From: Pseudoselenomonas ruminantium
Lineage (GTDB): Bacteria > Bacillota > Negativicutes > Selenomonadales > Selenomonadaceae
Direction of reading: 5' to 3'
NCBI RefSeq assembly: GCF_900142515.1
Contig: NZ_FRBC01000022.1
Location: 1-61,772, forward strand
DNA: 61,772 bases
Notes under the pieces: generated by a model
Databases searched by the model: none
Told to the model about the DNA's origin: nothing
Seen by the model: only the letters and a program-made list of their open reading frames with translations
Program-made: the position numbers and the translations under genes
Shown: positions 1 through 61,772 of the stretch, piece by piece
How the letters are laid out: each line of letters opens with the position of its first letter
Numbering within the stretch: the stretch's first letter is position 1

Positions 1-98
1 CCAGTAAGATTCCTTGAAGAAGACAAGGTAGATAGGTTGGGAGTGGAAGTGCCGTAAGGCATGTAGCGGACCAATACTAATAAATCGAGGGCTTAACT
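1..98 (+). rRNA. 23S rRNA, 3' end (partial)
   Basis: The first ~98 bases carry the conserved tail of bacterial 23S rRNA, including the segment reading GCGGACCAATACTAATAAAT and the terminal helix strand ending in GGGCTTAAC. The gene begins outside the window. The exact 3' end is estimated from the family consensus to within a few bases. Confidence 0.93.
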
Positions 99-285
99 TT
101 TGCTGGCTTGTCCAAGAATTCGAGCGAAAGCGAGAAATGATTGGGAAACAAGCCGCATGCGAAAACGTCCCAAGAATCAAGCCTGAAAGGCGCAGATGAT
201 TGGCTGACGTTGACCGCCAAGACTAGAATGTTCGACATAGAAATTTCTTCTGTATAGTTTTGAGTAGTACATACTCAACTGAATA
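99..285 (+). other. 23S-5S internal transcribed spacer
   Basis: No tRNA is recognisable here. A short perfect hairpin, TTGAGTAGTACATACTCAA, lies just upstream of the 5S gene and could take part in rRNA processing. Otherwise nothing is seen. Confidence 0.6.
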
Positions 286-402
286 TCTGGTGACGATAGC
301 TGAGTGGTTCCACCTGTTCCCATACCGAACACAGTAGTTAAGCACTCATACGCCGAAAGTACTTGTCTGGAGACGGACTGGGAGGATAGGGCGTTGCCAG
401 TT
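286..402 (+). rRNA. 5S rRNA
   Basis: The segment begins TCTGGTGACGATAGC and contains the conserved loop region CCCATACCGAACAC, followed by the GAAAGTAC and GGGAGGATAGG elements. Its 3' end GCGTTGCCAG can pair with the 5' strand. The ~117-nt length is normal. The ends are estimated. Confidence 0.93.
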
Positions 403-408
403 AAGTTA

Positions 409-443
409 AAGGCTTGCTGACGAAAGGTCGGTAAGCCTTTTTC
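409..443 (+). terminator. Intrinsic terminator of the rRNA operon
   Basis: AAGGCTT and AAGCCTT arms enclose an inner GACGAAAGGTC hairpin and are followed by a T-rich run, directly after 5S. Confidence 0.8.
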
Positions 444-457
444 TTGTCAGTTAAGCG

Positions 458-482
458 AAGCACCCGCAGGGGTGCTTTTTTC
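458..482 (+). terminator. Second intrinsic terminator after 5S
   Basis: The stem AGCACCC/GGGTGCT with a short GCAG loop is followed by six T residues. It isolates the recombinase gene from rRNA transcription. Confidence 0.8.
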
Positions 483-544
483 GTGTCTCATTATTTTGTA
501 TCCTAAAACTAACGTGTGCAGTACGAGAAATGGAGGGATACCAT

Positions 545-1471
545 ATGAGAAAACGCAATCCGGATACCACCATGGAGGAAATCGCCCAAGCATGGCTGAT
601 CGCTCAAAAGTCCCGGGTAAAGTCCTCAACCAATGCCATTTATCATTATGGCTGGCAACATTATCTGTCACCGATTTTTGGGACTTTGCAGCCAGCAAGA
701 ATCACGGAGCAGCTGGTGCAAAAATATCTGCAAGCCAAACGGAATCTGTCGGCACTGACCTTGCGCAATCAGGTTATATTGCTTCGGAATATCCTGAAAT
801 TCGCGCAGGAAAAGTATGGGATAGCCACCGACTATAAAGAAATCTGCTTGCCCGCAGCCTATGGTGAGCGCCTGATCATTGCCAATACTACCTGGCGCAG
901 GCTGCAGCATGTTATCCAGGGCGATGACAGCCTGATTGCTGACTGCATAGCGCTGGCCTCTCTTACGGGTATCCGTCTGGGAGAATGCTGTGCCTTGCAG
1001 TGCATGGATATTGATGAAAAGGAACGGCTTATCTATATCCGTCATACCGTTCAGCGTATCAGGACAACGCATGATCTTTTGCGAACAAGATTGGTTGTAA
1101 GTAGCCCTAAGTCCAAGAAGTCCCGCCGTATCATTCCGATTCCGGACAAGCTATGGACACGTATCCAACGCATCTGTATAGGAAAGGAAAAAACAGATTT
1201 TATCTTCGGTAGCAAGGACAGCCCCATGGATCCCCGCCGTCTTCAATATCAGTTCGCGCAATATCTGCGCCGTCATAAGATAAAAGACTTTAATTTTCAT
1301 CAGTTACGTCATAAATTCGCCACTTGCTGTCTGGAACAGAAAATGGATATCAAAGTCCTCAGCGAACTTCTGGGCCACAGCAGCGTATCTGTCACTCTGA
1401 ACTACTACGTTCATCCAGATTTGAATTATAAACGCCGGCAAATCAATAAATTTGCCAATGCATATCAATGA
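545..1471 (+). CDS. Tyrosine site-specific recombinase (phage-integrase family)
   Basis: A 308-residue tyrosine recombinase that should cut and rejoin DNA at paired core sites. The N-terminal ~100 residues fit the SAM-like core-binding domain. The C-terminal catalytic domain shows Arg144 in TGIRLGE, the HxLR box at His252-Arg255, His278 in LLGHSS and the nucleophile Tyr288 in NYYVHPD, so it looks active. An ATG at 530 is in frame, but the ribosome site GGAGGG at 532-537 fits the ATG at 545 better. It sits directly behind an rRNA operon and has its own strong terminator. The next intergenic region carries two inverted core-site-like repeats. Family assignment is firm. Whether it acts as an invertase or an element integrase is inference. 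Confidence 0.92.
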   Translation: MRKRNPDTTMEEIAQAWLIAQKSRVKSSTNAIYHYGWQHYLSPIFGTLQPARITEQLVQKYLQAKRNLSALTLRNQVILLRNILKFAQEKYGIATDYKEICLPAAYGERLIIANTTWRRLQHVIQGDDSLIADCIALASLTGIRLGECCALQCMDIDEKERLIYIRHTVQRIRTTHDLLRTRLVVSSPKSKKSRRIIPIPDKLWTRIQRICIGKEKTDFIFGSKDSPMDPRRLQYQFAQYLRRHKIKDFNFHQLRHKFATCCLEQKMDIKVLSELLGHSSVSVTLNYYVHPDLNYKRRQINKFANAYQ

Positions 1472-1473
1472 TA

Positions 1474-1524
1474 AAAAAGCCACCAGCCCTTGCCTGATAA
1501 GGCAAGTTGCTGATGGCTTCTTTT
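1474..1524 (+). terminator. Long intrinsic terminator after the recombinase gene
   Basis: A near-perfect hairpin pairs AGCCACCAGC with GCTGATGGCT, with an inner TTGCCTGATAAGGCAA stem. A-rich flanks and a TTCTTTT tail could let it work in both directions. It ends one base before the first inverted repeat. Confidence 0.8.
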
Positions 1525-1525
1525 C

Positions 1526-1545
1526 GTATAACTGCACTTTTACGA
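1526..1545 (+). repeat. Inverted repeat copy L (core-site-like palindrome)
   Basis: The 20-mer GTATAACTGCACTTTTACGA matches the reverse complement of positions 1686-1705 at 19 of 20 bases. Each copy is itself a palindrome of 7-bp arms (CGTAWAA/TTTTACG) around an asymmetric 6-bp centre, CTGCAC here. That is the architecture of a tyrosine-recombinase core site. Confidence 0.7.
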
Positions 1546-1685
1546 GAATCCCCCGAAAAACCTCGTATCTCAAAGCTTTCGGCAGATATCGACTCGAAAA
1601 AGCAGACTCCAGTTATCTTTCTTAGTCTATGATTTCTACAAAAATCACTTATTTCCTGCTTTTTTCGACGATTTTTGTATACTTT

Positions 1686-1705
1686 TCGTAAAAGTGCAGT
1701 TTTAC
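1686..1705 (-). repeat. Inverted repeat copy R (core-site-like palindrome)
   Basis: TCGTAAAAGTGCAGTTTTAC is the inverted partner of 1526-1545. It contains the perfect palindrome CGTAAAA-N6-TTTTACG with centre GTGCAG. It ends 19 bp before the probable start codon of the TnpB-like gene. Confidence 0.7.
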
Positions 1706-1723
1706 GAATTTAGGGGAGATGTT

Positions 1724-2869
1724 TTGGTTAGGAAAATTGTGCGCCAATATAATGCAGAACCCATTTCTGATGAGGATATGGAAAAACTTCTGACTGTGGC
1801 ACAGGAGTACCGCAAAGTCAAAAATCATATCTACCAGCGGTACAGTGGCATAAAAAGTCTGGCCAAGGTCTATCAGGGGTACACAATCCAACAGGAACTC
1901 CTTCACGACGATTTTCGTAAAACGGTCAACCTGCCGACAATTTACGTGGTGTTGGCCATCAATGAGGCTTTGGGCAATATCAAGGCACAATGGACGGCTG
2001 TCCGTCAGCAGGTACAGAGAAATGTCAGTCAGCATCCAGATTTTGCTGATGAGGCAAAACATTATCTGCGCTATGTCCTGAAAATGCCTCAGCATCTGGC
2101 GGCAATCCTGAACAGGAAAGCTGTTGAGCTGCCAGAGATATTCAATAGGGATAAGCGGGTGTTGGATAACTATCTTTGCCGTCAGGTGCGTAAGGCAATG
2201 CCTGCCAAACTGGCCGCCAAGGAGAGATTCAGTTTCAGTGTTCCGCCTAAATCCGGTTATCGTTACAAGAATCAAGGTATCTATATATCTACTGCCATTC
2301 CCCGCAAACGTGTTTTTATTCCTCTGACGGATAAAAACATCTATGATCGGGAAATCAAGATACTTTTGAAACCACAGGTAGCGGGTGTGGAAATAAAGAT
2401 ACCCGTAGAAGTAAAAACAAAACCAACCACCAGCACAAAAACGATTGGTGTCACCATTGGCTGGCACAGTATGCTGGTTACGGATCAAGGCCATGAATAT
2501 GGCAGGGATTTTGGCAAATATCAGCAAAAGCTGGTTGTTCTGACCAGACATCAACGTCACATCACCAACCAGCCCGGAAATACTCCAGGACAAAAGAAAT
2601 ATTTGATGAGGCGTCATCGTCTGGAAGAACAGCTGCATAGCTATATCAACCATGCAATCAATCTAATGCTGGATACGGAAGAACCGGGCATTATCTGTAT
2701 CCCGAAGATGCCCGCAGCACAAAGTCGCGACGGCAATAAATACCGGAACCACAGCCTGAATCTCTGGCAAAGAGGCTACATCCGCAGACGCTTGAAACTG
2801 AAATGTGAACTGCGAGGCATCGAAGTCCAGGAGATATACGGGAAACCAACCTTTCCAGATAAATGTTAA
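1724..2869 (+). CDS. TnpB-family (IS605 OrfB-like) protein with inactivated RuvC domain
   Basis: A 381-residue relative of TnpB, the RNA-guided nuclease of IS200/IS605 and IS607 elements. The N-terminal layout (LVRKIVRQYN, then KLLTVAQEYRKVKNH) and the late block NLWQRGYIRRRLKLKCELRG match TnpB. All three catalytic acids are missing. The GIDLG motif reads GVTIG (Thr at ~244). The IVIEDL motif reads ICIPKM (Pro at ~327). The ORF stops at PTFPDKC, at or just before the zinc-ribbon start, so the region carrying the third Asp is absent. An open frame from GTG 1694 exists, but AGGGGAG at 1712-1718 fits TTG 1724. No TnpA gene is nearby. It resembles domesticated nuclease-dead TnpB repressors (TldR). 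A decaying transposon gene is the alternative, though the open frame and good ribosome site argue against simple decay. Confidence 0.75.
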   Translation: MVRKIVRQYNAEPISDEDMEKLLTVAQEYRKVKNHIYQRYSGIKSLAKVYQGYTIQQELLHDDFRKTVNLPTIYVVLAINEALGNIKAQWTAVRQQVQRNVSQHPDFADEAKHYLRYVLKMPQHLAAILNRKAVELPEIFNRDKRVLDNYLCRQVRKAMPAKLAAKERFSFSVPPKSGYRYKNQGIYISTAIPRKRVFIPLTDKNIYDREIKILLKPQVAGVEIKIPVEVKTKPTTSTKTIGVTIGWHSMLVTDQGHEYGRDFGKYQQKLVVLTRHQRHITNQPGNTPGQKKYLMRRHRLEEQLHSYINHAINLMLDTEEPGIICIPKMPAAQSRDGNKYRNHSLNLWQRGYIRRRLKLKCELRGIEVQEIYGKPTFPDKC

Positions 2870-3060
2870 TCATTTTACCGAAGCCTTCGGACTGGAAAAA
2901 GTTTTAACAAAATACACAACGGCCTGAGTAGGCAAGTGTAAAACCTTGCGAAACGGACAGGCCAAGACCCTTGGAACAGCAAGCCTGACGTACAAGGGAG
3001 CGAAGCGCAAGCACTGCCGTTATACCTTATATCGCTTGCAAGCCGCAAGGCTAATATAGA
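2870..3060 (+). ncRNA. Candidate structured RNA downstream of the TnpB-like gene
   Basis: About 190 bp without an ORF holds several stacked hairpins. CCGAAGCCTTCGG lies near 2879-2891. GGCCTG at 2922-2927 pairs with CAGGCC at 2958-2963 around an inner GCAAG/CTTGC stem. GCAAGC near 3008 can pair with GCTTGC near 3034, overlapping a CTTGC-AAGCC-GCAAG hairpin. TnpB guide RNAs are typically made from the 3' end of tnpB and its downstream flank, so this is where a guide scaffold would lie. It could instead be the leader of the glycan operon. Confidence 0.35.
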
Positions 3061-3076
3061 TGGGAGTGACAGCACC

Positions 3077-4573
3077 ATGATGAACCGTAGCACCCAAAAA
3101 GAATTAATCAAACTCCTGCTGCAGCTGAATGAAATGTGGCCGCAAATGGAATTGCAGGACAAAGAGCAACAAATCATGGTGCTGGATATCCTGAACACAG
3201 TAACTTCTAAATGTCAGCAGGACTTCAGCAAGGAAAAGACCGCTGAATATACGGACACCCTGCAAGCATTAGGACAAGTAATCCAATCCACAGACTGGCA
3301 GCATACAAGCAAGGAGGAACTTGCCCAGTGCATCGGCCTGTGTCAGGAAATCATATTGCAGGTAACCAACAATCTTCGGCAGGAAAAGGAAATCAAGAAA
3401 GACATTGTCTTCTTGCCCTACAAAGCTTCCATGTGGGACAGCTTCGAAAGCGTGTGGAAAGCTGCCTATGAGGATAAGGAACATTGCAATACTTATGTAA
3501 TCCCTATCCCATATTGTGATCGCAATCCAGATGGCAGTGTGGCACAATGGCATTGTGAAAAGGAGATGTTTCCCCAATATGTGAAAACACTAGACTGGCA
3601 GACAATAGACCTAAAAGAGTGGCATCCCGATATAATTTTTTTTCACAATCCATATGATGATCTGAATCGTGTTACATCAGTGGAGAGTCGTTTTTATTCG
3701 CGAAATTTGAAGGAATGCACAGACAAACTCGTGTATATTCCTTATTTTGTTTTTGATGAAAATTGCAGTGAGGATGATGTTGGTAATTTTGCCTTGAGTT
3801 TGGGCGTAATAAATTCAGATCGAGTAATCGTGCAATCAGAGTCGATTCGTGATAAATATATTAGTGTTTTGACTAAGAGAACAAATCAAACGAATAGATC
3901 ATACTGGGAGAAACGGATTTTGGGATTAGGTTCTCCTAAAATTGATAAGGTAATAAATAGTGAGCGGGAGGACTTTGATATACCAGTTGGATGGCAAAAT
4001 ATGATAGCTGGAAAAAAAGTCATATTATATATTACAAGTCTTACACCTATGCTGGCAAATACGGATAAAGTTTGTAATAAACTTCGAAGTGTATTTGATA
4101 TATTTAGAAAACAACAAGATGTATTACTTTGGTGGCGTCCACATCCTTTAATGAAAGCATCTATACACTCCATGTGTCCACAAATTGAAAAAGAATATTT
4201 ACAGATAGAAAAGGAATATGTAAAAGAACAATGGGGAATTTATGACGAGACAGGAGATTTGCATCGTGCCATAGCTTTCAGCGATGCTTATTACGGTGAT
4301 GGTAGTAGTGTTCATAAACTATATAGCAGAACACACAAGCCGATATTGATACAACAATATGAAGAGATAAAAGAAATAAAACATTCTTTTCGAAAAAAAT
4401 ATAAAGAAGAAGATATACCGAAGGATTTTAAATCTGGCTTGGTGATGGAAGGAGAGCCATTTGACCTATTTGATCTTATTGAAACGGTGAAAAACGTTAC
4501 TTTTGAGAACATTGTAACAGATTTAGTGGAAAGACCTAAGTGGGATAAAATATGGCTGGAAAAGGATAGTTGA
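3077..4573 (+). CDS. CDP-glycerol glycerophosphotransferase-like protein
   Basis: A 498-residue protein. The C-terminal half resembles CDP-glycerol:polyglycerophosphate transferases, with the WRPHPL motif near residue 353 and GDGSSV near 408. It would transfer a polyol-phosphate unit to a surface polymer from the cytoplasmic side. The first ~110 residues are helical and charged, with no recognised domain. The ribosome site GGGAG at 3062-3066 supports ATG 3077. It is the first gene of the glycan locus. Composition changes inside the gene: roughly balanced up to about 3600, then clearly AT-rich, suggesting a recombinant gene. The donor and acceptor are unknown. Confidence 0.65.
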   Translation: MMNRSTQKELIKLLLQLNEMWPQMELQDKEQQIMVLDILNTVTSKCQQDFSKEKTAEYTDTLQALGQVIQSTDWQHTSKEELAQCIGLCQEIILQVTNNLRQEKEIKKDIVFLPYKASMWDSFESVWKAAYEDKEHCNTYVIPIPYCDRNPDGSVAQWHCEKEMFPQYVKTLDWQTIDLKEWHPDIIFFHNPYDDLNRVTSVESRFYSRNLKECTDKLVYIPYFVFDENCSEDDVGNFALSLGVINSDRVIVQSESIRDKYISVLTKRTNQTNRSYWEKRILGLGSPKIDKVINSEREDFDIPVGWQNMIAGKKVILYITSLTPMLANTDKVCNKLRSVFDIFRKQQDVLLWWRPHPLMKASIHSMCPQIEKEYLQIEKEYVKEQWGIYDETGDLHRAIAFSDAYYGDGSSVHKLYSRTHKPILIQQYEEIKEIKHSFRKKYKEEDIPKDFKSGLVMEGEPFDLFDLIETVKNVTFENIVTDLVERPKWDKIWLEKDS

Positions 4574-4654
4574 AGTCTAAAAACTCTAGAACTAATTAAC
4601 GAAAAATACAGATATTCAAGAATATATAGATTATTTTAGAGATGGGGTGATACA

Positions 4655-5764
4655 ATGGGACAGATTAACGTGACACGTTCTTCTATGCCACATATGGATG
4701 ATTATATTAGTGAAATAAGAGAACTTTGGGATACGCATTGGCTAACGAATATGGGAACAAAACATAGACAACTTCAGGAAGAACTGAAGAAATATCTTGA
4801 TGTACCTAATGTAGGCTTATTTGTGAATGGACATTTGTCACTGGAGTTATCACTTCAAGCTTTGGAACTTTCAGGAGAGGTTATTACGACTCCGTTTACT
4901 TTTGCATCTACAACGCATGCCATCGTACGTAATAAGTTGGAACCTGTATTCTGCGATATTAATCCAGTTGATTTTACTATGGATGTGGAGAAGATAGAGG
5001 CACTGATAACAGATCGTACAACAGCCATTATGCCCGTGCATGTCTATGGGAATGTCTGTGATGTTGAGCGAATTGAACAGATTGCGAAGAGTTACGGTAT
5101 CAAAGTTATATATGATGCTGCACATACCTTTGGCGTGAAATATAAAGGAGTGAGTACAGCTGCCTTTGGTGATGTTTCCTGTTTTAGTTTTCATGCTACG
5201 AAAGTATTTCATACTATTGAAGGCGGAGCAGCATGTTATCGAGATCTAGAAATAGGGCGTAGATTGTCCAAGTTGCGAAACTTTGGTATTCGTGATGAAG
5301 AATGCGTGGATGGAATCGGAGCGAATGCGAAAATGAACGAATTTTGCGCCGCTATGGGAATTTGCAACTTAAGAATAATTGATGAAGAAATTGCAAAACG
5401 AAAGATGGTTGCAGATAGGTATCGTGAAAATCTTGATCATATAGAAGGAATACAACTGAGTCCTTTACAGCAGAATGTAGAGCCAAATTACGCGTATTTC
5501 CCAGTGATTATTCATGAGAATGTTTTCGGAGCTACAAGAAATGATGTTGCTATGGCTTTGGAAAAAGAAGGAATTAAGGCACGAAAGTATTTTTATCCAT
5601 TAACCAATACATTTGATTGTTTTCATGGAAAATTCGATGTAAGCCAAACGCCTGTGGCATTACATATCAGTAAACGAGTGTTGACACTACCACTTTATGC
5701 GAATTTGGCGTTAGATGATGTAGACAAGATTTGTGAGGTTGTGCTATGTGTGAAGAAAAAGTGA
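4655..5764 (+). CDS. DegT/DnrJ/EryC1-family sugar aminotransferase
   Basis: A 369-residue PLP-dependent aminotransferase of the family that converts keto-sugar nucleotides to amino sugars. Seen: TTPFTFASTTHA near residue 78, the cofactor-contacting D-A-A-H-T-F stretch near 155, and the Schiff-base lysine in SFHATKVFHTIEGGA near 183. The length is normal for the family. GGGGTGAT precedes the ATG. Its product would be a 3- or 4-amino sugar that the downstream acyl- and acetyl-transfer genes could modify. A decayed second copy of the same family lies directly downstream. The exact sugar cannot be told. Confidence 0.85.
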   Translation: MGQINVTRSSMPHMDDYISEIRELWDTHWLTNMGTKHRQLQEELKKYLDVPNVGLFVNGHLSLELSLQALELSGEVITTPFTFASTTHAIVRNKLEPVFCDINPVDFTMDVEKIEALITDRTTAIMPVHVYGNVCDVERIEQIAKSYGIKVIYDAAHTFGVKYKGVSTAAFGDVSCFSFHATKVFHTIEGGAACYRDLEIGRRLSKLRNFGIRDEECVDGIGANAKMNEFCAAMGICNLRIIDEEIAKRKMVADRYRENLDHIEGIQLSPLQQNVEPNYAYFPVIIHENVFGATRNDVAMALEKEGIKARKYFYPLTNTFDCFHGKFDVSQTPVALHISKRVLTLPLYANLALDDVDKICEVVLCVKKK

Positions 5765-5858
5765 GTTTATAATTGTTGTACAAGGAGAAAAATGCAAGTG
5801 TTTTATGATATCTCATTTTGTATATTTATCACAGGAATATGTCACTTGTTAGGAGCAG

Positions 5859-6214
5859 TATGATGTACTCTATAATCTGAAGAATTTTGGCATTCGTGGA
5901 CTCGAATTGGTGGTGGTCGTGGGAGTAAATGACAAGATGAATGAGTTGGCGGCTATTATGGGGATGTGCAATTTGAAGCGACATTGCATAGCAATCGAGG
6001 GGAGCTGTAGAGTGTGCGAGAGGTACAGGGATAATTCGGGTAATATTCCTGGTATTATCTTCTTGAATTCGGAAAGTGCGGAGAGTGCTAATTATACATA
6101 TTTTTCTGTGATTGTTAAGAAGTAGTTCCCGCTAAGTCTCAATGAAGTTTATGATAAGTCAGTAGAAAATAGAATTTTTGCTAGGAAGTATTTTTATCCA
6201 TTTACCTGTGACTA
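5859..6214 (+). pseudogene. Decayed second DegT-type aminotransferase (fragment)
   Basis: In one frame this matches the central and C-terminal parts of the intact aminotransferase upstream. YNLKNFGIRG corresponds to SKLRNFGIRD, NDKMNELAAIMGMCNL to NAKMNEFCAAMGICNL, and NYTYFSVIV to NYAYFPVII. After an in-frame TAG at 6123-6125 the match resumes with ARKYFYPFT against ARKYFYPLT, then ends at a second stop. The N-terminal half with the PLP lysine is missing. It is a paralogue remnant from tandem duplication or replacement, not a functional gene. Confidence 0.8.
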
Positions 6215-6407
6215 GGCATGTATTAGAAATAGGTACAGAAATGATTTGTTGCCTGTAGCAAACAAAGGCTTTTGTCAGAAATATACTGACTTTGCCTTTG
6301 ATATGAAGAGCTAGAGATAGAAGGAATGAACATGATTTGCAAAAAATAAAATAAGGACATATTAGATACAGCATTGTAATTATGTTTTTGATAAAGGAGA
6401 ATGAAAG

Positions 6408-6746
6408 ATGGGGAAGGAGTTATCAAATTCAGAAGCTTTAGCCTCTGAATGAGCAGCTAAAGCATTTGAAGATAAATATGAATGAAACTCTTGTAGAACA
6501 ATCACTTATGGAAGAAAAGGCGAAGACAATAAGATTGAAATGAATGTACATGTTGAAGTATATCCAACACAATATGGAGATTCCAATTTACGGAGCGTAT
6601 TTATATTTTGGGAGGAGGTAGGACTAAATGATTTTCGTGATTTAGGTCTTTATGGTAAATATAGTTGTAGCTATAACAAAATGAGATTTGTAGATGATAC
6701 TTTGGTTATAGAAGGCGACTTTGGAATGAAGATTTATATTAATTAA
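6408..6746 (+). pseudogene. Small unknown gene broken by two in-frame TGA codons
   Basis: AAAGGAG at 6393-6399 is correctly spaced from ATG 6408. The frame runs 112 codons to TAA at 6744 but is interrupted by TGA at 6450-6452 and 6483-6485. Both could be former TGG (Trp) codons. The intact tail from the ATG at 6540 encodes 68 residues with no recognised family. Either the gene is decayed, or only the 6540-6746 part is translated. The AT-rich setting matches the neighbouring remnants. Confidence 0.5.
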
Positions 6747-6802
6747 GAGTTATTATTTGCTAGCTTAGCATAAATGACTGTTATGTAGAGTGAGGGATTT
6801 AC

Positions 6803-7444
6803 TTGAAACATTTGATTATCATAGGCGTGGGAGGTTTTGCTAGGGAAGTTTACTGGCATGCGCAGGACTCATTCGGTTATGGGGAAGAGTGGGATTTGAA
6901 GGGCTTCCTTGATGGCGATGTAAGACTGGATATGGAAGAGTATGAGAAATTGGAATTGCCAGTTTTAGGTGATATTAATAGCTATGAGATAGCTGAAGAT
7001 GATGTGTTCTTCTGTGCCATTGGCAATGGGCAGGTTAGGAAAAAGATAGTAGAGAGTGTGCTAGTTAAGGAAGCGAAATTCATATCACTGATTCATAATA
7101 CTGCAATTATTCAAGGGAATGTAAGTTACGGAACAGGAGTTATGTTTGGTCCTAGAACTTGTGTAGGAGATCATGCTGTTATAGGAGATTTTGTTATTTT
7201 AAATACTGCTTCAGCAGTGGGGCATGATGCACGGATTGATGATTATGTCAGTATTATGAGCTATGTGGATATAACTGGCTATAGCCAGCTTGAAGAGGGG
7301 GTCATGTTTGGTAGCGGTGCTAGGATACTTCCTCATGGAAGAGTTGGCGCTTATGCTACTGTAGGTGCCGGAAGTGTTGTTTTGAGGAAAGTAAAGCCTA
7401 GTACTACAGTTTTTGGTAATCCTGCTGTACCTATTGTAAAGTGA
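6803..7444 (+). CDS. PglD/NeuD-type sugar O- or N-acetyltransferase
   Basis: A 213-residue left-handed beta-helix acetyltransferase. The N-terminus (IIIGVGGFAREVY) is the Rossmann-like sugar-nucleotide-binding part of the PglD/NeuD group. The second half has hexapeptide repeats such as VIGDFVILNTASAVGHDARI, with the catalytic His in VGHDA. The end, KPSTTVFGNPAVPIVK, is typical of the family. The start is TTG 6803 with GTGAGGG upstream. It probably acetylates the amino sugar made by the aminotransferase upstream and opens the acyl-activation cassette. The precise substrate is unknown. Confidence 0.85.
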   Translation: MKHLIIIGVGGFAREVYWHAQDSFGYGEEWDLKGFLDGDVRLDMEEYEKLELPVLGDINSYEIAEDDVFFCAIGNGQVRKKIVESVLVKEAKFISLIHNTAIIQGNVSYGTGVMFGPRTCVGDHAVIGDFVILNTASAVGHDARIDDYVSIMSYVDITGYSQLEEGVMFGSGARILPHGRVGAYATVGAGSVVLRKVKPSTTVFGNPAVPIVK

Positions 7445-7468
7445 ATTAAGTAGATAGGAGTTTTTGAA

Positions 7469-7690
7469 ATGGATATCAATGAGAAAATAAATCTATTGGC
7501 GGAAGCTATGGATGTACTTCCTGAAGAACTTCATGAAGATGACGACTTGACAACTAATGAGAATTGGGATTCTTTGTCTAAACTGGCATTTTTATCTTTA
7601 CTGCAATCAAAATGCAGTAAAAGGATAACGCCTAAAGATATGTCTGCTGTGGTCAAGGTCAGTGATGCATTGAAGCTTATGGAGCCGTGA
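7469..7690 (+). CDS. Acyl/peptidyl carrier protein 1
   Basis: A 73-residue acidic helical protein with the phosphopantetheine-attachment motif as DSL in NENWDSLSKL (Ser near 36). It should carry an acyl or aminoacyl group as a thioester after 4'-phosphopantetheinylation. It ends two bases before the next gene, implying translational coupling. It differs from housekeeping fatty-acid ACP, which has GADSLD, so it is a dedicated carrier for this locus. Partner candidates are the adenylation enzymes and the KAS III homologue downstream. Confidence 0.8.
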   Translation: MDINEKINLLAEAMDVLPEELHEDDDLTTNENWDSLSKLAFLSLLQSKCSKRITPKDMSAVVKVSDALKLMEP

Positions 7691-7691
7691 T

Positions 7692-8447
7692 ATGAATCCT
7701 TTTCAGCTAAATGATAAAAATATCATAGTAACTGGAACTGCATCTGGCATTGGCAGGGATACGGCAATGCTTTTGCATGAAATGGGTGCTAAGTGCATGT
7801 TGTTGGATATGAATGAGGAAGGGCTGGCAGAAACTAACCGACTCATTGATAATAAAGGTCTTTGCTATGTTTGTAATCTTACATAGTTTGACAGTCTTAA
7901 AGATATTTTCCAAAAGGGCAAAGAGCAGATGGGAGCGTTTAATGGTCTGGTTCACTGTGCAGGTATTCCTTCCATTGTGCCTTTGCGTGGGCTGACGGAT
8001 GAGATGTATGAACAGGTACAAAAGATAAATACTCAAGCAGGTCTGCATTTGGCAAAGCTGTTCTCGCGTAAAGGGATGTACAATGGGGGACGATGTTCCA
8101 TTGTTTTTATATCTTCCGTCTATGGCCTTGTAGGTTCTGCTTCTAGTGTAGCATATGTTGTCAGCAAAGTAGCTATCGTTGGTCTGACAAAGGCTCTTTC
8201 TATGGAGTTTGCTCCTAAGAATATCAGAGTAAATTGTGTAGCTCCCGGATTTGTAAAAACTTCTTTGGGAGAACGCTATACAAGCTTTTTAGATGATGCT
8301 TATTCTGAGCGTGTAGGCGCTATGCATCCGTTGGGGTGGGGCGAGCCGAGAGATATTTCCTGTGCCATTGCATTTCTTTTGTCGGATGCAGCTAAGTGGA
8401 TTACAGGTACGGTGCTGAGTGTAGATGGTGGCTTTACGGCACAGTGA
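7692..8447 (+). pseudogene. SDR-family reductase interrupted by an in-frame amber codon
   Basis: The frame encodes a 251-codon short-chain dehydrogenase with TGTASGIG near residue 15, the NAG-like VHCAG, the catalytic YVVSK (Tyr155, Lys159) and the end VLSVDGGF. A single TAG at 7884-7886, after NLT and before FDSL, splits it. CAG (Gln) to TAG is the simplest origin. Everything downstream stays in frame and conserved, so the break is recent, a sequencing error, or suppressed. If intact it would be a 3-oxoacyl-ACP-reductase-like enzyme, similar to the next gene. Confidence 0.75.
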
Positions 8448-8458
8448 GGTGATACAGG

Positions 8459-9211
8459 ATGGATTATGTATTGATTACTGGCGCTTCCTCAGGCGTAGGC
8501 CGTGAAACGGCCATACGCCTGTCTACGAGCAGGAATCTTATCCTGAACGGCAGAGATGAAGCAAGACTTCAGGAGACCAAAGAACTCTGTGATAAGGGTA
8601 AGGATATACTTATTTGGAATTATGATCTTACTTGCTCGGAGAAGTTGGAAGAACAGTTTTCAGCCTGGCTCAAGGAACAAGGAGTTCAGGTGGAGGCGTT
8701 GGTTTACTCGGCAGGAATGCTTAAAATGCTGCCATTGAGAGGATTAAAACTTGAGGATTTCCAAAGTACATACTCATTGCATGTGTATTCTCCCGCCTTG
8801 TTGGTCAAATTGTTGAGTTCCAGAAGGGTTAATGGACAGGTGTTGAAGTCGGTTGTGTTTATTTCCAGTAACATCAGCAACCGAGGCGCAGTAGCTTTTA
8901 GTGTGTACGGATCTTCAAAAGCTGCGTTAGATGGTTTGATGCGTAATTTGGCGATAGAGCTTGCTCCAAGGGTGAGGGTGAACTCTATCCTGCCCGGAGG
9001 CATGGTTACTCGTATGACTACGGCCATGTACAATGCAGAAGCTGTTCGCGATGAGACTAAGGGAAATGTTCCTTTAGGGCCAGGGGCGCCTCGGGATATT
9101 GCCTCTGTAGCGGAGTTTTTGATTTCTCCTGCTTCTGGTTGGATGACGGGACAACAACTTACAGTTGATGGTGGCAGAACTATAGATGTGACTGATGGAA
9201 GAGGGTTGTAA
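8459..9211 (+). CDS. SDR-family oxidoreductase (3-oxoacyl-ACP-reductase-like)
   Basis: A 250-residue short-chain dehydrogenase. It has the NAD(P)-binding TGASSGVG at residues ~7-14, the catalytic YGSSK near 150-154, and the C-terminal LTVDGGRT. It probably reduces a keto group on a carrier-bound acyl chain or on a sugar. It lies 11 bp after the broken paralogue and may cover its activity. Substrate cannot be told from sequence. FabG-like and sugar-reductase roles are both possible. Confidence 0.85.
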   Translation: MDYVLITGASSGVGRETAIRLSTSRNLILNGRDEARLQETKELCDKGKDILIWNYDLTCSEKLEEQFSAWLKEQGVQVEALVYSAGMLKMLPLRGLKLEDFQSTYSLHVYSPALLVKLLSSRRVNGQVLKSVVFISSNISNRGAVAFSVYGSSKAALDGLMRNLAIELAPRVRVNSILPGGMVTRMTTAMYNAEAVRDETKGNVPLGPGAPRDIASVAEFLISPASGWMTGQQLTVDGGRTIDVTDGRGL

Positions 9212-9234
9212 ATTTTGAAGGAGGCAGTAGCTTA

Positions 9235-10743
9235 GTGGTTATCACAGATTATCTTGATACAAACGCAGAAAGAGTTCCTGATAAAACTGCCATAGTTGAC
9301 GGTGAGAAGGAGCTCACCTTTGCCCAGCTGCGTGATAGTGCTCGTCGGGTAGCTTCAGAACTTGCTGGCTTGGGAATCTTCCATCGGCCTGTGGCAGTGT
9401 ATTTGGAGCAGAGTGCTGAGTCAGTTGTTTCCTTTTTGGGAGCTGCTTATTCCGGGAATTTTTACACGGTGCTGGACAGCAAAATGCCGACCGAGAGATT
9501 GCGGAAGATTGTTGAAGTGCTGGAGCCGGCAGCTATTATAACTGATGAAAAGCAATTTGTTGATGCACAAATATTCGCGGGGGGAAAAACGAAAAAACTC
9601 CTCATCTCAAATCTTTTGCAAGCTGATGCCAATGAGGGCAAGTTAGCAGAAGTAGCGGGCAGAATCAGTGCGATGGATGTGCTGTATGTGCTCTTTACCT
9701 CCGGCTCTACGGGTATTCCCAAGGGAGTCACCATTGGACAACGGTCAGTCATGGATTATACGGAGTGGGTGACTGAGACTTTTCGAGTAGATGAGCATGA
9801 TGTCATAGGGAACCAAGCTCCCTTTTACTTCGATAATTCCGTGTTGGACATCTATCAGATGGTGAGCACCGGTGCGACCTTGCACATCATTCCTCGGAAG
9901 TTGTTTGCTTTTCCTTTGCGCCTGTTGGAATATGTGCGGGAGCATGGCATCAACATGGTATTTTGGGTGCCTTCGGTACTTTGCACCATTGCTAATTTTG
10001 AGGTGCTGGAGGCCTGCGATGTTTCCTGTCTGAGGAAGGTGCTATTTGCCGGTGAAGTCATGCCAAATAAGCAGCTGAATGTTTGGCGCAAGGCTTTGCC
10101 GGAGGCTCTTTTTGCCAATCTATATGGCCCTACGGAGATTACCGTGGATTGCACCTACTATATGGTGGATAGGGAGTTTGCAGATTCTGAGCCATTGCCC
10201 ATCGGTGTTCCTTGTCGGAATTCTACGGTGCTGGTGCTGGATGAAAATAACAGACTGGTGACGGGACAGGAGCAGGGTGAGCTTTGCGTCAGGGGGACAT
10301 CCCTGGCGTATGGCTATTACAACAACCCAGGGAAGACAGCCGAGGTTTTTGTGCAAAATCCCTTAAATCCTGATTATCCTGAAATCATCTACCGCACAGG
10401 CGACCTGGTTCACTACAATGAGCGGGGAGAACTCATGTATGACGGCAGGAAGGATTTCCAGGTGAAGCATATGGGCCACCGTATTGAGCTGGGAGAGATT
10501 GAGACGGCAGCTTCGTCTCTTGATGGGATTGATAGTTGCTGTTGTCTCTTTGATGGCACAAAGGACAGGTTGATTCTTTGCTATACGGGAGATTTTGAGG
10601 AAAAGGAACTGAGGAAAAGCCTCCTTGACCTCTTGCCTGATTATATGGTGCCAAGGCTCTGCCATCAGCTGGGCAGCATGCCGCTGAATCAAAATGGAAA
10701 AATTGACCGGGTGAAGCTGAAAGCGATGTTTTGCCCGGCTTAA
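9235..10743 (+). CDS. Free-standing adenylation enzyme 1 (DltA/NRPS A-domain-like)
   Basis: A 502-residue AMP-forming ligase. Motifs in order: A3 LFTSGSTGIPKG, the YFDNSVLDIY segment whose Asp normally binds an amino-acid alpha-amino group, A5 NLYGPTEITVDC, A7 YRTGDLV, A8 GHRIELGEIE, and the A10 lysine in NQNGKIDR. No carrier domain is fused, so it should load a separate carrier protein, as DltA does with DltC. The start is GTG 9235 after a GGAGG site. It pairs with a close homologue directly downstream. An amino-acid substrate is inferred from the Asp. D-alanine is possible but unproven. Confidence 0.85.
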   Translation: MVITDYLDTNAERVPDKTAIVDGEKELTFAQLRDSARRVASELAGLGIFHRPVAVYLEQSAESVVSFLGAAYSGNFYTVLDSKMPTERLRKIVEVLEPAAIITDEKQFVDAQIFAGGKTKKLLISNLLQADANEGKLAEVAGRISAMDVLYVLFTSGSTGIPKGVTIGQRSVMDYTEWVTETFRVDEHDVIGNQAPFYFDNSVLDIYQMVSTGATLHIIPRKLFAFPLRLLEYVREHGINMVFWVPSVLCTIANFEVLEACDVSCLRKVLFAGEVMPNKQLNVWRKALPEALFANLYGPTEITVDCTYYMVDREFADSEPLPIGVPCRNSTVLVLDENNRLVTGQEQGELCVRGTSLAYGYYNNPGKTAEVFVQNPLNPDYPEIIYRTGDLVHYNERGELMYDGRKDFQVKHMGHRIELGEIETAASSLDGIDSCCCLFDGTKDRLILCYTGDFEEKELRKSLLDLLPDYMVPRLCHQLGSMPLNQNGKIDRVKLKAMFCPA

Positions 10744-10756
10744 CGGGGGCGTTGCT

Positions 10757-12289
10757 ATGCAGATAAATGTGGTGGAATACTGGCTAAATTATGTTTCGGA
10801 TGAAGCCATACGCAATAAGATTGCGGTGGTGGAGGAAGGAAAGGAAACTTCCTTTGGTGAGCTTTTCGACAGAGCCGGAGTGCTGGGAGAGCAGCTGATA
10901 AAGAACTTTTCGGACACCGGCCGTCCCATGGCGATATTCCTGCCGAAATGCGCGGAACAGATGGCTGTGGATATGGCTGTTCTCTATAGTGGTAATGCCT
11001 ACAGCAATCTGGACATCCGCCAGCCGGAAGAACGCACCAAGCGGATTATCGAGCAGTTGCAGCCTTTGTGCATTCTTACAACCAGTAACCTTGCTGCTAA
11101 ACTGGAGCAGGCAGGGGATGTGCCGGTCATCTGCCTTGAGGATATTCAAGGAGAGGTCTATGACCTTGAGGTTATCAAGGAGAGACTGGCAGGTATCGTG
11201 GACACTGACCCGCTCTGCATCATCAACACTTCCGGTTCCACGGGTACCCCAAAAGGGGTAGTCATGAACCACAGGAGTATCATTGATTTCCTCGATCAGG
11301 GGTGCAGGGTGCTGGATATCGGCCATGGTGAGCGCATTGGCAGTCTTTCACCGGTTTACTTTGATATCTTCACCTTGGAGTTTTACCTGATCCTTTGGAA
11401 ACAGGCGGTGTTTGTCTGCATTCCAGAGAATCTCGCCATCTTCCCGGAGAGGCTGGCGGAGTTCCTGGAGGAAAAGCAGATAGACTTCATCTGCTGGGTG
11501 CCTACGGTGATGGTGAATATGGCCAATCTGGATATTCTGGCTGGCCATCCTCTGAAGAAGATGAAAAAGGTGCTTTTTGCCGGGGAGGTTTTTCCTCTCA
11601 AACATCTGGCCTACTGGAGGGAGCACTTGCCCCAAGCAGAGTTCATCAATATGTACGGCCCTATCGAGATCACCGTGGATTGCCTCTATCACAAGGTTAC
11701 TAAGGAAGATATCGAGAAGGGTGAACTGCCCATTGGCAAAGTATTCCCCAATACCAAGGTCTACATTCTGGATGAGGAAGACAAAGAATGCCAGGCAGGA
11801 GAAACAGGCGAGCTTTGCGTCAGCGGTACATCCCTGGCTATGGGCTATTACCGTGACAAGGGAAAGACCGAACGGGCTTTCGTGCAGAATCCCTTGAACA
11901 AAGCCTACATAGAGATTATCTACCGCACCGGCGATATGGTGCGCCGCAGGGATGATGGAGAAATTATCTTCCTGGGGCGCAGGGATTTTCAGGTGAAGCA
12001 CCTAGGCTATCGTATTGAGCTGGGAGAAATCGAAGCTGTGGCGGTAGGGATGACGGAGATAGACAATGCCTGTGTGCTCTATGACCATGGGGAAAAGAAG
12101 ATAGTCCTTATCTATGAGGGCAGGGAGGAAATCCCCTTCAGGGATATCCGCGAAGGCATCGGCAAAGTGCTGCCAAAGTATATGCTGCCTAATATCTGTT
12201 ACAGGGTAGAGGAAATGCCCAGAAATCCTAATGGGAAGATAGACAGGAAAAGGCTGCAGGATGAGTATGTGTGTCATAAAGGTGAGTGA
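10757..12289 (+). CDS. Free-standing adenylation enzyme 2 (DltA/NRPS A-domain-like)
   Basis: A 510-residue paralogue of the preceding enzyme with the same motif set: INTSGSTGTPKG, YFDIFTLEFY (Asp kept), NMYGPIEITVDC, YRTGDMV, GYRIELGEIE and NPNGKIDR. The substrate-pocket segments differ from the first copy, so the two probably activate different acids. It sits 13 bp after the first and overlaps the acetyltransferase gene's GTG. GC content is higher than in the flanking glycan genes. The two ligases plus two carriers suggest a two-building-block pathway. Confidence 0.85.
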   Translation: MQINVVEYWLNYVSDEAIRNKIAVVEEGKETSFGELFDRAGVLGEQLIKNFSDTGRPMAIFLPKCAEQMAVDMAVLYSGNAYSNLDIRQPEERTKRIIEQLQPLCILTTSNLAAKLEQAGDVPVICLEDIQGEVYDLEVIKERLAGIVDTDPLCIINTSGSTGTPKGVVMNHRSIIDFLDQGCRVLDIGHGERIGSLSPVYFDIFTLEFYLILWKQAVFVCIPENLAIFPERLAEFLEEKQIDFICWVPTVMVNMANLDILAGHPLKKMKKVLFAGEVFPLKHLAYWREHLPQAEFINMYGPIEITVDCLYHKVTKEDIEKGELPIGKVFPNTKVYILDEEDKECQAGETGELCVSGTSLAMGYYRDKGKTERAFVQNPLNKAYIEIIYRTGDMVRRRDDGEIIFLGRRDFQVKHLGYRIELGEIEAVAVGMTEIDNACVLYDHGEKKIVLIYEGREEIPFRDIREGIGKVLPKYMLPNICYRVEEMPRNPNGKIDRKRLQDEYVCHKGE

Positions 12290-12291
12290 AA

Positions 12292-13098
12292 ATGCGGCTG
12301 ATAGAGGATATACAGGAAATTAAGGACGCCATCACTCAAGTGAAAGAATTGGGGGATGAGTGGTATACGAATTACTACATATCTGATGGCGTTGCAGAAG
12401 TGTGGATTAGTAAACAGCAACTGATGATGTATCGGCACAAGAATGTAGTGTTTATATTTCGCAAGAGAAATAATTTCTCGTTAGTATACTACTTCGCTTC
12501 ATCCTTTGATGGATTAGTTTCAAGTATAAAGGGCTTGCTTGATTCTACAACGGAAACATTATCTATAGATGTACTGCAGAGAAATGGTACTGAATGCACT
12601 GTTGGAAATGCTTTCCTTAAGGCAGGGTTTGATAAGAGAGTGCGTCTGCACCGCATGAAGTTTGATGCCAAAATATATGAATCATGTAATTTTGATGATA
12701 TATATTATGCAGATGTGGATGATGCAGAATCCGTATATGACATGCTTCATAGTGAATTCGATGAACTATGTGAACAAATACCTGATTTGGATGAAATAAA
12801 AAATGCAATAAGTAATAAGGAGATTATGGTTATAAAAGATAACTCCATGCTTATAGCGTTCCTTTGGATAGAACGGATAAGAAAAATTGCCATGATTAGG
12901 TATTGGCTGACCAATCCGGAATATCGTAGTCGTAATTTTGGTGCCAAGCTTATGAAGTATGTTTTATCTGCCAATAAAGATGCAACGCAGGTTTTGGTAT
13001 GGGTGAGGGAAGATAATATAAGGGCTATAAAGAAGTACGAAAAAATGGGATTTATTAATGATATTCTTGTGGATGATGTATATTGTTTAGTTAGATAA
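12292..13098 (+). CDS. GNAT-family N-acyltransferase
   Basis: A 268-residue protein whose C-terminal ~110 residues show a GNAT fold: MLIAFLWIERIR, then the acetyl-CoA loop region NPEYRSRNFGAKLMKYV and IRAIKKYEKMGF. The N-terminal ~140 residues are weakly conserved and may be a second, degenerate GNAT-like half. An in-frame GTG at 12286 overlaps the previous stop, but AAAGGTGAG fits ATG 12292. Between the adenylation and carrier genes, it could move an acyl or aminoacyl group from a carrier thioester to a sugar amine. The acyl donor is unknown. Confidence 0.7.
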   Translation: MRLIEDIQEIKDAITQVKELGDEWYTNYYISDGVAEVWISKQQLMMYRHKNVVFIFRKRNNFSLVYYFASSFDGLVSSIKGLLDSTTETLSIDVLQRNGTECTVGNAFLKAGFDKRVRLHRMKFDAKIYESCNFDDIYYADVDDAESVYDMLHSEFDELCEQIPDLDEIKNAISNKEIMVIKDNSMLIAFLWIERIRKIAMIRYWLTNPEYRSRNFGAKLMKYVLSANKDATQVLVWVREDNIRAIKKYEKMGFINDILVDDVYCLVR

Positions 13099-13117
13099 AA
13101 GATTTGGTGAGGTTCGT

Positions 13118-13354
13118 ATGAAAAAAATTATTGAACTTTTGGCAGAGATTCGCCCTGAGTATGACTTTGCAGGCAGCAATGATTTTTTCGAGGATGGTTA
13201 CCTTGATTCCTTTGACCTGATAACTTTGGTAGCGGCTCTGGACAAGGAGTACCACACGAAAATCAAGGGCACGGATATAGTGCCGGAGCATTTCTGCAAT
13301 CTGGAGGAAATCCGCAAGCTGATGAAGGGGTATGGAGTAGAGGATGATATTTGA
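13118..13354 (+). CDS. Acyl/peptidyl carrier protein 2
   Basis: A 78-residue acidic protein with the carrier motif GYLDSFDL, whose Ser near residue 33 would take phosphopantetheine. Its end overlaps the KAS III homologue by 11 bases, so the two are likely translated together. Together with carrier 1 it gives the locus two distinct dedicated carriers. Which ligase loads which carrier cannot be told from sequence. Confidence 0.8.
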   Translation: MKKIIELLAEIRPEYDFAGSNDFFEDGYLDSFDLITLVAALDKEYHTKIKGTDIVPEHFCNLEEIRKLMKGYGVEDDI

Positions 13355-14408
13355 GTATCGCAACAAGAAAATCACGGGCCTTTTGACCATTGTCCCCAAG
13401 AATATCCGCACCTTTGATGAGGAAATGGAGAATTACAAGGCTGACAAGGCCCGCAACAAGCGGCTGAAGATGGTTATGGGCTACGAGCAGCACCGTATGT
13501 TTGATGATGATGTGTGCGTGTCGGATATAGCAGTATTTGGCATGGAGTATCTCTTCAAGGAAGGACTCTTGAAGAAAGACGAAATAGATGCCCTAATACT
13601 TGTTACCCAGTCCCCGGATTACTTCATGCCAGCCACTAGTAATATTATTCATGGCAGACTGGGACTGCCGGAAGATGTCTATTGCATGGATATCAACCAG
13701 GGCTGTGCTGGCTTCCTGGTGGGCCTGATGCAGGCCTTTGCCCTGTTGGATCAGCCCACGGTGAACAAGGTGGTCATGATAAACGCCGATGTCCTGAGCC
13801 GCAAGGTGTCTAAGGCCGACAGGAACAGCTATCCCCTAGTTGGCGATGCTGCCTCCATCACCATCGTTGAAAGCTGTCCTGAAGAAAACTTGATACAGGG
13901 CGAGATTCGCATGGATGGCAGTCGTGCTGAGATGCTCATCATCCCTGCAGGTGGTTTCCGCACTCCTAGCACACAGGAAACTGCCATCATGCATGAGGAT
14001 GAGGAAGGCAATAGCCGTAGCCTTGACAACCTGGTTATGGGTGGGCGCGAGGTCTTCTATTTCGTCCAGACTGAGGTGCCGAAGCTCATTGAAAGCCTGC
14101 TGGAGCGCATTCAAATGCCCAAGGAGAAAATCGACTGGTGGATGTTCCATCAACCCAATAAGTTTATGGTGGATAAACTGGCAGAGGCGCTGGATGTGCC
14201 CTACGAAAAAATGCCCAGCAACATCGTCACCTACTTCGGCAACGCTAGCGGTGTGACTATACCGACTAATGTGGTTTATAACATTGGGGGGAAGCTGGAG
14301 CAGGAAGAATATAAGATTTGCTTTGCCGGGTTTGGAGTGGGGCTGACTTGGGGGGCGTTGGTGATGGATGTTTGTAAGTTAGACTTTTGTCGATTGATAG
14401 ATATGTGA
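13344..14408 (+). CDS. 3-oxoacyl-ACP synthase III (FabH)-like ketosynthase
   Basis: A 354-residue KAS III-family enzyme with an apparently complete Cys-His-Asn triad: Cys near 120 in NQGCAGFLVG, His near 270 in MFHQPN and Asn near 302 in FGNASGVTIP. KAS III enzymes condense a CoA-bound starter with a malonyl-carrier or, in specialised pathways, act as acyltransferases. The overlap with carrier protein 2 points to that carrier as partner. It lies in a sugar-modification locus rather than a fab operon, so the product is probably a short beta-keto or beta-hydroxy acyl group for a glycan. That product is inference. Confidence 0.82.
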   Translation: MIFEYRNKKITGLLTIVPKNIRTFDEEMENYKADKARNKRLKMVMGYEQHRMFDDDVCVSDIAVFGMEYLFKEGLLKKDEIDALILVTQSPDYFMPATSNIIHGRLGLPEDVYCMDINQGCAGFLVGLMQAFALLDQPTVNKVVMINADVLSRKVSKADRNSYPLVGDAASITIVESCPEENLIQGEIRMDGSRAEMLIIPAGGFRTPSTQETAIMHEDEEGNSRSLDNLVMGGREVFYFVQTEVPKLIESLLERIQMPKEKIDWWMFHQPNKFMVDKLAEALDVPYEKMPSNIVTYFGNASGVTIPTNVVYNIGGKLEQEEYKICFAGFGVGLTWGALVMDVCKLDFCRLIDM

Positions 14409-14448
14409 AAAAATCTTTACATAATTTTTTGAAATTTGAGGGGGCTAA

Positions 14449-14717
14449 ATGTCAGTTTCTTAAAAAAATAATAAAGATATTGAACATATAAATAGTGAAG
14501 TAACTGGAAATAAATTAAATTTGAAGAGTGTGGCTATGATTCTTGATACGCAAAGACCAAAGATTGGGATAGAATTAAAAAATGAAATTTTTGATAGAAT
14601 ATTTCAATTTACTTGATTAAAGATTGTCAGTTATATATAAGGCAATACTCAGCGGATGTGTGGAAGACGATTTGTGTGCTGTTTAATTGCGTGCTAGATG
14701 AACTGGGCGTGGGATAA
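14449..14717 (+). pseudogene. Probable remnant of a small gene (unknown family)
   Basis: GAGGGGGCTAAATG gives a good start at 14449, but the frame stops after four codons next to an A-rich run. The same frame then stays open to TGA at 14614 (KLNLKSVAMILDTQRPKIG is seen). A shifted frame stays open from ~14610 to 14715 (YIRQYSADVWKTICVLF). Read with one stop and one frameshift it would be a protein of about 85 residues. No family is recognised. Confidence 0.35.
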
Positions 14718-14733
14718 AAGGAGCTTGATATCT

Positions 14734-16125
14734 ATGAGAATATGTGAACGTGCGTTGAATTTCATACAGATCATCAACGCTGAGGGAATTGTAAGAAATT
14801 GTAGTTGGCAGTATGATGGTGGCGTTATAGGAAAATTATCAGAAGCATCAATGGAAGAAATTTATAATAGTGAAGAAGCAAACCTTATAAGAAAAAAGCA
14901 TTTTGATAAGGATTATAGTAACTGTAATCCGAACGCATGCCCTTATGTGGCAAACAATAATGTAGATAAGCATTCTTTGAATGTGGATGAGGTTCCAAAA
15001 TTTCCACAAGAATTGCATCTTGCTTATGAAAATGTATGTAATTATCATTGTGTGACTTGTACTATACCTTCATGTATGGAGTATAATAGAAGCCGTCAGG
15101 AGATTTTAGAACAGCAGTACAATCATATTGATAATGAATTAAAAAAAGTTCTCCCGTATGTAAAACATTTAACTGCGAATGGGCTAGGAGAATTTTTTGT
15201 CAGCAAGCATATTATGAGATTGATGCAGAATTGGGAACCGAACTACCCAGCAAAAGAATGTAGGGCTGGAATAGAAACTAATGGTTCGCTTTTTAATGAA
15301 AAGAATTGGAAAAAGGTGGAGAATTTAAGCCGTTTTAATCTTGAAGTCGCAATTACAGTAATGAGCTTTGAAGAGGAAGCATATCAGTATCTATCTGGAA
15401 CAAAGCTGCCAGTCTCTAATATTATTGACAATCTTCGATTTGTGAAGGAACTTAGGGAAAGAGGTATAATTAACCATTTGGAACTGGCCACGGTCTATCA
15501 GGAGGGGAATTTCCGTACCCTGCCTGAATTTTCACGGCGTTGTATAGAGGAGTTTGGCGCTGATTATGTAAGGCTGCGTCCTTACGAGCCATGGGTTGAT
15601 CCAGGTCTGGATGATTGGATGAAGGATGTCAGAAACGCAGATAATCCATATCATGGTGAATTCCTGCAGGTTATGAAACATGAAATTTTTAAGCATCCCA
15701 AGGTACACGACTGGGGTGGTGGAAAAGAAAGCGGTCTAGGGAAGGCTATTTATCCTAAAAGTATGAGCCAGTTCCGCTTAATGGATAAGATTTTATGTAT
15801 AGATGATTTCAGCGATAGAGTTAAGAATGTATTAGATTCTGAAACAGTCATGATTTACGCAATGACAACAGCAGGTAGATTTTTAACTAAAATACTATCC
15901 AAGGATATGATAGTTCCCTATTTGATGGACAGAGGGCAGTCTGGAAATGTGTATCAGAACATACCTATTATGGGAGTATCTAATTTTGATCATTTAGATA
16001 AGGATCTGCCTGTGATTATTGCTTTGACTACAAAGTCAGCTATCATGGTGAAGGAAATGCTCAAACGAGCAGGCTACAAGAGAAAAATTGTAACTATTGA
16101 TGAACTTATGGTCTTGATTGCCTGA
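14734..16125 (+). CDS. Radical SAM protein with SPASM-like cluster region
   Basis: A 463-residue protein. The radical SAM cluster motif CNYHCVTC (CxxxCxxC) lies near residue 108 in LAYENVCNYHCVTC. It is preceded by a Cys-rich segment, C-S-W with CNPNAC, that looks like a SPASM cluster domain. SPASM domains usually follow the radical SAM core, so this order is unusual. The last ~110 residues resemble the Rossmann-like tail found in some sugar-modifying proteins. AAAGGAG at 14717-14723 fits ATG 14734. It probably performs radical chemistry on a sugar or carrier-bound intermediate; the substrate is unknown. Confidence 0.75.
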   Translation: MRICERALNFIQIINAEGIVRNCSWQYDGGVIGKLSEASMEEIYNSEEANLIRKKHFDKDYSNCNPNACPYVANNNVDKHSLNVDEVPKFPQELHLAYENVCNYHCVTCTIPSCMEYNRSRQEILEQQYNHIDNELKKVLPYVKHLTANGLGEFFVSKHIMRLMQNWEPNYPAKECRAGIETNGSLFNEKNWKKVENLSRFNLEVAITVMSFEEEAYQYLSGTKLPVSNIIDNLRFVKELRERGIINHLELATVYQEGNFRTLPEFSRRCIEEFGADYVRLRPYEPWVDPGLDDWMKDVRNADNPYHGEFLQVMKHEIFKHPKVHDWGGGKESGLGKAIYPKSMSQFRLMDKILCIDDFSDRVKNVLDSETVMIYAMTTAGRFLTKILSKDMIVPYLMDRGQSGNVYQNIPIMGVSNFDHLDKDLPVIIALTTKSAIMVKEMLKRAGYKRKIVTIDELMVLIA

Positions 16126-16185
16126 TAGAGTGATAGCTATTAAATGAAGTTTGCGATATGTTTTATGATGAATGCGGAGATAAAA

Positions 16186-17178
16186 ATGCTAAAAGATAAT
16201 ACTGACGAAGTTGTTGTAAGTGTTACCCTTGTAACATATAATCATGAAAAGTTCATTGAAAAGGCAATGAGAAGCATTTTGTCTCAAAAAACAAATTATT
16301 GCTATGAACTTATTGTAGGCGATGATGCATCTACGGATAAAACACCTAAGATTATAAAAAAAATAGCGGATGAATATCCCAATATTGTGGTTCCAGTGCT
16401 ACGAGAGAAGAATCTTGGTGCAACGAGAAATGGATATGACCTATGGTGCAGAGCAAAGGGAAAGTATATTATATCATGTGATGGAGACGATTGTTGGTGT
16501 GATGATAACAGGATTCAAGAGCAGGTTGATTTCTTAGAGACTCATCCTGAATATGGTGGTGTATGTGGCAGGGTGAGACTAATTGATGAGACGGATAGCC
16601 CTCTTCCTGATGACATTATGGGGAATAGTTCCTTTTTTGTGTTTGAAAGGGATGAATTTACAAGAGAAGATTTTGAAAAATGGCTGATGCCAGGCCATGT
16701 ATCGGCAATGATGTTGCGGTTTGATTTTGCGAAGAAAAAGAAAATGAAAGATGTGTTTCTGTCACACTCAACTGTAGGAGATAGAATTAGTGTTCTATAT
16801 GGCCTTTTGATGGGAAACATTTATTGTACACAGAACATAGTGATGTGTTATCGAATTTTAAATACAGGTAATTTTATGACTCAATATCAAAAAAAAAACT
16901 TGCGTGATGAAGATGTGAGGATGATGCAGGCAATAGAGAATTTTATTCATAAGGAATGTGACGGTAGTTTTAGTCTTGAATCTATAAAGAAAGATAGATT
17001 TGTGGCGGCAATCAGTATTTGGCTAAAGAAAAATACAAAAAGGAATCGTCAGGTTTTATGGAATATATGGTCTGAATCCGACAAAAAGCTGATATATTCA
17101 TGGATTTTGATAAAAACTATTGCGATAAAGCTATATTATTGGTATATATTGCATGAAGATAGAAAAATAGAGATATAA
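16186..17178 (+). CDS. Family 2 glycosyltransferase
   Basis: A 330-residue GT-A glycosyltransferase: VSVTLVTYNHEKFIEKAMRS at the N-terminus, VGDDASTDKT near 45, and the metal-binding DGDD near residue 98. The C-terminal part is hydrophobic in patches but no clear membrane anchor is seen. GGAG six bases upstream selects ATG 16186 over ATG 16144. It would add one sugar to the growing glycan in the cytoplasm. Donor and acceptor are unknown. Confidence 0.85.
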   Translation: MLKDNTDEVVVSVTLVTYNHEKFIEKAMRSILSQKTNYCYELIVGDDASTDKTPKIIKKIADEYPNIVVPVLREKNLGATRNGYDLWCRAKGKYIISCDGDDCWCDDNRIQEQVDFLETHPEYGGVCGRVRLIDETDSPLPDDIMGNSSFFVFERDEFTREDFEKWLMPGHVSAMMLRFDFAKKKKMKDVFLSHSTVGDRISVLYGLLMGNIYCTQNIVMCYRILNTGNFMTQYQKKNLRDEDVRMMQAIENFIHKECDGSFSLESIKKDRFVAAISIWLKKNTKRNRQVLWNIWSESDKKLIYSWILIKTIAIKLYYWYILHEDRKIEI

Positions 17179-17210
17179 AGAGATATAGTTTGTTGGAAGA
17201 AGGAATAAAT

Positions 17211-18653
17211 GTGGATGCGAATTTGAATGATCTTTTATTATTCTGCAAGGGAAAGTCAAGATTATTTTTATATGGAGCTGGTGATTTTGGCGCAACATAT
17301 GCTGGTATATTGCAATATTTTGGCATAAAGGCTACAGGGTTTGTCGTTACTCGAAATAAGAAAAGTGAAATGTTTTGCGGATTGCCAGTCTATGAAATTG
17401 ATGAAATCATTAATGAAATAAATGAATACGATGGCGTTGTTCTATCAATGTCCAGCATGTTTCAGGATGAAGTTAAGGCATTATTGCCAGATTATGTTCC
17501 GGCTTATGGAATAAGTCATGGTGCTTCAGTTGAACTACAGAAAATGTATACGGATAAACTTATTCCTGAAAAATTATCTTCAATTTTTTCTGATTTGGAT
17601 GTAAGGAATAAACTTTTATCGGGGGCGCATTCATCCGATATTTTTTTTAGAACGATTACATCTATTTGCAATGATGATGAGGATGATCCTGATTTTGTCA
17701 TACATGGTGAAATTGTTAATTTGAAGAAAGGTGTTGGCTATGGACGATTACCATCCTTTCCAATTCATGATGTAGCTATCGTAATGCAGGGACCGATTTG
17801 TACCGCTCATGATTTTACATTAAATACGGCAGCTTTTTATAGAAAATTGTATCCGTACGTTCCAATTGTTATATCAACATGGTTGGGTGAGACTGATGAA
17901 AGTTTTAGATGTGCTTGTAAAGATTTAGATATTGTTATTCTAGAAAATGAATTGCCTAGCGAACCTGGTTTTTGCCATGTGAATTATCAAATTACCAGTA
18001 GTAGATTGGGGATAAAGTATATTTCTGACTATACTAAGGCTAAATATGTGTTAAAATGCAGAACTGATCAAAGAATCAATAAGAAAGATTTTTTAATTTA
18101 TTTACAGGGCTTGTTGAATAATTTTTTGCCGGGAGGTGATAAGTTGAAAACTAGACTTTGCTTTGTGGAAGCTCATGTTGGATTCCCTTTTTTTATTGCA
18201 GATTTTCTTTCTTTTGGTTCGCTATCGGATATGGAGAAACTTTATTATAATCGTATAGAAATCCATGAATGTGATTATGTTCGAAAACATCAAGATTATT
18301 TTTATAAATTGGTTAATATATCTCGATGTGTTTCGGATCGATTTTCAAATTATAGATATGAGGGATTTACAGAATTTTTAAGAAGCAAAGCTGTGAAAAA
18401 TAATGGGCATACTTTTAGTAAGTTCCTAAATGCAGAATTGTTTATAATTCGTACTTTTTTTAATGAATATATAGAGAATGTTTCAGAAGAAAGACTTTTT
18501 GAACAATACGCGGATTTTTTAAAGAATTACGTTGTAATTGCAGATAATTTAATGCTATATTGGTACAAGTATCAGTTTAAGCTAAGATTATGGCGTGATA
18601 GCTCTGAAAATGCATATGAGAGATGGTTGGAATTCTATTGTTTGTATCATTAA
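17211..18653 (+). CDS. WavE-type lipopolysaccharide/glycan synthesis protein with N-terminal Rossmann-like domain
   Basis: A 480-residue protein. Residues ~1-110 form a small Rossmann-like domain (LFLYGAGDFGATYAGILQYF) of the kind attached to several sugar-modifying enzymes. From ~185 on it resembles the WavE family: VAIVMQGPI, VISTWLGE and VLKCRTDQRI, the last with a DxD-like acidic pair region. WavE proteins are putative glycosyltransferases of LPS core and capsule loci. GAAGGA six bases upstream supports GTG 17211; an in-frame TTG at 17190 is the alternative. The sequence is strongly AT-rich. Confidence 0.7.
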   Translation: MDANLNDLLLFCKGKSRLFLYGAGDFGATYAGILQYFGIKATGFVVTRNKKSEMFCGLPVYEIDEIINEINEYDGVVLSMSSMFQDEVKALLPDYVPAYGISHGASVELQKMYTDKLIPEKLSSIFSDLDVRNKLLSGAHSSDIFFRTITSICNDDEDDPDFVIHGEIVNLKKGVGYGRLPSFPIHDVAIVMQGPICTAHDFTLNTAAFYRKLYPYVPIVISTWLGETDESFRCACKDLDIVILENELPSEPGFCHVNYQITSSRLGIKYISDYTKAKYVLKCRTDQRINKKDFLIYLQGLLNNFLPGGDKLKTRLCFVEAHVGFPFFIADFLSFGSLSDMEKLYYNRIEIHECDYVRKHQDYFYKLVNISRCVSDRFSNYRYEGFTEFLRSKAVKNNGHTFSKFLNAELFIIRTFFNEYIENVSEERLFEQYADFLKNYVVIADNLMLYWYKYQFKLRLWRDSSENAYERWLEFYCLYH

Positions 18654-18746
18654 TCAGTATTTTTGATTAATACGTATAGTTTTTATCTTTCGATGATTTT
18701 TATTATATTATATGAAATACAAGTATTTGTGGAAGGTGATATTGAT

Positions 18747-19373
18747 ATGAGAATATTGGCGCATAGGGGGTACTGGAATAGTAAAGTAGAGAAAAATTCG
18801 AGTGATGCAATAAGAAATGCTTTGGAAAATGGATATTCTTTTGAATCCGATGTGCGGGATTACATGGGAAAATTGGTGCTGTCCCATAATATAGCAGACG
18901 ATTCAGCAATGGATGCAGAGAAAGTTTTTCAGTGGCTTCATGAATTTGATGATGCATTTTGTTTTGCTATCAATATCAAGGCCGATAGACTTCAAGATTT
19001 GCTTTACAATTGTTTGGTAAAATACGATATTGATAATTATTTTACTTTCGATATGTCTGTGCCTCAAATGATAGAATTTAGGGAAAGAGGTATCAAATAT
19101 TTTACTCGTCTAAGCGAAGTAGAAAAGGAACCTTGTTTATATGAAGATGCTTCTGGTGTCTGGATGGATGGATTTTGGTCTGTAAATTGGATTACAAAAG
19201 ATTTAATCGAGGGATTTATGGAAGATGGCAAGGATGTCTGCTTGGTTTCCCCAGAACTGCATGGCAGAGAATACATGCCATTTTGGAACATGATTAGGGA
19301 ATGGGAGATTGACATGGATAAACTATTGCTATGCACTGATTTCCCTGACGAAGCAAAGGAAGTATTCTTATGA
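18747..19373 (+). CDS. Glycerophosphodiester phosphodiesterase-like protein
   Basis: A 208-residue protein starting MRILAHRGYWN. It matches the GDPD catalytic core: HRG, an Asn of the ENT position, the ESDV acidic pair and the HN (usual HD) near residue 50. It is shorter than most GDPD enzymes (~240). It probably cleaves or senses a glycerophosphodiester linked to the glycan, in keeping with the CDP-glycerol-type transferase at the other end of the locus. GGTGAT upstream supports ATG 18747. The open frame extends to 18663 without a good ribosome site. Confidence 0.7.
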   Translation: MRILAHRGYWNSKVEKNSSDAIRNALENGYSFESDVRDYMGKLVLSHNIADDSAMDAEKVFQWLHEFDDAFCFAINIKADRLQDLLYNCLVKYDIDNYFTFDMSVPQMIEFRERGIKYFTRLSEVEKEPCLYEDASGVWMDGFWSVNWITKDLIEGFMEDGKDVCLVSPELHGREYMPFWNMIREWEIDMDKLLLCTDFPDEAKEVFL

Positions 19374-19999
19374 AAAAGATTAAAGCAATACTTTTTGATA
19401 TGGATGGTGTCTTAATTGATGCTAAAGACTGGCATTATGAGGCATTGAATAAGGCCTTAGGGCTTTTTGGCCTGCCTATTAGTCGATATGACCATCTGAC
19501 ATCTTTTGATGGACTTCCTACTAAGGTAAAGTTAAAAATGGTAAGTAAACGATTCTTCCTTCCTGAGTCTTTGCATAGTTTTATAAATCAGCTCAAACAA
19601 AATTATACAGTAGAACTCATACATGAGCGATGTCATCCGTTGTTTCACCATGAGTATGCTCTGTCGAAACTACATCAGGAAGGGTACCAAATTGCTGTAT
19701 GTTCCAATTCTATTCGAAAAACTATTGAATTGATGATGGAGAAGGCTGCACTTACTCCTTACTTGGATCTTATTGTTTCAAATGAGGATGTAGTAAAGGC
19801 TAAACCGGATCCGGAAATGTATCAGTTTGCTATCAAAAGTTTTGGACTGCGGCCAGAAGAATGCATTGTCGTGGAAGATAACCCAAATGGTATACAGGCA
19901 GGCAAGGCAAGCGGCGCATTTGTAATGGAAGTATCCACGGTTTACGATGTGACTTATGAAAACATCATGAGAATGGTGAGAAGGTGTGAAGATGATTAA
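19370..19999 (+). CDS. HAD-superfamily phosphatase/phosphomutase
   Basis: A 209-residue HAD hydrolase of the beta-phosphoglucomutase type. It has the nucleophile motif FDMDGVLID at residues 8-16, the motif II serine in CSNS near 110, the motif III lysine in KAKPDP and the acidic VVEDNPNG near 162. It overlaps the previous stop by four bases (ATGA) and the next gene by eight. It likely dephosphorylates a sugar or polyol phosphate before nucleotide activation by the adjacent nucleotidyltransferases. The exact substrate is unknown. Confidence 0.85.
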   Translation: MKKIKAILFDMDGVLIDAKDWHYEALNKALGLFGLPISRYDHLTSFDGLPTKVKLKMVSKRFFLPESLHSFINQLKQNYTVELIHERCHPLFHHEYALSKLHQEGYQIAVCSNSIRKTIELMMEKAALTPYLDLIVSNEDVVKAKPDPEMYQFAIKSFGLRPEECIVVEDNPNGIQAGKASGAFVMEVSTVYDVTYENIMRMVRRCEDD

Positions 20000-20708
20000 T
20001 ATATTGATTCCAGCTATGGGGGAATCCTCTTTTTTTAAGGAGTCATATTTTCCAAAACCAATGATTGAAATTAAGGGAAAATCGATGCTCGAAATGGTAG
20101 TGGATGATTACAAGAATTTGGATTCAAGAAGGCATATTTTCATTTTTAATGATGATGATTGTCGAAAATTTCATTTAGATGATTCAGTAAGAATGTTAAC
20201 ATCATCTAGTTATGTAATTCGACTTCATAATCAGACTGCTGGGGCACTATGTACTTGCTTAATGGCAGTGGACTATATACAGGATGATGAGCCATTGATT
20301 ATTGCCAATAGCGATCAAATTATTATGGAAAATTATGAAAAAGTTATTTGTCATTTTGAGGCCATGAAGGCAGATTGCGGCATCATTACTTTTTCAAGTA
20401 TTCATCCTAGATGGAGTTATGCAAAAATCGTTGGGGATGATGTAGTGGAGAGTGCAGAGAAGAGACCAATTTCGAGGAATGCTATTGCTGGTTTTTATTA
20501 CTATAGGTACGGAAAAATCTTCGTTGATGCAGCTAAGAAAGTTTTGCTTAAGAAGAACAACTTAGATGGAAAATATTATATTAGTTCCACCATTAATGAA
20601 TTAATTCTTATGGGAAAGAAAATATCTTTTTATGAAATAGATAAAAATCAGTACAAGTCTTTTTATTCTCCAGAAAAAATCAAAGAATTTGAGGAGGGGG
20701 CGAAATGA
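19992..20708 (+). CDS. Nucleotidyltransferase-fold protein with altered nucleotide loop
   Basis: A 238-residue homologue of sugar-phosphate nucleotidyltransferases. The fold is recognisable from YFPKPMIEIKGKSMLEMV and LIIANSDQ near 100. However, the signature loop normally reading GxGxRF is MGESSFF here, so the residues that hold the NTP phosphates are missing. It may be inactive, regulatory, or use a different substrate. Its intact paralogue lies 340 bp downstream. The ATG at 19992, seven bases after AAGG, is preferred to GTG 19986. Confidence 0.7.
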   Translation: MINILIPAMGESSFFKESYFPKPMIEIKGKSMLEMVVDDYKNLDSRRHIFIFNDDDCRKFHLDDSVRMLTSSSYVIRLHNQTAGALCTCLMAVDYIQDDEPLIIANSDQIIMENYEKVICHFEAMKADCGIITFSSIHPRWSYAKIVGDDVVESAEKRPISRNAIAGFYYYRYGKIFVDAAKKVLLKKNNLDGKYYISSTINELILMGKKISFYEIDKNQYKSFYSPEKIKEFEEGAK

Positions 20709-21025
20709 AAATAAGTCATTTGAAATCGATGAAAAGAGGATGGTTCGTTGGGGATTTTGAACCAACAATCTATAGTACCAATGATTGTGAAGTTGCTGTT
20801 AAATCTTATAATGCTGGGGAACACGAAGAATCGCATTATCATAAAGTAGCTACGGAAATCACGGTTATTGTTACTGGACGGGTTAGGATGTTTGATATGG
20901 AATTTCATGAAGGTGATATAATCGTGGCGGAACCTGGGGAGGTTACGGATTTTACGGCACTGACAGAGTGTGTGAATGTTGTAGTGAAGCTTCCGGGAGC
21001 TAATAATGACAAATATGCTATTTAA
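20705..21025 (+). CDS. Small cupin-domain protein
   Basis: A 106-residue single-domain cupin. The first metal motif is seen as HEESHYHKVATEI and the second region around FHEGDIIVAEPGE. It may be a sugar isomerase or epimerase of the WxcM/QdtA type or a small binding protein. It overlaps the preceding gene by four bases and sits between two nucleotidyltransferase paralogues, which argues for a role in making one activated sugar or polyol. Activity is not predictable. Confidence 0.7.
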   Translation: MKISHLKSMKRGWFVGDFEPTIYSTNDCEVAVKSYNAGEHEESHYHKVATEITVIVTGRVRMFDMEFHEGDIIVAEPGEVTDFTALTECVNVVVKLPGANNDKYAI

Positions 21026-21049
21026 AAATCTAGGAAAGGATGATTGTCC

Positions 21050-21790
21050 ATGCTAAATATTGTGGTACCTATGGCAGGGAGAGGCAGTCGTTTTGCTAAA
21101 GCTGGCTATGAAATGCCAAAGCCGTTGATTGACATTTATGGTCATCCCATGATTGAGTATGTTACCCATAACGTCAAACCAATATGTGAGCATAGGTTTA
21201 TTTACATCTGCCAGGAAGAGCATCTGAAAAAGTATGGACTGGCAGAAGAATTGAGACGCATGTCACCAGAATGTGAGATTGTTGTCATTGATTACATTAC
21301 TGAAGGTGCAGCTTGCACGGTGCTCCTAGCGGAGAGATTAATAGACAATGATGATGCCCTGATGATAGCAAATTCTGATCAGTATGTTGATACTGACATC
21401 AATGATTATCTTGATGCTATGGGAAAAAAAGGCGGCTTCATTATGACCATGCCTGCCGATGATCCTAAATGGAGTTTTGTAAAATATGATGATGAGGGCA
21501 ATGTCACCATGGTAAGGGAAAAGGAGGTAATCTCCAACGAGGCTACTGTTGGCATTTACAATTATCGTCATGGCAAGGATTTTGTGAAATATGCTCATCA
21601 GATGATAGACAAGAATATTCGGGTGAATAATGAGTTCTATGTGGCTCCAGTTTATAACGAGATGATAGAGGCTGGCATAAAGATTGGTTACTTAGACGTA
21701 GGGTCAAAAATGTTCGGCTTAGGCATTCCGGAGGATTTGAATTACTTTATGGAGCAGGATATATGCAAGAAAGTGTTTGCACAGGGGTAA
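21050..21790 (+). CDS. Sugar-phosphate nucleotidyltransferase
   Basis: A 246-residue nucleotidyltransferase with the full signature MAGRGSRFAKAGYEMPKPLI at residues ~8-27 and the metal-site IANSDQ near 105. It should couple a sugar- or polyol-1-phosphate to an NTP. The upstream paralogue lacks this signature loop. AGGAAAGGA upstream supports ATG 21050; TTG 21044 is in frame. The base (dTTP, CTP, UTP or GTP) cannot be read from the sequence. Confidence 0.85.
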   Translation: MLNIVVPMAGRGSRFAKAGYEMPKPLIDIYGHPMIEYVTHNVKPICEHRFIYICQEEHLKKYGLAEELRRMSPECEIVVIDYITEGAACTVLLAERLIDNDDALMIANSDQYVDTDINDYLDAMGKKGGFIMTMPADDPKWSFVKYDDEGNVTMVREKEVISNEATVGIYNYRHGKDFVKYAHQMIDKNIRVNNEFYVAPVYNEMIEAGIKIGYLDVGSKMFGLGIPEDLNYFMEQDICKKVFAQG

Positions 21791-21872
21791 TGTCATATGT
21801 GTAAACTATAAACTTTTGAATTATAATCGTGTTGATAAAGGTATTTTTTGATATATACAAGGAGATCAATAG

Positions 21873-22931
21873 ATGATTATTTGGGGACGGGATGATTATG
21901 CTTCAAGGTTGAAGGCATACTTTAATATGCTTGAGCCTGAGAGAGAGTTTATTTACATGCCATTTTCTTTACAACAGGAAGCGGATGGAAATTTTTCCTT
22001 TCCATCAAATGATTCGCGGCTTGCACATGTAAATCAGGATGAAGAAGTTTATGTTGCTGTTTCGGCTGGTAGGGTGGAACTTGCAAAAGAAAAATTACAG
22101 CAGGAAGGCTTACATAATTTTGTGTTCTATGATGCCGAAATGGATAATCATTTAAAGAAGGAATTTTTTAAGAAATATTTTGCCACGAAAGGGAAGTCTT
22201 TTGAGCTTATGAATGATGAGGTTTATAAAGATTTATCTGTAAAAAAGAAAGTTAATATATTCCTAGCAAAATCTGCTGTTGACAAACCGATTCCCAATTA
22301 TCCTGCAAAGCTTCCTGAAATAGTAATTCCAATTCATGTAGGTGCAGCGCTGGCTGATGTAAAAATTGCAGAAGTAACGGATGATGTAGGTGAGAATATT
22401 TCGGATCGAAATCCTCGTTATTCTGAGACAACGGCACTTTACTGGATGTGGAAGAATGCGGATGCTGATTATCTGGGGTTGTGTCACTATAGAAGATTAT
22501 GGAAGAATCCTGAACTTATTGCAAAACGCCTACAACGTGATGATATTGATGTTGTATTACCTCTCCCCACTTGGGTAGAACCATCTGTGGCAATTGGTCA
22601 TTTAGAATTATGCACTCCCTCCGTTTGGCAGATTCTGCTGGATGTACTGGAACAGCGTGACCCCATTTATGGCAAAATGGCTAAAGAAGTTTTTGATGGG
22701 AAGGTTTTTTACGCATGTAATATGTTTATTGCCAAAAAACAAGTGCTTTGCGATTTGTGTGAGTGGATGTTTCCAATCGTAATGGAAGTAGAGGACAAAG
22801 TAGGCGACTTGCCGGATAAATATTTGAATCGTTATTGTGGATTTTGTACGGAGCAACTAATTACGCTATATTTTTTGTGTAATCAAAATCATTATCATAT
22901 CGTTCATGCAGAGAAAATTTTTGTCGGATAG
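21873..22931 (+). CDS. DUF4422-family capsular polysaccharide protein
   Basis: A 352-residue protein. The C-terminal ~230 residues match DUF4422, with YLGLCHYRRLW near residue 204, YACNMFIAKK near 283 and a late FCTEQL block. This family occurs in capsule and O-antigen loci and is thought to be a glycosyltransferase. The first ~110 residues form a separate small domain that begins with IIWGRDDYASRLKAYF, a Rossmann-like nucleotide-binding start. A ribosome site AAGGAG lies before the ATG. The function is putative. Confidence 0.75.
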   Translation: MIIWGRDDYASRLKAYFNMLEPEREFIYMPFSLQQEADGNFSFPSNDSRLAHVNQDEEVYVAVSAGRVELAKEKLQQEGLHNFVFYDAEMDNHLKKEFFKKYFATKGKSFELMNDEVYKDLSVKKKVNIFLAKSAVDKPIPNYPAKLPEIVIPIHVGAALADVKIAEVTDDVGENISDRNPRYSETTALYWMWKNADADYLGLCHYRRLWKNPELIAKRLQRDDIDVVLPLPTWVEPSVAIGHLELCTPSVWQILLDVLEQRDPIYGKMAKEVFDGKVFYACNMFIAKKQVLCDLCEWMFPIVMEVEDKVGDLPDKYLNRYCGFCTEQLITLYFLCNQNHYHIVHAEKIFVG

Positions 22932-22941
22932 GGGGATAATT

Positions 22942-23661
22942 ATGAGCAATATTGCGATTATCATCGCTGCTGGACGTGGGGAGCGAACGTTGCAGGATAT
23001 ACCTAAGCAGTTTATTAATGTCTATGATAAACCCATTATTATCTATACTTTGGAGAATTTTCAAAAGCATCCTGATATTGATGGAATTGTAGTATCGTGT
23101 TTAGATGGATGGCATGATATTTTAAGAGCGTATGCCAAGCAATATAACATTACAAAATTGATGGATATAGTTACGGGGGGCAGTACAGTTCATGAGTCCT
23201 ATCGTAATGCGTTAAATGTGTTAGATGGCAAGGCAAAGGATGATGATATTGTAGTCCTGCATGATGGGATCCGGCCGATGATAAACGAAGCAGTGTTATC
23301 GGATGTGATTGTAACCTGTCGAAAATACGGAAATGGGGTGTCGTCACTTCCCTATAATGAGCAGATATTTATCAAGAAAGATGAGATTTCAACAGTGAAG
23401 TATATCAACCGTGAAACCCTTCGGAGGGTACAGACTCCTCAAGCATATTATTTCGGCAAGCTTCGCAAGGCTTATGAGAAGGCATTTTCGGAGAAAATCG
23501 GAATCTATGGGCCGTCATATACAAATAACATGATGGTAGATTTAGGAGAAACACTTTACTTTGCTAGTGGCTCGGAGCGTAATATTAAAATCACAACGAC
23601 AGAGGATATTGAAATATTTAAGGCACTTTTAGGTACGAAACGGGATAGTTGGTTGAAATGA
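22942..23661 (+). CDS. TarI/IspD-type cytidylyltransferase
   Basis: A 239-residue member of the family that includes IspD and the ribitol-5-phosphate cytidylyltransferase TarI. The N-terminal AAGRGERTLQDIPKQF binds CTP, and VLHDGIRPMI near 108 and the late KITTTEDIEIFKAL are typical. IspD is normally in a housekeeping context. Here the gene lies inside the glycan locus, so CDP-ribitol or a related CDP-polyol is more likely. GGGGGA precedes ATG 22942. The open frame extends upstream into the previous gene without support. Confidence 0.8.
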   Translation: MSNIAIIIAAGRGERTLQDIPKQFINVYDKPIIIYTLENFQKHPDIDGIVVSCLDGWHDILRAYAKQYNITKLMDIVTGGSTVHESYRNALNVLDGKAKDDDIVVLHDGIRPMINEAVLSDVIVTCRKYGNGVSSLPYNEQIFIKKDEISTVKYINRETLRRVQTPQAYYFGKLRKAYEKAFSEKIGIYGPSYTNNMMVDLGETLYFASGSERNIKITTTEDIEIFKALLGTKRDSWLK

Positions 23662-23673
23662 GGCGAGATAGTC

Positions 23674-24747
23674 TTGTATATCAAGTCGAATTTGTATCAT
23701 GAGGATATTGAGAGAACGGCAGCCTTGCCACTACCTTGGGAAAAACTTCAGGGCAAAAGCATACTGATCACTGGAGCAAGCGGACTAATCGGAACTTTTT
23801 TGGTCGATATGTTGATGTATAAAAATTGTGTTGATGATTTGGATACTAAGATTATAGCCATTGGGCGCAAGGCGGAGAAAGCTAAAGAAAGGTTTGGCGA
23901 GTATTGGAAAAATGAAGCATTTTCTTTTCTGAGGGCAGACATCAATACTCCTCTTTCTTTACCTGAGCATGTAGATATCGTCATTCATGCGGCCAGCAAT
24001 ACACATCCCAAGCTTTATGCTGCTGATCCGATTGGGTCATTAATGACGAATATTCTTGGGACATATCACCTTTTGGAATACGCGCAAGAAACGAAAGTGG
24101 AGCGGTTTGTATTTGTTTCATCTGTGGAGATTTATGGGCAAGCATTGAAGCATGATGATGTATTTGATGAGAAATACTGTGGTTATATTGACTGTAACCA
24201 GTTTCGAGCTGCTTATCCGGAAGGAAAGCGTGCCGGAGAGGCACTTTGCAATGCCTATATAGGAAAGTATGATATGGATATTGTGATTCCACGTTTATCC
24301 CGCGTGTATGGTCCGACCATGCGACTAGATGATAGCAAGGCCATGTCACAGTTCCTTTTGAATGGTGTTCGTGGTGAAAATATTGTCTTGAAAAGTAAAG
24401 GGGAACAGAGATTTTCTTATTGCTATGTTGCCGATGCAGTGTCTGGGATTTTGTATGCTATGCTTTTAGGGAGATGTGGTGAAGCGTATAATGTAGCTGA
24501 TATGGAAGGGGCTAGTTCTCTTAGGGAGATTACAGAGAATATCGCTACATCAGTTGGCAGAAAGGTTGTTTTCGATTTGCCAGAGAAGCAAGAGGCAAAG
24601 GGGTTCTCAAAAGTTTCCGTAGGAGTTATGAATACGCAGAAGTTGCAAGACCTTGGTTGGCGGGCATTTGATGATGTCAAGTCAGGAACAAGGAAGACGA
24701 TTAAAATTGTGAGAGAATTTCATACAGAAACAAAAGAGCCGATGTAG
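23674..24747 (+). CDS. NAD-dependent sugar epimerase/dehydratase
   Basis: A 357-residue extended SDR. Seen: ITGASGLIGTFLVDML near residue 30, SSVEIYG near 150, the catalytic YPEGK near 188-192, and RVYGP near 211. The family covers UDP-sugar 4-epimerases, dehydratases and decarboxylases. It lies 12 bp after the cytidylyltransferase, so a nucleotide-sugar or nucleotide-polyol substrate from that enzyme is possible. The start is TTG with GAGG upstream. It is the last gene of the glycan locus, which then ends at a strong terminator. Confidence 0.82.
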   Translation: MYIKSNLYHEDIERTAALPLPWEKLQGKSILITGASGLIGTFLVDMLMYKNCVDDLDTKIIAIGRKAEKAKERFGEYWKNEAFSFLRADINTPLSLPEHVDIVIHAASNTHPKLYAADPIGSLMTNILGTYHLLEYAQETKVERFVFVSSVEIYGQALKHDDVFDEKYCGYIDCNQFRAAYPEGKRAGEALCNAYIGKYDMDIVIPRLSRVYGPTMRLDDSKAMSQFLLNGVRGENIVLKSKGEQRFSYCYVADAVSGILYAMLLGRCGEAYNVADMEGASSLREITENIATSVGRKVVFDLPEKQEAKGFSKVSVGVMNTQKLQDLGWRAFDDVKSGTRKTIKIVREFHTETKEPM

Positions 24748-24750
24748 TTG

Positions 24751-24792
24751 GGGCTGCTGCATGCAAGACTTACATGCAGCAGCTACTTTTGT
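24751..24792 (+). terminator. Intrinsic terminator ending the glycan locus
   Basis: The stem GCTGCTGCATG/CATGCAGCAGC with a short loop is followed by a T-rich stretch. It marks the border between the AT-rich accessory locus and core genes. Confidence 0.85.
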
Positions 24793-24915
24793 TGTTCCTA
24801 AAATGAGTCGAAGGCAAATAAGCTCCCTTATGCTTTGCATACCACGGATTAAATGCTATAATAAGCAGGTATGTATTTGTATTCAGCGGCGGTGCCGTGT
24901 ATGGGAGGTGTCGTT

Positions 24916-26373
24916 TTGACACAGTTTGATAAACGCAATATAACCATGATGATGGATTTCTATGAGATGACCATGGCTAATGGTTATTTTCAGGATCATG
25001 ATAAAGACGTACAGGTGGCTTTTGATGTATTTTACCGGGCCAACCCGGACAAGGGCGGTTTTGCTATCTTTGCCGGCCTGGAGCAGGTCATTGAGTATGT
25101 GGAGAATATGGAATTCTCCAAGGAAGATGTGGAATACTTTCGCCAGCAGCACATGTTCTCGGAAGAGTTCCTGAACTATCTGGAGAACTTCCATTTCAGT
25201 GGGGATATTTATGCGATGCCGGAAGGCACGATCATGTATCCGAATGAGCCCTGCATCACGGTAGTGGCACCTTTGATTGACGCTCAGCTGGTGGAAACGG
25301 CTATCTTGGCGCAGATCAATCATCAGTCCCTGATTGCCACCAAGGCCCGCCGCATCGTCAAGGCGGCCAATGGTCGTGCTGTATCGGATTTCGGTGCCCG
25401 CCGCGCACATAATATGGATGCTGCTACTTATGGCGCCCGCGCTGCTTATATCGGTGGTGTCGTGGGCACGGCTACGGTGTCTGCCGGGCAGATGTTCAAC
25501 ATTCCTATTTCCGGCACCATGGCCCATAGCTGGGTGATGTTCTATGGGGATGAATTCAAGGCGTTTAAGACGTATGCGGAAACTTATCCGGATGCTACGG
25601 TGCTGTTGGTAGATACCTATGATGTCATCCATTCCGGTATTCCCAATGCCATTCGTGTAGCGCATGAAATCCTGGAACCTATGGGCAAGCGTCTCAAGGG
25701 CATCCGTATTGACTCGGGCGATTTGGCGTACCTTTCCAAGAAAGTGCGTAAGATGCTCGATGCTGCAGGCCTTGAGGACTGCATGATTGTGGTTTCCAAC
25801 AGTCTGGACGAATTCACGGTGGCATCGCTTCTGAGCCAGGGGGCCTGCATTGACAGCTTTGGCATTGGTGAGCGCCTGATTACCGCCAAGTCCGAGCCGG
25901 TGTTTGGTGCCGTGTATAAGCTGGCGGCTGTAGGTGAAGATGGCGATTTTGCTCCGCGCATCAAGGTATCGGAAAATGTGGAGAAAATCACCAATCCGGG
26001 ACTCAAGGATCTCTATCGCGTCTATGATGCTGATGGCAAAGCTGTGGCTGATATGATGGCCGTCTGTGGTGAGCCCATCGATATGAGCCAGCCTTTCCGC
26101 TATGTTGACCCGCAGAAACCTTGGAAGAATCGCACCTTTGAAAATTGCACGCTGAAGAACCTGCGCAAGCTCTATGTGCGTCAGGGCAAGCGTGTGGAGG
26201 ATCTGCCTGACCTAGATGAGATCCGCGACTATGTAAAGGCACAGCTGGATGGCGAGATTTGGGAAGAGGAGCAGCGCTTCGAAAATCCGCATCGTCACTA
26301 TCTGGATATGACGCCGGATTATTATGAACTCAAGATGGAACTGCTGTCCAAGACCAGAGAGGAACATGCCTGA
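24916..26373 (+). CDS. pncB: Nicotinate phosphoribosyltransferase
   Basis: A 485-residue enzyme of NAD salvage that joins nicotinate and PRPP. Recognised from DFYEMTMANGYF at the N-terminus, ARRAHNMDAATYGARAAYI near residue 165 (with the active-site His), and GIRIDSGDLAYLSKKVR near 260. GGAGGTG at 24904-24910 points to TTG 24916 as start, rather than the frame's first codon at 24871. It overlaps aroE by one base. It is a cytoplasmic housekeeping gene with higher GC than the glycan locus. Confidence 0.92.
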   Translation: MTQFDKRNITMMMDFYEMTMANGYFQDHDKDVQVAFDVFYRANPDKGGFAIFAGLEQVIEYVENMEFSKEDVEYFRQQHMFSEEFLNYLENFHFSGDIYAMPEGTIMYPNEPCITVVAPLIDAQLVETAILAQINHQSLIATKARRIVKAANGRAVSDFGARRAHNMDAATYGARAAYIGGVVGTATVSAGQMFNIPISGTMAHSWVMFYGDEFKAFKTYAETYPDATVLLVDTYDVIHSGIPNAIRVAHEILEPMGKRLKGIRIDSGDLAYLSKKVRKMLDAAGLEDCMIVVSNSLDEFTVASLLSQGACIDSFGIGERLITAKSEPVFGAVYKLAAVGEDGDFAPRIKVSENVEKITNPGLKDLYRVYDADGKAVADMMAVCGEPIDMSQPFRYVDPQKPWKNRTFENCTLKNLRKLYVRQGKRVEDLPDLDEIRDYVKAQLDGEIWEEEQRFENPHRHYLDMTPDYYELKMELLSKTREEHA

Positions 26374-27224
26374 TGATTACTGGGAAGACGCAGAATTTAG
26401 GGGTAATTGGCTGGCCCATTGCCCATTCGCTATCGCCAGTGTTGCAGAATGCGGCTATCGCCAAGGCTGGGATTGACTATAATTACACGGCCTTGCCGGT
26501 GGAACCGGAAAAACTGGCTGAAGCCGTGGCAGGACTCAAAGCGCTGCATTATCGTGGCTGGAATGTGACCATTCCCCATAAGACGGCGATTATGCCTTTG
26601 TTGGATGAGATTGATGAAGATGCCCGGATCATTGGAGCCGTGAATACCGTAGTCAATGATGAAGGCCGGCTCAGGGGCTTCAATACAGATTGTCTGGGCT
26701 TTATGGGCGCTCTGGTGAAACGACAGGTAACGATAAAAGATGAAAAGGCCGTGTTGCTCGGTGCTGGCGGTGCTGCCCGAGCGGTTATCTGGGGCCTTGT
26801 CAAGGCAGGAGCCAAGGAAGTCGTGCTGGGAGTGCGCAATCCGGCCAAGGCAGAATCGTTGGCTGCAGAATTTTCTTCGTATGGCAGGGTTACGGTCTGT
26901 CATTGGGAGTCGGAAGAGTTCTCGCAGGTTTTGGCCGATTGCGCCTTGTTGGTCAATACGACACCGTTGGGGATGACGCCGAAGGTGGATGCCTGCCCGC
27001 CTGTTGACTGGTCAAAAGTCAACCCGTCAGCCGTGGTCTATGATATCATCTATACTCCGGCTGAAACGGTCTTTTTGCGTCAGGCCCGGGAGCATGGTCA
27101 CATGATCATAAATGGTGAGGAAATGCTGGCTGGCCAAGGCGCTGCAGCATTGCAGAAGTGGACGGGCTGTGAACCGGATATCGAAATCATGCAGGAAGCT
27201 CTGCGTAATGCACTGGAGAACTAA
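26373..27224 (+). CDS. aroE: Shikimate 5-dehydrogenase
   Basis: A 283-residue NADP-dependent enzyme of aromatic amino-acid synthesis that reduces 3-dehydroshikimate. Seen: GVIGWPIAHSLSPVLQNAAI at residues ~9-28 (shikimate binding), the catalytic Lys in NVTIPHKTA near 66, GAVNTVV, and the nucleotide loop LLGAGGAARAV near 128. The normal length is about 275-290. Its ATG overlaps the pncB stop, so the two are co-transcribed. No other aromatic-pathway gene is adjacent. Confidence 0.95.
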   Translation: MITGKTQNLGVIGWPIAHSLSPVLQNAAIAKAGIDYNYTALPVEPEKLAEAVAGLKALHYRGWNVTIPHKTAIMPLLDEIDEDARIIGAVNTVVNDEGRLRGFNTDCLGFMGALVKRQVTIKDEKAVLLGAGGAARAVIWGLVKAGAKEVVLGVRNPAKAESLAAEFSSYGRVTVCHWESEEFSQVLADCALLVNTTPLGMTPKVDACPPVDWSKVNPSAVVYDIIYTPAETVFLRQAREHGHMIINGEEMLAGQGAAALQKWTGCEPDIEIMQEALRNALEN

Positions 27225-27324
27225 TATAATTCTAATCTAAAATTCAGTCAATTTTCAGTTTGCAGCGCTAAAATAAGTTCATGATTTCAGCAGGAGAAAA
27301 GGTTCTTTTGTAGAAATTATTCGG

Positions 27325-27347
27325 TAACTGAAAGCAATTTTCAGTTA
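27325..27347. repeat. Short perfect inverted repeat
   Basis: TAACTGAAA and TTTCAGTTA arms surround five bases, 33 bp upstream of the next start codon. It has no T-run, so an operator is more likely than a terminator. Confidence 0.4.
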
Positions 27348-27379
27348 GGGTTACAACTGTATATGAGGAGGCAGAACGT

Positions 27380-27595
27380 ATGAGGATCAGCAAGTTGCGA
27401 AACATGTCAAAGTCGTTATTTTGGGGCGACAGACCTTTACCGGAAAACTCTGAAATGAAGGGCGTAATTGAGACCGACAATGGACGGACGGGAATCTTGC
27501 TCAAATTGAAAAACGGGATGTACGTGCTGGGGACGGCCGGCACCCTGTCAAAACTGAATCAGGACAAAGTCCGCCATAAGCTGAAGGAAGCATAG
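27380..27595 (+). CDS. Small protein of unknown function
   Basis: A 71-residue basic protein (MRISKLRNMSKSLFWG at the start) with no recognised family. A GAGGAGG site 10 bases upstream and a strong terminator just after support it as a real single-gene unit. The middle (MKGVIETDNGRTGILLKLKNG) suggests a small beta-rich fold. No membrane segment or cysteine is seen. Its position between aroE and a secreted protein gives no functional clue. Confidence 0.55.
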   Translation: MRISKLRNMSKSLFWGDRPLPENSEMKGVIETDNGRTGILLKLKNGMYVLGTAGTLSKLNQDKVRHKLKEA

Positions 27596-27616
27596 AAAAA
27601 TAAAACAAGTAGAGGA

Positions 27617-27663
27617 AAACCATCCATGTCGGTAGAATATAGCGAACATGGATGGTTTTTTGT
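27617..27663 (+). terminator. Intrinsic terminator
   Basis: The stem AACCATCCATGT/ACATGGATGGTT is followed by a T-run, downstream of the 71-residue protein gene. Confidence 0.85.
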
Positions 27664-27680
27664 GTAAAGGAGGGGTGGAT

Positions 27681-28913
27681 GTGTTAGGCAGGAAAAAAAT
27701 CGGTTCCTTGTTGTGTGCCTCCCTGATGGTGATGGCTGTCCCACTGGCTGGCAAAGCCGCTGAAATCCAGCAGCCACGGGCTGTCAATGGTCTTTACAAG
27801 CAGGTACATCAGCAAAATGACATGGACAAGGATGAGCGGGGGGAATATGAGCTCCTGCATCAGCGCTGGGCAGGTCTGGCCGTGGATAAGGAGCTGCGCG
27901 GCCTTTATCCTGAGCTGGCAGCGGCCATTGAGCGACGGACCAAGGCCGATTGGGCACGTGTGCAAAAGGAACGCAAGGGGATGAAGGTGGAAGCTAGGCA
28001 GTTCCGTCGGGATGTTCCGCAGTATTATCACTCCTTTGTCCAGGATGTGGATGTTCTGGTACGACGAGCAGATAACTATGTAGTCAGTTATCTGGAGATG
28101 GGAGCCACAGAAGGTGCTGGTGCTCATGGCATGTATGGCTGGCAGGGGGTGAATCTCAATACCCTGAGTGGCGAGGAGCTGGCCCTGGCGCATGTAGTGA
28201 AGGATACGGGAAAATTGACGGATCTTATTATTGCTCGGTTGAAAAAGGATTATCCACAAGCGAATTTCATCGATATGAAAAAACAGGTACGCAGCTTTGC
28301 TTTGCAAGGAAAGCTTAACTGGACGCTTGATCCCAGAGGCATAACGTTTTATTTCAATCCCTATGAAATCGCGCCTTATGCAGAGGGACTGCTGAGTGTT
28401 ACCCTTCTGTATCAGGAATATCCACAGCTTTTCCATGAGTCCTATTTGCGTACGGTGAAGGAATATGCGCAGCCGTTTCCGGGGAATTATCCGTTGACCA
28501 CATCCCTGCGGGATGATGAGCGGCGGGATGTGCTGACCGTTCAGGAAGGGAGCGAAAGCTTGTATGTGGAACTGAATGGCAGGAAGACGGAGTGGGATAC
28601 GCATCTTACGGATTTGCAGCCGGTATTGATTCATATGAAAGATAAAAAGAACTATCTTTATATTGATGGCCGTACTCCGGAAGGTCCAAGACAGACCATT
28701 GTCTTTAAGGTGCAGAGAGGCAAGGTGCAGCATATCGGTACGCTGCCCTATACTTTCCAGCACATCGAGGCGGTATCTCCAGTTCAGCAGGAGTATTGGC
28801 GCTTTCTGACCAATCCTGATGGTTTCTACTTCGATCGCAATGCTACTCAGGGCAACTCATCCAAGACGGATATCTGCGCTGTGGGGGATGATGGATTGTT
28901 GACTTTTGGATAA
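27681..28913 (+). CDS. Secreted DUF3298 (RsiV-like) domain protein
   Basis: A 410-residue exported protein. The start is a signal peptide (GRKKIGSLLCASLMVMA, then AGKAAE), so it probably acts in the periplasm. The region around residues 130-280 fits the DUF4163/DUF3298 pair: VVSYLEMGATEGAGAHG, GLNLNT-like VNLNTLSGEEL, FYFNPYEIAPYAEG. Such domains occur in the anti-sigma factor RsiV and in stand-alone lysozyme- or wall-related proteins. No sigma factor is adjacent. AAAGGAGGGG supports GTG 27681. Confidence 0.75.
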   Translation: MLGRKKIGSLLCASLMVMAVPLAGKAAEIQQPRAVNGLYKQVHQQNDMDKDERGEYELLHQRWAGLAVDKELRGLYPELAAAIERRTKADWARVQKERKGMKVEARQFRRDVPQYYHSFVQDVDVLVRRADNYVVSYLEMGATEGAGAHGMYGWQGVNLNTLSGEELALAHVVKDTGKLTDLIIARLKKDYPQANFIDMKKQVRSFALQGKLNWTLDPRGITFYFNPYEIAPYAEGLLSVTLLYQEYPQLFHESYLRTVKEYAQPFPGNYPLTTSLRDDERRDVLTVQEGSESLYVELNGRKTEWDTHLTDLQPVLIHMKDKKNYLYIDGRTPEGPRQTIVFKVQRGKVQHIGTLPYTFQHIEAVSPVQQEYWRFLTNPDGFYFDRNATQGNSSKTDICAVGDDGLLTFG

Positions 28914-28945
28914 TTATTTGACTTTGCAGAGCGAATGGATGGATA

Positions 28946-28997
28946 AAAAACTCTCCTTGCTGCCAATAAAGATTGACAGGCAAGGAGAGTTTTTGTG
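28946..28997. terminator. Bidirectional intrinsic terminator
   Basis: Arms AAAAACTCTCCTTGC and GCAAGGAGAGTTTTT form a perfect stem with A and T runs on both sides. It lies between two convergent genes. Confidence 0.9.
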
Positions 28998-29009
28998 TTC
29001 CTATGAATA

Positions 29010-29732
29010 TCAGTCATCACCCATATTGCTGATGGTCAGCAGCAGGTCGATGCAGCGCACATAGAGCCAAATGAGGGTAATCAGCAGGGAGAAGGCACAG
29101 TACCATTCATATTCCTTGGGCAAGCCCTGCTGGACAGCTTCCTGAATCTGCTGGTAATCAATGAACAGGCAGGCCGTGGCAATACCGATAACCAAGAGAT
29201 CGATGCCGATACCAATCAGACCACCGTTCATAAAGCTGAAGTCAATGTTGAAGAAATAACCCAGCACAAAGCGCAACAGGTACGCGAGCAGAAGGCCGCC
29301 CAGTGCGATGGTCACGCCTTTGATGAATTTGCCGTCCACCGTGATCAATCCCTGGCTGAATACCAGAGCAGCGGCGATGGCGATGGTGAAGGTCAGCAGC
29401 ACGGCCTGGATGACAACGCCGGGCAGGAAGGATTCGGCAATCATTGAGAGCATGGCAATGGATGCGCCTTCAAAGATTGCAAACAGCGGCGAGATAAAGC
29501 CAGCCGTTCCTGGCTTAAAACTTACGATGAAGGTCATGATCAGGCAGCCTACGCAGGCAACTGCTGTTGTAACCATCGTGGCATAGCCGCTGAAAATCGT
29601 GGCCAGCGCCGAAGCGGCAACCAGAACCACCATCAGGATTTCCTTGAAGGCAATACCGGAGTAGCTGGCTGTTTCGGTCATATACTGACCGCGGCTCAGA
29701 GCTTCTACTTTGCTAAGCATAGGATTTTCCAT
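29010..29732 (-). CDS. Bax inhibitor-1 / YccA-family membrane protein
   Basis: A 240-residue integral membrane protein with about seven hydrophobic segments, of the BI-1/YccA-like group found in bacteria (members bind Ca2+/H+ or modulate membrane proteases). The N-terminus ENPMLSKVEALSRGQYM is soluble. It is the only clear minus-strand gene in the window. AGGAG directly precedes a first ATG with no spacing, so the ATG three codons later (29732) is preferred. Confidence 0.85.
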   Translation of the reverse strand: MENPMLSKVEALSRGQYMTETASYSGIAFKEILMVVLVAASALATIFSGYATMVTTAVACVGCLIMTFIVSFKPGTAGFISPLFAIFEGASIAMLSMIAESFLPGVVIQAVLLTFTIAIAAALVFSQGLITVDGKFIKGVTIALGGLLLAYLLRFVLGYFFNIDFSFMNGGLIGIGIDLLVIGIATACLFIDYQQIQEAVQQGLPKEYEWYCAFSLLITLIWLYVRCIDLLLTISNMGDD

Positions 29733-30157
29733 AGATAACATCTCCTATCATAGAAATATATAATGACAATCCTATTTTAGCATATAATGGACAGATTTGA
29801 TAGATGGAACAGGTATTCTGCATCATGATTGCAGGAAAATATATCATTGGCCAAGAAATAATGTCTTCGATTGTATGTATCGGCAAAAGTTCAAGTCTGT
29901 TTTGCTGTATGAAGATATGGAAACTAATCAATCTATAATGAAATTATAATTCTATTTTAATCAAAATAGAGTATCATTTATTTGGAATAGAGAAAGAAAC
30001 GATGGGGGCACCGTGCCATGGAGAATTTTCTTTGGCGCGATGTCTTTTTTATTATGGAAACGAAATTCTTCGGGAATTTAAGAAATAAGATGAGAAAATG
30101 TTTGGAGAACGGATTTCTTGGATTTTGAGCGAAATCAATGGTTAGGAGTGGTATGTG
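29733..30157. other. Intergenic region with a palindrome and a doubtful mini-ORF
   Basis: A perfect palindrome CTATTTTAATCAAAATAG lies at 29952-29969 and could be an operator between the divergent genes. An ORF of 36 codons runs from ATG 30018 to TGA 30126, with GGGGG upstream. It has no recognised family and may be chance. Nothing else is seen. Confidence 0.35.
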
Positions 30158-30835
30158 ATGGATGATGAAAATTTTATAACATCTGCGCGGTTTCTGGTGT
30201 TTATGGGGATGGTGCTGTTCGCGCTGTTTTTCGTAGATGAGCACAAGATGGAAGTATTTGTATTTGCCTGTGCTGTAGCACTTTATCTGGAGTCTCGCAA
30301 GGAAGGTTGGCAAAGTCCGCTGATTGAGTGGCCGGAGGAATTGTCTTTCCTGTCTACATGCTATTATGCTTCTTTGAAATTGTTGAAAATCGGCACAATA
30401 ATTGAGACGGTTATATTGATTTACTTGTTCTGGAATGATGTAATGCATAGCCCTGATTTATTTCAGATAGGGGGCAACGTATATCTTGTAAATGTTATCT
30501 GGTTGTCTGCTGCCGCCAGTACGCTGTCTATCTGCTGGTCAATACATGATAAATGGGCTGAACGAACGGGCAGCACAACCATTGCATCCCTGAAGCCTCC
30601 CTTTACACAGGGCACCAGAGGATTCAAGACATGGAGCTGGCTGTTGATGGATGGTGTGGTAATAATGGCATTGGTGATTATGTGGGTGGATCATTTTGTA
30701 CTGCATACATACAATGTATTTGAGGTCACGGTCGTTTGCAGTGCATATTTTGTCTTGATGATGCCATTGCAGTTGTGGCTCTATTTTCATTACAAGAGAA
30801 TGCTTCCCAAAACAATGACCAACGCAGGAAGATGA
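30158..30835 (+). CDS. Membrane protein of unknown function
   Basis: A 225-residue protein with about five to six hydrophobic segments (for example ARFLVFMGMVLFALFFV near residue 10 and GVVIMALVIMWVDHFVLH near 170). No family or catalytic motif is recognised. GGAGTGG lies upstream of GTG 30155 and ATG 30158. It stands alone between a divergent Bax-inhibitor gene and the riboflavin operon. There is no clear terminator before the next promoter. Confidence 0.6.
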   Translation: MDDENFITSARFLVFMGMVLFALFFVDEHKMEVFVFACAVALYLESRKEGWQSPLIEWPEELSFLSTCYYASLKLLKIGTIIETVILIYLFWNDVMHSPDLFQIGGNVYLVNVIWLSAAASTLSICWSIHDKWAERTGSTTIASLKPPFTQGTRGFKTWSWLLMDGVVIMALVIMWVDHFVLHTYNVFEVTVVCSAYFVLMMPLQLWLYFHYKRMLPKTMTNAGR

Positions 30836-30926
30836 ATCTTTTAGATTTATAAAGAAGTATGTAATATTCAACAAGTGTGATTGTTGCTGACTGTTTACCG
30901 TCAACGTGTAAATGAACGGGAAAAAT

Positions 30927-30955
30927 TTGCTTTTTTGTCTTTTTTATGCTATCAT
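30927..30955 (+). promoter_or_regulatory. Promoter of the riboflavin operon
   Basis: -35 TTGCTT at 30927-30932 and -10 TATCAT at 30950-30955 are separated by 17 bp, directly before the FMN riboswitch. Confidence 0.7.
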
Positions 30956-30969
30956 AATAGGCAGAGATT

Positions 30970-31090
30970 TGTCTTTGAGGCGGGGGGCAGTTCCCCACCG
31001 GCGGTATAGCCCGCAAGCCCTTGTTCGTCAATGGGGCATGATTCGGTGAGATTCCGGAGCCGACCGTATAGTCGGGATGAGAAAAGGCAT
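30970..31090 (+). promoter_or_regulatory. FMN riboswitch (RFN element)
   Basis: It shows the conserved RFN blocks in order: GGCGGGG, CCCCACCGGCGGTATAGCCC, then GATTCGGTGAGATTCCGGAG and GTCGGGATGAGAAAAGG. When FMN binds, transcription or translation of the rib operon is reduced. A terminator hairpin follows at 31113-31145, so control is probably by early termination. Confidence 0.95.
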
Positions 31091-31112
31091 GTTGGTTTGC
31101 ATGCAGAGACAG

Positions 31113-31145
31113 CCACCGCGAAGATGATTCGCGGTGGTTTTTACT
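31113..31145 (+). terminator. Riboswitch-controlled terminator
   Basis: Arms CCACCGCGAA and TTCGCGGTGG followed by a T-rich run, between the FMN aptamer and ribD. Confidence 0.85.
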
Positions 31146-31203
31146 TTCTTATCATCGAAGTCTCATTCACAAACCTTAGTTTTGAATAATTGAGGTGATG
31201 AAT

Positions 31204-32298
31204 TTGCAAGATGAAGATTTTATGCGGGTGGCGTTGAATCTGGCCCGCAACGCGCTGGGGCGCACATCGCCCAACCCGCTGGTCGGGGCGGTGATCGTGC
31301 GCGAAGGGCGTATTGTCGGGGCTGGCTGGCATCGCAAGGCCGGCACGCCCCATGCAGAGGTGCATGCCCTGAATATGGCTGGGGAACTGGCCAAGGGGGC
31401 AACCCTCTATGTGACGCTGGAGCCCTGTGCCCATCATGGGCGCACCGGCCCCTGCGCAGAAGCCGTCGTCAAGGCAGGCATAAAACGCTGTGTCATCGCC
31501 ATGGGCGATCCGAATCCCAAGGTAGCGGGCAAGGGCATTGCCATTTTGCAGCAGGCGGGCATTGATGTGCGTTGTGGCGTGCTGGAAGCCGAGGCGGTGG
31601 CGCTGAACGAAGTGTTCCTGCACTGGATTCAGGAAAAGATGCCTTTTGTGGTGCTGAAGACTGCCATGAGCCTGGATGGCAAGATTGCTACGCATACGGG
31701 AGAATCCCAGTGGATAACAGGCGAAGCGGCCCGTGCTCGTGTTCATGAGTACCGTGACCTGTATGATGGCATTCTGGTGGGCATTGGCACGGTGCTGGCC
31801 GATAATCCCAGCCTGACTACGCGCCTGCCCAATGGGACGGGCAAGAATCCTGTGCGCATCGTGGTGGACAGCAAGGCCCGTACGCCATTGGACGCCAAAT
31901 TGGTAAATGACGGAGCGGCGCTGACCATCATTGCCGTGACGGAGCAGGCACCGCAAGACAAGGTGCAGGCCCTGAAGGACAAGGGCGTGGCCATCATGAC
32001 AGCTGGCAGCGGCCCACAGGTGGATTTGCCGCTGTTGATGAAGAAGCTGGGCGAGATGGAAATCTGCTCGGTCTTTGTGGAAGGCGGCGGCACCGTGAAC
32101 TTTGCCCTGTTGCAGGCTGGTCTGGTCAGCAAGGTGCATGCTTTTATCGCCCCGAAAATCATTGGCGGGCGGACAGCGCTGACCTCTGTGGAAGGCGAGG
32201 GCTTTGCGCAGCTCAGCGAGGCTGTGGAGTTGGAGAATACCACGGTGGAGCAGTTGGGGGCAGATATTCTGCTGACAGGCTATGTGAAAGGACGGTGA
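31204..32298 (+). CDS. ribD: Bifunctional riboflavin deaminase/reductase
   Basis: A 364-residue enzyme for two steps of riboflavin synthesis: deamination and then reduction of the pyrimidine intermediate. The N-terminal deaminase carries the zinc motif PHAEVHAL near residue 47 and PCAHHGRTGPC near 74. The C-terminal reductase starts near 145 (KTAMSLDGKIAT) and has the NADPH-site FVEGGGTV near 295. GAGGTGAT at 31192-31199 fits TTG 31204 best; ATG 31198 overlaps it. First gene of the operon. Confidence 0.95.
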   Translation: MQDEDFMRVALNLARNALGRTSPNPLVGAVIVREGRIVGAGWHRKAGTPHAEVHALNMAGELAKGATLYVTLEPCAHHGRTGPCAEAVVKAGIKRCVIAMGDPNPKVAGKGIAILQQAGIDVRCGVLEAEAVALNEVFLHWIQEKMPFVVLKTAMSLDGKIATHTGESQWITGEAARARVHEYRDLYDGILVGIGTVLADNPSLTTRLPNGTGKNPVRIVVDSKARTPLDAKLVNDGAALTIIAVTEQAPQDKVQALKDKGVAIMTAGSGPQVDLPLLMKKLGEMEICSVFVEGGGTVNFALLQAGLVSKVHAFIAPKIIGGRTALTSVEGEGFAQLSEAVELENTTVEQLGADILLTGYVKGR

Positions 32299-32302
32299 GC
32301 AA

Positions 32303-32947
32303 TTGTTTACCGGTATAATTGAAGAAGTGGGGCATGTAGCCCGCATTGGCGGCGGCAGCATCGTCATTGACTGCCAGAAGGTGCTGGAAGATGTGCAGTT
32401 AGGCGACAGCATTGCCGTCAACGGCGTCTGCCTGACGGTCACGCATTTTGACCGGTCAGGTTTCACGGCCGATGTGATGCCGGAGACGGTGCGCCGTACT
32501 TCGCTGGCGGAGCTGAAAAAGGGCAGTCCCGTGAATCTGGAGCGGGCCTTGACGTTGGCCAGCCGTTTAGGCGGTCATATCGTCAGCGGTCATATTGACG
32601 GCACAGGTGAAATCGTCAAATTTGCCGACGAAGGCAATGCCATCCTGATGACAGTCAGCGCAGATAAGGATTTGTTGCGCTATATCGTGGAGAAGGGTTC
32701 CGTGGCGCTCGATGGCATCAGCTTGACGGTGGCGGCGGTGACGGATCGTGACTTTACGGTCAGCCTGATTCCGCATACCCGGGAGGTTACGAACCTGGGC
32801 GGCAAGAAGACAGGCAGCTCCATCAATATTGAAACGGATGTGCTGGGCAAATATGTGGAAAAGATGCTGAGGGGCCGTGAGGATTCCCCGCAGGCTAAGG
32901 CCCAGAGCAATATGACCCTGGCGTTTCTCAGGGAAAATGGATTTTGA
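32303..32947 (+). CDS. ribE: Riboflavin synthase alpha chain
   Basis: A 214-residue enzyme that dismutates two lumazines into riboflavin and the pyrimidine. The classic start MFTGIIEEVG is present, encoded from a TTG. The two lumazine-binding repeats are seen, with GDSIAVNGVCLTV near residue 34 and GSVALDGISLTV near 132. It lies five bases after ribD. The C-terminus has a slightly longer tail than the minimal family. Confidence 0.95.
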   Translation: MFTGIIEEVGHVARIGGGSIVIDCQKVLEDVQLGDSIAVNGVCLTVTHFDRSGFTADVMPETVRRTSLAELKKGSPVNLERALTLASRLGGHIVSGHIDGTGEIVKFADEGNAILMTVSADKDLLRYIVEKGSVALDGISLTVAAVTDRDFTVSLIPHTREVTNLGGKKTGSSINIETDVLGKYVEKMLRGREDSPQAKAQSNMTLAFLRENGF

Positions 32948-32964
32948 TTTAAGGAGAATAGATT

Positions 32965-34176
32965 ATGGCAGATTTTGCAACGGTTGAACAAGCAATCGAA
33001 GATATAAAGAATGGCAAGATGGTCGTCGTAGTGGATGATGAAGACCGCGAAAACGAAGGCGATTTGATTGTGGCTGCGGCTACAGTGACGCCGGAGGACA
33101 TCAACTTCATGGCCACTTATGCCAAGGGGCTCATCTGCACGCCGATTGATGGCAAGCGCCTCGATGAACTCAACATCGGCCAGATGGTGGTCAACAATAC
33201 GGACAACCATGAGACGGCTTTCACGGTATCCATTGACGCTTATGATACGGAGACGGGCATTTCCGCTTATGAGCGCTGCCAGACCATCAAACTGCTCCTT
33301 GACCCCAAGGCCAAGGCTGCCAGCTTCCGCCGTCCGGGCCATGTGTTCCCGTTGCGTTCCGTAGAGGGCGGCGTGCTGCGCCGGGCTGGTCATACGGAAA
33401 CCACCACGGATTTGGCGCGCCTCGCCGGTTTCTATCCCGCAGGCCTTTGCTGCGAGATCATGGATGATGACGGTCATATGATGCGCACGCCGAAGCTTAT
33501 CGAGTTTGCCAAGGAACACAATCTGCACCTGATTACGGTCAAGTCCCTGATTGAGTACCGCAAGCGCACGGAAACCTTCGTGCAGCAGGTAGCAGATGTG
33601 GATTTCCCGAGCAAGTATGGGCATTTCCGCATCAAGTCCTATGAAAGCAAGCTGGACGGCAAGTGTCATCTGGCCATTGTCAAGGGCGATGTGGCAGGCA
33701 AGAAAGACGTGCTCGTGCGTGTCCATTCCGAATGCCTCACGGGTGATGCTCTGGGCTCCATGCGCTGTGACTGCGGTGACCAGCTGCAGGCAGCACTCAA
33801 GAAAATCGAAGCTGCCGGCGAGGGCGTAGTGCTCTATATGCGTCAGGAAGGTCGTGGCATTGGCCTGGCCAACAAGATGCGTGCTTATGCTCTGCAGGAT
33901 AAGGGCCGTGACACGGTGGAAGCCAATGTGGAGCTGGGCTTTGCGCCTGACCTGCGCGATTACGGCATCGGTGCGCAGATTCTCTCGGATCTGGGTCTGA
34001 CGAGCATTCGCCTGATGACCAATAACCCGGCTAAGCGTGCTGGCCTGGAAGGCTATGGCCTGACTATCACGGAGCGTGTGCCGCTGATGATTCACGCCAA
34101 CAAATTTGACAAGAAGTATCTGACCATCAAGAAGACCAAGATGGGTCATCTGCTGAATGATGACACGTTGAAATAA
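32965..34176 (+). CDS. ribBA: Bifunctional DHBP synthase / GTP cyclohydrolase II
   Basis: A 403-residue fusion. Residues ~1-200 are 3,4-dihydroxy-2-butanone-4-phosphate synthase ([11 protein letters not shown] near 27, [13 protein letters not shown] near 138). Residues ~205-400 are GTP cyclohydrolase II with the zinc ligands in CLTGD and RCDCG, and [13 protein letters not shown] near 292. It supplies both building blocks of riboflavin. The fused form is usual in Firmicutes. GGAG precedes the ATG. Confidence 0.96.
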
Positions 34177-34212
34177 GCGATAAAGAAATTACATTAAATG
34201 GAGGAATGACAA

Positions 34213-34680
34213 ATGGCAAATATTATTGAAGGTTATATTACCGCTAAAGGCATGAAGGTTGGTATCGTCGTGGCTCGTTTCAATGAATTCATTACGAGCA
34301 AGCTGCTGGGGGGCGCGCTGGATGCCCTGCACCGTCATGAGTGCAATGATGATGATATCGATGTGGCCTGGGTGCCGGGCGCGTTCGAGATTCCCGTGGT
34401 GGCCAAGAAAATGGCCGAATCCGGCAAGTATGATGCCGTTATCGCATTGGGCGCCGTGATCCGCGGTTCGACGACGCATTATGACTATGTCTGCAACGAA
34501 GTGTCCAAGGGCGTAGCTCAGGTGGGCATGCAGACCGGTGTGCCGACGATTTTCGGCGTTGTGACCACGGAAAACATCGAGCAGGCTGTGGAACGTGCTG
34601 GCACGAAGGCAGGCAACAAGGGCACGGATGCTGCCATGGCCGCTATGGAAATGGCCAATCTGCTCAAGAAAATCGGCTAA
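34213..34680 (+). CDS. ribH: 6,7-dimethyl-8-ribityllumazine synthase
   Basis: A 155-residue lumazine synthase, the penultimate step of riboflavin synthesis. Seen: [18 protein letters not shown] near residue 20, WVPGAFEIP near 56, the catalytic His region [14 protein letters not shown] near 82, and [11 protein letters not shown]. It is the last riboflavin gene of the operon. A 22-bp gap follows before the phosphodiesterase gene. Confidence 0.96.
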
Positions 34681-34702
34681 GCGCATAGGAGGCTGAACGC
34701 AA

Positions 34703-35263
34703 ATGAAGATTGGCATTATCAGCGATACGCATGGCCATGAAGGTGCCTGGCAGACGGCTTTTGACAAGCAGTTCCATGATGCGGATATGATCCTGCATGC
34801 CGGGGATGTGCTCTACCATGGGCCGCGTAATCCCATGAAGGCCGACTACAATCCCATGGGGCTGGTGGAAAAGATCAACAACTGCCCCGTGCCGGTGATC
34901 ATCGCCAAGGGTAACTGTGATTCTTCCGTGGATGCCAGCTGCATCGAGCTGCCCATCGAAGCACCCTATGCCTATGTGGTGGCCGAAGGCCTGCGCATCA
35001 TCGTGACCCATGGCGATGCGGTGATGACCGATGCGGAAAAGGATAAACTGGCGGCACACTTAAAGGCCGACCTCTTTATCAGCGGCCATATCCATACCAC
35101 GGTGCTCGAGAAGCGCGGCAATACGGTGTTCCTGAATCCGGGTTCGGCGGCGTTGTCCAAGCGCGAAGATGGCCGTAATACCTTTGCGGTGCTGGACAAA
35201 AAGACGATTTCGATTTATGATATTGATACGGATGAAGTTCTGGCAACTTACACGTTGAATTAA
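34703..35263 (+). CDS. YfcE/MJ0936-type metallophosphodiesterase
   Basis: A 186-residue calcineurin-like phosphoesterase. The dinuclear metal ligands are seen as ISDTHGH at residues ~6-12, HAGDVL near 36, KGNCD near 74, THGD near 103 and SGHIHT near 128. Members hydrolyse small phosphodiesters or nucleotides. The gene is co-directional with the rib operon, 22 bp after ribH, and has its own terminator. The physiological substrate is unknown. Confidence 0.88.
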   Translation: MKIGIISDTHGHEGAWQTAFDKQFHDADMILHAGDVLYHGPRNPMKADYNPMGLVEKINNCPVPVIIAKGNCDSSVDASCIELPIEAPYAYVVAEGLRIIVTHGDAVMTDAEKDKLAAHLKADLFISGHIHTTVLEKRGNTVFLNPGSAALSKREDGRNTFAVLDKKTISIYDIDTDEVLATYTLN

Positions 35264-35265
35264 AA

Positions 35266-35297
35266 ACGGGCCTTCCCCGCCGGGGAGGGCTTTTCAC
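35266..35297 (+). terminator. Intrinsic terminator of the rib-yfcE unit
   Basis: GGGCCTTCCCC and GGGGAGGGC arms with a GCC loop are followed by TTTT. Confidence 0.8.
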
Positions 35298-35314
35298 TTT
35301 GAGAGGAAAGACAG

Positions 35315-36193
35315 ATGAAAGACCATTTAGTAAAAGCTACGGCCGAAGGTGTGCGCATCTATGCGGCGGTAACGACGAATCTTGTAAATGAGGCGATTTC
35401 CCGCCACGATTGCTATCCGGTGGCAGCGGCGGCCCTGGGGCGCACGATGACCGGGGCGTTGTTGATGGCGGCCAACCTCAAGAATAAAGAAGCGCTGACG
35501 GTAAAATTTAATGGCGGCGGCCCGCTGGGCATCGTCACGGCGGATGCCACGACGGAGGGCTATGTGCGCGGCTATGTGGGCAATCCCCATGTGAACCTGC
35601 CACTCAACGACAAGGGCAAGATTGATGTGGGCGGCGGTGTCGGCACGAATGGTACGGTGTCCGTTACCCGCTTCACGGGCCTTAGGAACCCCATCACTGG
35701 CAGCTGCGAGATCACCGATGGCGAGATTGCCGATGACCTGACCAAGTATCTCTATGTGTCCGAGCAGACGCCGTCGGGCATCGGTCTCGGCGTGCTGGTG
35801 AATCCGGACTTTAAATGCATCGGCGCGGGCGGTTTCTTCATCCAGCCATTGCCGGATGCTACGGAGGAGTGTATCTCCAAGCTGGAAGCCAATCTGCAGA
35901 AGGTCAATTCCGTATCTCATATGGTGGAGAAGGGCTATTCGGCCAAGGATATCATCGCCGAGATGCTGCAGGGATTTGACATCAACTATATGTCCGAGAC
36001 GGATCTGGCGTTCAAATGTCATTGCTCCAAGGAAATGCTGTTTAACGTGCTGATCAGCCTGGGCAAGGAAGATCTCGACAGCCTCGTTGCTGATGGCAAA
36101 GCAGAAGTCTGCTGCCAGTTCTGCAATGAGAAGTATGAATTCACCGGTGAGGAGCTGCAGGAATTAGCGGCAGCTGCGGATAAGGTTCGCTGA
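35315..36193 (+). CDS. hslO: Hsp33 redox-regulated chaperone
   Basis: A 292-residue cytoplasmic holdase chaperone activated by oxidative unfolding. The C-terminal zinc centre is seen as CHCSKE near residue 233 and CQFCNEKY near 266, giving the CxC and CxxC cysteines. The N-terminal domain shows GRTMTGALLMAANLK near 40. It starts with the usual KDHLVKATA. AGAGGAAAG lies upstream. The sequence is full-length. Confidence 0.95.
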   Translation: MKDHLVKATAEGVRIYAAVTTNLVNEAISRHDCYPVAAAALGRTMTGALLMAANLKNKEALTVKFNGGGPLGIVTADATTEGYVRGYVGNPHVNLPLNDKGKIDVGGGVGTNGTVSVTRFTGLRNPITGSCEITDGEIADDLTKYLYVSEQTPSGIGLGVLVNPDFKCIGAGGFFIQPLPDATEECISKLEANLQKVNSVSHMVEKGYSAKDIIAEMLQGFDINYMSETDLAFKCHCSKEMLFNVLISLGKEDLDSLVADGKAEVCCQFCNEKYEFTGEELQELAAAADKVR

Positions 36194-36252
36194 TTTTTCG
36201 TCCATATACTACTAAAGTGGCAGATAGGAGAAAAGATTCCCCTTAGGGAGTA

Positions 36253-36281
36253 TTGTATGACATAGCAATCCCTCGTATAAT
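36253..36281 (+). promoter_or_regulatory. Promoter of a short transcript
   Basis: -35 TTGTAT at 36253-36258 and a perfect -10 TATAAT at 36276-36281 are separated by exactly 17 bp. A terminator follows about 110 bp downstream with no sizeable gene between. Confidence 0.6.
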
Positions 36282-36287
36282 AATTCA

Positions 36288-36397
36288 TGTCACTTGGGGA
36301 AGTGATGACACACATACATACCTTCAAGAGTGGGGAAGCTTTGCAGGTAAAGGAATTATATTTATTAGGAAAGCAGGTCTTGTAAGACCTGCTTTTT
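36288..36397 (+). ncRNA. Candidate small RNA (~110 nt) or leader-peptide transcript
   Basis: The segment lies between a good promoter and an intrinsic terminator. A 5' hairpin is formed by CACTT and AAGTG arms near 36291-36309. It also contains a 32-codon ORF starting at ATG 36289 and ending inside the terminator, but with no ribosome site. No known RNA family is recognised. Confidence 0.45.
36372..36397 (+). terminator. Intrinsic terminator
   Basis: AGCAGGTCTTGTAAGACCTGCT forms a near-perfect hairpin followed by TTTTT. Confidence 0.85.
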
Positions 36398-36408
36398 CGT
36401 TGTATAAT
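36380..36408 (+). promoter_or_regulatory. Probable promoter of the LuxR-type gene
   Basis: -35 TTGTAA at 36380-36385 and a perfect -10 TATAAT at 36403-36408 with a 17-bp spacer. The -35 lies in the loop of the preceding terminator hairpin. Confidence 0.55.
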
Positions 36409-36474
36409 AGCGGGTGTGTTATGGATGATATGTATGTGTAAATTATTATTTCCCCAAGAAAGGCAGGTTGTTGC

Positions 36475-37263
36475 GTGCTACAATTGAATGAGGATGAGTG
36501 CTGGCAGATGACCAGAGGGGCGACCATGATCATGATGGCTTCTGTAGACGAGTTCCGTGAAACGGTGTTCGAGGTTATCAGTGAGATGGCACCATTTGAC
36601 TGCGGGATATCCTATGTCGTAAAAAATGATCAGAACGAGAAACATTGTCTGGAACCGATAGCATATACTAAGGCTGCGGTGGTACCGGATAGAATCTTGA
36701 TTGAACGGGCGGCAGAATTGGCACATAAATCCAGCGTCTATTGTGCGTTGGAGTGGCAGAAGAAATCCATTGTCTTCCGGGATTCGGATATGTTTAATGA
36801 TACATTCCTGTCTCAGACGGATATTGGCAGGCTCGTGCATGATGAATTGGGCATGAGTTATGCCTGCAAGATTTTCATGGTGCACAAGGGGTTGCTGTTA
36901 GGCAAGTTCTGGCTTTTGCGCCGCAAGGAGAGCGGCAATTTTACAGATAAAGAATTGTTCTGTATGCGTCTGCTTGAACCTATGATCATGCGCCGGATGT
37001 ATGAGTTCCATCCGCAGAGTGAGCGTGGTGCTTATGCGCGCAGGGTGCTCCGGGAACGATTCGGGCTGACAGAACGGGAACGCGAGATCACGGCGCTGAT
37101 CTGTCGGGGGATGTCCAACCGTCAGATTGCGGACAAGCTTATCTGTGCAGAAGCAACAGTGAAAAAACACGTATCGGCCATTGCGAAAAAGATGGGCGAA
37201 TCCAATCGCAGCGGAATCATACATCGCTGTGTCATGGAAAAAGCCGTGCTCAACTATGTTTGA
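36475..37263 (+). CDS. LuxR-family transcriptional regulator
   Basis: A 262-residue regulator. The last ~65 residues are a LuxR/GerE helix-turn-helix, with FGLTEREREITALICRGMSN near residue 187 and QIADKLICAEATVKKHVSAI following. The first ~170 residues resemble a GAF- or sensor-like domain (MAPFDCGISYVVKN near 36), with no phospho-acceptor pattern, so it is not a clear response regulator. The start is GTG 36475. It stands alone between a small transcript and the PTS gene; its targets are unknown. Confidence 0.8.
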   Translation: MLQLNEDECWQMTRGATMIMMASVDEFRETVFEVISEMAPFDCGISYVVKNDQNEKHCLEPIAYTKAAVVPDRILIERAAELAHKSSVYCALEWQKKSIVFRDSDMFNDTFLSQTDIGRLVHDELGMSYACKIFMVHKGLLLGKFWLLRRKESGNFTDKELFCMRLLEPMIMRRMYEFHPQSERGAYARRVLRERFGLTEREREITALICRGMSNRQIADKLICAEATVKKHVSAIAKKMGESNRSGIIHRCVMEKAVLNYV

Positions 37264-37274
37264 CTATGAATAAA

Positions 37275-37322
37275 GAAGTCCCTGTGGTTTTGCTTTGGCG
37301 CAAAATCACAGGGACTTTTTGG
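37275..37322. terminator. Intrinsic terminator
   Basis: AAGTCCCTGTGGTTTTG and CAAAATCACAGGGACTT arms form a long stem followed by TTTT. Confidence 0.9.
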
Positions 37323-37373
37323 CATGAGATTATCATAAATATACTGAAAAATTGCATAAACACGAAAAATAAC

Positions 37374-37403
37374 TTGATGTATTCTCCATAACTATGATAT
37401 AAT
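37374..37403 (+). promoter_or_regulatory. Promoter of the PTS permease gene
   Basis: -35 TTGATG at 37374-37379 and a perfect -10 TATAAT at 37398-37403, spacer 18 bp. Confidence 0.6.
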
Positions 37404-37440
37404 AACGCGGGTGAATATTTTATGTCAGGTCCGGTGGAGA

Positions 37441-37493
37441 AGCGTTTGTCTGCTGTGGTACTCAGGTAAAATGGCAGATGAAGGCTTTTTTTA
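37441..37493 (+). terminator. Leader terminator (possible antitermination control) before the PTS gene
   Basis: AGCGTTTGTCTGC at 37441-37453 pairs with GCAGATGAAGGCT at 37474-37486 with one mismatch and two G-U pairs. Seven T residues follow. It lies between the promoter and the start codon, so read-through must be regulated, as in GlcT/LicT-type antitermination. No RAT sequence was identified. Confidence 0.55.
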
Positions 37494-37519
37494 TTTGGAC
37501 CAAGAGAGGATGTGTCTAA

Positions 37520-39658
37520 TTGAAAGACGAAATTTTTAGCGTGCTGCAACGCGTTGGCCGCAGTTTCATGCTGCCGGTTGCAGTTCTGCCGATTGCCGGT
37601 CTTTTGTTAGGCCTTGGCGCGTCGTTCACGAACCCGACGACCATCAAGACCTATGGACTGGAAGCCATCTTCGGTGATGGCACGGTGCTCCATTCCCTGC
37701 TCACGGTTATGAGCGCAGCAGGTGGCACCATCTTTGGCAACTTGCCAATCATCTTTGCTGTGGGCGTTGCGATTGGTATGGCCAAAGCCGAGAAGGAAGT
37801 TGCAGCCTTGGCTGCCATGATTTCCTTCTTCGTCATGCATGTTTCCTGTAATGCAATGCTGCAGCTCACGGGCAAGATCCTGGCTGACGGCTCCATTGCT
37901 CCGGGCGTGCTGGAAGGTACCATTGCTTCGAGCTGCGGTATCATGTCCCTGCAGATGGGCGTATTCGGCGGTATCATCGTTGGTATCGGCGTTTCCATCC
38001 TGCACAACCGTTATTATAAGATTGTTCTGCCGGATGCGCTGTCCTTCTTTGGCGGCTCCCGCTTCATTCCTATCGTATCTACGGTGGCTTTCCTGTTCGT
38101 GGGTATTGCCATGACTTTCATCTGGCCGATTGCCCAGGACATCATCTTCAGCCTTGGTAATGTCGTTACGGGCACGGGCTATATCGGTACCCTGATTTTC
38201 GGTATCGTGAAACGTGCGCTGATTCCGTTCGGTCTGCACCATGTATTCTATCTGCCGTTCTGGCAGACGGGCGTGGGCGGCAGCATGATGATCGATGGCC
38301 AGCTCGTCCAGGGTGGTCAGAACATCTTCTTTGCTCAGCTGGCTTCCCCGAATGTGGCACACTTCAGTGCTGACGCTACGCGTTATTTCTCCGGTGAGTT
38401 CATCTTCATGATTTTCGGTCTGCCTGGTGCTGCTCTGGCTATGTACCGCTGCGCTCGTCCGGAAAAGAAGAAGGTTGCTGGCGGTCTCCTGCTTTCTGCA
38501 GCCCTGACTTCCATGCTGACCGGTATCACGGAACCGATTGAGTTCTCTTTCCTGTTCGTTGCTCCGCTGCTCTTCGGTGTGCAGGTTATCCTGGCCGGTG
38601 CAGCTTACATGATTGCCCATATCCTGAATATCGCTGTAGGTCTGACCTTCTCCGGTGGTCTGCTGGATCTGTTCATCTTCGGTATTCTGCAGGGCAATGA
38701 CAAGACCAGCTGGATGCTCATCATCCCGGTTGGTATCATCTATTTCTTCCTGTATTACTTCGCATTCTCCTTCCTCATCAAGAAGTTCGACTTCAAGACG
38801 CCGGGCCGTGAGGATGATGATGAAGAGACGAAGCTCTACACCAAGGCTGATGTGAATGCCCGCAAGGCAGGCGCTAAGGCTGAAGGTGGCAGTGCTGTGG
38901 ATGAACTGAGCCAGACCATCGCCCGCGCACTGGGCAGCAAGCGCAACATCACGTCTGTGGACTGCTGCGCAACCCGCCTGCGTTGCTCCGTGGCTGATTC
39001 TGAACTGGTTGACCAGAAACTCCTGAAGGCTACGGGTGCTTCCGGCGTTATCGTCAAGGGTACCGGCGTACAGGTCATCTATGGCCCGAAGGTTGCGGTT
39101 ATCAAATCCAACCTCGAAGAATATCTGGCTACGGCTCCGGAAGTGGAAGAATCTGCTGATGCTCCTGTTGTTGAAGAACAGGCTGAGACGCAGGCTGAAA
39201 CTCCGGTGGCAGCTCATGGCGACAACGAGTTCTACGCTCCGGTTGCTGGTACAGCTCATGCCATCACGGAAGCTCCGGATGCAGCATTTGCTGGCAAGAT
39301 GATGGGCGATGGCTTCTTCATTGCTCCGGCTGACGGCCATGTAGTAGCTCCCTGCGATGCTGAAGTCATGTTCGTCTTCGATACGAAGCATGCTATCGGC
39401 ATGAAGGCTGCTGACGGTACGGAATTCCTGATCCACTTCGGCGTTGACACCGTGAAACTCGGCGGTCAGGGCTTCGAAGTGTTCGTGGAACAGGGCCAGC
39501 AGGTCAAGAAGGGCGACAAGCTCATGGAAGTTGACCTCGATTATGTCAAGGCCAATGCTCCGTCTGATGTCTGCCTGGTGATCTTCACCGGTGGTCAGGC
39601 TGTACATATGGAAAAATCCTATGGCGTCAAGGCTCTGGATGCAGTAGCTTCCTACTAA
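37520..39658 (+). CDS. ptsG: PTS glucose-type EIICBA permease
   Basis: A 712-residue three-domain PTS transporter. EIIC (residues ~1-400, ~10 membrane segments, with GITEPIEFSFLFVAP near 335) transports the sugar. EIIB (near 455-530) carries the phospho-cysteine in CCATRLRC. EIIA (near 560-712) has the phospho-His in LIHFGVDTVKL. The acidic linker EVEESADAPVVEE joins B and A. Glucose or N-acetylglucosamine are both possible. The start is TTG 37520 with AGAGGA upstream. Expression is probably controlled through the leader terminator. Confidence 0.88.
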   Translation: MKDEIFSVLQRVGRSFMLPVAVLPIAGLLLGLGASFTNPTTIKTYGLEAIFGDGTVLHSLLTVMSAAGGTIFGNLPIIFAVGVAIGMAKAEKEVAALAAMISFFVMHVSCNAMLQLTGKILADGSIAPGVLEGTIASSCGIMSLQMGVFGGIIVGIGVSILHNRYYKIVLPDALSFFGGSRFIPIVSTVAFLFVGIAMTFIWPIAQDIIFSLGNVVTGTGYIGTLIFGIVKRALIPFGLHHVFYLPFWQTGVGGSMMIDGQLVQGGQNIFFAQLASPNVAHFSADATRYFSGEFIFMIFGLPGAALAMYRCARPEKKKVAGGLLLSAALTSMLTGITEPIEFSFLFVAPLLFGVQVILAGAAYMIAHILNIAVGLTFSGGLLDLFIFGILQGNDKTSWMLIIPVGIIYFFLYYFAFSFLIKKFDFKTPGREDDDEETKLYTKADVNARKAGAKAEGGSAVDELSQTIARALGSKRNITSVDCCATRLRCSVADSELVDQKLLKATGASGVIVKGTGVQVIYGPKVAVIKSNLEEYLATAPEVEESADAPVVEEQAETQAETPVAAHGDNEFYAPVAGTAHAITEAPDAAFAGKMMGDGFFIAPADGHVVAPCDAEVMFVFDTKHAIGMKAADGTEFLIHFGVDTVKLGGQGFEVFVEQGQQVKKGDKLMEVDLDYVKANAPSDVCLVIFTGGQAVHMEKSYGVKALDAVASY

Positions 39659-39662
39659 TTGC

Positions 39663-39700
39663 AAAAAGACACAATCTTTGCGAAGGTTGTGTCTTTTTTT
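39663..39700 (+). terminator. Intrinsic terminator after ptsG
   Basis: AAAAAGACACAATC and GGTTGTGTCTTTTT arms followed by a T-run. Confidence 0.9.
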
Positions 39701-39712
39701 ATGATAATCCTC

Positions 39713-39741
39713 TTGACAGTTCTAGTGGATAAAACTATAAT
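39713..39741 (+). promoter_or_regulatory. Promoter of thrS
   Basis: Consensus -35 TTGACA at 39713-39718 and -10 TATAAT at 39736-39741 with a 17-bp spacer. Confidence 0.85.
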
Positions 39742-39754
39742 TAACACTATCAGT

Positions 39755-39997
39755 TAAAGGCAATGACAAAGACATGACAGTGAAAGAGCGTTTCTCAGAG
39801 AGGGATATGTTTGGTGCGATTATCCTGAAGCAGTGTTGACTGTTACCACTTTGGAGCTGCTGTCCGGAAATTTCAGTATGGGCAGACGGTTACGCTACCG
39901 TTACAGGCGCTGAGTGGTCATAGGTATACCTATGGCAATCAGGGTGGAACCACGATGTTGCAGCTTCGTCCCTATTCAGGGGCGGAGCTTTTTTAGT
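39755..39997 (+). promoter_or_regulatory. T-box leader (threonine) with terminator
   Basis: The T-box sequence AGGGTGGAACCACG is present near 39948-39961. Stem I lies upstream; an ACC threonine codon in GACTGTTACCACTTTGGAG is the likely specifier. The terminator CTTCGTCCC...GGGGCGGAG plus T-run ends at ~39997. Uncharged tRNA-Thr would stabilise the antiterminator and let thrS be transcribed. Specifier assignment is inferred from the downstream gene. Confidence 0.9.
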
Positions 39998-40013
39998 TTT
40001 AGGAGGGAATATC

Positions 40014-41933
40014 ATGCTGAAGATTACCATGAAAGACGGTTCTGTTCGCGAAGTGGAAGCGGGCACGAGCGTTCTGGATTTTGTAAAACAGGTGAGCAAC
40101 AGCTTAGCCAAGAAAGTGCTGGCTGCCAAGATTGATGGTGAGACGAAAGACCTCACGACGGTTCTGGATAAGGACTGTGCAGTTGAGTTCCTGACGTTTG
40201 AAGAAGCAGATGGCCGCTGGGCTCTGCGCCATACGGCTTCGCATATCCTGGCTCAGGCTGTGAAACGCCTCTACAAGGAAGACAATGTGAAACTGGCCAT
40301 TGGCCCTGCCATTGACAACGGTTTCTACTATGATATCGATATGGATCGTCAGCTGGGCGAAGCCGATCTCAAGGATATCGAAAAAGAGATGAAGAAAATC
40401 GTCAAGGAAAACCTCAAGCTGGAACGCAAAGAGGTAAGCCGTGCCGATGCCCTCAAGATGTTCGAAGAAATGGGCGAAACTTACAAAGTGGAACTCATCA
40501 ATGACCTGCCGGAAGATGCTCTGATCACGCTCTACAGCCAGGGTGAATTCACGGATCTCTGCGCCGGCCCCCATGTGGTATCCACGGGCAAGGTCAAGGC
40601 ACTGAAGCTGCAGAGCGTGGCTGGTGCTTACTGGCGCGGCAGCGAGAAGAACAAGATGCTGCAGCGCATCTATGGTACGGCTTTTGAAAAACAGGCCGAC
40701 CTCGATGAATACCTGCATATGCTCGAAGAGGCTGCTAAGCGCGATCATCGCAAGCTGGGCAAGGAACTTGATCTGTTCAGCCTCCATGAAGAAGGTCCGG
40801 GTTTCCCGTTCTTCCATCCGAATGGCATGGTAGTACGCAACGAGCTCATCAACTACTGGCGTGAAGTGCATCGCCGTTATGGTTATCAGGAAATCAGAAC
40901 GCCGATGATCATGAACCGCAAGCTCTGGGAAACTTCTGGTCACTGGGATCACTACAAAGAAAACATGTACTTCACGCAGATCGATGGTGAAGACTATGCG
41001 GTAAAACCCATGAACTGCCCGGGCGGCATGCTGGTGTATAAATCCCATCAGCACAGCTATCGTGACCTGCCGCTGCGCATGGGCGAGCTGGGACTGGTTC
41101 ACCGCCATGAGCTCTCCGGCGCTCTCCACGGCCTGTTCCGCGTCCGCAACTTCACGCAGGATGATGCGCATCTCTTCATCACGCCGGCACAGATCGAAGA
41201 GGAAATCCAGCATACGATTGACCTCTTTGATGAAGTATACAGCACGTTTGGCCTGACTTATACGGCAGAACTTTCTACGCGTCCGGATGATTCCATGGGG
41301 TCCGATGAAATCTGGGAAAATGCTACGAATGCCCTGCGCAATGCGCTGGAAAACCGTGGCCTCAAATATGTCATCAATGAAGGTGACGGCGCTTTCTACG
41401 GCCCGAAGATTGACTTCCATCTGCGCGATTCCATCGGTCGTACCTGGCAGTGCGGTACGATCCAGTTGGATATGCTGATGCCGGAGAAATTCGACCTGAC
41501 TTATGTGGGCGAAGATGGTGAAAAACATCGTCCGGTCATGCTCCATCGCGTAGTTTATGGTTCCATCGAGCGTTTCATCGGCATCCTGATTGAAAACTAT
41601 GCTGGTGCATTCCCGACGTGGCTGGCTCCGGTACAGGTTCGCATCCTGCCGATCACGGACAAACATGCGGATTATGCTTATGAGCTCAAGAAGAAGATGT
41701 TCGATCTGGGCCTGCGTGTTGAGGTCGATGACCGCAATGAAAAGACGGGTTACAAGATTCGTGAAAGCCAGGTCAAGAAGACGCCGTACACGCTGGTTGT
41801 GGGCGATCAGGAAATGGCTGACGGCACGGCAGCCGTCCGCAAACGTGGCGTGAAGGACAGCGAGACCATGAAGGTTGATGACTTCATCAAGTACGTTCAG
41901 GAAAAGATTGCCAGCAAGAGCGAAGAATTCTAA
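40014..41933 (+). CDS. thrS: Threonyl-tRNA synthetase
   Basis: A 639-residue class II synthetase. N-terminal TGS domain (residues 1-60), then the editing domain with HTASHILAQAVKRLY near 73, the catalytic core with NCPGGMLVYKS near 335 and ELSGALHGLFRVRNFTQDDA near 365, and the anticodon-binding domain from ~540. It is full-length. GGAGG lies upstream of the ATG. It is controlled by the T-box immediately upstream. Confidence 0.97.
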   Translation: MLKITMKDGSVREVEAGTSVLDFVKQVSNSLAKKVLAAKIDGETKDLTTVLDKDCAVEFLTFEEADGRWALRHTASHILAQAVKRLYKEDNVKLAIGPAIDNGFYYDIDMDRQLGEADLKDIEKEMKKIVKENLKLERKEVSRADALKMFEEMGETYKVELINDLPEDALITLYSQGEFTDLCAGPHVVSTGKVKALKLQSVAGAYWRGSEKNKMLQRIYGTAFEKQADLDEYLHMLEEAAKRDHRKLGKELDLFSLHEEGPGFPFFHPNGMVVRNELINYWREVHRRYGYQEIRTPMIMNRKLWETSGHWDHYKENMYFTQIDGEDYAVKPMNCPGGMLVYKSHQHSYRDLPLRMGELGLVHRHELSGALHGLFRVRNFTQDDAHLFITPAQIEEEIQHTIDLFDEVYSTFGLTYTAELSTRPDDSMGSDEIWENATNALRNALENRGLKYVINEGDGAFYGPKIDFHLRDSIGRTWQCGTIQLDMLMPEKFDLTYVGEDGEKHRPVMLHRVVYGSIERFIGILIENYAGAFPTWLAPVQVRILPITDKHADYAYELKKKMFDLGLRVEVDDRNEKTGYKIRESQVKKTPYTLVVGDQEMADGTAAVRKRGVKDSETMKVDDFIKYVQEKIASKSEEF

Positions 41934-41939
41934 TTTAAA

Positions 41940-42055
41940 AAGAAGCTGCCTTTAGGGGGAAGTGGTGCAAAGTACCAAAGGGGGTAACTCTGTTTGAGTC
42001 TGGAATGAACCAGCTGGGGAAGGAGTTATCCTCTTTTGTCATTTGTGCCCATCTA
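41940..42055 (+). other. Structured intergenic region between thrS and cbiC
   Basis: GGGGTAACTC near 41982 can pair, with G-U pairs, with GAGTTATCCTC near 42023, followed by TTTTG, so it may terminate thrS. Upstream GGTGC...GTACC and CCTTT...AAAGG pairings are also possible. It is not a canonical cobalamin riboswitch. Confidence 0.35.
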
Positions 42056-42083
42056 ACCATTTATGTAAAATGAGGTGAACGCT

Positions 42084-42719
42084 ATGGATTTTATCAAGCA
42101 GCCAATGGAAATCGAGAACCGCAGTATGGAAATCATCGCTCCGCATCTGGAGGGACTGAATCTCACGCCGGAACAGGTGAAAGTCTATTCCCGCCTGATC
42201 CATGCGGCCGGGGATGTGGAGTATGCGCCAATCACGAAGATGTCGGCAGATGCCATCGATAAGGCTATGGAAGCCTTGAAAGGCGGTTGTGATATCTATA
42301 CTGATGTGGAAATGGTGCGCACGGGCATCAACAAGCGCAAGCTGGCTTCCTTCGGCGGGCAGGTGCACTGCCTGATTGCAGATGAGGAAATTGCCAAGAC
42401 CGCCAAGGAACAGGGCATCACCCGTTCCATGGCCGCCATGCGCAAATTCGGTTCTCAGATGAATGGGGCTATCATCGCCATTGGCAATGCACCTACAGCA
42501 CTGTTTGAAGTGCTGCGTCAGGTGAAGGAAGAAGGCTTGCGCCCAGCCTGCATCGTGGGCATCCCGGTAGGTTTCGTAGGGGCCGCTGATTCCAAGGCGG
42601 AACTGGCTAAGCAGACGATGGTTCCTTATATCACCGTGGAAGGTACCAAGGGTGGCAGTCCCATTGCGGCCGCTGCGGTCAACGCCATGATGTATCTCAT
42701 CAATAACGACCGGGGCTGA
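42084..42719 (+). CDS. cbiC: Precorrin-8X / cobalt-precorrin-8 methylmutase
   Basis: A 211-residue enzyme that moves the C-11 methyl group to C-12 in corrin ring synthesis. Seen: SRLIHAAGDVEYAP near residue 48 with the active-site His, GNAPTALFEVLR near 137, and IVGIPVGFVGAADSKAEL near 158. GAGGTGA eight bases upstream supports ATG 42084. It is the only ring-modification gene in this cluster. The rest of the ring pathway must lie elsewhere. It is followed after three bases by cobU. Confidence 0.93.
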   Translation: MDFIKQPMEIENRSMEIIAPHLEGLNLTPEQVKVYSRLIHAAGDVEYAPITKMSADAIDKAMEALKGGCDIYTDVEMVRTGINKRKLASFGGQVHCLIADEEIAKTAKEQGITRSMAAMRKFGSQMNGAIIAIGNAPTALFEVLRQVKEEGLRPACIVGIPVGFVGAADSKAELAKQTMVPYITVEGTKGGSPIAAAAVNAMMYLINNDRG

Positions 42720-42722
42720 GCT

Positions 42723-43313
42723 ATGGCAGGAAAAATCGTACTCGTGACCGGTGGGGCACGTTCAGGGAAATCTGCTTTTGCGGAGAAGCTGGCGGCGAAG
42801 TCCGGTGAATCCGTGGGGTATATTGCCACGGCACAGATTTATGACGAGGAGATGCGCTACCGGGTAAAACTGCATCAGGAGCGGCGTCCTGACAATTGGC
42901 AGACCTTTGAGGCACCATTTGCGGCAGAAAAGGCCATTGAAAAGGCGGCAGCCGGGCATGCGGTCATCTTGTTCGACTGCATTACCCTGTATCTGAGCAA
43001 TATGCTCTGTGCCATTCCGGAGGGAGAATTGACGGAGGAGCGGGCTTATCAGGAAATGACGGTACGGATCGATCACTTGCTGCAAGCTGCGCAGGTAGCG
43101 GCAGGGCAGGGTGTGACCACGATTTTTGTCAGCAATGAGGTGGGCGCGGGGATTGTGCCGGAAAACCGTCTGGCACGTTTTTATCGTGACCTCAGCGGCC
43201 TGGCCAATCAGAAAATCGCGGCGGCGTCTGCTGATGTGTATGCCGTCATCGCAGGGATTCCGGTCAATCTCAGGAAAATCAATACCTGCCTTGCGCAGGA
43301 AGGGGACAGATAA
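42723..43313 (+). CDS. cobU: Adenosylcobinamide kinase / guanylyltransferase
   Basis: A 196-residue bifunctional enzyme that phosphorylates adenosylcobinamide and attaches GMP. The P-loop GGARSGKSAFAE is at residues ~10-21. The guanylylated His lies in the HQERRP segment near 43. DCITLYLSNM near 80 and SNEVGAGIVP near 137 are typical. It allows both de novo synthesis and cobinamide salvage. Its stop is one base before the cobQ start. Confidence 0.95.
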   Translation: MAGKIVLVTGGARSGKSAFAEKLAAKSGESVGYIATAQIYDEEMRYRVKLHQERRPDNWQTFEAPFAAEKAIEKAAAGHAVILFDCITLYLSNMLCAIPEGELTEERAYQEMTVRIDHLLQAAQVAAGQGVTTIFVSNEVGAGIVPENRLARFYRDLSGLANQKIAAASADVYAVIAGIPVNLRKINTCLAQEGDR

Positions 43314-43314
43314 T

Positions 43315-44856
43315 ATGGCAAATTCCATTATGCTGATGGGCACCAGCTCCCATGTAGGCAAGAGCATCATCACTACGGCGTTATGCCGGATATTTCATCA
43401 GGAGGGGCGCAAGGTGGTGCCCTTCAAGGCGCAGAATATGGCGCTCAATTCCTATGTGACCAAAGACGGCAAGGAAATGGGCCGGGCACAGGTGGCACAA
43501 GCGGAGGCCGCTGGGCTGGATCCCATGGTGGACATGAATCCCGTGCTGTTGAAGCCTACGGGCAACAGCTGCTCGCAGGTCATCATCAACGGCAAGGCTG
43601 TGGGCAATATGAGTGCCCGGGAATACCATAAGGGCTATTCTCTGAAGGCCTTTGGTGCCGTGACAGATGCTTTGGAGCGTCTGCAGAAAAATTTTGACAC
43701 CCTCGTTATCGAAGGTGCTGGCAGTCCTGCCGAAGTCAATCTCAAGGCCAATGATATCGTCAATATGCGGGTGGCCAAGCACCTGAACGCTCCGGTACTG
43801 CTGATTGCCGATATTGATCGTGGGGGTGCTCTGGCATCTCTCGTGGGTACGTTGGAACTATTGGATGAGGATGAGCGTGCCTTGGTCAAAGGCCTGATCA
43901 TCAACAAGTTCCGCGGGGATGTGACACTTTTGACACCAGCCGTTGACTTTTTGGAGGAGAAGACTGGCAAGCCTGTGCTGGGCATTGTGCCGCATATCGA
44001 GGATATGGGCATTGATGATGAGGACTCCGTATCTCTGGATGATAAAGCTGTGGAGCAGGATCAGCCGCAGGCGGATCTGCATATCGCGGTCATCCAGACA
44101 CCGAAAATCTCCAATTTCACGGATTTTGACAGTCTGGCGGCAGAGCCGGATGTGTCCCTGTATTACGTGAAGCGGGCGGAAGAACTGGGAAATCCTGATC
44201 TGATTCTTCTGCCTGGTTCCAAGAATACCACTGAGGATTTGCTCCATCTGCGGGAATGCGGACTGGAAGCGGCAATCCGTGAACAAGTGGTCAAGGGTAC
44301 GCCGCTTTGGGGCATCTGTGGCGGCTATCAGATGCTGGGCCGGAAGATTGCCGATCCCCTGCATACGGAATCGGCCAATGACGAGGTACAGGGCATGGGG
44401 TATCTGCCCATGGAGACCACCTTTGCAGCAGAAAAACTGACCAGTCAGGTACAGGCTGACTGCGTGCAGCTGAATTTTCTGGGGCGGGACATCGCGGTCA
44501 AAGGGCTCTATGGTTACGAAATCCATACAGGTGAAACGAGATTTGACGGTCAGACTTCGCATCCCTTTACAATAATTGACCGGTCGAATGAAGCGGTCCA
44601 TATTGCCGAAGGGTTGACTTGTCAGCTTGACGACCAGGGGCAGGTAGTTGGTACCTATATCCACGGTATCTTTGACCAGGATGATTTCCGGCGGGAAGTC
44701 CTCAACGCCCTGCGGGCACGCAAAGGACTTAATGACCTGACCATTCAGCGCAGCGTGCGGCAGGAAAAGGAACGTGCCTATAACCGTCTGGCCAGCGTGG
44801 TACGCACGAGCCTGGATATGGAAAAACTGGCTGAAATCATGGGTGAACGCCCATGA
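43315..44856 (+). CDS. cobQ: Cobyric acid synthase
   Basis: A 513-residue glutamine amidotransferase that amidates four carboxylates of the corrin ring. The N-terminal synthetase domain has MGTSSHVGKSIITTALCR near 6-23. The C-terminal class I-type glutaminase has the nucleophile Cys in GICGGYQMLG near 333 and the His in YIHGIFD near 445. An upstream-open frame exists within cobU, but the family's start and spacing fit ATG 43315. It overlaps cbiB by four bases. Confidence 0.95.
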   Translation: MANSIMLMGTSSHVGKSIITTALCRIFHQEGRKVVPFKAQNMALNSYVTKDGKEMGRAQVAQAEAAGLDPMVDMNPVLLKPTGNSCSQVIINGKAVGNMSAREYHKGYSLKAFGAVTDALERLQKNFDTLVIEGAGSPAEVNLKANDIVNMRVAKHLNAPVLLIADIDRGGALASLVGTLELLDEDERALVKGLIINKFRGDVTLLTPAVDFLEEKTGKPVLGIVPHIEDMGIDDEDSVSLDDKAVEQDQPQADLHIAVIQTPKISNFTDFDSLAAEPDVSLYYVKRAEELGNPDLILLPGSKNTTEDLLHLRECGLEAAIREQVVKGTPLWGICGGYQMLGRKIADPLHTESANDEVQGMGYLPMETTFAAEKLTSQVQADCVQLNFLGRDIAVKGLYGYEIHTGETRFDGQTSHPFTIIDRSNEAVHIAEGLTCQLDDQGQVVGTYIHGIFDQDDFRREVLNALRARKGLNDLTIQRSVRQEKERAYNRLASVVRTSLDMEKLAEIMGERP

Positions 44857-45794
44857 TGACGGGAATATTGGCCTTTCTGCTGGATTGCATTATTGGCGAT
44901 CCCCAGAGCAAATGGCATCCGGTGGTGCTGATGGGCAAACTGATATCCATGCTGGAGCGGCTTTTCTATCATCCCGCCGACAAGGATACGCGGAAATTTG
45001 CCTGGGGGGCAGTGCTGGTGCTCGTGGTACTTTGGCTGGTTTATGCCGTGGCTGAAGGCATCATGCTGCTGTCTTATCGGATTCCCTGGAGCTGGGGCAG
45101 TACGGCCGTGGGCGCAATCATGCTCTCCTTTGCCATATCGCCTAAAAGTCTGGCCAAGGCAGGCAAGGAACTTTATGGCCTGCTGTTGGCTGGTGATATG
45201 ACTGAGGCCCGCCGCAAGGTGGGATGGATTGTGGGCCGCGACACGGATAAGCTCGATGAGCCGGAAATTGCCCGGGCCACAGTGGAGACCATTGCGGAAA
45301 ATACTACGGATGGAATCATTGCGCCCTTGTTCTTTTTCGTGCTTGGTGGCGTGCCGCTGGCCATGGCCTATCGGGCGGCAAACACCATGGATTCCATGAT
45401 CGGCTACAAGAATGACAAGTATCTCTACTTTGGCCGGGCGGCGGCAAGGCTGGATGATGTACTCAACTATATTCCTGCACGGATTACGGGGGTGCTCTTT
45501 ATCTTTGCGGCCTGGATTTTGGGCTATGACTATAAATTTGCCTATCGCATGATGCTGCGGGATGCGAAGAAACATCCAAGTCCTAATGGCGGCTATGCCG
45601 AAGCCACGGTGGCTGGTGCCCTGCATGTCCGGCTGGGCGGTTATAACTCCTACTTTGGCCAGCAGCATTTCCGTGCCTATATGGGCGAGCCATTGGAAAC
45701 GTTGGGCATCAAGCATATCATGGGCGCTATTCGTCTGATGTATACGGCAACTGTGATGTTTATCATTATCTGCTATGCCATGTTTGGGTTATGA
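44853..45794 (+). CDS. cbiB: Adenosylcobinamide-phosphate synthase
   Basis: A 313-residue integral membrane enzyme that attaches the aminopropanol (phosphate) arm. Seen: LDCIIGDPQSKWHPVVLMGK near residue 10, ETIAENTTDGIIAP near 148, NTMDSMIGYKNDKYLYFG near 180, and the C-terminal PSPNGGYAEATVAGAL region. Several hydrophobic segments are present. An alternative symbol is cobD. Confidence 0.94.
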   Translation: MMTGILAFLLDCIIGDPQSKWHPVVLMGKLISMLERLFYHPADKDTRKFAWGAVLVLVVLWLVYAVAEGIMLLSYRIPWSWGSTAVGAIMLSFAISPKSLAKAGKELYGLLLAGDMTEARRKVGWIVGRDTDKLDEPEIARATVETIAENTTDGIIAPLFFFVLGGVPLAMAYRAANTMDSMIGYKNDKYLYFGRAAARLDDVLNYIPARITGVLFIFAAWILGYDYKFAYRMMLRDAKKHPSPNGGYAEATVAGALHVRLGGYNSYFGQQHFRAYMGEPLETLGIKHIMGAIRLMYTATVMFIIICYAMFGL

Positions 45795-45838
45795 TATTAG
45801 GAAAGCAGTGATAAAAATCACAAGAGAGGATGATGTTC

Positions 45839-46606
45839 ATGAGATCATTTATTACCGCCCTGCAGTTTCTGACACGGATCCATGTGAAGGAACAGCAGGA
45901 TCTGACTGTCGAGGACTTTGGCCGCAGTACGAAATTCTTCCCGTTGGTGGGACTTATCTTAGGCATTATCTATATGCTGGCCTCCTGGTGCTTGATTGCC
46001 GTATTTGGCTGGGCTAACCTCGTTACGACCTTGTTGGTTATCCTGCCCATACTGCTGACCGGCGGTTTGATGCTGGACGGTTTTATGGACACTGTGGATG
46101 GTGTCTTTTCGGGCCGGGAGCGGGAACGGGTATTGGAAATCATGAAGGACAGCCGCGTGGGCTCCTTCGGCGTGATTGCGCTGGCCTGTCTGCTGCTGGT
46201 CAACTGGACAGCCATGCGGGATGTGAAGCTTGTGCTGATCATGACGGCGCTGTTCATCATGCCGATTATCGGCCGCATGGCCATGGTCATGGCGATTGCC
46301 TTCTTTCCCTATGCCCGCAAGGAAGGTATGGGGAAGATCTTTGCCGAGATGGCGGATAAAGAAACCGTAGTGCTGGCGGCGGCTGTGACCTTGGTCTTTG
46401 TCGTGCCCTGGGGACAGGCGGCCATTGCTGCATTGGTCATTGGCATGGCCTTTGCTTGGCTCATGGCCACATGGCTCAGTCATAAACTTGGCGGCTTGAC
46501 CGGCGATACCTATGGCGCCATCGAGACCTTGACGGAAACCGTGGTGCTTTTGGTATTCTGGGTGACTTCCTGGATTCCCGGTGGTCTGCATATTTTATGG
46601 CGCTGA
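45839..46606 (+). CDS. cobS: Cobalamin-5'-phosphate synthase
   Basis: A 255-residue membrane enzyme that joins the lower-ligand riboside to GDP-cobinamide, the last assembly step. Seen: FITALQFLTRIHV at the start, GLMLDGFMDTVDGVFSGRER with the metal-binding Asp residues near 76-95, DSRVGSFGV near 102, and LGGLTGDTYGAIETLTE near 222. GAGAGG nine bases upstream fits the ATG at 45839. It ends the operon. Confidence 0.94.
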   Translation: MRSFITALQFLTRIHVKEQQDLTVEDFGRSTKFFPLVGLILGIIYMLASWCLIAVFGWANLVTTLLVILPILLTGGLMLDGFMDTVDGVFSGRERERVLEIMKDSRVGSFGVIALACLLLVNWTAMRDVKLVLIMTALFIMPIIGRMAMVMAIAFFPYARKEGMGKIFAEMADKETVVLAAAVTLVFVVPWGQAAIAALVIGMAFAWLMATWLSHKLGGLTGDTYGAIETLTETVVLLVFWVTSWIPGGLHILWR

Positions 46607-46611
46607 TTGCG

Positions 46612-46640
46612 TTGACAATAAATAATCAGAATGGTATGAT
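46612..46640 (+). promoter_or_regulatory. Promoter of the corrinoid uptake operon
   Basis: Consensus -35 TTGACA at 46612-46617 and -10 TATGAT at 46635-46640 with a 17-bp spacer, starting just after cobS. Confidence 0.8.
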
Positions 46641-46659
46641 GAAAAACGTGTTAATAATT

Positions 46660-46836
46660 GAATCAAGTGGATCGGGTGTCGCAAGACTCAATAGAAAAGC
46701 CGGTTGAAGGCCGGCGCGGTCACGCCACTGTAGCGGGGAGCGAATCTGCACAAGGCAAGTCACTGGGGAAACCTGGGAAGGCGCGGAGGAGCAATGATCC
46801 GGAGCCAGGAGAACTGCCTGATTGACAATCACCGTT
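46660..46836 (+). promoter_or_regulatory. Cobalamin (AdoCbl) riboswitch
   Basis: The B12-box blocks are present: GGTCACGCCACTGT near 46717-46731, AAGTCACTGGGGAAACCTGG near 46757-46778, and AGCCAGGAGAACTGCCTG near 46803-46820. With cobalamin bound, expression of the downstream uptake operon should fall. A terminator follows at 46909-46938. Confidence 0.94.
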
Positions 46837-46908
46837 ATTACCTGCGAGGGATGGGGAGGGGATTTGCCGTTTTTCTGTGCTATTGAGTAGTTTTGGTGTG
46901 CAGTTTTC

Positions 46909-46938
46909 AGCTGTCCTCATGTTTGAGGGCAGCTTTTT
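46909..46938 (+). terminator. Terminator downstream of the cobalamin riboswitch
   Basis: AGCTGTCCTCA and TGAGGGCAGCT arms with one G-T pair, followed by TTTTT. It is probably the expression platform. Confidence 0.8.
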
Positions 46939-47050
46939 ATTATGAAATTTTGGTCAATCAAGCCGATAGGCGCAGAATGACTTAGATTTTGTGTAAGGGC
47001 GCAGTGCGAAACCTTGTTTCGCACGAAGTTTTTGTTGCGGAGGGATAGTA

Positions 47051-48046
47051 TTGCAAAGAAAAATCAGAGGCTGGCAGTTGGCTGTAATCGGCCTGTTGCT
47101 GCTTATCTGTCTGACTGGCTGTAAGAATGAAGCACAGGATGCAAGGGAGCAAGCCGCCTATACGGTGACGGATGCGCAGGGAACACAGGTCAATATGCCG
47201 GCCAAGCCCAAACGTATCCTGACCATGTCCATGAGCACGGATGAGGTCATGCTGGGGCTGGTGGAACCGGAGCGCATGGCGGCTGTCAATGCCATGCTGG
47301 ATGATCCGGCCAGTTCCAATGTGGTGGAGCTGGGGAAGAAAGTGGAAACAAAGATTCGCTATCCGTCCGTGGAAGAGATTGCTGCCTTGCAGCCGGATTT
47401 GGTGATTGTCCCCGATTGGGGTGACTTGTCACGCGTGGCGGCGCTGCGGGACCTGGGTATTCCCGTGGTGGTCTGCAAGGGCCCCCGCAGCTTGCAGGAA
47501 GTAAAGGAAACCATTACTTTGCTGGCACAGGCAGCAGGTGAACCCCAGCGGGGTGAGCTCCTGTTGCAGAAGATGGATGGAAAGCTGGCGGAAATCGCCG
47601 CCAAGGTGCAGGAGATTCCGCAGAGTGAGCGGCGCAGTGTGGTGTTGATTTCCCTGATGAAGGGGTATGGCGGCGCTGGCTGTTGCTTTGACGAAGCCTG
47701 TCAGTTGGCCGGGGTAATCAATGGCCGCGCCGCTGCCGGCATCAAGAATGGCGAGGAAATGAGCAAGGAAAAGCTCGTGGAGATCAATCCCGATATCTTG
47801 TTCCTGCCCACCTATAACAATCATGGAAAATTTGATATCGACCGCTTCCGGAATGAATATATGAATGACCAGTCATTGCAGAATATGAAGGCCATTCAGC
47901 AGGGCAATCTGCTGGAACCGGATGAAGGTTATATATATAACTGTTCGCAGGATTTTGTCTTTGCGGTGCAGGAAATCGCTTATCGCGTCTATGGCGATAA
48001 GTTCAAGCTGGAACCGCAGCAGCATCTGTCGGCAGTAGAGAATTAA
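47051..48046 (+). CDS. btuF: Cobalamin ABC transporter substrate-binding lipoprotein
   Basis: A 331-residue periplasmic binding protein. The signal peptide ends in a lipobox, LTGC, near residue 24, so the protein is lipid-anchored. The fold is of the BtuF/FhuD type, seen in KRILTMSMSTDEVMLGLV near 57 and LQPDLVIVPDWGD near 118. It should bind corrinoids in the periplasm and hand them to the permease. The start is TTG with GGAGGG upstream. Position directly under the B12 riboswitch supports the substrate. Confidence 0.88.
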   Translation: MQRKIRGWQLAVIGLLLLICLTGCKNEAQDAREQAAYTVTDAQGTQVNMPAKPKRILTMSMSTDEVMLGLVEPERMAAVNAMLDDPASSNVVELGKKVETKIRYPSVEEIAALQPDLVIVPDWGDLSRVAALRDLGIPVVVCKGPRSLQEVKETITLLAQAAGEPQRGELLLQKMDGKLAEIAAKVQEIPQSERRSVVLISLMKGYGGAGCCFDEACQLAGVINGRAAAGIKNGEEMSKEKLVEINPDILFLPTYNNHGKFDIDRFRNEYMNDQSLQNMKAIQQGNLLEPDEGYIYNCSQDFVFAVQEIAYRVYGDKFKLEPQQHLSAVEN

Positions 48047-48059
48047 GGGGGACTTTTTG

Positions 48060-49907
48060 ATGCAGAAGAAATTGACCAACAGGATTTTAACGGCTTTGGC
48101 TGTGGGGACACTGTGCTTTGGCACGGCAGTCTGCCAGGCTGAAACGGTAAGCGAGGACTTGGGGGATGTGGTAGTTACGGCGGAACGTATGCCGTCCCAG
48201 CGTATGAGTACTCCCGCAGATATGACGGTGATTACGGCAAAGCAGATTGAAGCCAACCACTATCAGACGGTGGGTGAGGCTCTGGCCAATGTCAATGGCG
48301 TGGTGGTCACGAATGGCAATGCGAATGGTGATTCAGAAGTGGTCATCAATGGCGACCAGCGTGTCGTTGTATTGGTGGATGGCCAGCGTTTGAACAATGA
48401 CCAGGGTTCCATGACCAGAGCCAGTGTCAGCCTGGGCATGCTGCCTTCCGTGAAAAATATCGAACGCATTGAGGTTGTGAAGGGCGCGGGATCTGCCCTT
48501 TACGGCAGTGATGCCGTCGGCGGCGTGGTCAATATCATTACCCGCAAGGGAACGAAGAGTGAAACCACGGTGGATTTGAATACGGGTTCCTTCAAGACGC
48601 ATAATTATGAACTGACCAATCAGGGCAGTGAACAGGGCTGGAGCTGGTTCGTAACGGCAGGCTTGCAGAAGCAGGGCTATTTCAATTACAAGGGAGATAA
48701 TGATTCCCGCACCCGCATGGCCAATAGTGATTATAGCAACAAGAGCGTTTCCCTGCGTTTGGACAAACAGCTGTCCGACAATGACTCCTTGCAGCTGAAT
48801 TTCAATCATAAACTGGCAGATATGGGGATCCTGGGGAATGCGGCAGGCCGCCGGCAACAGCATAATTACAATTATGGGGCACTGACCTGGAACTTCAAGG
48901 AACAGCAGCCTGTGAAAGGTTTCCTGCGCTATTTTGCCAACTATAAGTCCACGGATTATCAGGGCAAATACGATACCCATATGCAGGGAGTGGATTATCA
49001 GAATGGCTGGAAGCTGGGGCCAAACAACAAGCTGGTGGCCGGGGCTGAATGGCATCAGAGTGAATCCACCAACAAGCAGAGCGGTTACGAGAACAAGAAG
49101 ATTACTACCAAGGCTGTGTTCGTGCAGGATACCATGCGCCTGACGGACAAATGGTTCTTTGTGCCGGGTGTGCGCATGGATCATCACGATGCCTTCGGCA
49201 CGCATTGGACGCCGAAAGCAGCCATCAATTACCGGGCAGACAAACAGACGAAGATTTATGGTTCCTGGGGCCGGGTATTCAAGGCGCCGACAGCTGATGA
49301 TATGTTCTATACGGATGCCTGGATGCGGGGCAATGCCCATCTGCAGCCGGAGTCCGGTCATGTGGAAACCATCGGTTTCACCCATGATTTCTCCAAGAAG
49401 GCAACGTTGGATGCCAGCTATTTCTGGAGCAACATCCATGATGCCATCAAGTGGGTTTATGATCCCGCAACGTTCCTGACGAATGCTGAGAACGTATCCC
49501 GGGAAAAGAAGCAGGGCGTGCAGCTCTCCTTTACCGGCAGACCATCTGCGCATTGGTCTTATGATATCGGGTATTCCTATATCGATACCAAGACCGATGG
49601 AACGAAGGTGCTGTTCTATCAGCCGAATGGCTATCGTCTGGGACTACATTATCATTATGACCGCTGGACGGCTAATCTGCTGGGGCGTATGGGCAGTGGC
49701 CTGGATAACAATACTTATGGCTGCCGTCGTTATGCAATCTGGGATTTCAATACCACCTATGCTGCAACGAAGAATGTGGATGTGTACTTCAAGGTCAACA
49801 ACCTGACGAATCAGATGTATTATCTGGTGCCGAAATCTGCCTACACAGGTTGGTATTACCCTCTGCAGGGCCGTTCCTTCCAGCTGGGTGTAAAGGTATC
49901 GTTTTGA
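48060..49907 (+). CDS. btuB: TonB-dependent corrinoid receptor
   Basis: A 615-residue outer-membrane receptor. The signal peptide (ILTALAVGTLCFGTAVCQAE) is followed by a TonB box in LGDVVVTAER. The plug domain runs to ~150, with RIEVVKGAGSALYGSDAVGG near 140. The beta-barrel follows and ends in an aromatic residue, LGVKVSF. It belongs to the BtuB group by size, and the riboswitch and adjacent btuF support corrinoid import. It overlaps the ATPase gene start by one base. Confidence 0.85.
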   Translation: MQKKLTNRILTALAVGTLCFGTAVCQAETVSEDLGDVVVTAERMPSQRMSTPADMTVITAKQIEANHYQTVGEALANVNGVVVTNGNANGDSEVVINGDQRVVVLVDGQRLNNDQGSMTRASVSLGMLPSVKNIERIEVVKGAGSALYGSDAVGGVVNIITRKGTKSETTVDLNTGSFKTHNYELTNQGSEQGWSWFVTAGLQKQGYFNYKGDNDSRTRMANSDYSNKSVSLRLDKQLSDNDSLQLNFNHKLADMGILGNAAGRRQQHNYNYGALTWNFKEQQPVKGFLRYFANYKSTDYQGKYDTHMQGVDYQNGWKLGPNNKLVAGAEWHQSESTNKQSGYENKKITTKAVFVQDTMRLTDKWFFVPGVRMDHHDAFGTHWTPKAAINYRADKQTKIYGSWGRVFKAPTADDMFYTDAWMRGNAHLQPESGHVETIGFTHDFSKKATLDASYFWSNIHDAIKWVYDPATFLTNAENVSREKKQGVQLSFTGRPSAHWSYDIGYSYIDTKTDGTKVLFYQPNGYRLGLHYHYDRWTANLLGRMGSGLDNNTYGCRRYAIWDFNTTYAATKNVDVYFKVNNLTNQMYYLVPKSAYTGWYYPLQGRSFQLGVKVSF

Positions 49908-50734
49908 TGGCTGATCTTTTGCTTGATGTGCAGGGCTTGCAAGCTGGCTATGGCGGGCGGCAGGTGTTGCGGCAGGTTTCCTTTCAGGCTGGCGGCGGCG
50001 AGCTTATCGGCCTGATTGGCCCCAATGGGGCAGGCAAGAGCACCTTGCTGAAAGCCCTGCGCGGGCTGCTGCCTGCTGAGGGGCGTATCGGAATCAAAGG
50101 CAAAAGCCTTGGGGACTATACCCCGCAGGAAATGGCCAGGGTGGTGGCTTATCTGCCCCAGCACAGTCATGTGCCCTTTGCCTTCACGGTAAGGGAAGTG
50201 GTGCTGATGGGCCGGGCGCCGCATTTGCGTTGGTGGCAGCGGGAAGGGGCGCAGGATGTTCGCATCGCTGAGGCCTGCATGGAATATATGGCGGTGGCGG
50301 ATCTGGCGGACACGCCGGTCAATACCCTGTCGGGCGGCCAGCGGCAACGGGTGCTGCTGGCCAAAGTTCTGGCCCAGCAGACGCCCTTGCTGTTGCTGGA
50401 TGAACCGGCCAGTGGTCTGGACTTGTTCTATCAGGAGGAACTCTTCCGTTTCTGCCGGGAACTTTGTCAGGCAGGCCGGACAATCCTGCTGGTGGTGCAT
50501 GATCTGGCACTGGCGGCCCGCTTCTGTTCCCGGCTGTTGCTGGTGGGGCAGGGGGGCTTGCTCGCAGATGGCGAGCCCAGGGCGGTCTTGCAGCCGGAAC
50601 TGTTGAGCCGTGCCTATGGCGTTTCTGTCTATGTGGATTTCCATCCGCAGACCGGCCATGCGGATATTTACACCAAAGCGATGGCCAGACGGCAGCAATT
50701 GCTGCCTTTGCTGATGGGAGGGGATGCGTCATGA
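49907..50734 (+). CDS. btuD: Corrinoid/siderophore-type ABC transporter ATPase
   Basis: A 275-residue ABC ATPase of the FecE/BtuD group. Walker A is GPNGAGKST near residue 38, the signature is LSGGQRQRVLLAKVLAQ near 142, and Walker B is LLLLDEPASGLD near 163. The ATG overlaps the receptor stop codon (TGATG), which couples translation. It powers import through the adjacent permease. The C-terminal ~25 residues extend beyond the usual FecE end. Specificity is inferred from the operon. Confidence 0.9.
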   Translation: MADLLLDVQGLQAGYGGRQVLRQVSFQAGGGELIGLIGPNGAGKSTLLKALRGLLPAEGRIGIKGKSLGDYTPQEMARVVAYLPQHSHVPFAFTVREVVLMGRAPHLRWWQREGAQDVRIAEACMEYMAVADLADTPVNTLSGGQRQRVLLAKVLAQQTPLLLLDEPASGLDLFYQEELFRFCRELCQAGRTILLVVHDLALAARFCSRLLLVGQGGLLADGEPRAVLQPELLSRAYGVSVYVDFHPQTGHADIYTKAMARRQQLLPLLMGGDAS

Positions 50735-51750
50735 AAAATCATTTCGTCAGCGTGCTGGCCGTCATGTTTATGCTGCTGCTCTTTATGATGCTGCTTTCCC
50801 TGAGCTGGGGACAGATGGATATTCCCTTTTCCCATGTGCTGGATGTCCTGCGCAAGGCCGCAGGGATGGCACCAGTGAATGGCCTGACACCCAATGAAGA
50901 AGCGGTTATCTGGCATATCCGTCTGCCGCGTACGTTGGTCGGCCTGCTCACTGGTGCGGCTCTGGCGGCGGCGGGGGCTGCTCTGCAGGGTCTTTTTGCC
51001 AATCCACTGGCAGATCCGGCGATTATCGGCGTGTCCAGTGGGGCTTCTGTGGGAGCAATCGTGGCTATTGCCACGGGACTTTCGGCGGCAACCTTGTTTG
51101 CTTTGCCCATCTGTGCCCTGCTGGGCGCTTTGCTGGCGGTCAGTCTGACCATTGCGCTGGCCTTTAGGCGGGGGCGGATTCCCGTGCTGACCCTTTTGTT
51201 GGCTGGTGTGGTGGTCGGCATGTTCCTGGCGGCCGTGTCCGCGATGCTGCTGACTGCAGTCAGCGAGAACAAACTGCAGGAATATCTGTTCTGGACAATC
51301 GGCGGCCTGGATTATCGCCGCTGGGAGCACGTATGGCTGGGGCTTTTCCCCATTGCCGTCAGTGTGGGGATTATCTGCCTGCTGGCGCGGCAGCTCAATA
51401 TCCTGTCCTTGGGGGAAACGGAGGCCAGGGCCGTAGGCCTGCCGGTGATCCGCTTCCGTCTGATCCTGTTGTTCCTCGCGGCGCTCGCCACGGCAACGGG
51501 CGTCTGCATCAGCGGCAATATCGGTTTTGTAGGGCTGGTAGTGCCCCATATGCTGCGGATGCTCATCGGCCCCGACCATCGGCGGCTGCTGCCGGCATGT
51601 GTCCTGGCCGGAGGTATCTTCCTGCTATTCTGCGATATTGTAGGGCGGGTGATCCTGTCCGGCACGGAGATTCGCGTGGGCATCATGACTGCCTTTATCG
51701 GCACACCGTATTTTTTGTATCTGCTGCGTAAGCAGCAGCGAATGGAGTAG
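50731..51750 (+). CDS. btuC: FecCD/BtuC-type ABC permease
   Basis: A 339-residue membrane permease with about ten transmembrane segments. Family marks: RLPRTLVGLLTGAALAAAGA near 65, ANPLADPAIIGVSSGASVGA near 92, and GNIGFVGLVVPHMLRMLIGP near 260. It overlaps the ATPase gene by four bases. It should form a homodimeric channel for corrinoids across the inner membrane. Confidence 0.92.
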   Translation: MKNHFVSVLAVMFMLLLFMMLLSLSWGQMDIPFSHVLDVLRKAAGMAPVNGLTPNEEAVIWHIRLPRTLVGLLTGAALAAAGAALQGLFANPLADPAIIGVSSGASVGAIVAIATGLSAATLFALPICALLGALLAVSLTIALAFRRGRIPVLTLLLAGVVVGMFLAAVSAMLLTAVSENKLQEYLFWTIGGLDYRRWEHVWLGLFPIAVSVGIICLLARQLNILSLGETEARAVGLPVIRFRLILLFLAALATATGVCISGNIGFVGLVVPHMLRMLIGPDHRRLLPACVLAGGIFLLFCDIVGRVILSGTEIRVGIMTAFIGTPYFLYLLRKQQRME

Positions 51751-51756
51751 ATGTGA

Positions 51757-52398
51757 ATGGAAAATATCGTTGCAGGGCTGGAGCTCTTCCAAAAGGGCGG
51801 GCTGGTTATGTATGTGCTGCTTTTATGCTCCCTTTTTGTCATGGTCATCGGCGTGGAGCGCTTCCAATATTTCCGCCGCATGGATTCCGGCCGGGGCTTT
51901 GCCCGGGAGTTCTTCGCCCTGATGAGGAATGAAGATTATGCCGGGGCCATGAAACTGGCGAGGGAATCCTCCGGCAATATGGCGGAAATCATCATGCGGG
52001 CAGTAGAGCGGGCTGCGGATGGGCAGGATGTCAGCAGCTTCATGGAAATCCAGTCCGGTGTGGCGCTCGCGCATTTCAAGCGACGTCTGTATTATCTCAA
52101 TGTCATTGTGACTATGGCGCCGCTCTTGGGGCTTTTGGGCACGATCAGCGGCATGATTTCGGCCTTCAGTGTCTTCAATGTGCAGTCGGCACAGGCAGCA
52201 GCTATCACCGGCGGCGTTGGCGAGGCGCTGATTGCCACGGCCTTCGGCCTGTGCGTGGCGATTATGGCACTGGCCATTCACGCCTTCTTCGTGCAGTGGG
52301 TGGAAAATATCATCACGGATATGGAGCAGGTGTTCTCTTTGGTCGAAACCAAACAGGCGGAACTGACAAAGGCGGGTGCGGCTTATGCGTTTGCGTGA
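51757..52398 (+). CDS. exbB: ExbB/TolQ-family proton channel
   Basis: A 213-residue MotA/TolQ/ExbB protein. A first membrane segment lies near residues 15-35 (MYVLLLCSLFVMVIGVERF) and two more at ~110-185 (LGLLGTISGMISAFSVF, GEALIATAFGLCVAIMALAI), matching ExbB. It forms the proton channel that energises TonB. Its gene lies seven bases after the permease and overlaps exbD, so the energiser is co-expressed with the receptor it serves. Confidence 0.92.
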   Translation: MENIVAGLELFQKGGLVMYVLLLCSLFVMVIGVERFQYFRRMDSGRGFAREFFALMRNEDYAGAMKLARESSGNMAEIIMRAVERAADGQDVSSFMEIQSGVALAHFKRRLYYLNVIVTMAPLLGLLGTISGMISAFSVFNVQSAQAAAITGGVGEALIATAFGLCVAIMALAIHAFFVQWVENIITDMEQVFSLVETKQAELTKAGAAYAFA

Positions 52399-52798
52399 CC
52401 GCCGCCAGATGGAAAAACCGGATATCATCATCATCCCGATGATTGACATCATGTTTTTCCTATTGGTGTTCTTTATGCTCAGTACCCTTTATATGGTGAA
52501 TCTCAAGACTGTAGACATCAATATGCCGCAGGCGGCGCATGTCGAAACGCAGCTCAAGGTGACCTATGTGGTCACGATGAAAAATGACGGCAGCCTGTGG
52601 CTGGAGGATAAGCCTGTCGCTGAGACGGAACTGCTGAACAAGGTGGCAGACCAGCAAAAGAAGAATCCGCAGTTTGCTGTGGTGGTGCGGGCTGACCAGA
52701 AGCTAGACTATGGCATGGTCATAGGCCTGCTGGATAAGATAAAGGGTGCTGGCGTGGCTAAAGTGGGGCTGGCCGCCGATAGTGCCGGAGGGCAGTGA
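52385..52798 (+). CDS. exbD: ExbD-family energy transducer
   Basis: A 137-residue protein with a single N-terminal membrane segment. It contains the proton-sensing Asp in IPMIDIMFFLLVFFMLSTLY near residue 22, followed by a periplasmic domain. It partners ExbB. It overlaps the exbB end by 14 bases. ATG 52385 is chosen over GTG 52376 because it starts the usual MRLRDRR leader. Its end is one base before the tonB start. Confidence 0.9.
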   Translation: MRLRDRRQMEKPDIIIIPMIDIMFFLLVFFMLSTLYMVNLKTVDINMPQAAHVETQLKVTYVVTMKNDGSLWLEDKPVAETELLNKVADQQKKNPQFAVVVRADQKLDYGMVIGLLDKIKGAGVAKVGLAADSAGGQ

Positions 52799-52799
52799 G

Positions 52800-53609
52800 A
52801 TGCGGCAGGAGCAAAAGGCAGAACTAAAGGCCTGGGCCGTTGCACTGGCCTTGCATGGTATTTTGTTTGTCCTCGTGGCCCTGAGCGGCGTGTTCCTGCT
52901 GGTCAAGCCGCCGCAGACAGCAGATCCGGTGGAGGTAGCCCTGTGGGAAGACAGCGGACTTGCCGGCGGCGGTGAAGCAGGCGGAGGCAGTCCGGCGCCC
53001 GATCCCGTCCCGGCCTCTCCGCCTCTGGAGGTGGCCATACCCACTCAGAATCTGCCGCAGATTCAGGAAAGCTATACAAAAGAGCCGCAGAAACAACAGG
53101 AGTACCGCCAGCAACATCAGACGCAGGCAAGCAAGGTTACAACACCGGCGGCAGGGGCGACTGCAGGGCAAAAACAGGCGGAAGCAAATGGCTCGGGCAA
53201 CGGCACAGGAACGGCAACAGGCAATGGAAGTGCCGCTGGACAAGGGGCAGGCACAGGGACAGGCAGCGGAGCAGGTTCTGGCGCTGGAACTGGCAGTGGT
53301 AATGGCAATGGCGGGAACAATGGCCATACCAGCACGGAACGTGTGGCGGCGCGCTGTACCTACCGCCCCAGCCCTGCTTATCCGGAAAGCCTGCGTCAGC
53401 AGGGCGTGGAAGGCAGTGTGCGGGTGCTGATCCTGGTAGCCGAGGATGATTCCATCGAGTCGGTGGAAGTCGTGAAGTCCTCGGGCTATCCGGCTATGGA
53501 TGCGGCGGCTGCAAGTGCTGCCCGTGGCTGCCGTTTCCAGATGAATGGCCGTCGGGGCCGCTATACGACAACATATAGTTTCCAACTCGCCGATGGTGAC
53601 GATTGGTAA
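52800..53609 (+). CDS. tonB: TonB-family protein with Gly-rich linker
   Basis: A 269-residue energy transducer. One N-terminal membrane anchor (AVALALHGILFVLVALSGVF near 12-32), then a long periplasmic linker, then a C-terminal TonB domain from ~185 (PSPAYPESLRQQGVEGSVRV). The linker is unusual: after a Pro/Gln part it has about 55 residues dominated by Gly, Ala, Thr and Ser rather than the Pro-Lys/Pro-Glu repeats of classic TonB. GGAGGG upstream supports ATG 52800. Confidence 0.9.
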   Translation: MRQEQKAELKAWAVALALHGILFVLVALSGVFLLVKPPQTADPVEVALWEDSGLAGGGEAGGGSPAPDPVPASPPLEVAIPTQNLPQIQESYTKEPQKQQEYRQQHQTQASKVTTPAAGATAGQKQAEANGSGNGTGTATGNGSAAGQGAGTGTGSGAGSGAGTGSGNGNGGNNGHTSTERVAARCTYRPSPAYPESLRQQGVEGSVRVLILVAEDDSIESVEVVKSSGYPAMDAAAASAARGCRFQMNGRRGRYTTTYSFQLADGDDW

Positions 53610-53646
53610 AAAATGAAATTAGAGTTTTTAGGGAAGGATGTTATTC

Positions 53647-55611
53647 TTGAAAAAAGATGCGAAACATTTATCGAAGCAGATAGCACTGGGGCTGACTGCC
53701 ATGATGCTGGCCAGCGGCTATTCTTTTGCGGAAGCTGCTGATAATCAGACCGTGGAGGAAAACTTAGGTGATGTGGTGGTCACCGCCACCCGCAGCCATA
53801 AACGGGAAGTGGATACCCCGGCGGCTACGGAAGTCATCACGGCTAAAGAAATCAAGGAAACTGGTGCCCAGACTGCTGGTGAGGCATTGGCAAAAGTTGA
53901 CGGCATTGCCTATGGTGCTTTTGGGCAGAATGGTTCTGCTATGGGCACAATGGCCAATGATGTCAATATCCGCGGCGTTGACAACGGGACACTGGTGCTG
54001 GTGAATGGCAATCCCATATCCTGGCGTGGGAAGTACGATTTGTCTGCTATCCCTGCGGACACGATTGAACGCATTGAAGTGGTCAAAGGTAGTGGTTCCG
54101 TCCTTTATGGCAGCGAAGCTATGGCTGGTGTAGTCAATATCATTACGAAGAAAAAAGCGGCCAACACGGTGACGGCTGGCATTGGCAGTGCCGGACAACA
54201 TCACTATGCGGCCAATGTCGGTGATGATCGTTTGGTTGTCCATTATGATTTCAACGAATGGAAGCATGGGATAGATGCCAGCAGGACGGCAACGACGTTT
54301 GGACAGACCAGGACAAATGTCAATCATGTGAAAAAGCAGTCGGCAGGTATCAATTACAGTCTGAACAAGAATCTGGATTTCCTGTATGGCTACTATGAAA
54401 CTGAAGCAAAATATGACCGTTATGTGACGGAGGTAAGTAGTGCCAGAGCAGCGGCACGTGTGGGCGATCTGTTCAATAGCCGCAAGTATGAGACCAAACG
54501 CCATATCACCCAGCTTAATTATCATGACAAGAATTGGAAAGCCGGTCTTTATTGGAATGATGGCACGGTGGAATCCTGTGGCCCCACGCGGCTCACTTCT
54601 GCAGGGCGGAGAACCAACTCCTTGTATAACACCCGGGAAAAGAATGTTACCTATGGCTTGGACGTGCAGCGCCGTTGGAAAGTTTCGCCACGTACCAGCT
54701 GGATTGGTGGCATGAGCCTGCAACGGGAAATCTATCAGAAGCTTTATGCACCATCCACTCCGACAGCTGTTGATTATGGGCGTAACAACTGGGCTGCGTT
54801 TGTCCAGTTGGAGGAGAAGTTTGATGCGAAGAACACCGGTATTTTTGGTGTGCGTGAAACCTGGACAACCGGAGCTTGGCGTGATCAGAATTACCATAAT
54901 TTCAGTGCTTCAGGGCAATGGCTGCACAAGATGGACGCGGCCAACAATCTTTATGTCAGCGTAGCACAGTCCTTCATCATGCCGACATTCTCACAGATGT
55001 ATGGCGCCACGGATGCAGGTGTGCCCAACCCGTCCCTGAAACCACAGAAGGGTATCAATTATGAAACGGGTTGGAAACAGAATCACAATAATCATCAGTG
55101 GAAAGCTGCCGTCTTCCATATGGATATCAAGGATAATATCGATGCTACATGGAATGCTGCCCGCAGCCAGTATACCTACAATAATGAAGATTTCCGCAAT
55201 ACAGGTGTGGAACTGGCTTGCGATATCAAGAGCCAGCGACCCTTTTCTTATCACTGGGGCGTAACTTGGCAGAATCCGGAATCCAAGAATGCGAAGAAGG
55301 GTTATTGGGACCGGAAGTTCGGCAAGGTACAGCTTACAGGCGGCATCACCTATAAGCAGGGTAAACTGGTTTCCAACTTGAGCGGTTCTTATCTGTGTGA
55401 CCGGGTGCAGACGCCATCGGCAGAACACTCCTTCAAGGCAAAGCCGTATTTCCTCACCAGCTGGCACACCAGCTACCAGCCGGATGCAGCGCAGGAAATC
55501 ACCCTGACGGTCAGAAATGTGCTGAATCGCCACGACGTGATTTCCCATTCGTCTTCCACCTATTATGATGCACCGGCCAGCTATATGCTGAACTACACCT
55601 ATAAATTCTAA
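53647..55611 (+). CDS. Second TonB-dependent receptor
   Basis: A 654-residue outer-membrane receptor with a signal peptide (IALGLTAMMLASGYSFAEAA), a TonB box in LGDVVVTATRS, a plug (RIEVVKGSGSVLYGSEAMAG near 140) and a barrel ending in NYTYKF. It is related to the first receptor but clearly distinct. It is the last gene of the B12-riboswitch operon. Its ligand may be another corrinoid, such as cobinamide, or an iron or heme compound. TTG 53647 lies 10 bases after GGAAGG; an ATG at 53638 has no spacing. Confidence 0.85.
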   Translation: MKKDAKHLSKQIALGLTAMMLASGYSFAEAADNQTVEENLGDVVVTATRSHKREVDTPAATEVITAKEIKETGAQTAGEALAKVDGIAYGAFGQNGSAMGTMANDVNIRGVDNGTLVLVNGNPISWRGKYDLSAIPADTIERIEVVKGSGSVLYGSEAMAGVVNIITKKKAANTVTAGIGSAGQHHYAANVGDDRLVVHYDFNEWKHGIDASRTATTFGQTRTNVNHVKKQSAGINYSLNKNLDFLYGYYETEAKYDRYVTEVSSARAAARVGDLFNSRKYETKRHITQLNYHDKNWKAGLYWNDGTVESCGPTRLTSAGRRTNSLYNTREKNVTYGLDVQRRWKVSPRTSWIGGMSLQREIYQKLYAPSTPTAVDYGRNNWAAFVQLEEKFDAKNTGIFGVRETWTTGAWRDQNYHNFSASGQWLHKMDAANNLYVSVAQSFIMPTFSQMYGATDAGVPNPSLKPQKGINYETGWKQNHNNHQWKAAVFHMDIKDNIDATWNAARSQYTYNNEDFRNTGVELACDIKSQRPFSYHWGVTWQNPESKNAKKGYWDRKFGKVQLTGGITYKQGKLVSNLSGSYLCDRVQTPSAEHSFKAKPYFLTSWHTSYQPDAAQEITLTVRNVLNRHDVISHSSSTYYDAPASYMLNYTYKF

Positions 55612-55643
55612 GCGAAAAGAATAATCATCTGAGGAATACAGGA

Positions 55644-55679
55644 AACCGCACATGGCAGCAGGCTATGTGCGGTTTTTGT
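55644..55679 (+). terminator. Intrinsic terminator of the uptake operon
   Basis: ACCGCACAT and ATGTGCGGT arms followed by TTTTTG. Confidence 0.85.
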
Positions 55680-55750
55680 CGAATGTAAACAAGAGATAAA
55701 TATGTCGTACAGCGGACAGGATGTAACAATAGAATCAGGTGAGAAATGCT

Positions 55751-56470
55751 ATGGACAAAATAGAAAGACTTTTGGTTTTTGGCGATATTCATGGCAAATT
55801 TGACAGATTTATGGAGGCCTATCAAAAGGCCGGTTTCAATCCGGATAAGGATCTGCTGGTGTTCTTAGGCGATTACCTTGACCGGGGAGAACAGCCAGTG
55901 TCTGTGATGGAATGGGTGATGGAGAACTTCGGAAACAGGCATATGATATTCCTGCGCGGCAACCATGAGCAGATGCTTTATAAAGCCATAAAGGAAAAGG
56001 TGGAGTCATCTAATCTGTTGTCATTCCTGTTTGGTTCGCCTAAGGCACTGTGGCTTAACAATGGCGGCAGGATGACTTATTCAGAAATAGAAAAGACTGG
56101 CCGGAAGGATGTTTTGTTTGACAACTGGCTGAAGCTGATTGAACAATTACCACTGTATACAGAAGTTGAGGTAAATGGCAGAGCTTATTGGCTTATGCAC
56201 GCTGATTGCAATCCGGACGTGCCGTTGGCTGATCAGGAGGAGAAAACCTTGCTGTGGGGCAGAAGTCTGGCCATGCATCCAGAGCTCCATCAGGGCGAGC
56301 AGGTTATTGTATTGGGCCATACCCCTGTGCAGGCGTTAGGCTATGAAGCAAAACCGCAATGGCTGCAGGATGGAAAACTTGTGCTTATGGATACTGGGAG
56401 CTTTATGGAAAATGGCCGCGTGTCGTGTGCAGATTTATTAAGCGGTGAAGTATATCAGTCATCGATATGA
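55751..56470 (+). CDS. Calcineurin-like serine/threonine-type phosphatase
   Basis: A 239-residue metallophosphatase of the PrpA/ApaH-like type. Metal and catalytic motifs are VFGDIHGK near residue 9, GDYLDRGE near 41, RGNHEQM near 69, and GHTPVQ near 190. It may dephosphorylate proteins or hydrolyse dinucleotides. AGGTGAG precedes several in-frame starts; ATG 55751 gives the usual N-terminus. It is monocistronic, next to the CRISPR locus, but no functional link is evident. Confidence 0.85.
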   Translation: MDKIERLLVFGDIHGKFDRFMEAYQKAGFNPDKDLLVFLGDYLDRGEQPVSVMEWVMENFGNRHMIFLRGNHEQMLYKAIKEKVESSNLLSFLFGSPKALWLNNGGRMTYSEIEKTGRKDVLFDNWLKLIEQLPLYTEVEVNGRAYWLMHADCNPDVPLADQEEKTLLWGRSLAMHPELHQGEQVIVLGHTPVQALGYEAKPQWLQDGKLVLMDTGSFMENGRVSCADLLSGEVYQSSI

Positions 56471-56499
56471 GGCTGAACAGCAAAAATAACGTTTGATAT

Positions 56500-56548
56500 G
56501 CTCCCCTTATGCGAGACACTAAAACTGTCATCATAGGGGGACTTTTTT
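56500..56548 (+). terminator. Intrinsic terminator
   Basis: CTCCCCTTATG and CATAGGGGGAC arms with an imperfect loop are followed by TTTTTT, upstream of cas1. Confidence 0.7.
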
Positions 56549-56626
56549 GCCTTTTCTTGACGGGGAAAGTTCAAGCAGGCTGTGTGTAGTTTTTGTCGAA
56601 AATAATAAGAAAAGGGAGACGGGAGA

Positions 56627-57616
56627 ATGCAGGGGTTGACACCAACTGAGTTAAAGGCCATATTGTTTTCCAAGCGGGCCAATGTGTATTATCTGGAAAA
56701 ATGCCGGGTGATGCAGAAGGATGGGCGTGTGCTCTATCTGACAGAAGGCAAGAAAGCCAATCAATATTGGAATATCCCCATCGCCAATACGACGGTAATT
56801 CTTCTGGGGACGGGAACTTCCATAACCCAGGCGGCTATGCGGATGCTGGCCGGTGCAGGTGTGCTTGTGGGTTTTTGTGGTGGCGGTGGTACGCCGTTAT
56901 TGGCCGGTACAGAAATTGAATGGCTGAATCCGCAAAGTGAATATCGACCGACACAGTATGTGCAGGGCTGGATGTCCTTTTGGTTTGCAGAGGATAAGCG
57001 CTTGCAGGCGGCAAAGAATTTCCAGTATAAACGCTGTGATTTTTTGGAAAAGGTTTGGGGGAAGGACCGTGATTTGCAAGGGGAAGGTTTCTTTGTGGAT
57101 GATCGGGAGATAGAAGGTGCGCTGACAGGTTTTCGCCAGCGTATTGATGATGCGGAAAATGTAACGGAATTATTGGCGGCAGAGGCTAATTTTGCCAAAC
57201 AGTTGTATAAATATGCCGTGCAGCGGACTGATTATGGGGATTTTACCCGGGATACAGATGCGACGGATATTGCAAATATCTTCCTCAATCATGGCAATTA
57301 TCTGGCTTATGGTATGGCGGCCTCTGCTCTGTGGGTGCTAGGGATTCCGCATGGTTTTGCCGTAATGCATGGCAAGACACGGCGGGGAGCGTTGGTCTTT
57401 GACGTGGCAGATCTGGTAAAGGATGCCATTGTATTGCCGGGCGCGTTTGTCTGCGCAAGAAATGGTTTGGAGAATCAGGAATTTCGCGAATACTGCCTGC
57501 AAAAGTTCACGGAACATAAGGTCTTGGAATTTATGTATGACACGATAGAAAAGCAGAGTTTGCAGTGGTATAAGGGGGATGGGCGCAATGATGGTGATAT
57601 TTACCAGTCAGAGTGA
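56627..57616 (+). CDS. cas1: CRISPR integrase Cas1, type I-F
   Basis: A 329-residue Cas1 of subtype I-F. It resembles the I-F form in length and in blocks such as IPIANTTVILLGTGTSITQAA near 52. Candidate catalytic residues are Glu in LLAAEANFAKQLYK near 186, His in GIPHGFAVMHG near 250 and Asp in LVFDVADLVKDA near 262. It inserts new spacers together with Cas2. GGGAG eight bases upstream supports the ATG. It overlaps the cas2-cas3 gene by 29 bases. Confidence 0.93.
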   Translation: MQGLTPTELKAILFSKRANVYYLEKCRVMQKDGRVLYLTEGKKANQYWNIPIANTTVILLGTGTSITQAAMRMLAGAGVLVGFCGGGGTPLLAGTEIEWLNPQSEYRPTQYVQGWMSFWFAEDKRLQAAKNFQYKRCDFLEKVWGKDRDLQGEGFFVDDREIEGALTGFRQRIDDAENVTELLAAEANFAKQLYKYAVQRTDYGDFTRDTDATDIANIFLNHGNYLAYGMAASALWVLGIPHGFAVMHGKTRRGALVFDVADLVKDAIVLPGAFVCARNGLENQEFREYCLQKFTEHKVLEFMYDTIEKQSLQWYKGDGRNDGDIYQSE

Positions 57617-60600
57617 CAAGAATGCCTTGAAAACCACCCGCTGGATATTGGATGCCTTTGCCAATCGTATTGGTACGGATACCTGGCAGACGGTTATTAC
57701 CGAAGATGGTTTGCAGATGGTCAAAAGACTGTTGCGCCGCCATGCGACCAAGAGCATGTCCGTATCCTGCCGCTGGATTCGGTCGCGTACCCGCAGTCAG
57801 CTGCTTTGGATTGTAGGAGATAGCAGCCGCTTTGATGAGAATGGCTATGTGCCTGTAAATAGTACCCAGAAGGATATTGCCCATCAAGCATGGGAAAATG
57901 ACTGGATTTATCTGCCGGAGATAAAGTCCTTGGCGGCAATGGCAGGTGTCTTGCATGATTGGGGAAAGTCTGAGACAGCATTCCAGAAGATGTTGAAGAA
58001 AGCGAGCAACGGAAAACGGGAAAGTGATGAGGTCTATCGTCATGAATGGCTGAGCTGTAAGCTGCTGGAAGGATTGGTCTGGCAAACAGAGAAGCGGACG
58101 GATGAAGAATGGCTGAAAATCTTGCAAAGTGGGAAAATCCCGGAGAAAAAGTTAGAGGAATGGCTGGCAGAGAATGCCAGTGAAAAGCTCAAAGAACTGC
58201 CGCCCGTGGCGAGCATGTTATGCTGGCTTATCTTGTCCCATCATCGTCTGCCTGTATTGGATAAAGCGGATGCGAAAGCTTATGCCAATGATGAAGCCAC
58301 ATCATTTTCCAGGCTTTTATCTGGATTGGATGCTGTATGGGGGTACCAGAAGCAGGGAAAAGCTGCGGTTAAACTATCCCGGGGCTTGCTGAAATCAGAT
58401 AAATGGCAGAAACAGGTAAAAAAATGGTCGGACAGGCTGGCGGCACAGATTCCTGTCTTGCATGAATTATGGGCGCAGGAGAATATACGGTTGCTGCTTC
58501 TGTATGCCCGCGTCAGTCTGATGTTGAGTGATTACACTGTATCTGCTGCCAAAGCGGAGTCCTCATGGCCGCAGGATTGCGCTTTATTTGCCAACACGGA
58601 TAAGCATGGTTTGAAACAACGTCTGGATGAGCATTTGGTGCGGGTAAGCATGCAGGCTGCGCAGGCGGCACATTGCCTGCCGCATTTTATCCATGGAATG
58701 GACAGGATTGAGGATGTGCCCAATCTGCGCAGGAAAAGTCCGCCAGCTTTTGTCTGGCAGGACAAGTCCGTGGCTAAGATTGGTGACTGGCGTAAGGCTA
58801 AGGAAAAAGCAGGCCGCAGTCATGAAGGCTGGTTCGTTATCAATATGGCAGGAACGGGCTGTGGTAAAACAATGGGCAATGCAAAAATCATGCAGGCCTT
58901 GTCGGAGGATGGAAAATCACTGCGATACAGCCTGCTTTTGGGGCTGCGCAGCCTGACCTTGCAGACTGGCCGTGAGTATCAGAAGCGAATCGGACTGGAT
59001 GTTGGTGAAATAGCAGTGTTAGTCGGTTCAGCTGCAGCCAAGGAATTGTATGGTGAGGGGGCATGGGAGGAGTCTGCTGATACAGATTGCATGAACGGAT
59101 TGCTGGCTGGAGAAGTCAAGGCTGATTTCGCTGTGAATGATAAGATGCTGGCAGTCTTATTTGCTTCGTCAGCTCAATTGGCGCAGAAGCATAAAGAATT
59201 GTTATACGCGCCGGTACTGGCTGCTACCATCGATCATTTGATGCCCGCTACGGAGACTGTGCGCGGTGGGCGCTATATCCTGCCATTCCTGCGGATGATG
59301 TCGGCTGATGTGGTGATTGATGAGATCGATGATTTTGCAGGAGCAGATCTGGTAGCAATCGCCCGCTTGGTGCATATGGCAGGGATGCTGGGCAGGAATG
59401 TCATTCTGTCATCTGCAACGATACCGCCTGATTTAGCTGAGGGATTGTTCTCGGCTTATTGGAGCGGGCGGAAGCTGTATACCCGCTTTTTTAAGTATCC
59501 TTTGCGGGTGAATTGTGTCTGGTGTGATGAGTTTCAGACCAAAATTCAATTGATGGAATCTCCAGAACTGGCAAAGGTATTGCCTGCTTATCGGCAGTGG
59601 CATAAAAATTTTGCCCTGCGGCATAAGGAAAAGCTTTCGCAGCAACCAGTGAAGCGTAGAGGATGGATTGTAGAATGTACAGATTTGTTTGCATTACCAC
59701 TGGCAGACCGACAGAATGCCTATTGCAAACTTATGCAGGATGCTATGCTGAAACTTCATCAGCAATATGCCGTGACGGATAAAAGGACAGGAAAGCAGGT
59801 ATCTTTTGGGGTGGTGCGTTTGGCCAATATACGGCCTTGTGTAGAGACCGCTAAGTTTTTGTTGGCAGCGGAATGGCCGGAGGAATTCGCACCACGCTTG
59901 CTGGTGTACCATAGCCGCCAAACGGCATTATTGCGCAGTCAGGAAGAAAGATATCTGGATGTTGTGCTGAAACGTAAAAAGCAGGATGCGACAGAAATAG
60001 ATTTTCAGGATATCGTGGTGCGTAGGCAGATTGATCATACAGACGCACAGAATGTTGTCTTTATACTGGTGGCTACACCGGTAGAGGAATTGGGCCGTGA
60101 CCATGACTTTGACTGGGCCGTGGTGGAGCCGTCCTCATATCGTTCCATCATTCAGTTGGCGGGCCGCATTCGCCGGCATAGACTGGCGTTAGAAAATGGA
60201 GAGATAGGAAACATTGCGATTATGCAGTATAACCTGAAGGCCATAACGTCAGGAGATAAAGTGGTATTTTGCAGGCCGGGGTTTGAATCAAGGAAATATG
60301 CGTTGGAGACGCATGATATGAAGGCATTGGTGGATACTGAAGAACTGGCCAAAGGTATCAATGCTGTACCGCGTACGGTCAGACCGGAGAAACTGTCTCC
60401 GCATAAGAAACTGATTCATCTGGAACATCAGGTCCTGACAGATTTCCGTGATTTGTCCTGCTTCGGGCCAAGCAGACTTCATGGCTGGCAGGAAGAATCC
60501 TGGTGGCTTACAGGGCTGCCACAGCAATTCAATAAGTTCCGTGAAGGTGCGCAGGATATAGAGCTATGTCTTAAAAAACAAGAAAACGGCACGTTCTGCT

Positions 60601-60866
60601 TTTGCGAACAGAGTGAAAGCACAGATGAATGGATAGAGCGGGAGGATTGGTATCATATCCAAAAACAAAAAGATGAGGAAAGTGAGCGCTTCTGGCTGCA
60701 GCGTGATTATCAGCAGGCATTGGCCGATTATCAGGGAGATTCTGCTAACAGCAAGGGCGTAATTCAGGCAGGAATTTTGCATTTGCCTGCGAACAGGGAA
60801 AAAACTGTGTGGGTGTATTCTGATCAGTTTGGCATGTATGATGAAAAGAAGGACTTTGCCCCTTAA
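57588..60866 (+). CDS. cas3: Cas2-Cas3 fusion nuclease-helicase, type I-F
   Basis: A 1092-residue fusion typical of subtype I-F. Residues ~1-90 are the Cas2-like domain (MVIFTSQSDKNALKTTRWI). The HD nuclease follows, with LHDWGKSE near 122. The SF2 helicase has Walker A in GTGCGKTMGN near 424, the DEAD-like VIDEIDDF near 576, and motif VI QLAGRIRRHR near 856. It is recruited by Cascade to degrade target DNA and also serves in adaptation. All key motifs look intact. GGGGG upstream and the family start favour ATG 57588. Confidence 0.94.
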   Translation: MMVIFTSQSDKNALKTTRWILDAFANRIGTDTWQTVITEDGLQMVKRLLRRHATKSMSVSCRWIRSRTRSQLLWIVGDSSRFDENGYVPVNSTQKDIAHQAWENDWIYLPEIKSLAAMAGVLHDWGKSETAFQKMLKKASNGKRESDEVYRHEWLSCKLLEGLVWQTEKRTDEEWLKILQSGKIPEKKLEEWLAENASEKLKELPPVASMLCWLILSHHRLPVLDKADAKAYANDEATSFSRLLSGLDAVWGYQKQGKAAVKLSRGLLKSDKWQKQVKKWSDRLAAQIPVLHELWAQENIRLLLLYARVSLMLSDYTVSAAKAESSWPQDCALFANTDKHGLKQRLDEHLVRVSMQAAQAAHCLPHFIHGMDRIEDVPNLRRKSPPAFVWQDKSVAKIGDWRKAKEKAGRSHEGWFVINMAGTGCGKTMGNAKIMQALSEDGKSLRYSLLLGLRSLTLQTGREYQKRIGLDVGEIAVLVGSAAAKELYGEGAWEESADTDCMNGLLAGEVKADFAVNDKMLAVLFASSAQLAQKHKELLYAPVLAATIDHLMPATETVRGGRYILPFLRMMSADVVIDEIDDFAGADLVAIARLVHMAGMLGRNVILSSATIPPDLAEGLFSAYWSGRKLYTRFFKYPLRVNCVWCDEFQTKIQLMESPELAKVLPAYRQWHKNFALRHKEKLSQQPVKRRGWIVECTDLFALPLADRQNAYCKLMQDAMLKLHQQYAVTDKRTGKQVSFGVVRLANIRPCVETAKFLLAAEWPEEFAPRLLVYHSRQTALLRSQEERYLDVVLKRKKQDATEIDFQDIVVRRQIDHTDAQNVVFILVATPVEELGRDHDFDWAVVEPSSYRSIIQLAGRIRRHRLALENGEIGNIAIMQYNLKAITSGDKVVFCRPGFESRKYALETHDMKALVDTEELAKGINAVPRTVRPEKLSPHKKLIHLEHQVLTDFRDLSCFGPSRLHGWQEESWWLTGLPQQFNKFREGAQDIELCLKKQENGTFCFCEQSESTDEWIEREDWYHIQKQKDEESERFWLQRDYQQALADYQGDSANSKGVIQAGILHLPANREKTVWVYSDQFGMYDEKKDFAP

Positions 60867-61024
60867 TACAGAATAACATCTATGTAAGCGATTTTACCCA
60901 AATTTTGCTGACTGTTGCAAACCCCTATAAAATAAGGGACTAGCGAGACGTGAAAAATTAGGGTAAAATAACTGGAAATCGCAAGAAGGCTTCTGGTTGT
61001 AGGGAAAGAGGGCAAAATCCCACA
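60867..61024 (+). promoter_or_regulatory. CRISPR leader
   Basis: An A+T-rich 158-bp region between the cas3 stop and the first repeat. A -10-like TATAAA lies at 60926-60931 with TTTGCT about 16 bp upstream. Repeat orientation (crRNA handle CTTAGAAA on this strand) puts the leader on this side. Confidence 0.65.
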
Positions 61025-61772
61025 GTGTTCCGCCGAATAGGCGGCTTAGAAATGTTACCTCAGTCCATGATGACATGGCCCATTGTGTTCCGCCGAATAG
61101 GCGGCTTAGAAAGCCATGGAAAGCGGCTGCCACACAGTAGCATCGTGTTCCGCCGAATAGGCGGCTTAGAAAATAAACCATAGCCTCGTTCGGGATATTG
61201 GCACGTGTTCCGCCGAATAGGCGGCTTAGAAACGTTTGCTAACAAGCTGAGCGTGGTTGCAGATGTGTTCCGCCGAATAGGCGGCTTAGAAAGACAAACT
61301 GAATGAGGCCCGGACGGCAGTGGGGTGTTCCGCCGAATAGGCGGCTTAGAAACACCAAGACGGCGGCCACGCTGGTGGGCGGCAGTGTTCCGCCGAATAG
61401 GCGGCTTAGAAATGTTTGAGCCGATTGTTGGCTGTCTGCAATTCGTATTCCGCCGAATAGGCGGCTTAGAAAGAGAATGCCGAGAACTCAATACAAGCAG
61501 CCAAGTATTCCGCCGAATAGGCGGCTTAGAAATCCAAGAGATAAGGCATGCAGCCTTCATCCCGGTATTCCGCCGAATAGGCGGCTTAGAAAAACACTCT
61601 GACGGTGGAACGTGCTATCAATGGGTATTCCGCCGAATAGGCGGCTTAGAAAATCTAAATATGATGGTCCTGTGAAAATTTGAAGTATTCCGCCGAATAG
61701 GCGGCTTAGAAAGCGATAATCTAAGCCCTGCAGAAACATGCCCTGTATTCCGCCGAATAGGCGGCTTAGAAA
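61025..61772 (+). CRISPR. Type I-F CRISPR array, 13 repeats and 12 spacers, truncated by window end
   Basis: A 28-bp repeat GTGTTCCGCC plus GAATAGGCGGCTTAGAAA recurs every 60 bp from 61025 to 61745. All 12 spacers are 32 bp. The repeat has a CCGCC/GGCGG hairpin and the AGAAA end typical of I-F repeats. The first seven repeats read GTG at positions 1-3 and the last six read GTA. The final repeat ends exactly at the window edge, so the array probably continues. Confidence 0.97.

What the first reader, a model, noticed from the sequence alone, without database searches (positions are those of the whole stretch)
1724..2869. TnpB homologue with all three RuvC catalytic acids lost: candidate RNA-guided repressor
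The protein keeps TnpB-like N-terminal and late blocks. However, the GIDLG Asp is Thr, the IVIEDL Glu is Pro, and the ORF stops at or just before the zinc-ribbon start, removing the third Asp. Nuclease-dead TnpB derivatives (TldR) are known RNA-guided transcription repressors and often have this kind of C-terminal loss. Here the gene is otherwise open, has a good ribosome site, lacks TnpA and sits at the head of a surface-glycan locus. Motif changes are seen; the repressor role is inference.
Basis: partly seen in the sequence, partly recalled or inferred. Interest (0 to 1): 0.85.

Follow-up and report, generated by a model that had tools for sequence, protein, structure and literature searches.

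The report
Dead TnpB in phase-switching glycan loci
A DNA-cutting protein of jumping genes appears to have become a non-cutting, possibly RNA-guided regulator at the head of bacterial sugar-coat gene clusters that sit behind flipping DNA switches, which would tie RNA-guided gene control to changes of the cell surface.

Summary
Window ORF 1724-2869 has a full-length TnpB fold (ISDra2 TnpB: Z 17.3) without RuvC catalysis. The loss is not private: none of 77 aligned family members keeps D1 or E2, and none of the 76 that reach D3 keeps it. The family, mainly in Lachnospiraceae and Selenomonadaceae, is under purifying selection, has a Glyphos_transf glycan gene nearby in 67 of 80 loci, and carries a covarying guide-RNA-like scaffold 3' of the gene in 76 of 80 loci. 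A covariance model built without the window finds it at 2919-3031, E 1.5e-12. Upstream lie inverted repeats in 52 of 63 loci; in one pair of loci the promoter-bearing segments are inverted.

Best reading: a TldR-like RNA-guided DNA-binding regulator embedded in phase-variable glycan operons. No convincing guide target was found, so repression is inferred. The window copy is the family's outlier: long branch, zinc ribbon lost, last scaffold hairpin lost, no clear promoter in its repeat-flanked segment. New variant of a known kind.

The parts
530..1471 (+). tyrosine recombinase, candidate invertase of the adjacent repeat-flanked segment
   Evidence: Phage_integrase PF00589 E 8.4e-26; matches the family's upstream recombinase profile, E 6.3e-110
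1523..1545 (.). left arm of inverted repeat (22 of 23 bp)
1546..1685 (.). 140-bp candidate invertible segment; no sigma-70-like promoter found in it
1686..1708 (.). right arm of inverted repeat
1724..2869 (+). nuclease-dead TnpB homologue, TTG start, 381 aa, ends at the first zinc-ribbon Cys
2872..2895 (+). possible 5' part of the scaffold RNA (TTTTACCGA..GGACT element, seen by eye in several relatives)
   Evidence: not part of the covariance model
2919..3031 (+). guide-RNA-like scaffold core
   Evidence: covariance model R2, built without the window: 60.9 bits, E 1.5e-12; model R1 agrees but ends at 3062
3032..3076 (+). variable 3' stretch that would hold the guide; guide start 3032 or 3063, ambiguous in this copy
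   Evidence: boundary defined on relatives
3077..4573 (+). Glyphos_transf protein, the family's usual partner gene
   Evidence: PF04464 E 4.6e-6; homologue in 67 of 80 loci
4655..24747 (+). rest of the surface-glycan gene cluster (DegT, PglD, SDR, AMP-binding, KASIII, GT2, WavE, DUF4422, IspD-like, epimerase)

Best explanation
The gene belongs to a clade of TnpB proteins exapted as nuclease-dead, RNA-guided DNA-binding regulators (TldR-like). Each is made as an early gene of a surface-glycan operon and is followed by its own guide RNA: a structured scaffold with a variable 3' end. In most loci a repeat-flanked, recombinase-worked segment lies in front, in clear cases with the promoter on it, so protein and guide RNA would be made only when the switch is ON. 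The protein-RNA complex then binds DNA without cutting and blocks transcription. SHOWN: dead active site, TnpB fold, covarying scaffold, sharp scaffold/variable boundary, glycan synteny, inverted repeats, inverted promoter segments between loci, purifying selection in the family. INFERRED: RNA binding, DNA targeting, repression, and what is targeted (other glycan loci, other surface genes, or the own operon). For the window copy, function is less sure than for the family.
For: 0 of 77 with D1 or E2, 0 of 76 with D3. TnpB fold, Z 17.3. dN/dS 0.04-0.26 in 38 of 40 listed pairs, 2 saturated. Scaffold in 76 of 80 loci; 95.5-96.2% of cells paired against 28.6-47.8% when slid, no shuffle of 500 as high; window found by a model that left it out. 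Conservation ends exactly at CCTTATT and the next 6 nt are 83-93% A/T in 29 loci. L036/L043: 93% identity up to that point, none above random for about 200 nt, 72-76% after. Partner gene in 67 of 80. Repeats in 52 of 63; controls 5 of 640 (small kind) and 12 of 240 (large kind). Inverted promoter segments L036/L043. A related chromosomal TldR clade is shown in print to bind guide RNA and DNA (PMC13418256, section 11).
Against: No guide target stood out: own genome, own promoters, other loci of the same genome, own partner gene, five Selenomonadaceae genomes, S. arabinosiphila. Of 20 related pairs compared, several keep similarity beyond the scaffold (e.g. L037/L038, L057/L060, L076/L089), so guide divergence is not general. 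The window copy lacks the zinc ribbon and the last hairpin, has a long branch and no promoter match in its segment. 11 of 63 loci show no qualifying repeat. Recombinase genes were found in 35 of 82 sequences only, 19 of which had too little upstream DNA.
Confidence: 0.6

Rival explanations
1. Cis autoregulation: the scaffold's own 3' end (CTTATT or CTTATG as DNA) serves as the target-adjacent motif, so each complex binds directly behind its own scaffold, in front of the glycan operon. The guide then always matches and needs no conservation.
For: CTTAT(T/G) is nearly invariant at the scaffold end; guides match nothing else convincingly; the scaffold is usually just upstream of the partner gene; an A/T-rich start would ease DNA opening.
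Against: Scaffold ends are conserved for structural reasons too; normal TnpB avoids its own locus (recalled); the target-adjacent motif of this clade is unknown.
Confidence: 0.15
2. Leader-RNA regulator: the dead TnpB binds the structured RNA in the nascent operon transcript and acts on elongation or translation of the glycan genes (as RfaH- or LoaP-like factors do, recalled), with no DNA target.
For: The RNA lies in the leader of a long glycan operon; no DNA target found.
Against: The protein keeps the whole DNA- and RNA-handling TnpB fold; conservation stops at a sharp boundary followed by an A/T-rich variable stretch; in some loci the partner gene lies upstream of the dead tnpB.
Confidence: 0.1
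3. For the window copy only: a decaying or recently inactivated member of a functional family.
For: Only member of 77 without the TNB zinc ribbon; end branch 1.65 against a median of 0.3; last hairpin missing; no promoter match in its segment; no orthologue in 21 other genomes of the genus.
Against: Open frame of 381 codons with ribosome site; two scaffold helices kept, one with a compensatory pair; repeat and recombinase present; confident full-length fold.
Confidence: 0.3
4. An ordinary active transposon TnpB.
For: TnpB homology only.
Against: All three catalytic acids absent; no TnpA beside it; the relative L169 keeps GIDKG, IVMEQ and HADTN by eye.
Confidence: 0.01

Closest known systems
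csrA-associated chromosomal TldRs of Oscillibacter and Flavonifractor (PMC13418256, section 11)
   Same: Dead TnpB with a scaffold RNA 3' of the gene in gut Clostridia; recombinase and small promoter inversion upstream; several loci per genome. L084 of my set carries csrA, a serine recombinase and a small repeat.
   Different: Here the linked gene is a Glyphos_transf glycan gene; csrA was found in 1 of 81 sequences; most recombinases found are tyrosine type (27 of 35), often inside the repeat-flanked segment. Targets there are fliC genes; here unknown.
Prophage fliC-TldR of Enterobacteriaceae (PMC13418256, passages and discussion)
   Same: Dead TnpB, adjacent guide RNA, adjacent surface-structure gene. 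Two viral contigs of my set carry a dead TnpB next to the glycan gene (L167, L168).
   Different: Mostly chromosomal here, glycan instead of flagellin, promoter inversion in front; no close relative in 50,697 phage records.
ISDra2 and other TnpB nucleases
   Same: Fold over the whole protein (Z 17.3); RNA scaffold 3' of the gene.
   Different: No catalytic acids, no transposase, conserved host synteny.
Bacteroides capsule loci with invertible promoters and UpxY/UpxZ (recalled)
   Same: Several glycan loci per genome behind invertible promoters, with a regulator gene at the head.
   Different: The head gene here is a dead TnpB with a guide-RNA-like scaffold, not a NusG-like antiterminator with an inhibitor.

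Membership tests
TldR (TnpB-like nuclease-dead repressor) | TnpB homology and fold | tested here: met
TldR (TnpB-like nuclease-dead repressor) | RuvC catalytic residues lost | tested here: met
   0 of 77 with D1 or E2; 0 of 76 with D3
TldR (TnpB-like nuclease-dead repressor) | guide-RNA scaffold retained beside the gene | tested here: met
   76 of 80 loci and the window
TldR (TnpB-like nuclease-dead repressor) | linked to a non-transposon gene | tested here: met
   67 of 80 loci
TldR (TnpB-like nuclease-dead repressor) | guide matches a genomic target beside a target-adjacent motif | tested here: inconclusive
   no convincing match; a 6-nt guide can suffice in a studied TldR, so short targets may be missed
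TldR (TnpB-like nuclease-dead repressor) | RNA-guided DNA binding and repression | not testable with these tools
   needs RIP-seq, ChIP-seq, reporter
csrA-associated TldR | csrA beside tldR | tested here: not met
csrA-associated TldR | Hin-type serine invertase upstream | tested here: not met
   window has a tyrosine recombinase; 8 of 35 recombinases in the set are serine type
Invertible-promoter (phase-variable) locus | inverted repeats next to a recombinase | tested here: met
   window 1523-1545/1686-1708 and 530-1471
Invertible-promoter (phase-variable) locus | promoter on the segment, found in both orientations | tested here: inconclusive
   met for relatives (L036/L043); in the window no promoter match and no second orientation available
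IS200/IS605 or IS607 transposon TnpB | intact D-E-D nuclease site | tested here: not met

The most novel reading that the evidence does not exclude
RNA-guided mutual exclusion of surface glycans: gut Lachnospiraceae and Selenomonadaceae carry glycan operons, often several per genome, behind flipping promoters and headed by a dead TnpB with its own guide RNA. Whichever operon flips ON makes a complex that silences competing glycan or surface genes, so a cell shows one coat at a time. It would be the RNA-guided counterpart of Bacteroides capsule cross-inhibition.
Probability: 0.3. Interest if true: 0.9.

Novelty: new variant of a known kind. Interest (0 to 1): 0.78.

Why it matters
If true, natural CRISPRi-like control is not limited to flagellin but is a recurrent part of surface variation in common gut bacteria, tied to DNA inversion. 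That joins two fields (TnpB exaptation and invertons) and gives a directly testable system in isolates such as Schaedlerella arabinosiphila, which has three such loci. A member that works without its zinc ribbon would also tell which parts of TnpB are needed for guide-RNA binding.

Tried and rejected
Guide targets. The sequence after the scaffold was compared with all held loci (18 nt, up to 3 mismatches: apart from copies of the same or a related locus, nothing better than 2 mismatches to unrelated places), with own promoters (no excess), with other loci of the same genome (little or no excess), with the own partner gene (mean ranks 0.40-0.71 over 63 settings), and with whole genomes. Leads left open: (a) a 14-nt exact match of one S. 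arabinosiphila guide inside an ORF whose neighbours look like glycosyltransferases by eye (expected about 0.05 times by my estimate); (b) in G190 nine near matches (2 mismatches of 16) of the L037 guide besides itself, against 0 for the backward control: one (L176) is a second family locus, the other eight were read only as short contexts and not annotated; (c) a 16 of 17 match starting at guide position 1 of L026, in a gap between two ORFs that look like galE and a cell-wall-binding protein by eye (expected about 0.03 times by my estimate). In G190 three loci share 18-19 of 20 nt after the scaffold but differ in the first 6, in G195 two share 15 of 16, in one MAG two share none. I could not decide what this means.

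Two scaffold hits 32 nt apart in Dorea sp. 5-2 looked like a guide array; reading the DNA suggests one scaffold with a large insertion, so I rejected it.

A first motif search for tyrosine recombinases was too strict and was replaced by profile HMMs.

No qualifying repeat in 11 of 63 loci with at least 1500 nt upstream: L020, L028, L030, L041, L042, L062, L068, L072, L084 (13-bp repeat, under the cut-off), L093, L096. Of the 27 tyrosine-recombinase sequences, 24 have a long-range repeat; that of L053 is a perfect 100 bp at a contig end and may be an assembly effect.

Rfam has no match for the scaffold at E up to 1 in window 1-6000. The window protein has no match in the phage collection; the L041 protein finds only partial, distant TnpBs in phages and plasmids.

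Rows dropped: of the 80 loci, alignment A4 leaves out L063 and L069 (broken frames), L097 (no start), L038, L062, L065, L072 (near copies), and L033, L055, L067, L088, L091 (same loci as L002-L006), leaving 68 + 8 + the window = 77. rest on A4. The scan behind the 80 loci was capped (102 relatives found, 80 kept). In one search, 29 subclade-1 and 18 subclade-2 loci with a clear scaffold end were used. dN/dS is shown for the 40 most similar of 221 pairs. In one search the printed locus counts include the window; I give them without it.

Papers: of PMC13418256 I read section 11 and the discussion and saw further passages. The 2024 Nature paper that named TldR is not held; it and a 2023 PNAS census of TnpB are recalled only. 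Searches of the open-licence library listed no paper on dead TnpB at glycan loci; I judged by titles and abstract starts, and most subscription papers are not in that library.

Full report
OBSERVATION. The window ORF 1724-2869 encodes 381 aa from a TTG start with a good ribosome site. Pfam misses it, but NCBIfam's guided TnpB model (E 3.5e-7) and two PHROG transposase families find it. The AlphaFold model from a 46-row alignment has mean pLDDT 87.1. Its best structural neighbours are TnpB and Cas12f; ISDra2 TnpB with guide RNA and DNA gives Z 17.3, rmsd 3.9, 300 residues. The three catalytic positions read Thr244, Pro327 and absent; the protein ends at Cys381, the first zinc-ribbon cysteine.

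THE FAMILY. One copy exists in this genome and none in 21 other genomes of the genus; 9 of 189 genomes of the order have a match, the window's own included. A pattern-based scan of 84,980 species genomes found 102 relatives, 80 kept, by their titles mostly Lachnospiraceae, with some Selenomonadaceae and others. Of the 80, 78 have an open frame over the match. In an alignment of 77 proteins the D1 column holds His, Ser, Tyr, Ala or Thr; the E2 column Thr, Pro, Ala, Val or Met; the D3 column, in the 76 that reach it, Ala, Lys, Arg, Ser, Pro or Gly. All 77 match NCBIfam's TnpB model. A relative in a viral contig, L169, keeps GIDKG, IVMEQ and HADTN by eye. Of the 40 closest pairs, 38 give dN/dS 0.04-0.26 and 2 are saturated. 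So the catalytic loss is old and the dead protein is selected for. The TNB zinc ribbon is kept in 76 of 77; the window copy alone lacks it.

THE RNA. 3' of the gene lies a structured RNA. Two alignments give 16 of 24 and 15 of 25 pairs with changes on both sides that keep the pair. On A3 and A6 (the latter without the window) 96.2 and 95.5% of cells pair, against 28.6-47.8% with partners slid by 1-3 columns, and no shuffle of 500 reaches the observed values. The models find it in 76 of 80 loci, on the + strand; misses are L033 (contig end), L042, L055, L087; L062 has two hits. Model R2, built from 18 Lachnospiraceae and related sequences without the window, finds window 2919-3031 with E 1.5e-12, its only hit in the window and in the whole genome. 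Model R1 also hits there (E 3.2e-6) but ends at 3062, and lists two further window places at E 0.086 and 0.26. In the window two helices are kept, one with a compensatory pair, while the last hairpin is missing. In 29 subclade-1 loci conservation drops from 2.0 bits to 0.73 or less right after CCTTATT, and the next 6 nt are 83-93% A/T, more than most positions further on. In two paralogous loci of one MAG (L036, L043) identity is 91-93% up to that point, at the random level for about 200 nt, and 72-76% after; in 19 other pairs the picture is mixed, and several keep similarity throughout. In 15 scaffolds read in five genomes, all have a dead tnpB upstream and 11 the partner gene downstream.

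THE LOCUS. A homologue of window 3077-4573 (PF04464) is present in 67 of 80 loci, usually next downstream, in some upstream. In the window the cluster continues with sugar, acyl and glycosyl-transfer genes to 24,747, after which NAPRTase and shikimate dehydrogenase genes follow. Upstream, a tyrosine (27) or serine (8) recombinase was found in 35 of 82 sequences, of which 19 had too little upstream DNA. On the tree the labels need 6 and 5 changes, of which well-supported branches force 5 and 4, so recombinases were swapped repeatedly. Inverted repeats lie just upstream (small kind: 29 of 67 against 5 of 640 control windows) or span a longer stretch, in the tyrosine set around the recombinase gene (24 of 63 against 12 of 240); either kind in 52 of 63. 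The L036 and L043 segments (365 bp, 92.9% identical) are inverted relative to each other, and each carries TTGACA-17-TATAAT, facing the gene in L036 and away from it in L043; the L076 and L089 segments are inverted as well. The window has the repeat (22 of 23 bp) and the recombinase but no clear promoter on the segment.

MECHANISM. The simplest account is a TldR-like regulator made with its guide RNA when the glycan operon is switched ON, binding DNA without cutting and repressing transcription. RNA binding, DNA binding and repression are inferred from relatives. The target is unknown: searches for guide matches gave nothing convincing, with three open leads told under Tried and rejected. Because 6 nt suffice in a studied TldR (PMC13418256, passage), short targets may be hidden. 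Two rivals remain: cis binding at the own locus, and a leader-RNA regulator without DNA target.

RELATION TO KNOWN SYSTEMS. The nearest described system is the csrA-associated TldR, with hin and about 120-bp promoter inversions upstream and fliC genes as targets (PMC13418256, section 11). One of my loci (L084) carries csrA, a serine recombinase and a 13-bp repeat beside a glycan gene, and lies inside subclade 2 of the tree, so the groups are connected. csrA was found in no other of the 81 sequences scanned. I file the family as a glycan-associated branch of TldR-like proteins by sequence, with the defining function untested. Seven searches of an open-licence library listed nothing on it; the founding papers were not available.

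THE WINDOW COPY. It is the least typical member found: end branch 1.65 against a median of 0.3, no zinc ribbon, shortened scaffold, no promoter match. Its open frame, ribosome site, kept helices, repeat and recombinase speak for function; I give 0.3 to decay.

Noticed in passing
window 1-402: The contig starts with the 3' end of a 23S rRNA gene (1-100) and a 5S rRNA gene (286-402), so the locus lies just downstream of a ribosomal RNA operon.
   Followed up: no
L033-L098, upstream regions (e.g. L035, L070, L098): In 24 of 27 tyrosine-recombinase sequences long-range repeats of 21 bp or more, many like TTTCGCAGATTxxxxAATCTGCGAAA, surround the recombinase gene, and the gene lies on the minus strand in seven of the 27, as if the switch carries its own enzyme.
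   Followed up: partly
L167 and L168: Two viral contigs carry a dead TnpB of this family next to the glycan gene; genes beside them look phage-like by eye, so some copies may be prophage-borne.
   Followed up: partly
L169: 5980-7377: A viral contig encodes a relative that keeps the catalytic motifs, a candidate for the nearest active TnpB; it could give the target-adjacent motif of the clade.
   Followed up: partly
L005, L006, L007, L011, downstream of the scaffold: In Selenomonadaceae copies a small hairpin-like stretch follows the scaffold with changes that keep pairing by eye, so part of the presumed guide may be structural there.
   Followed up: partly
L214, L215, L216 (one genome, G190): Three loci share 18-19 of 20 nt after the scaffold but differ in the first 6 nt, the presumed seed; a word from this guide has nine further near matches in the genome against none for the backward control.
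   Followed up: partly
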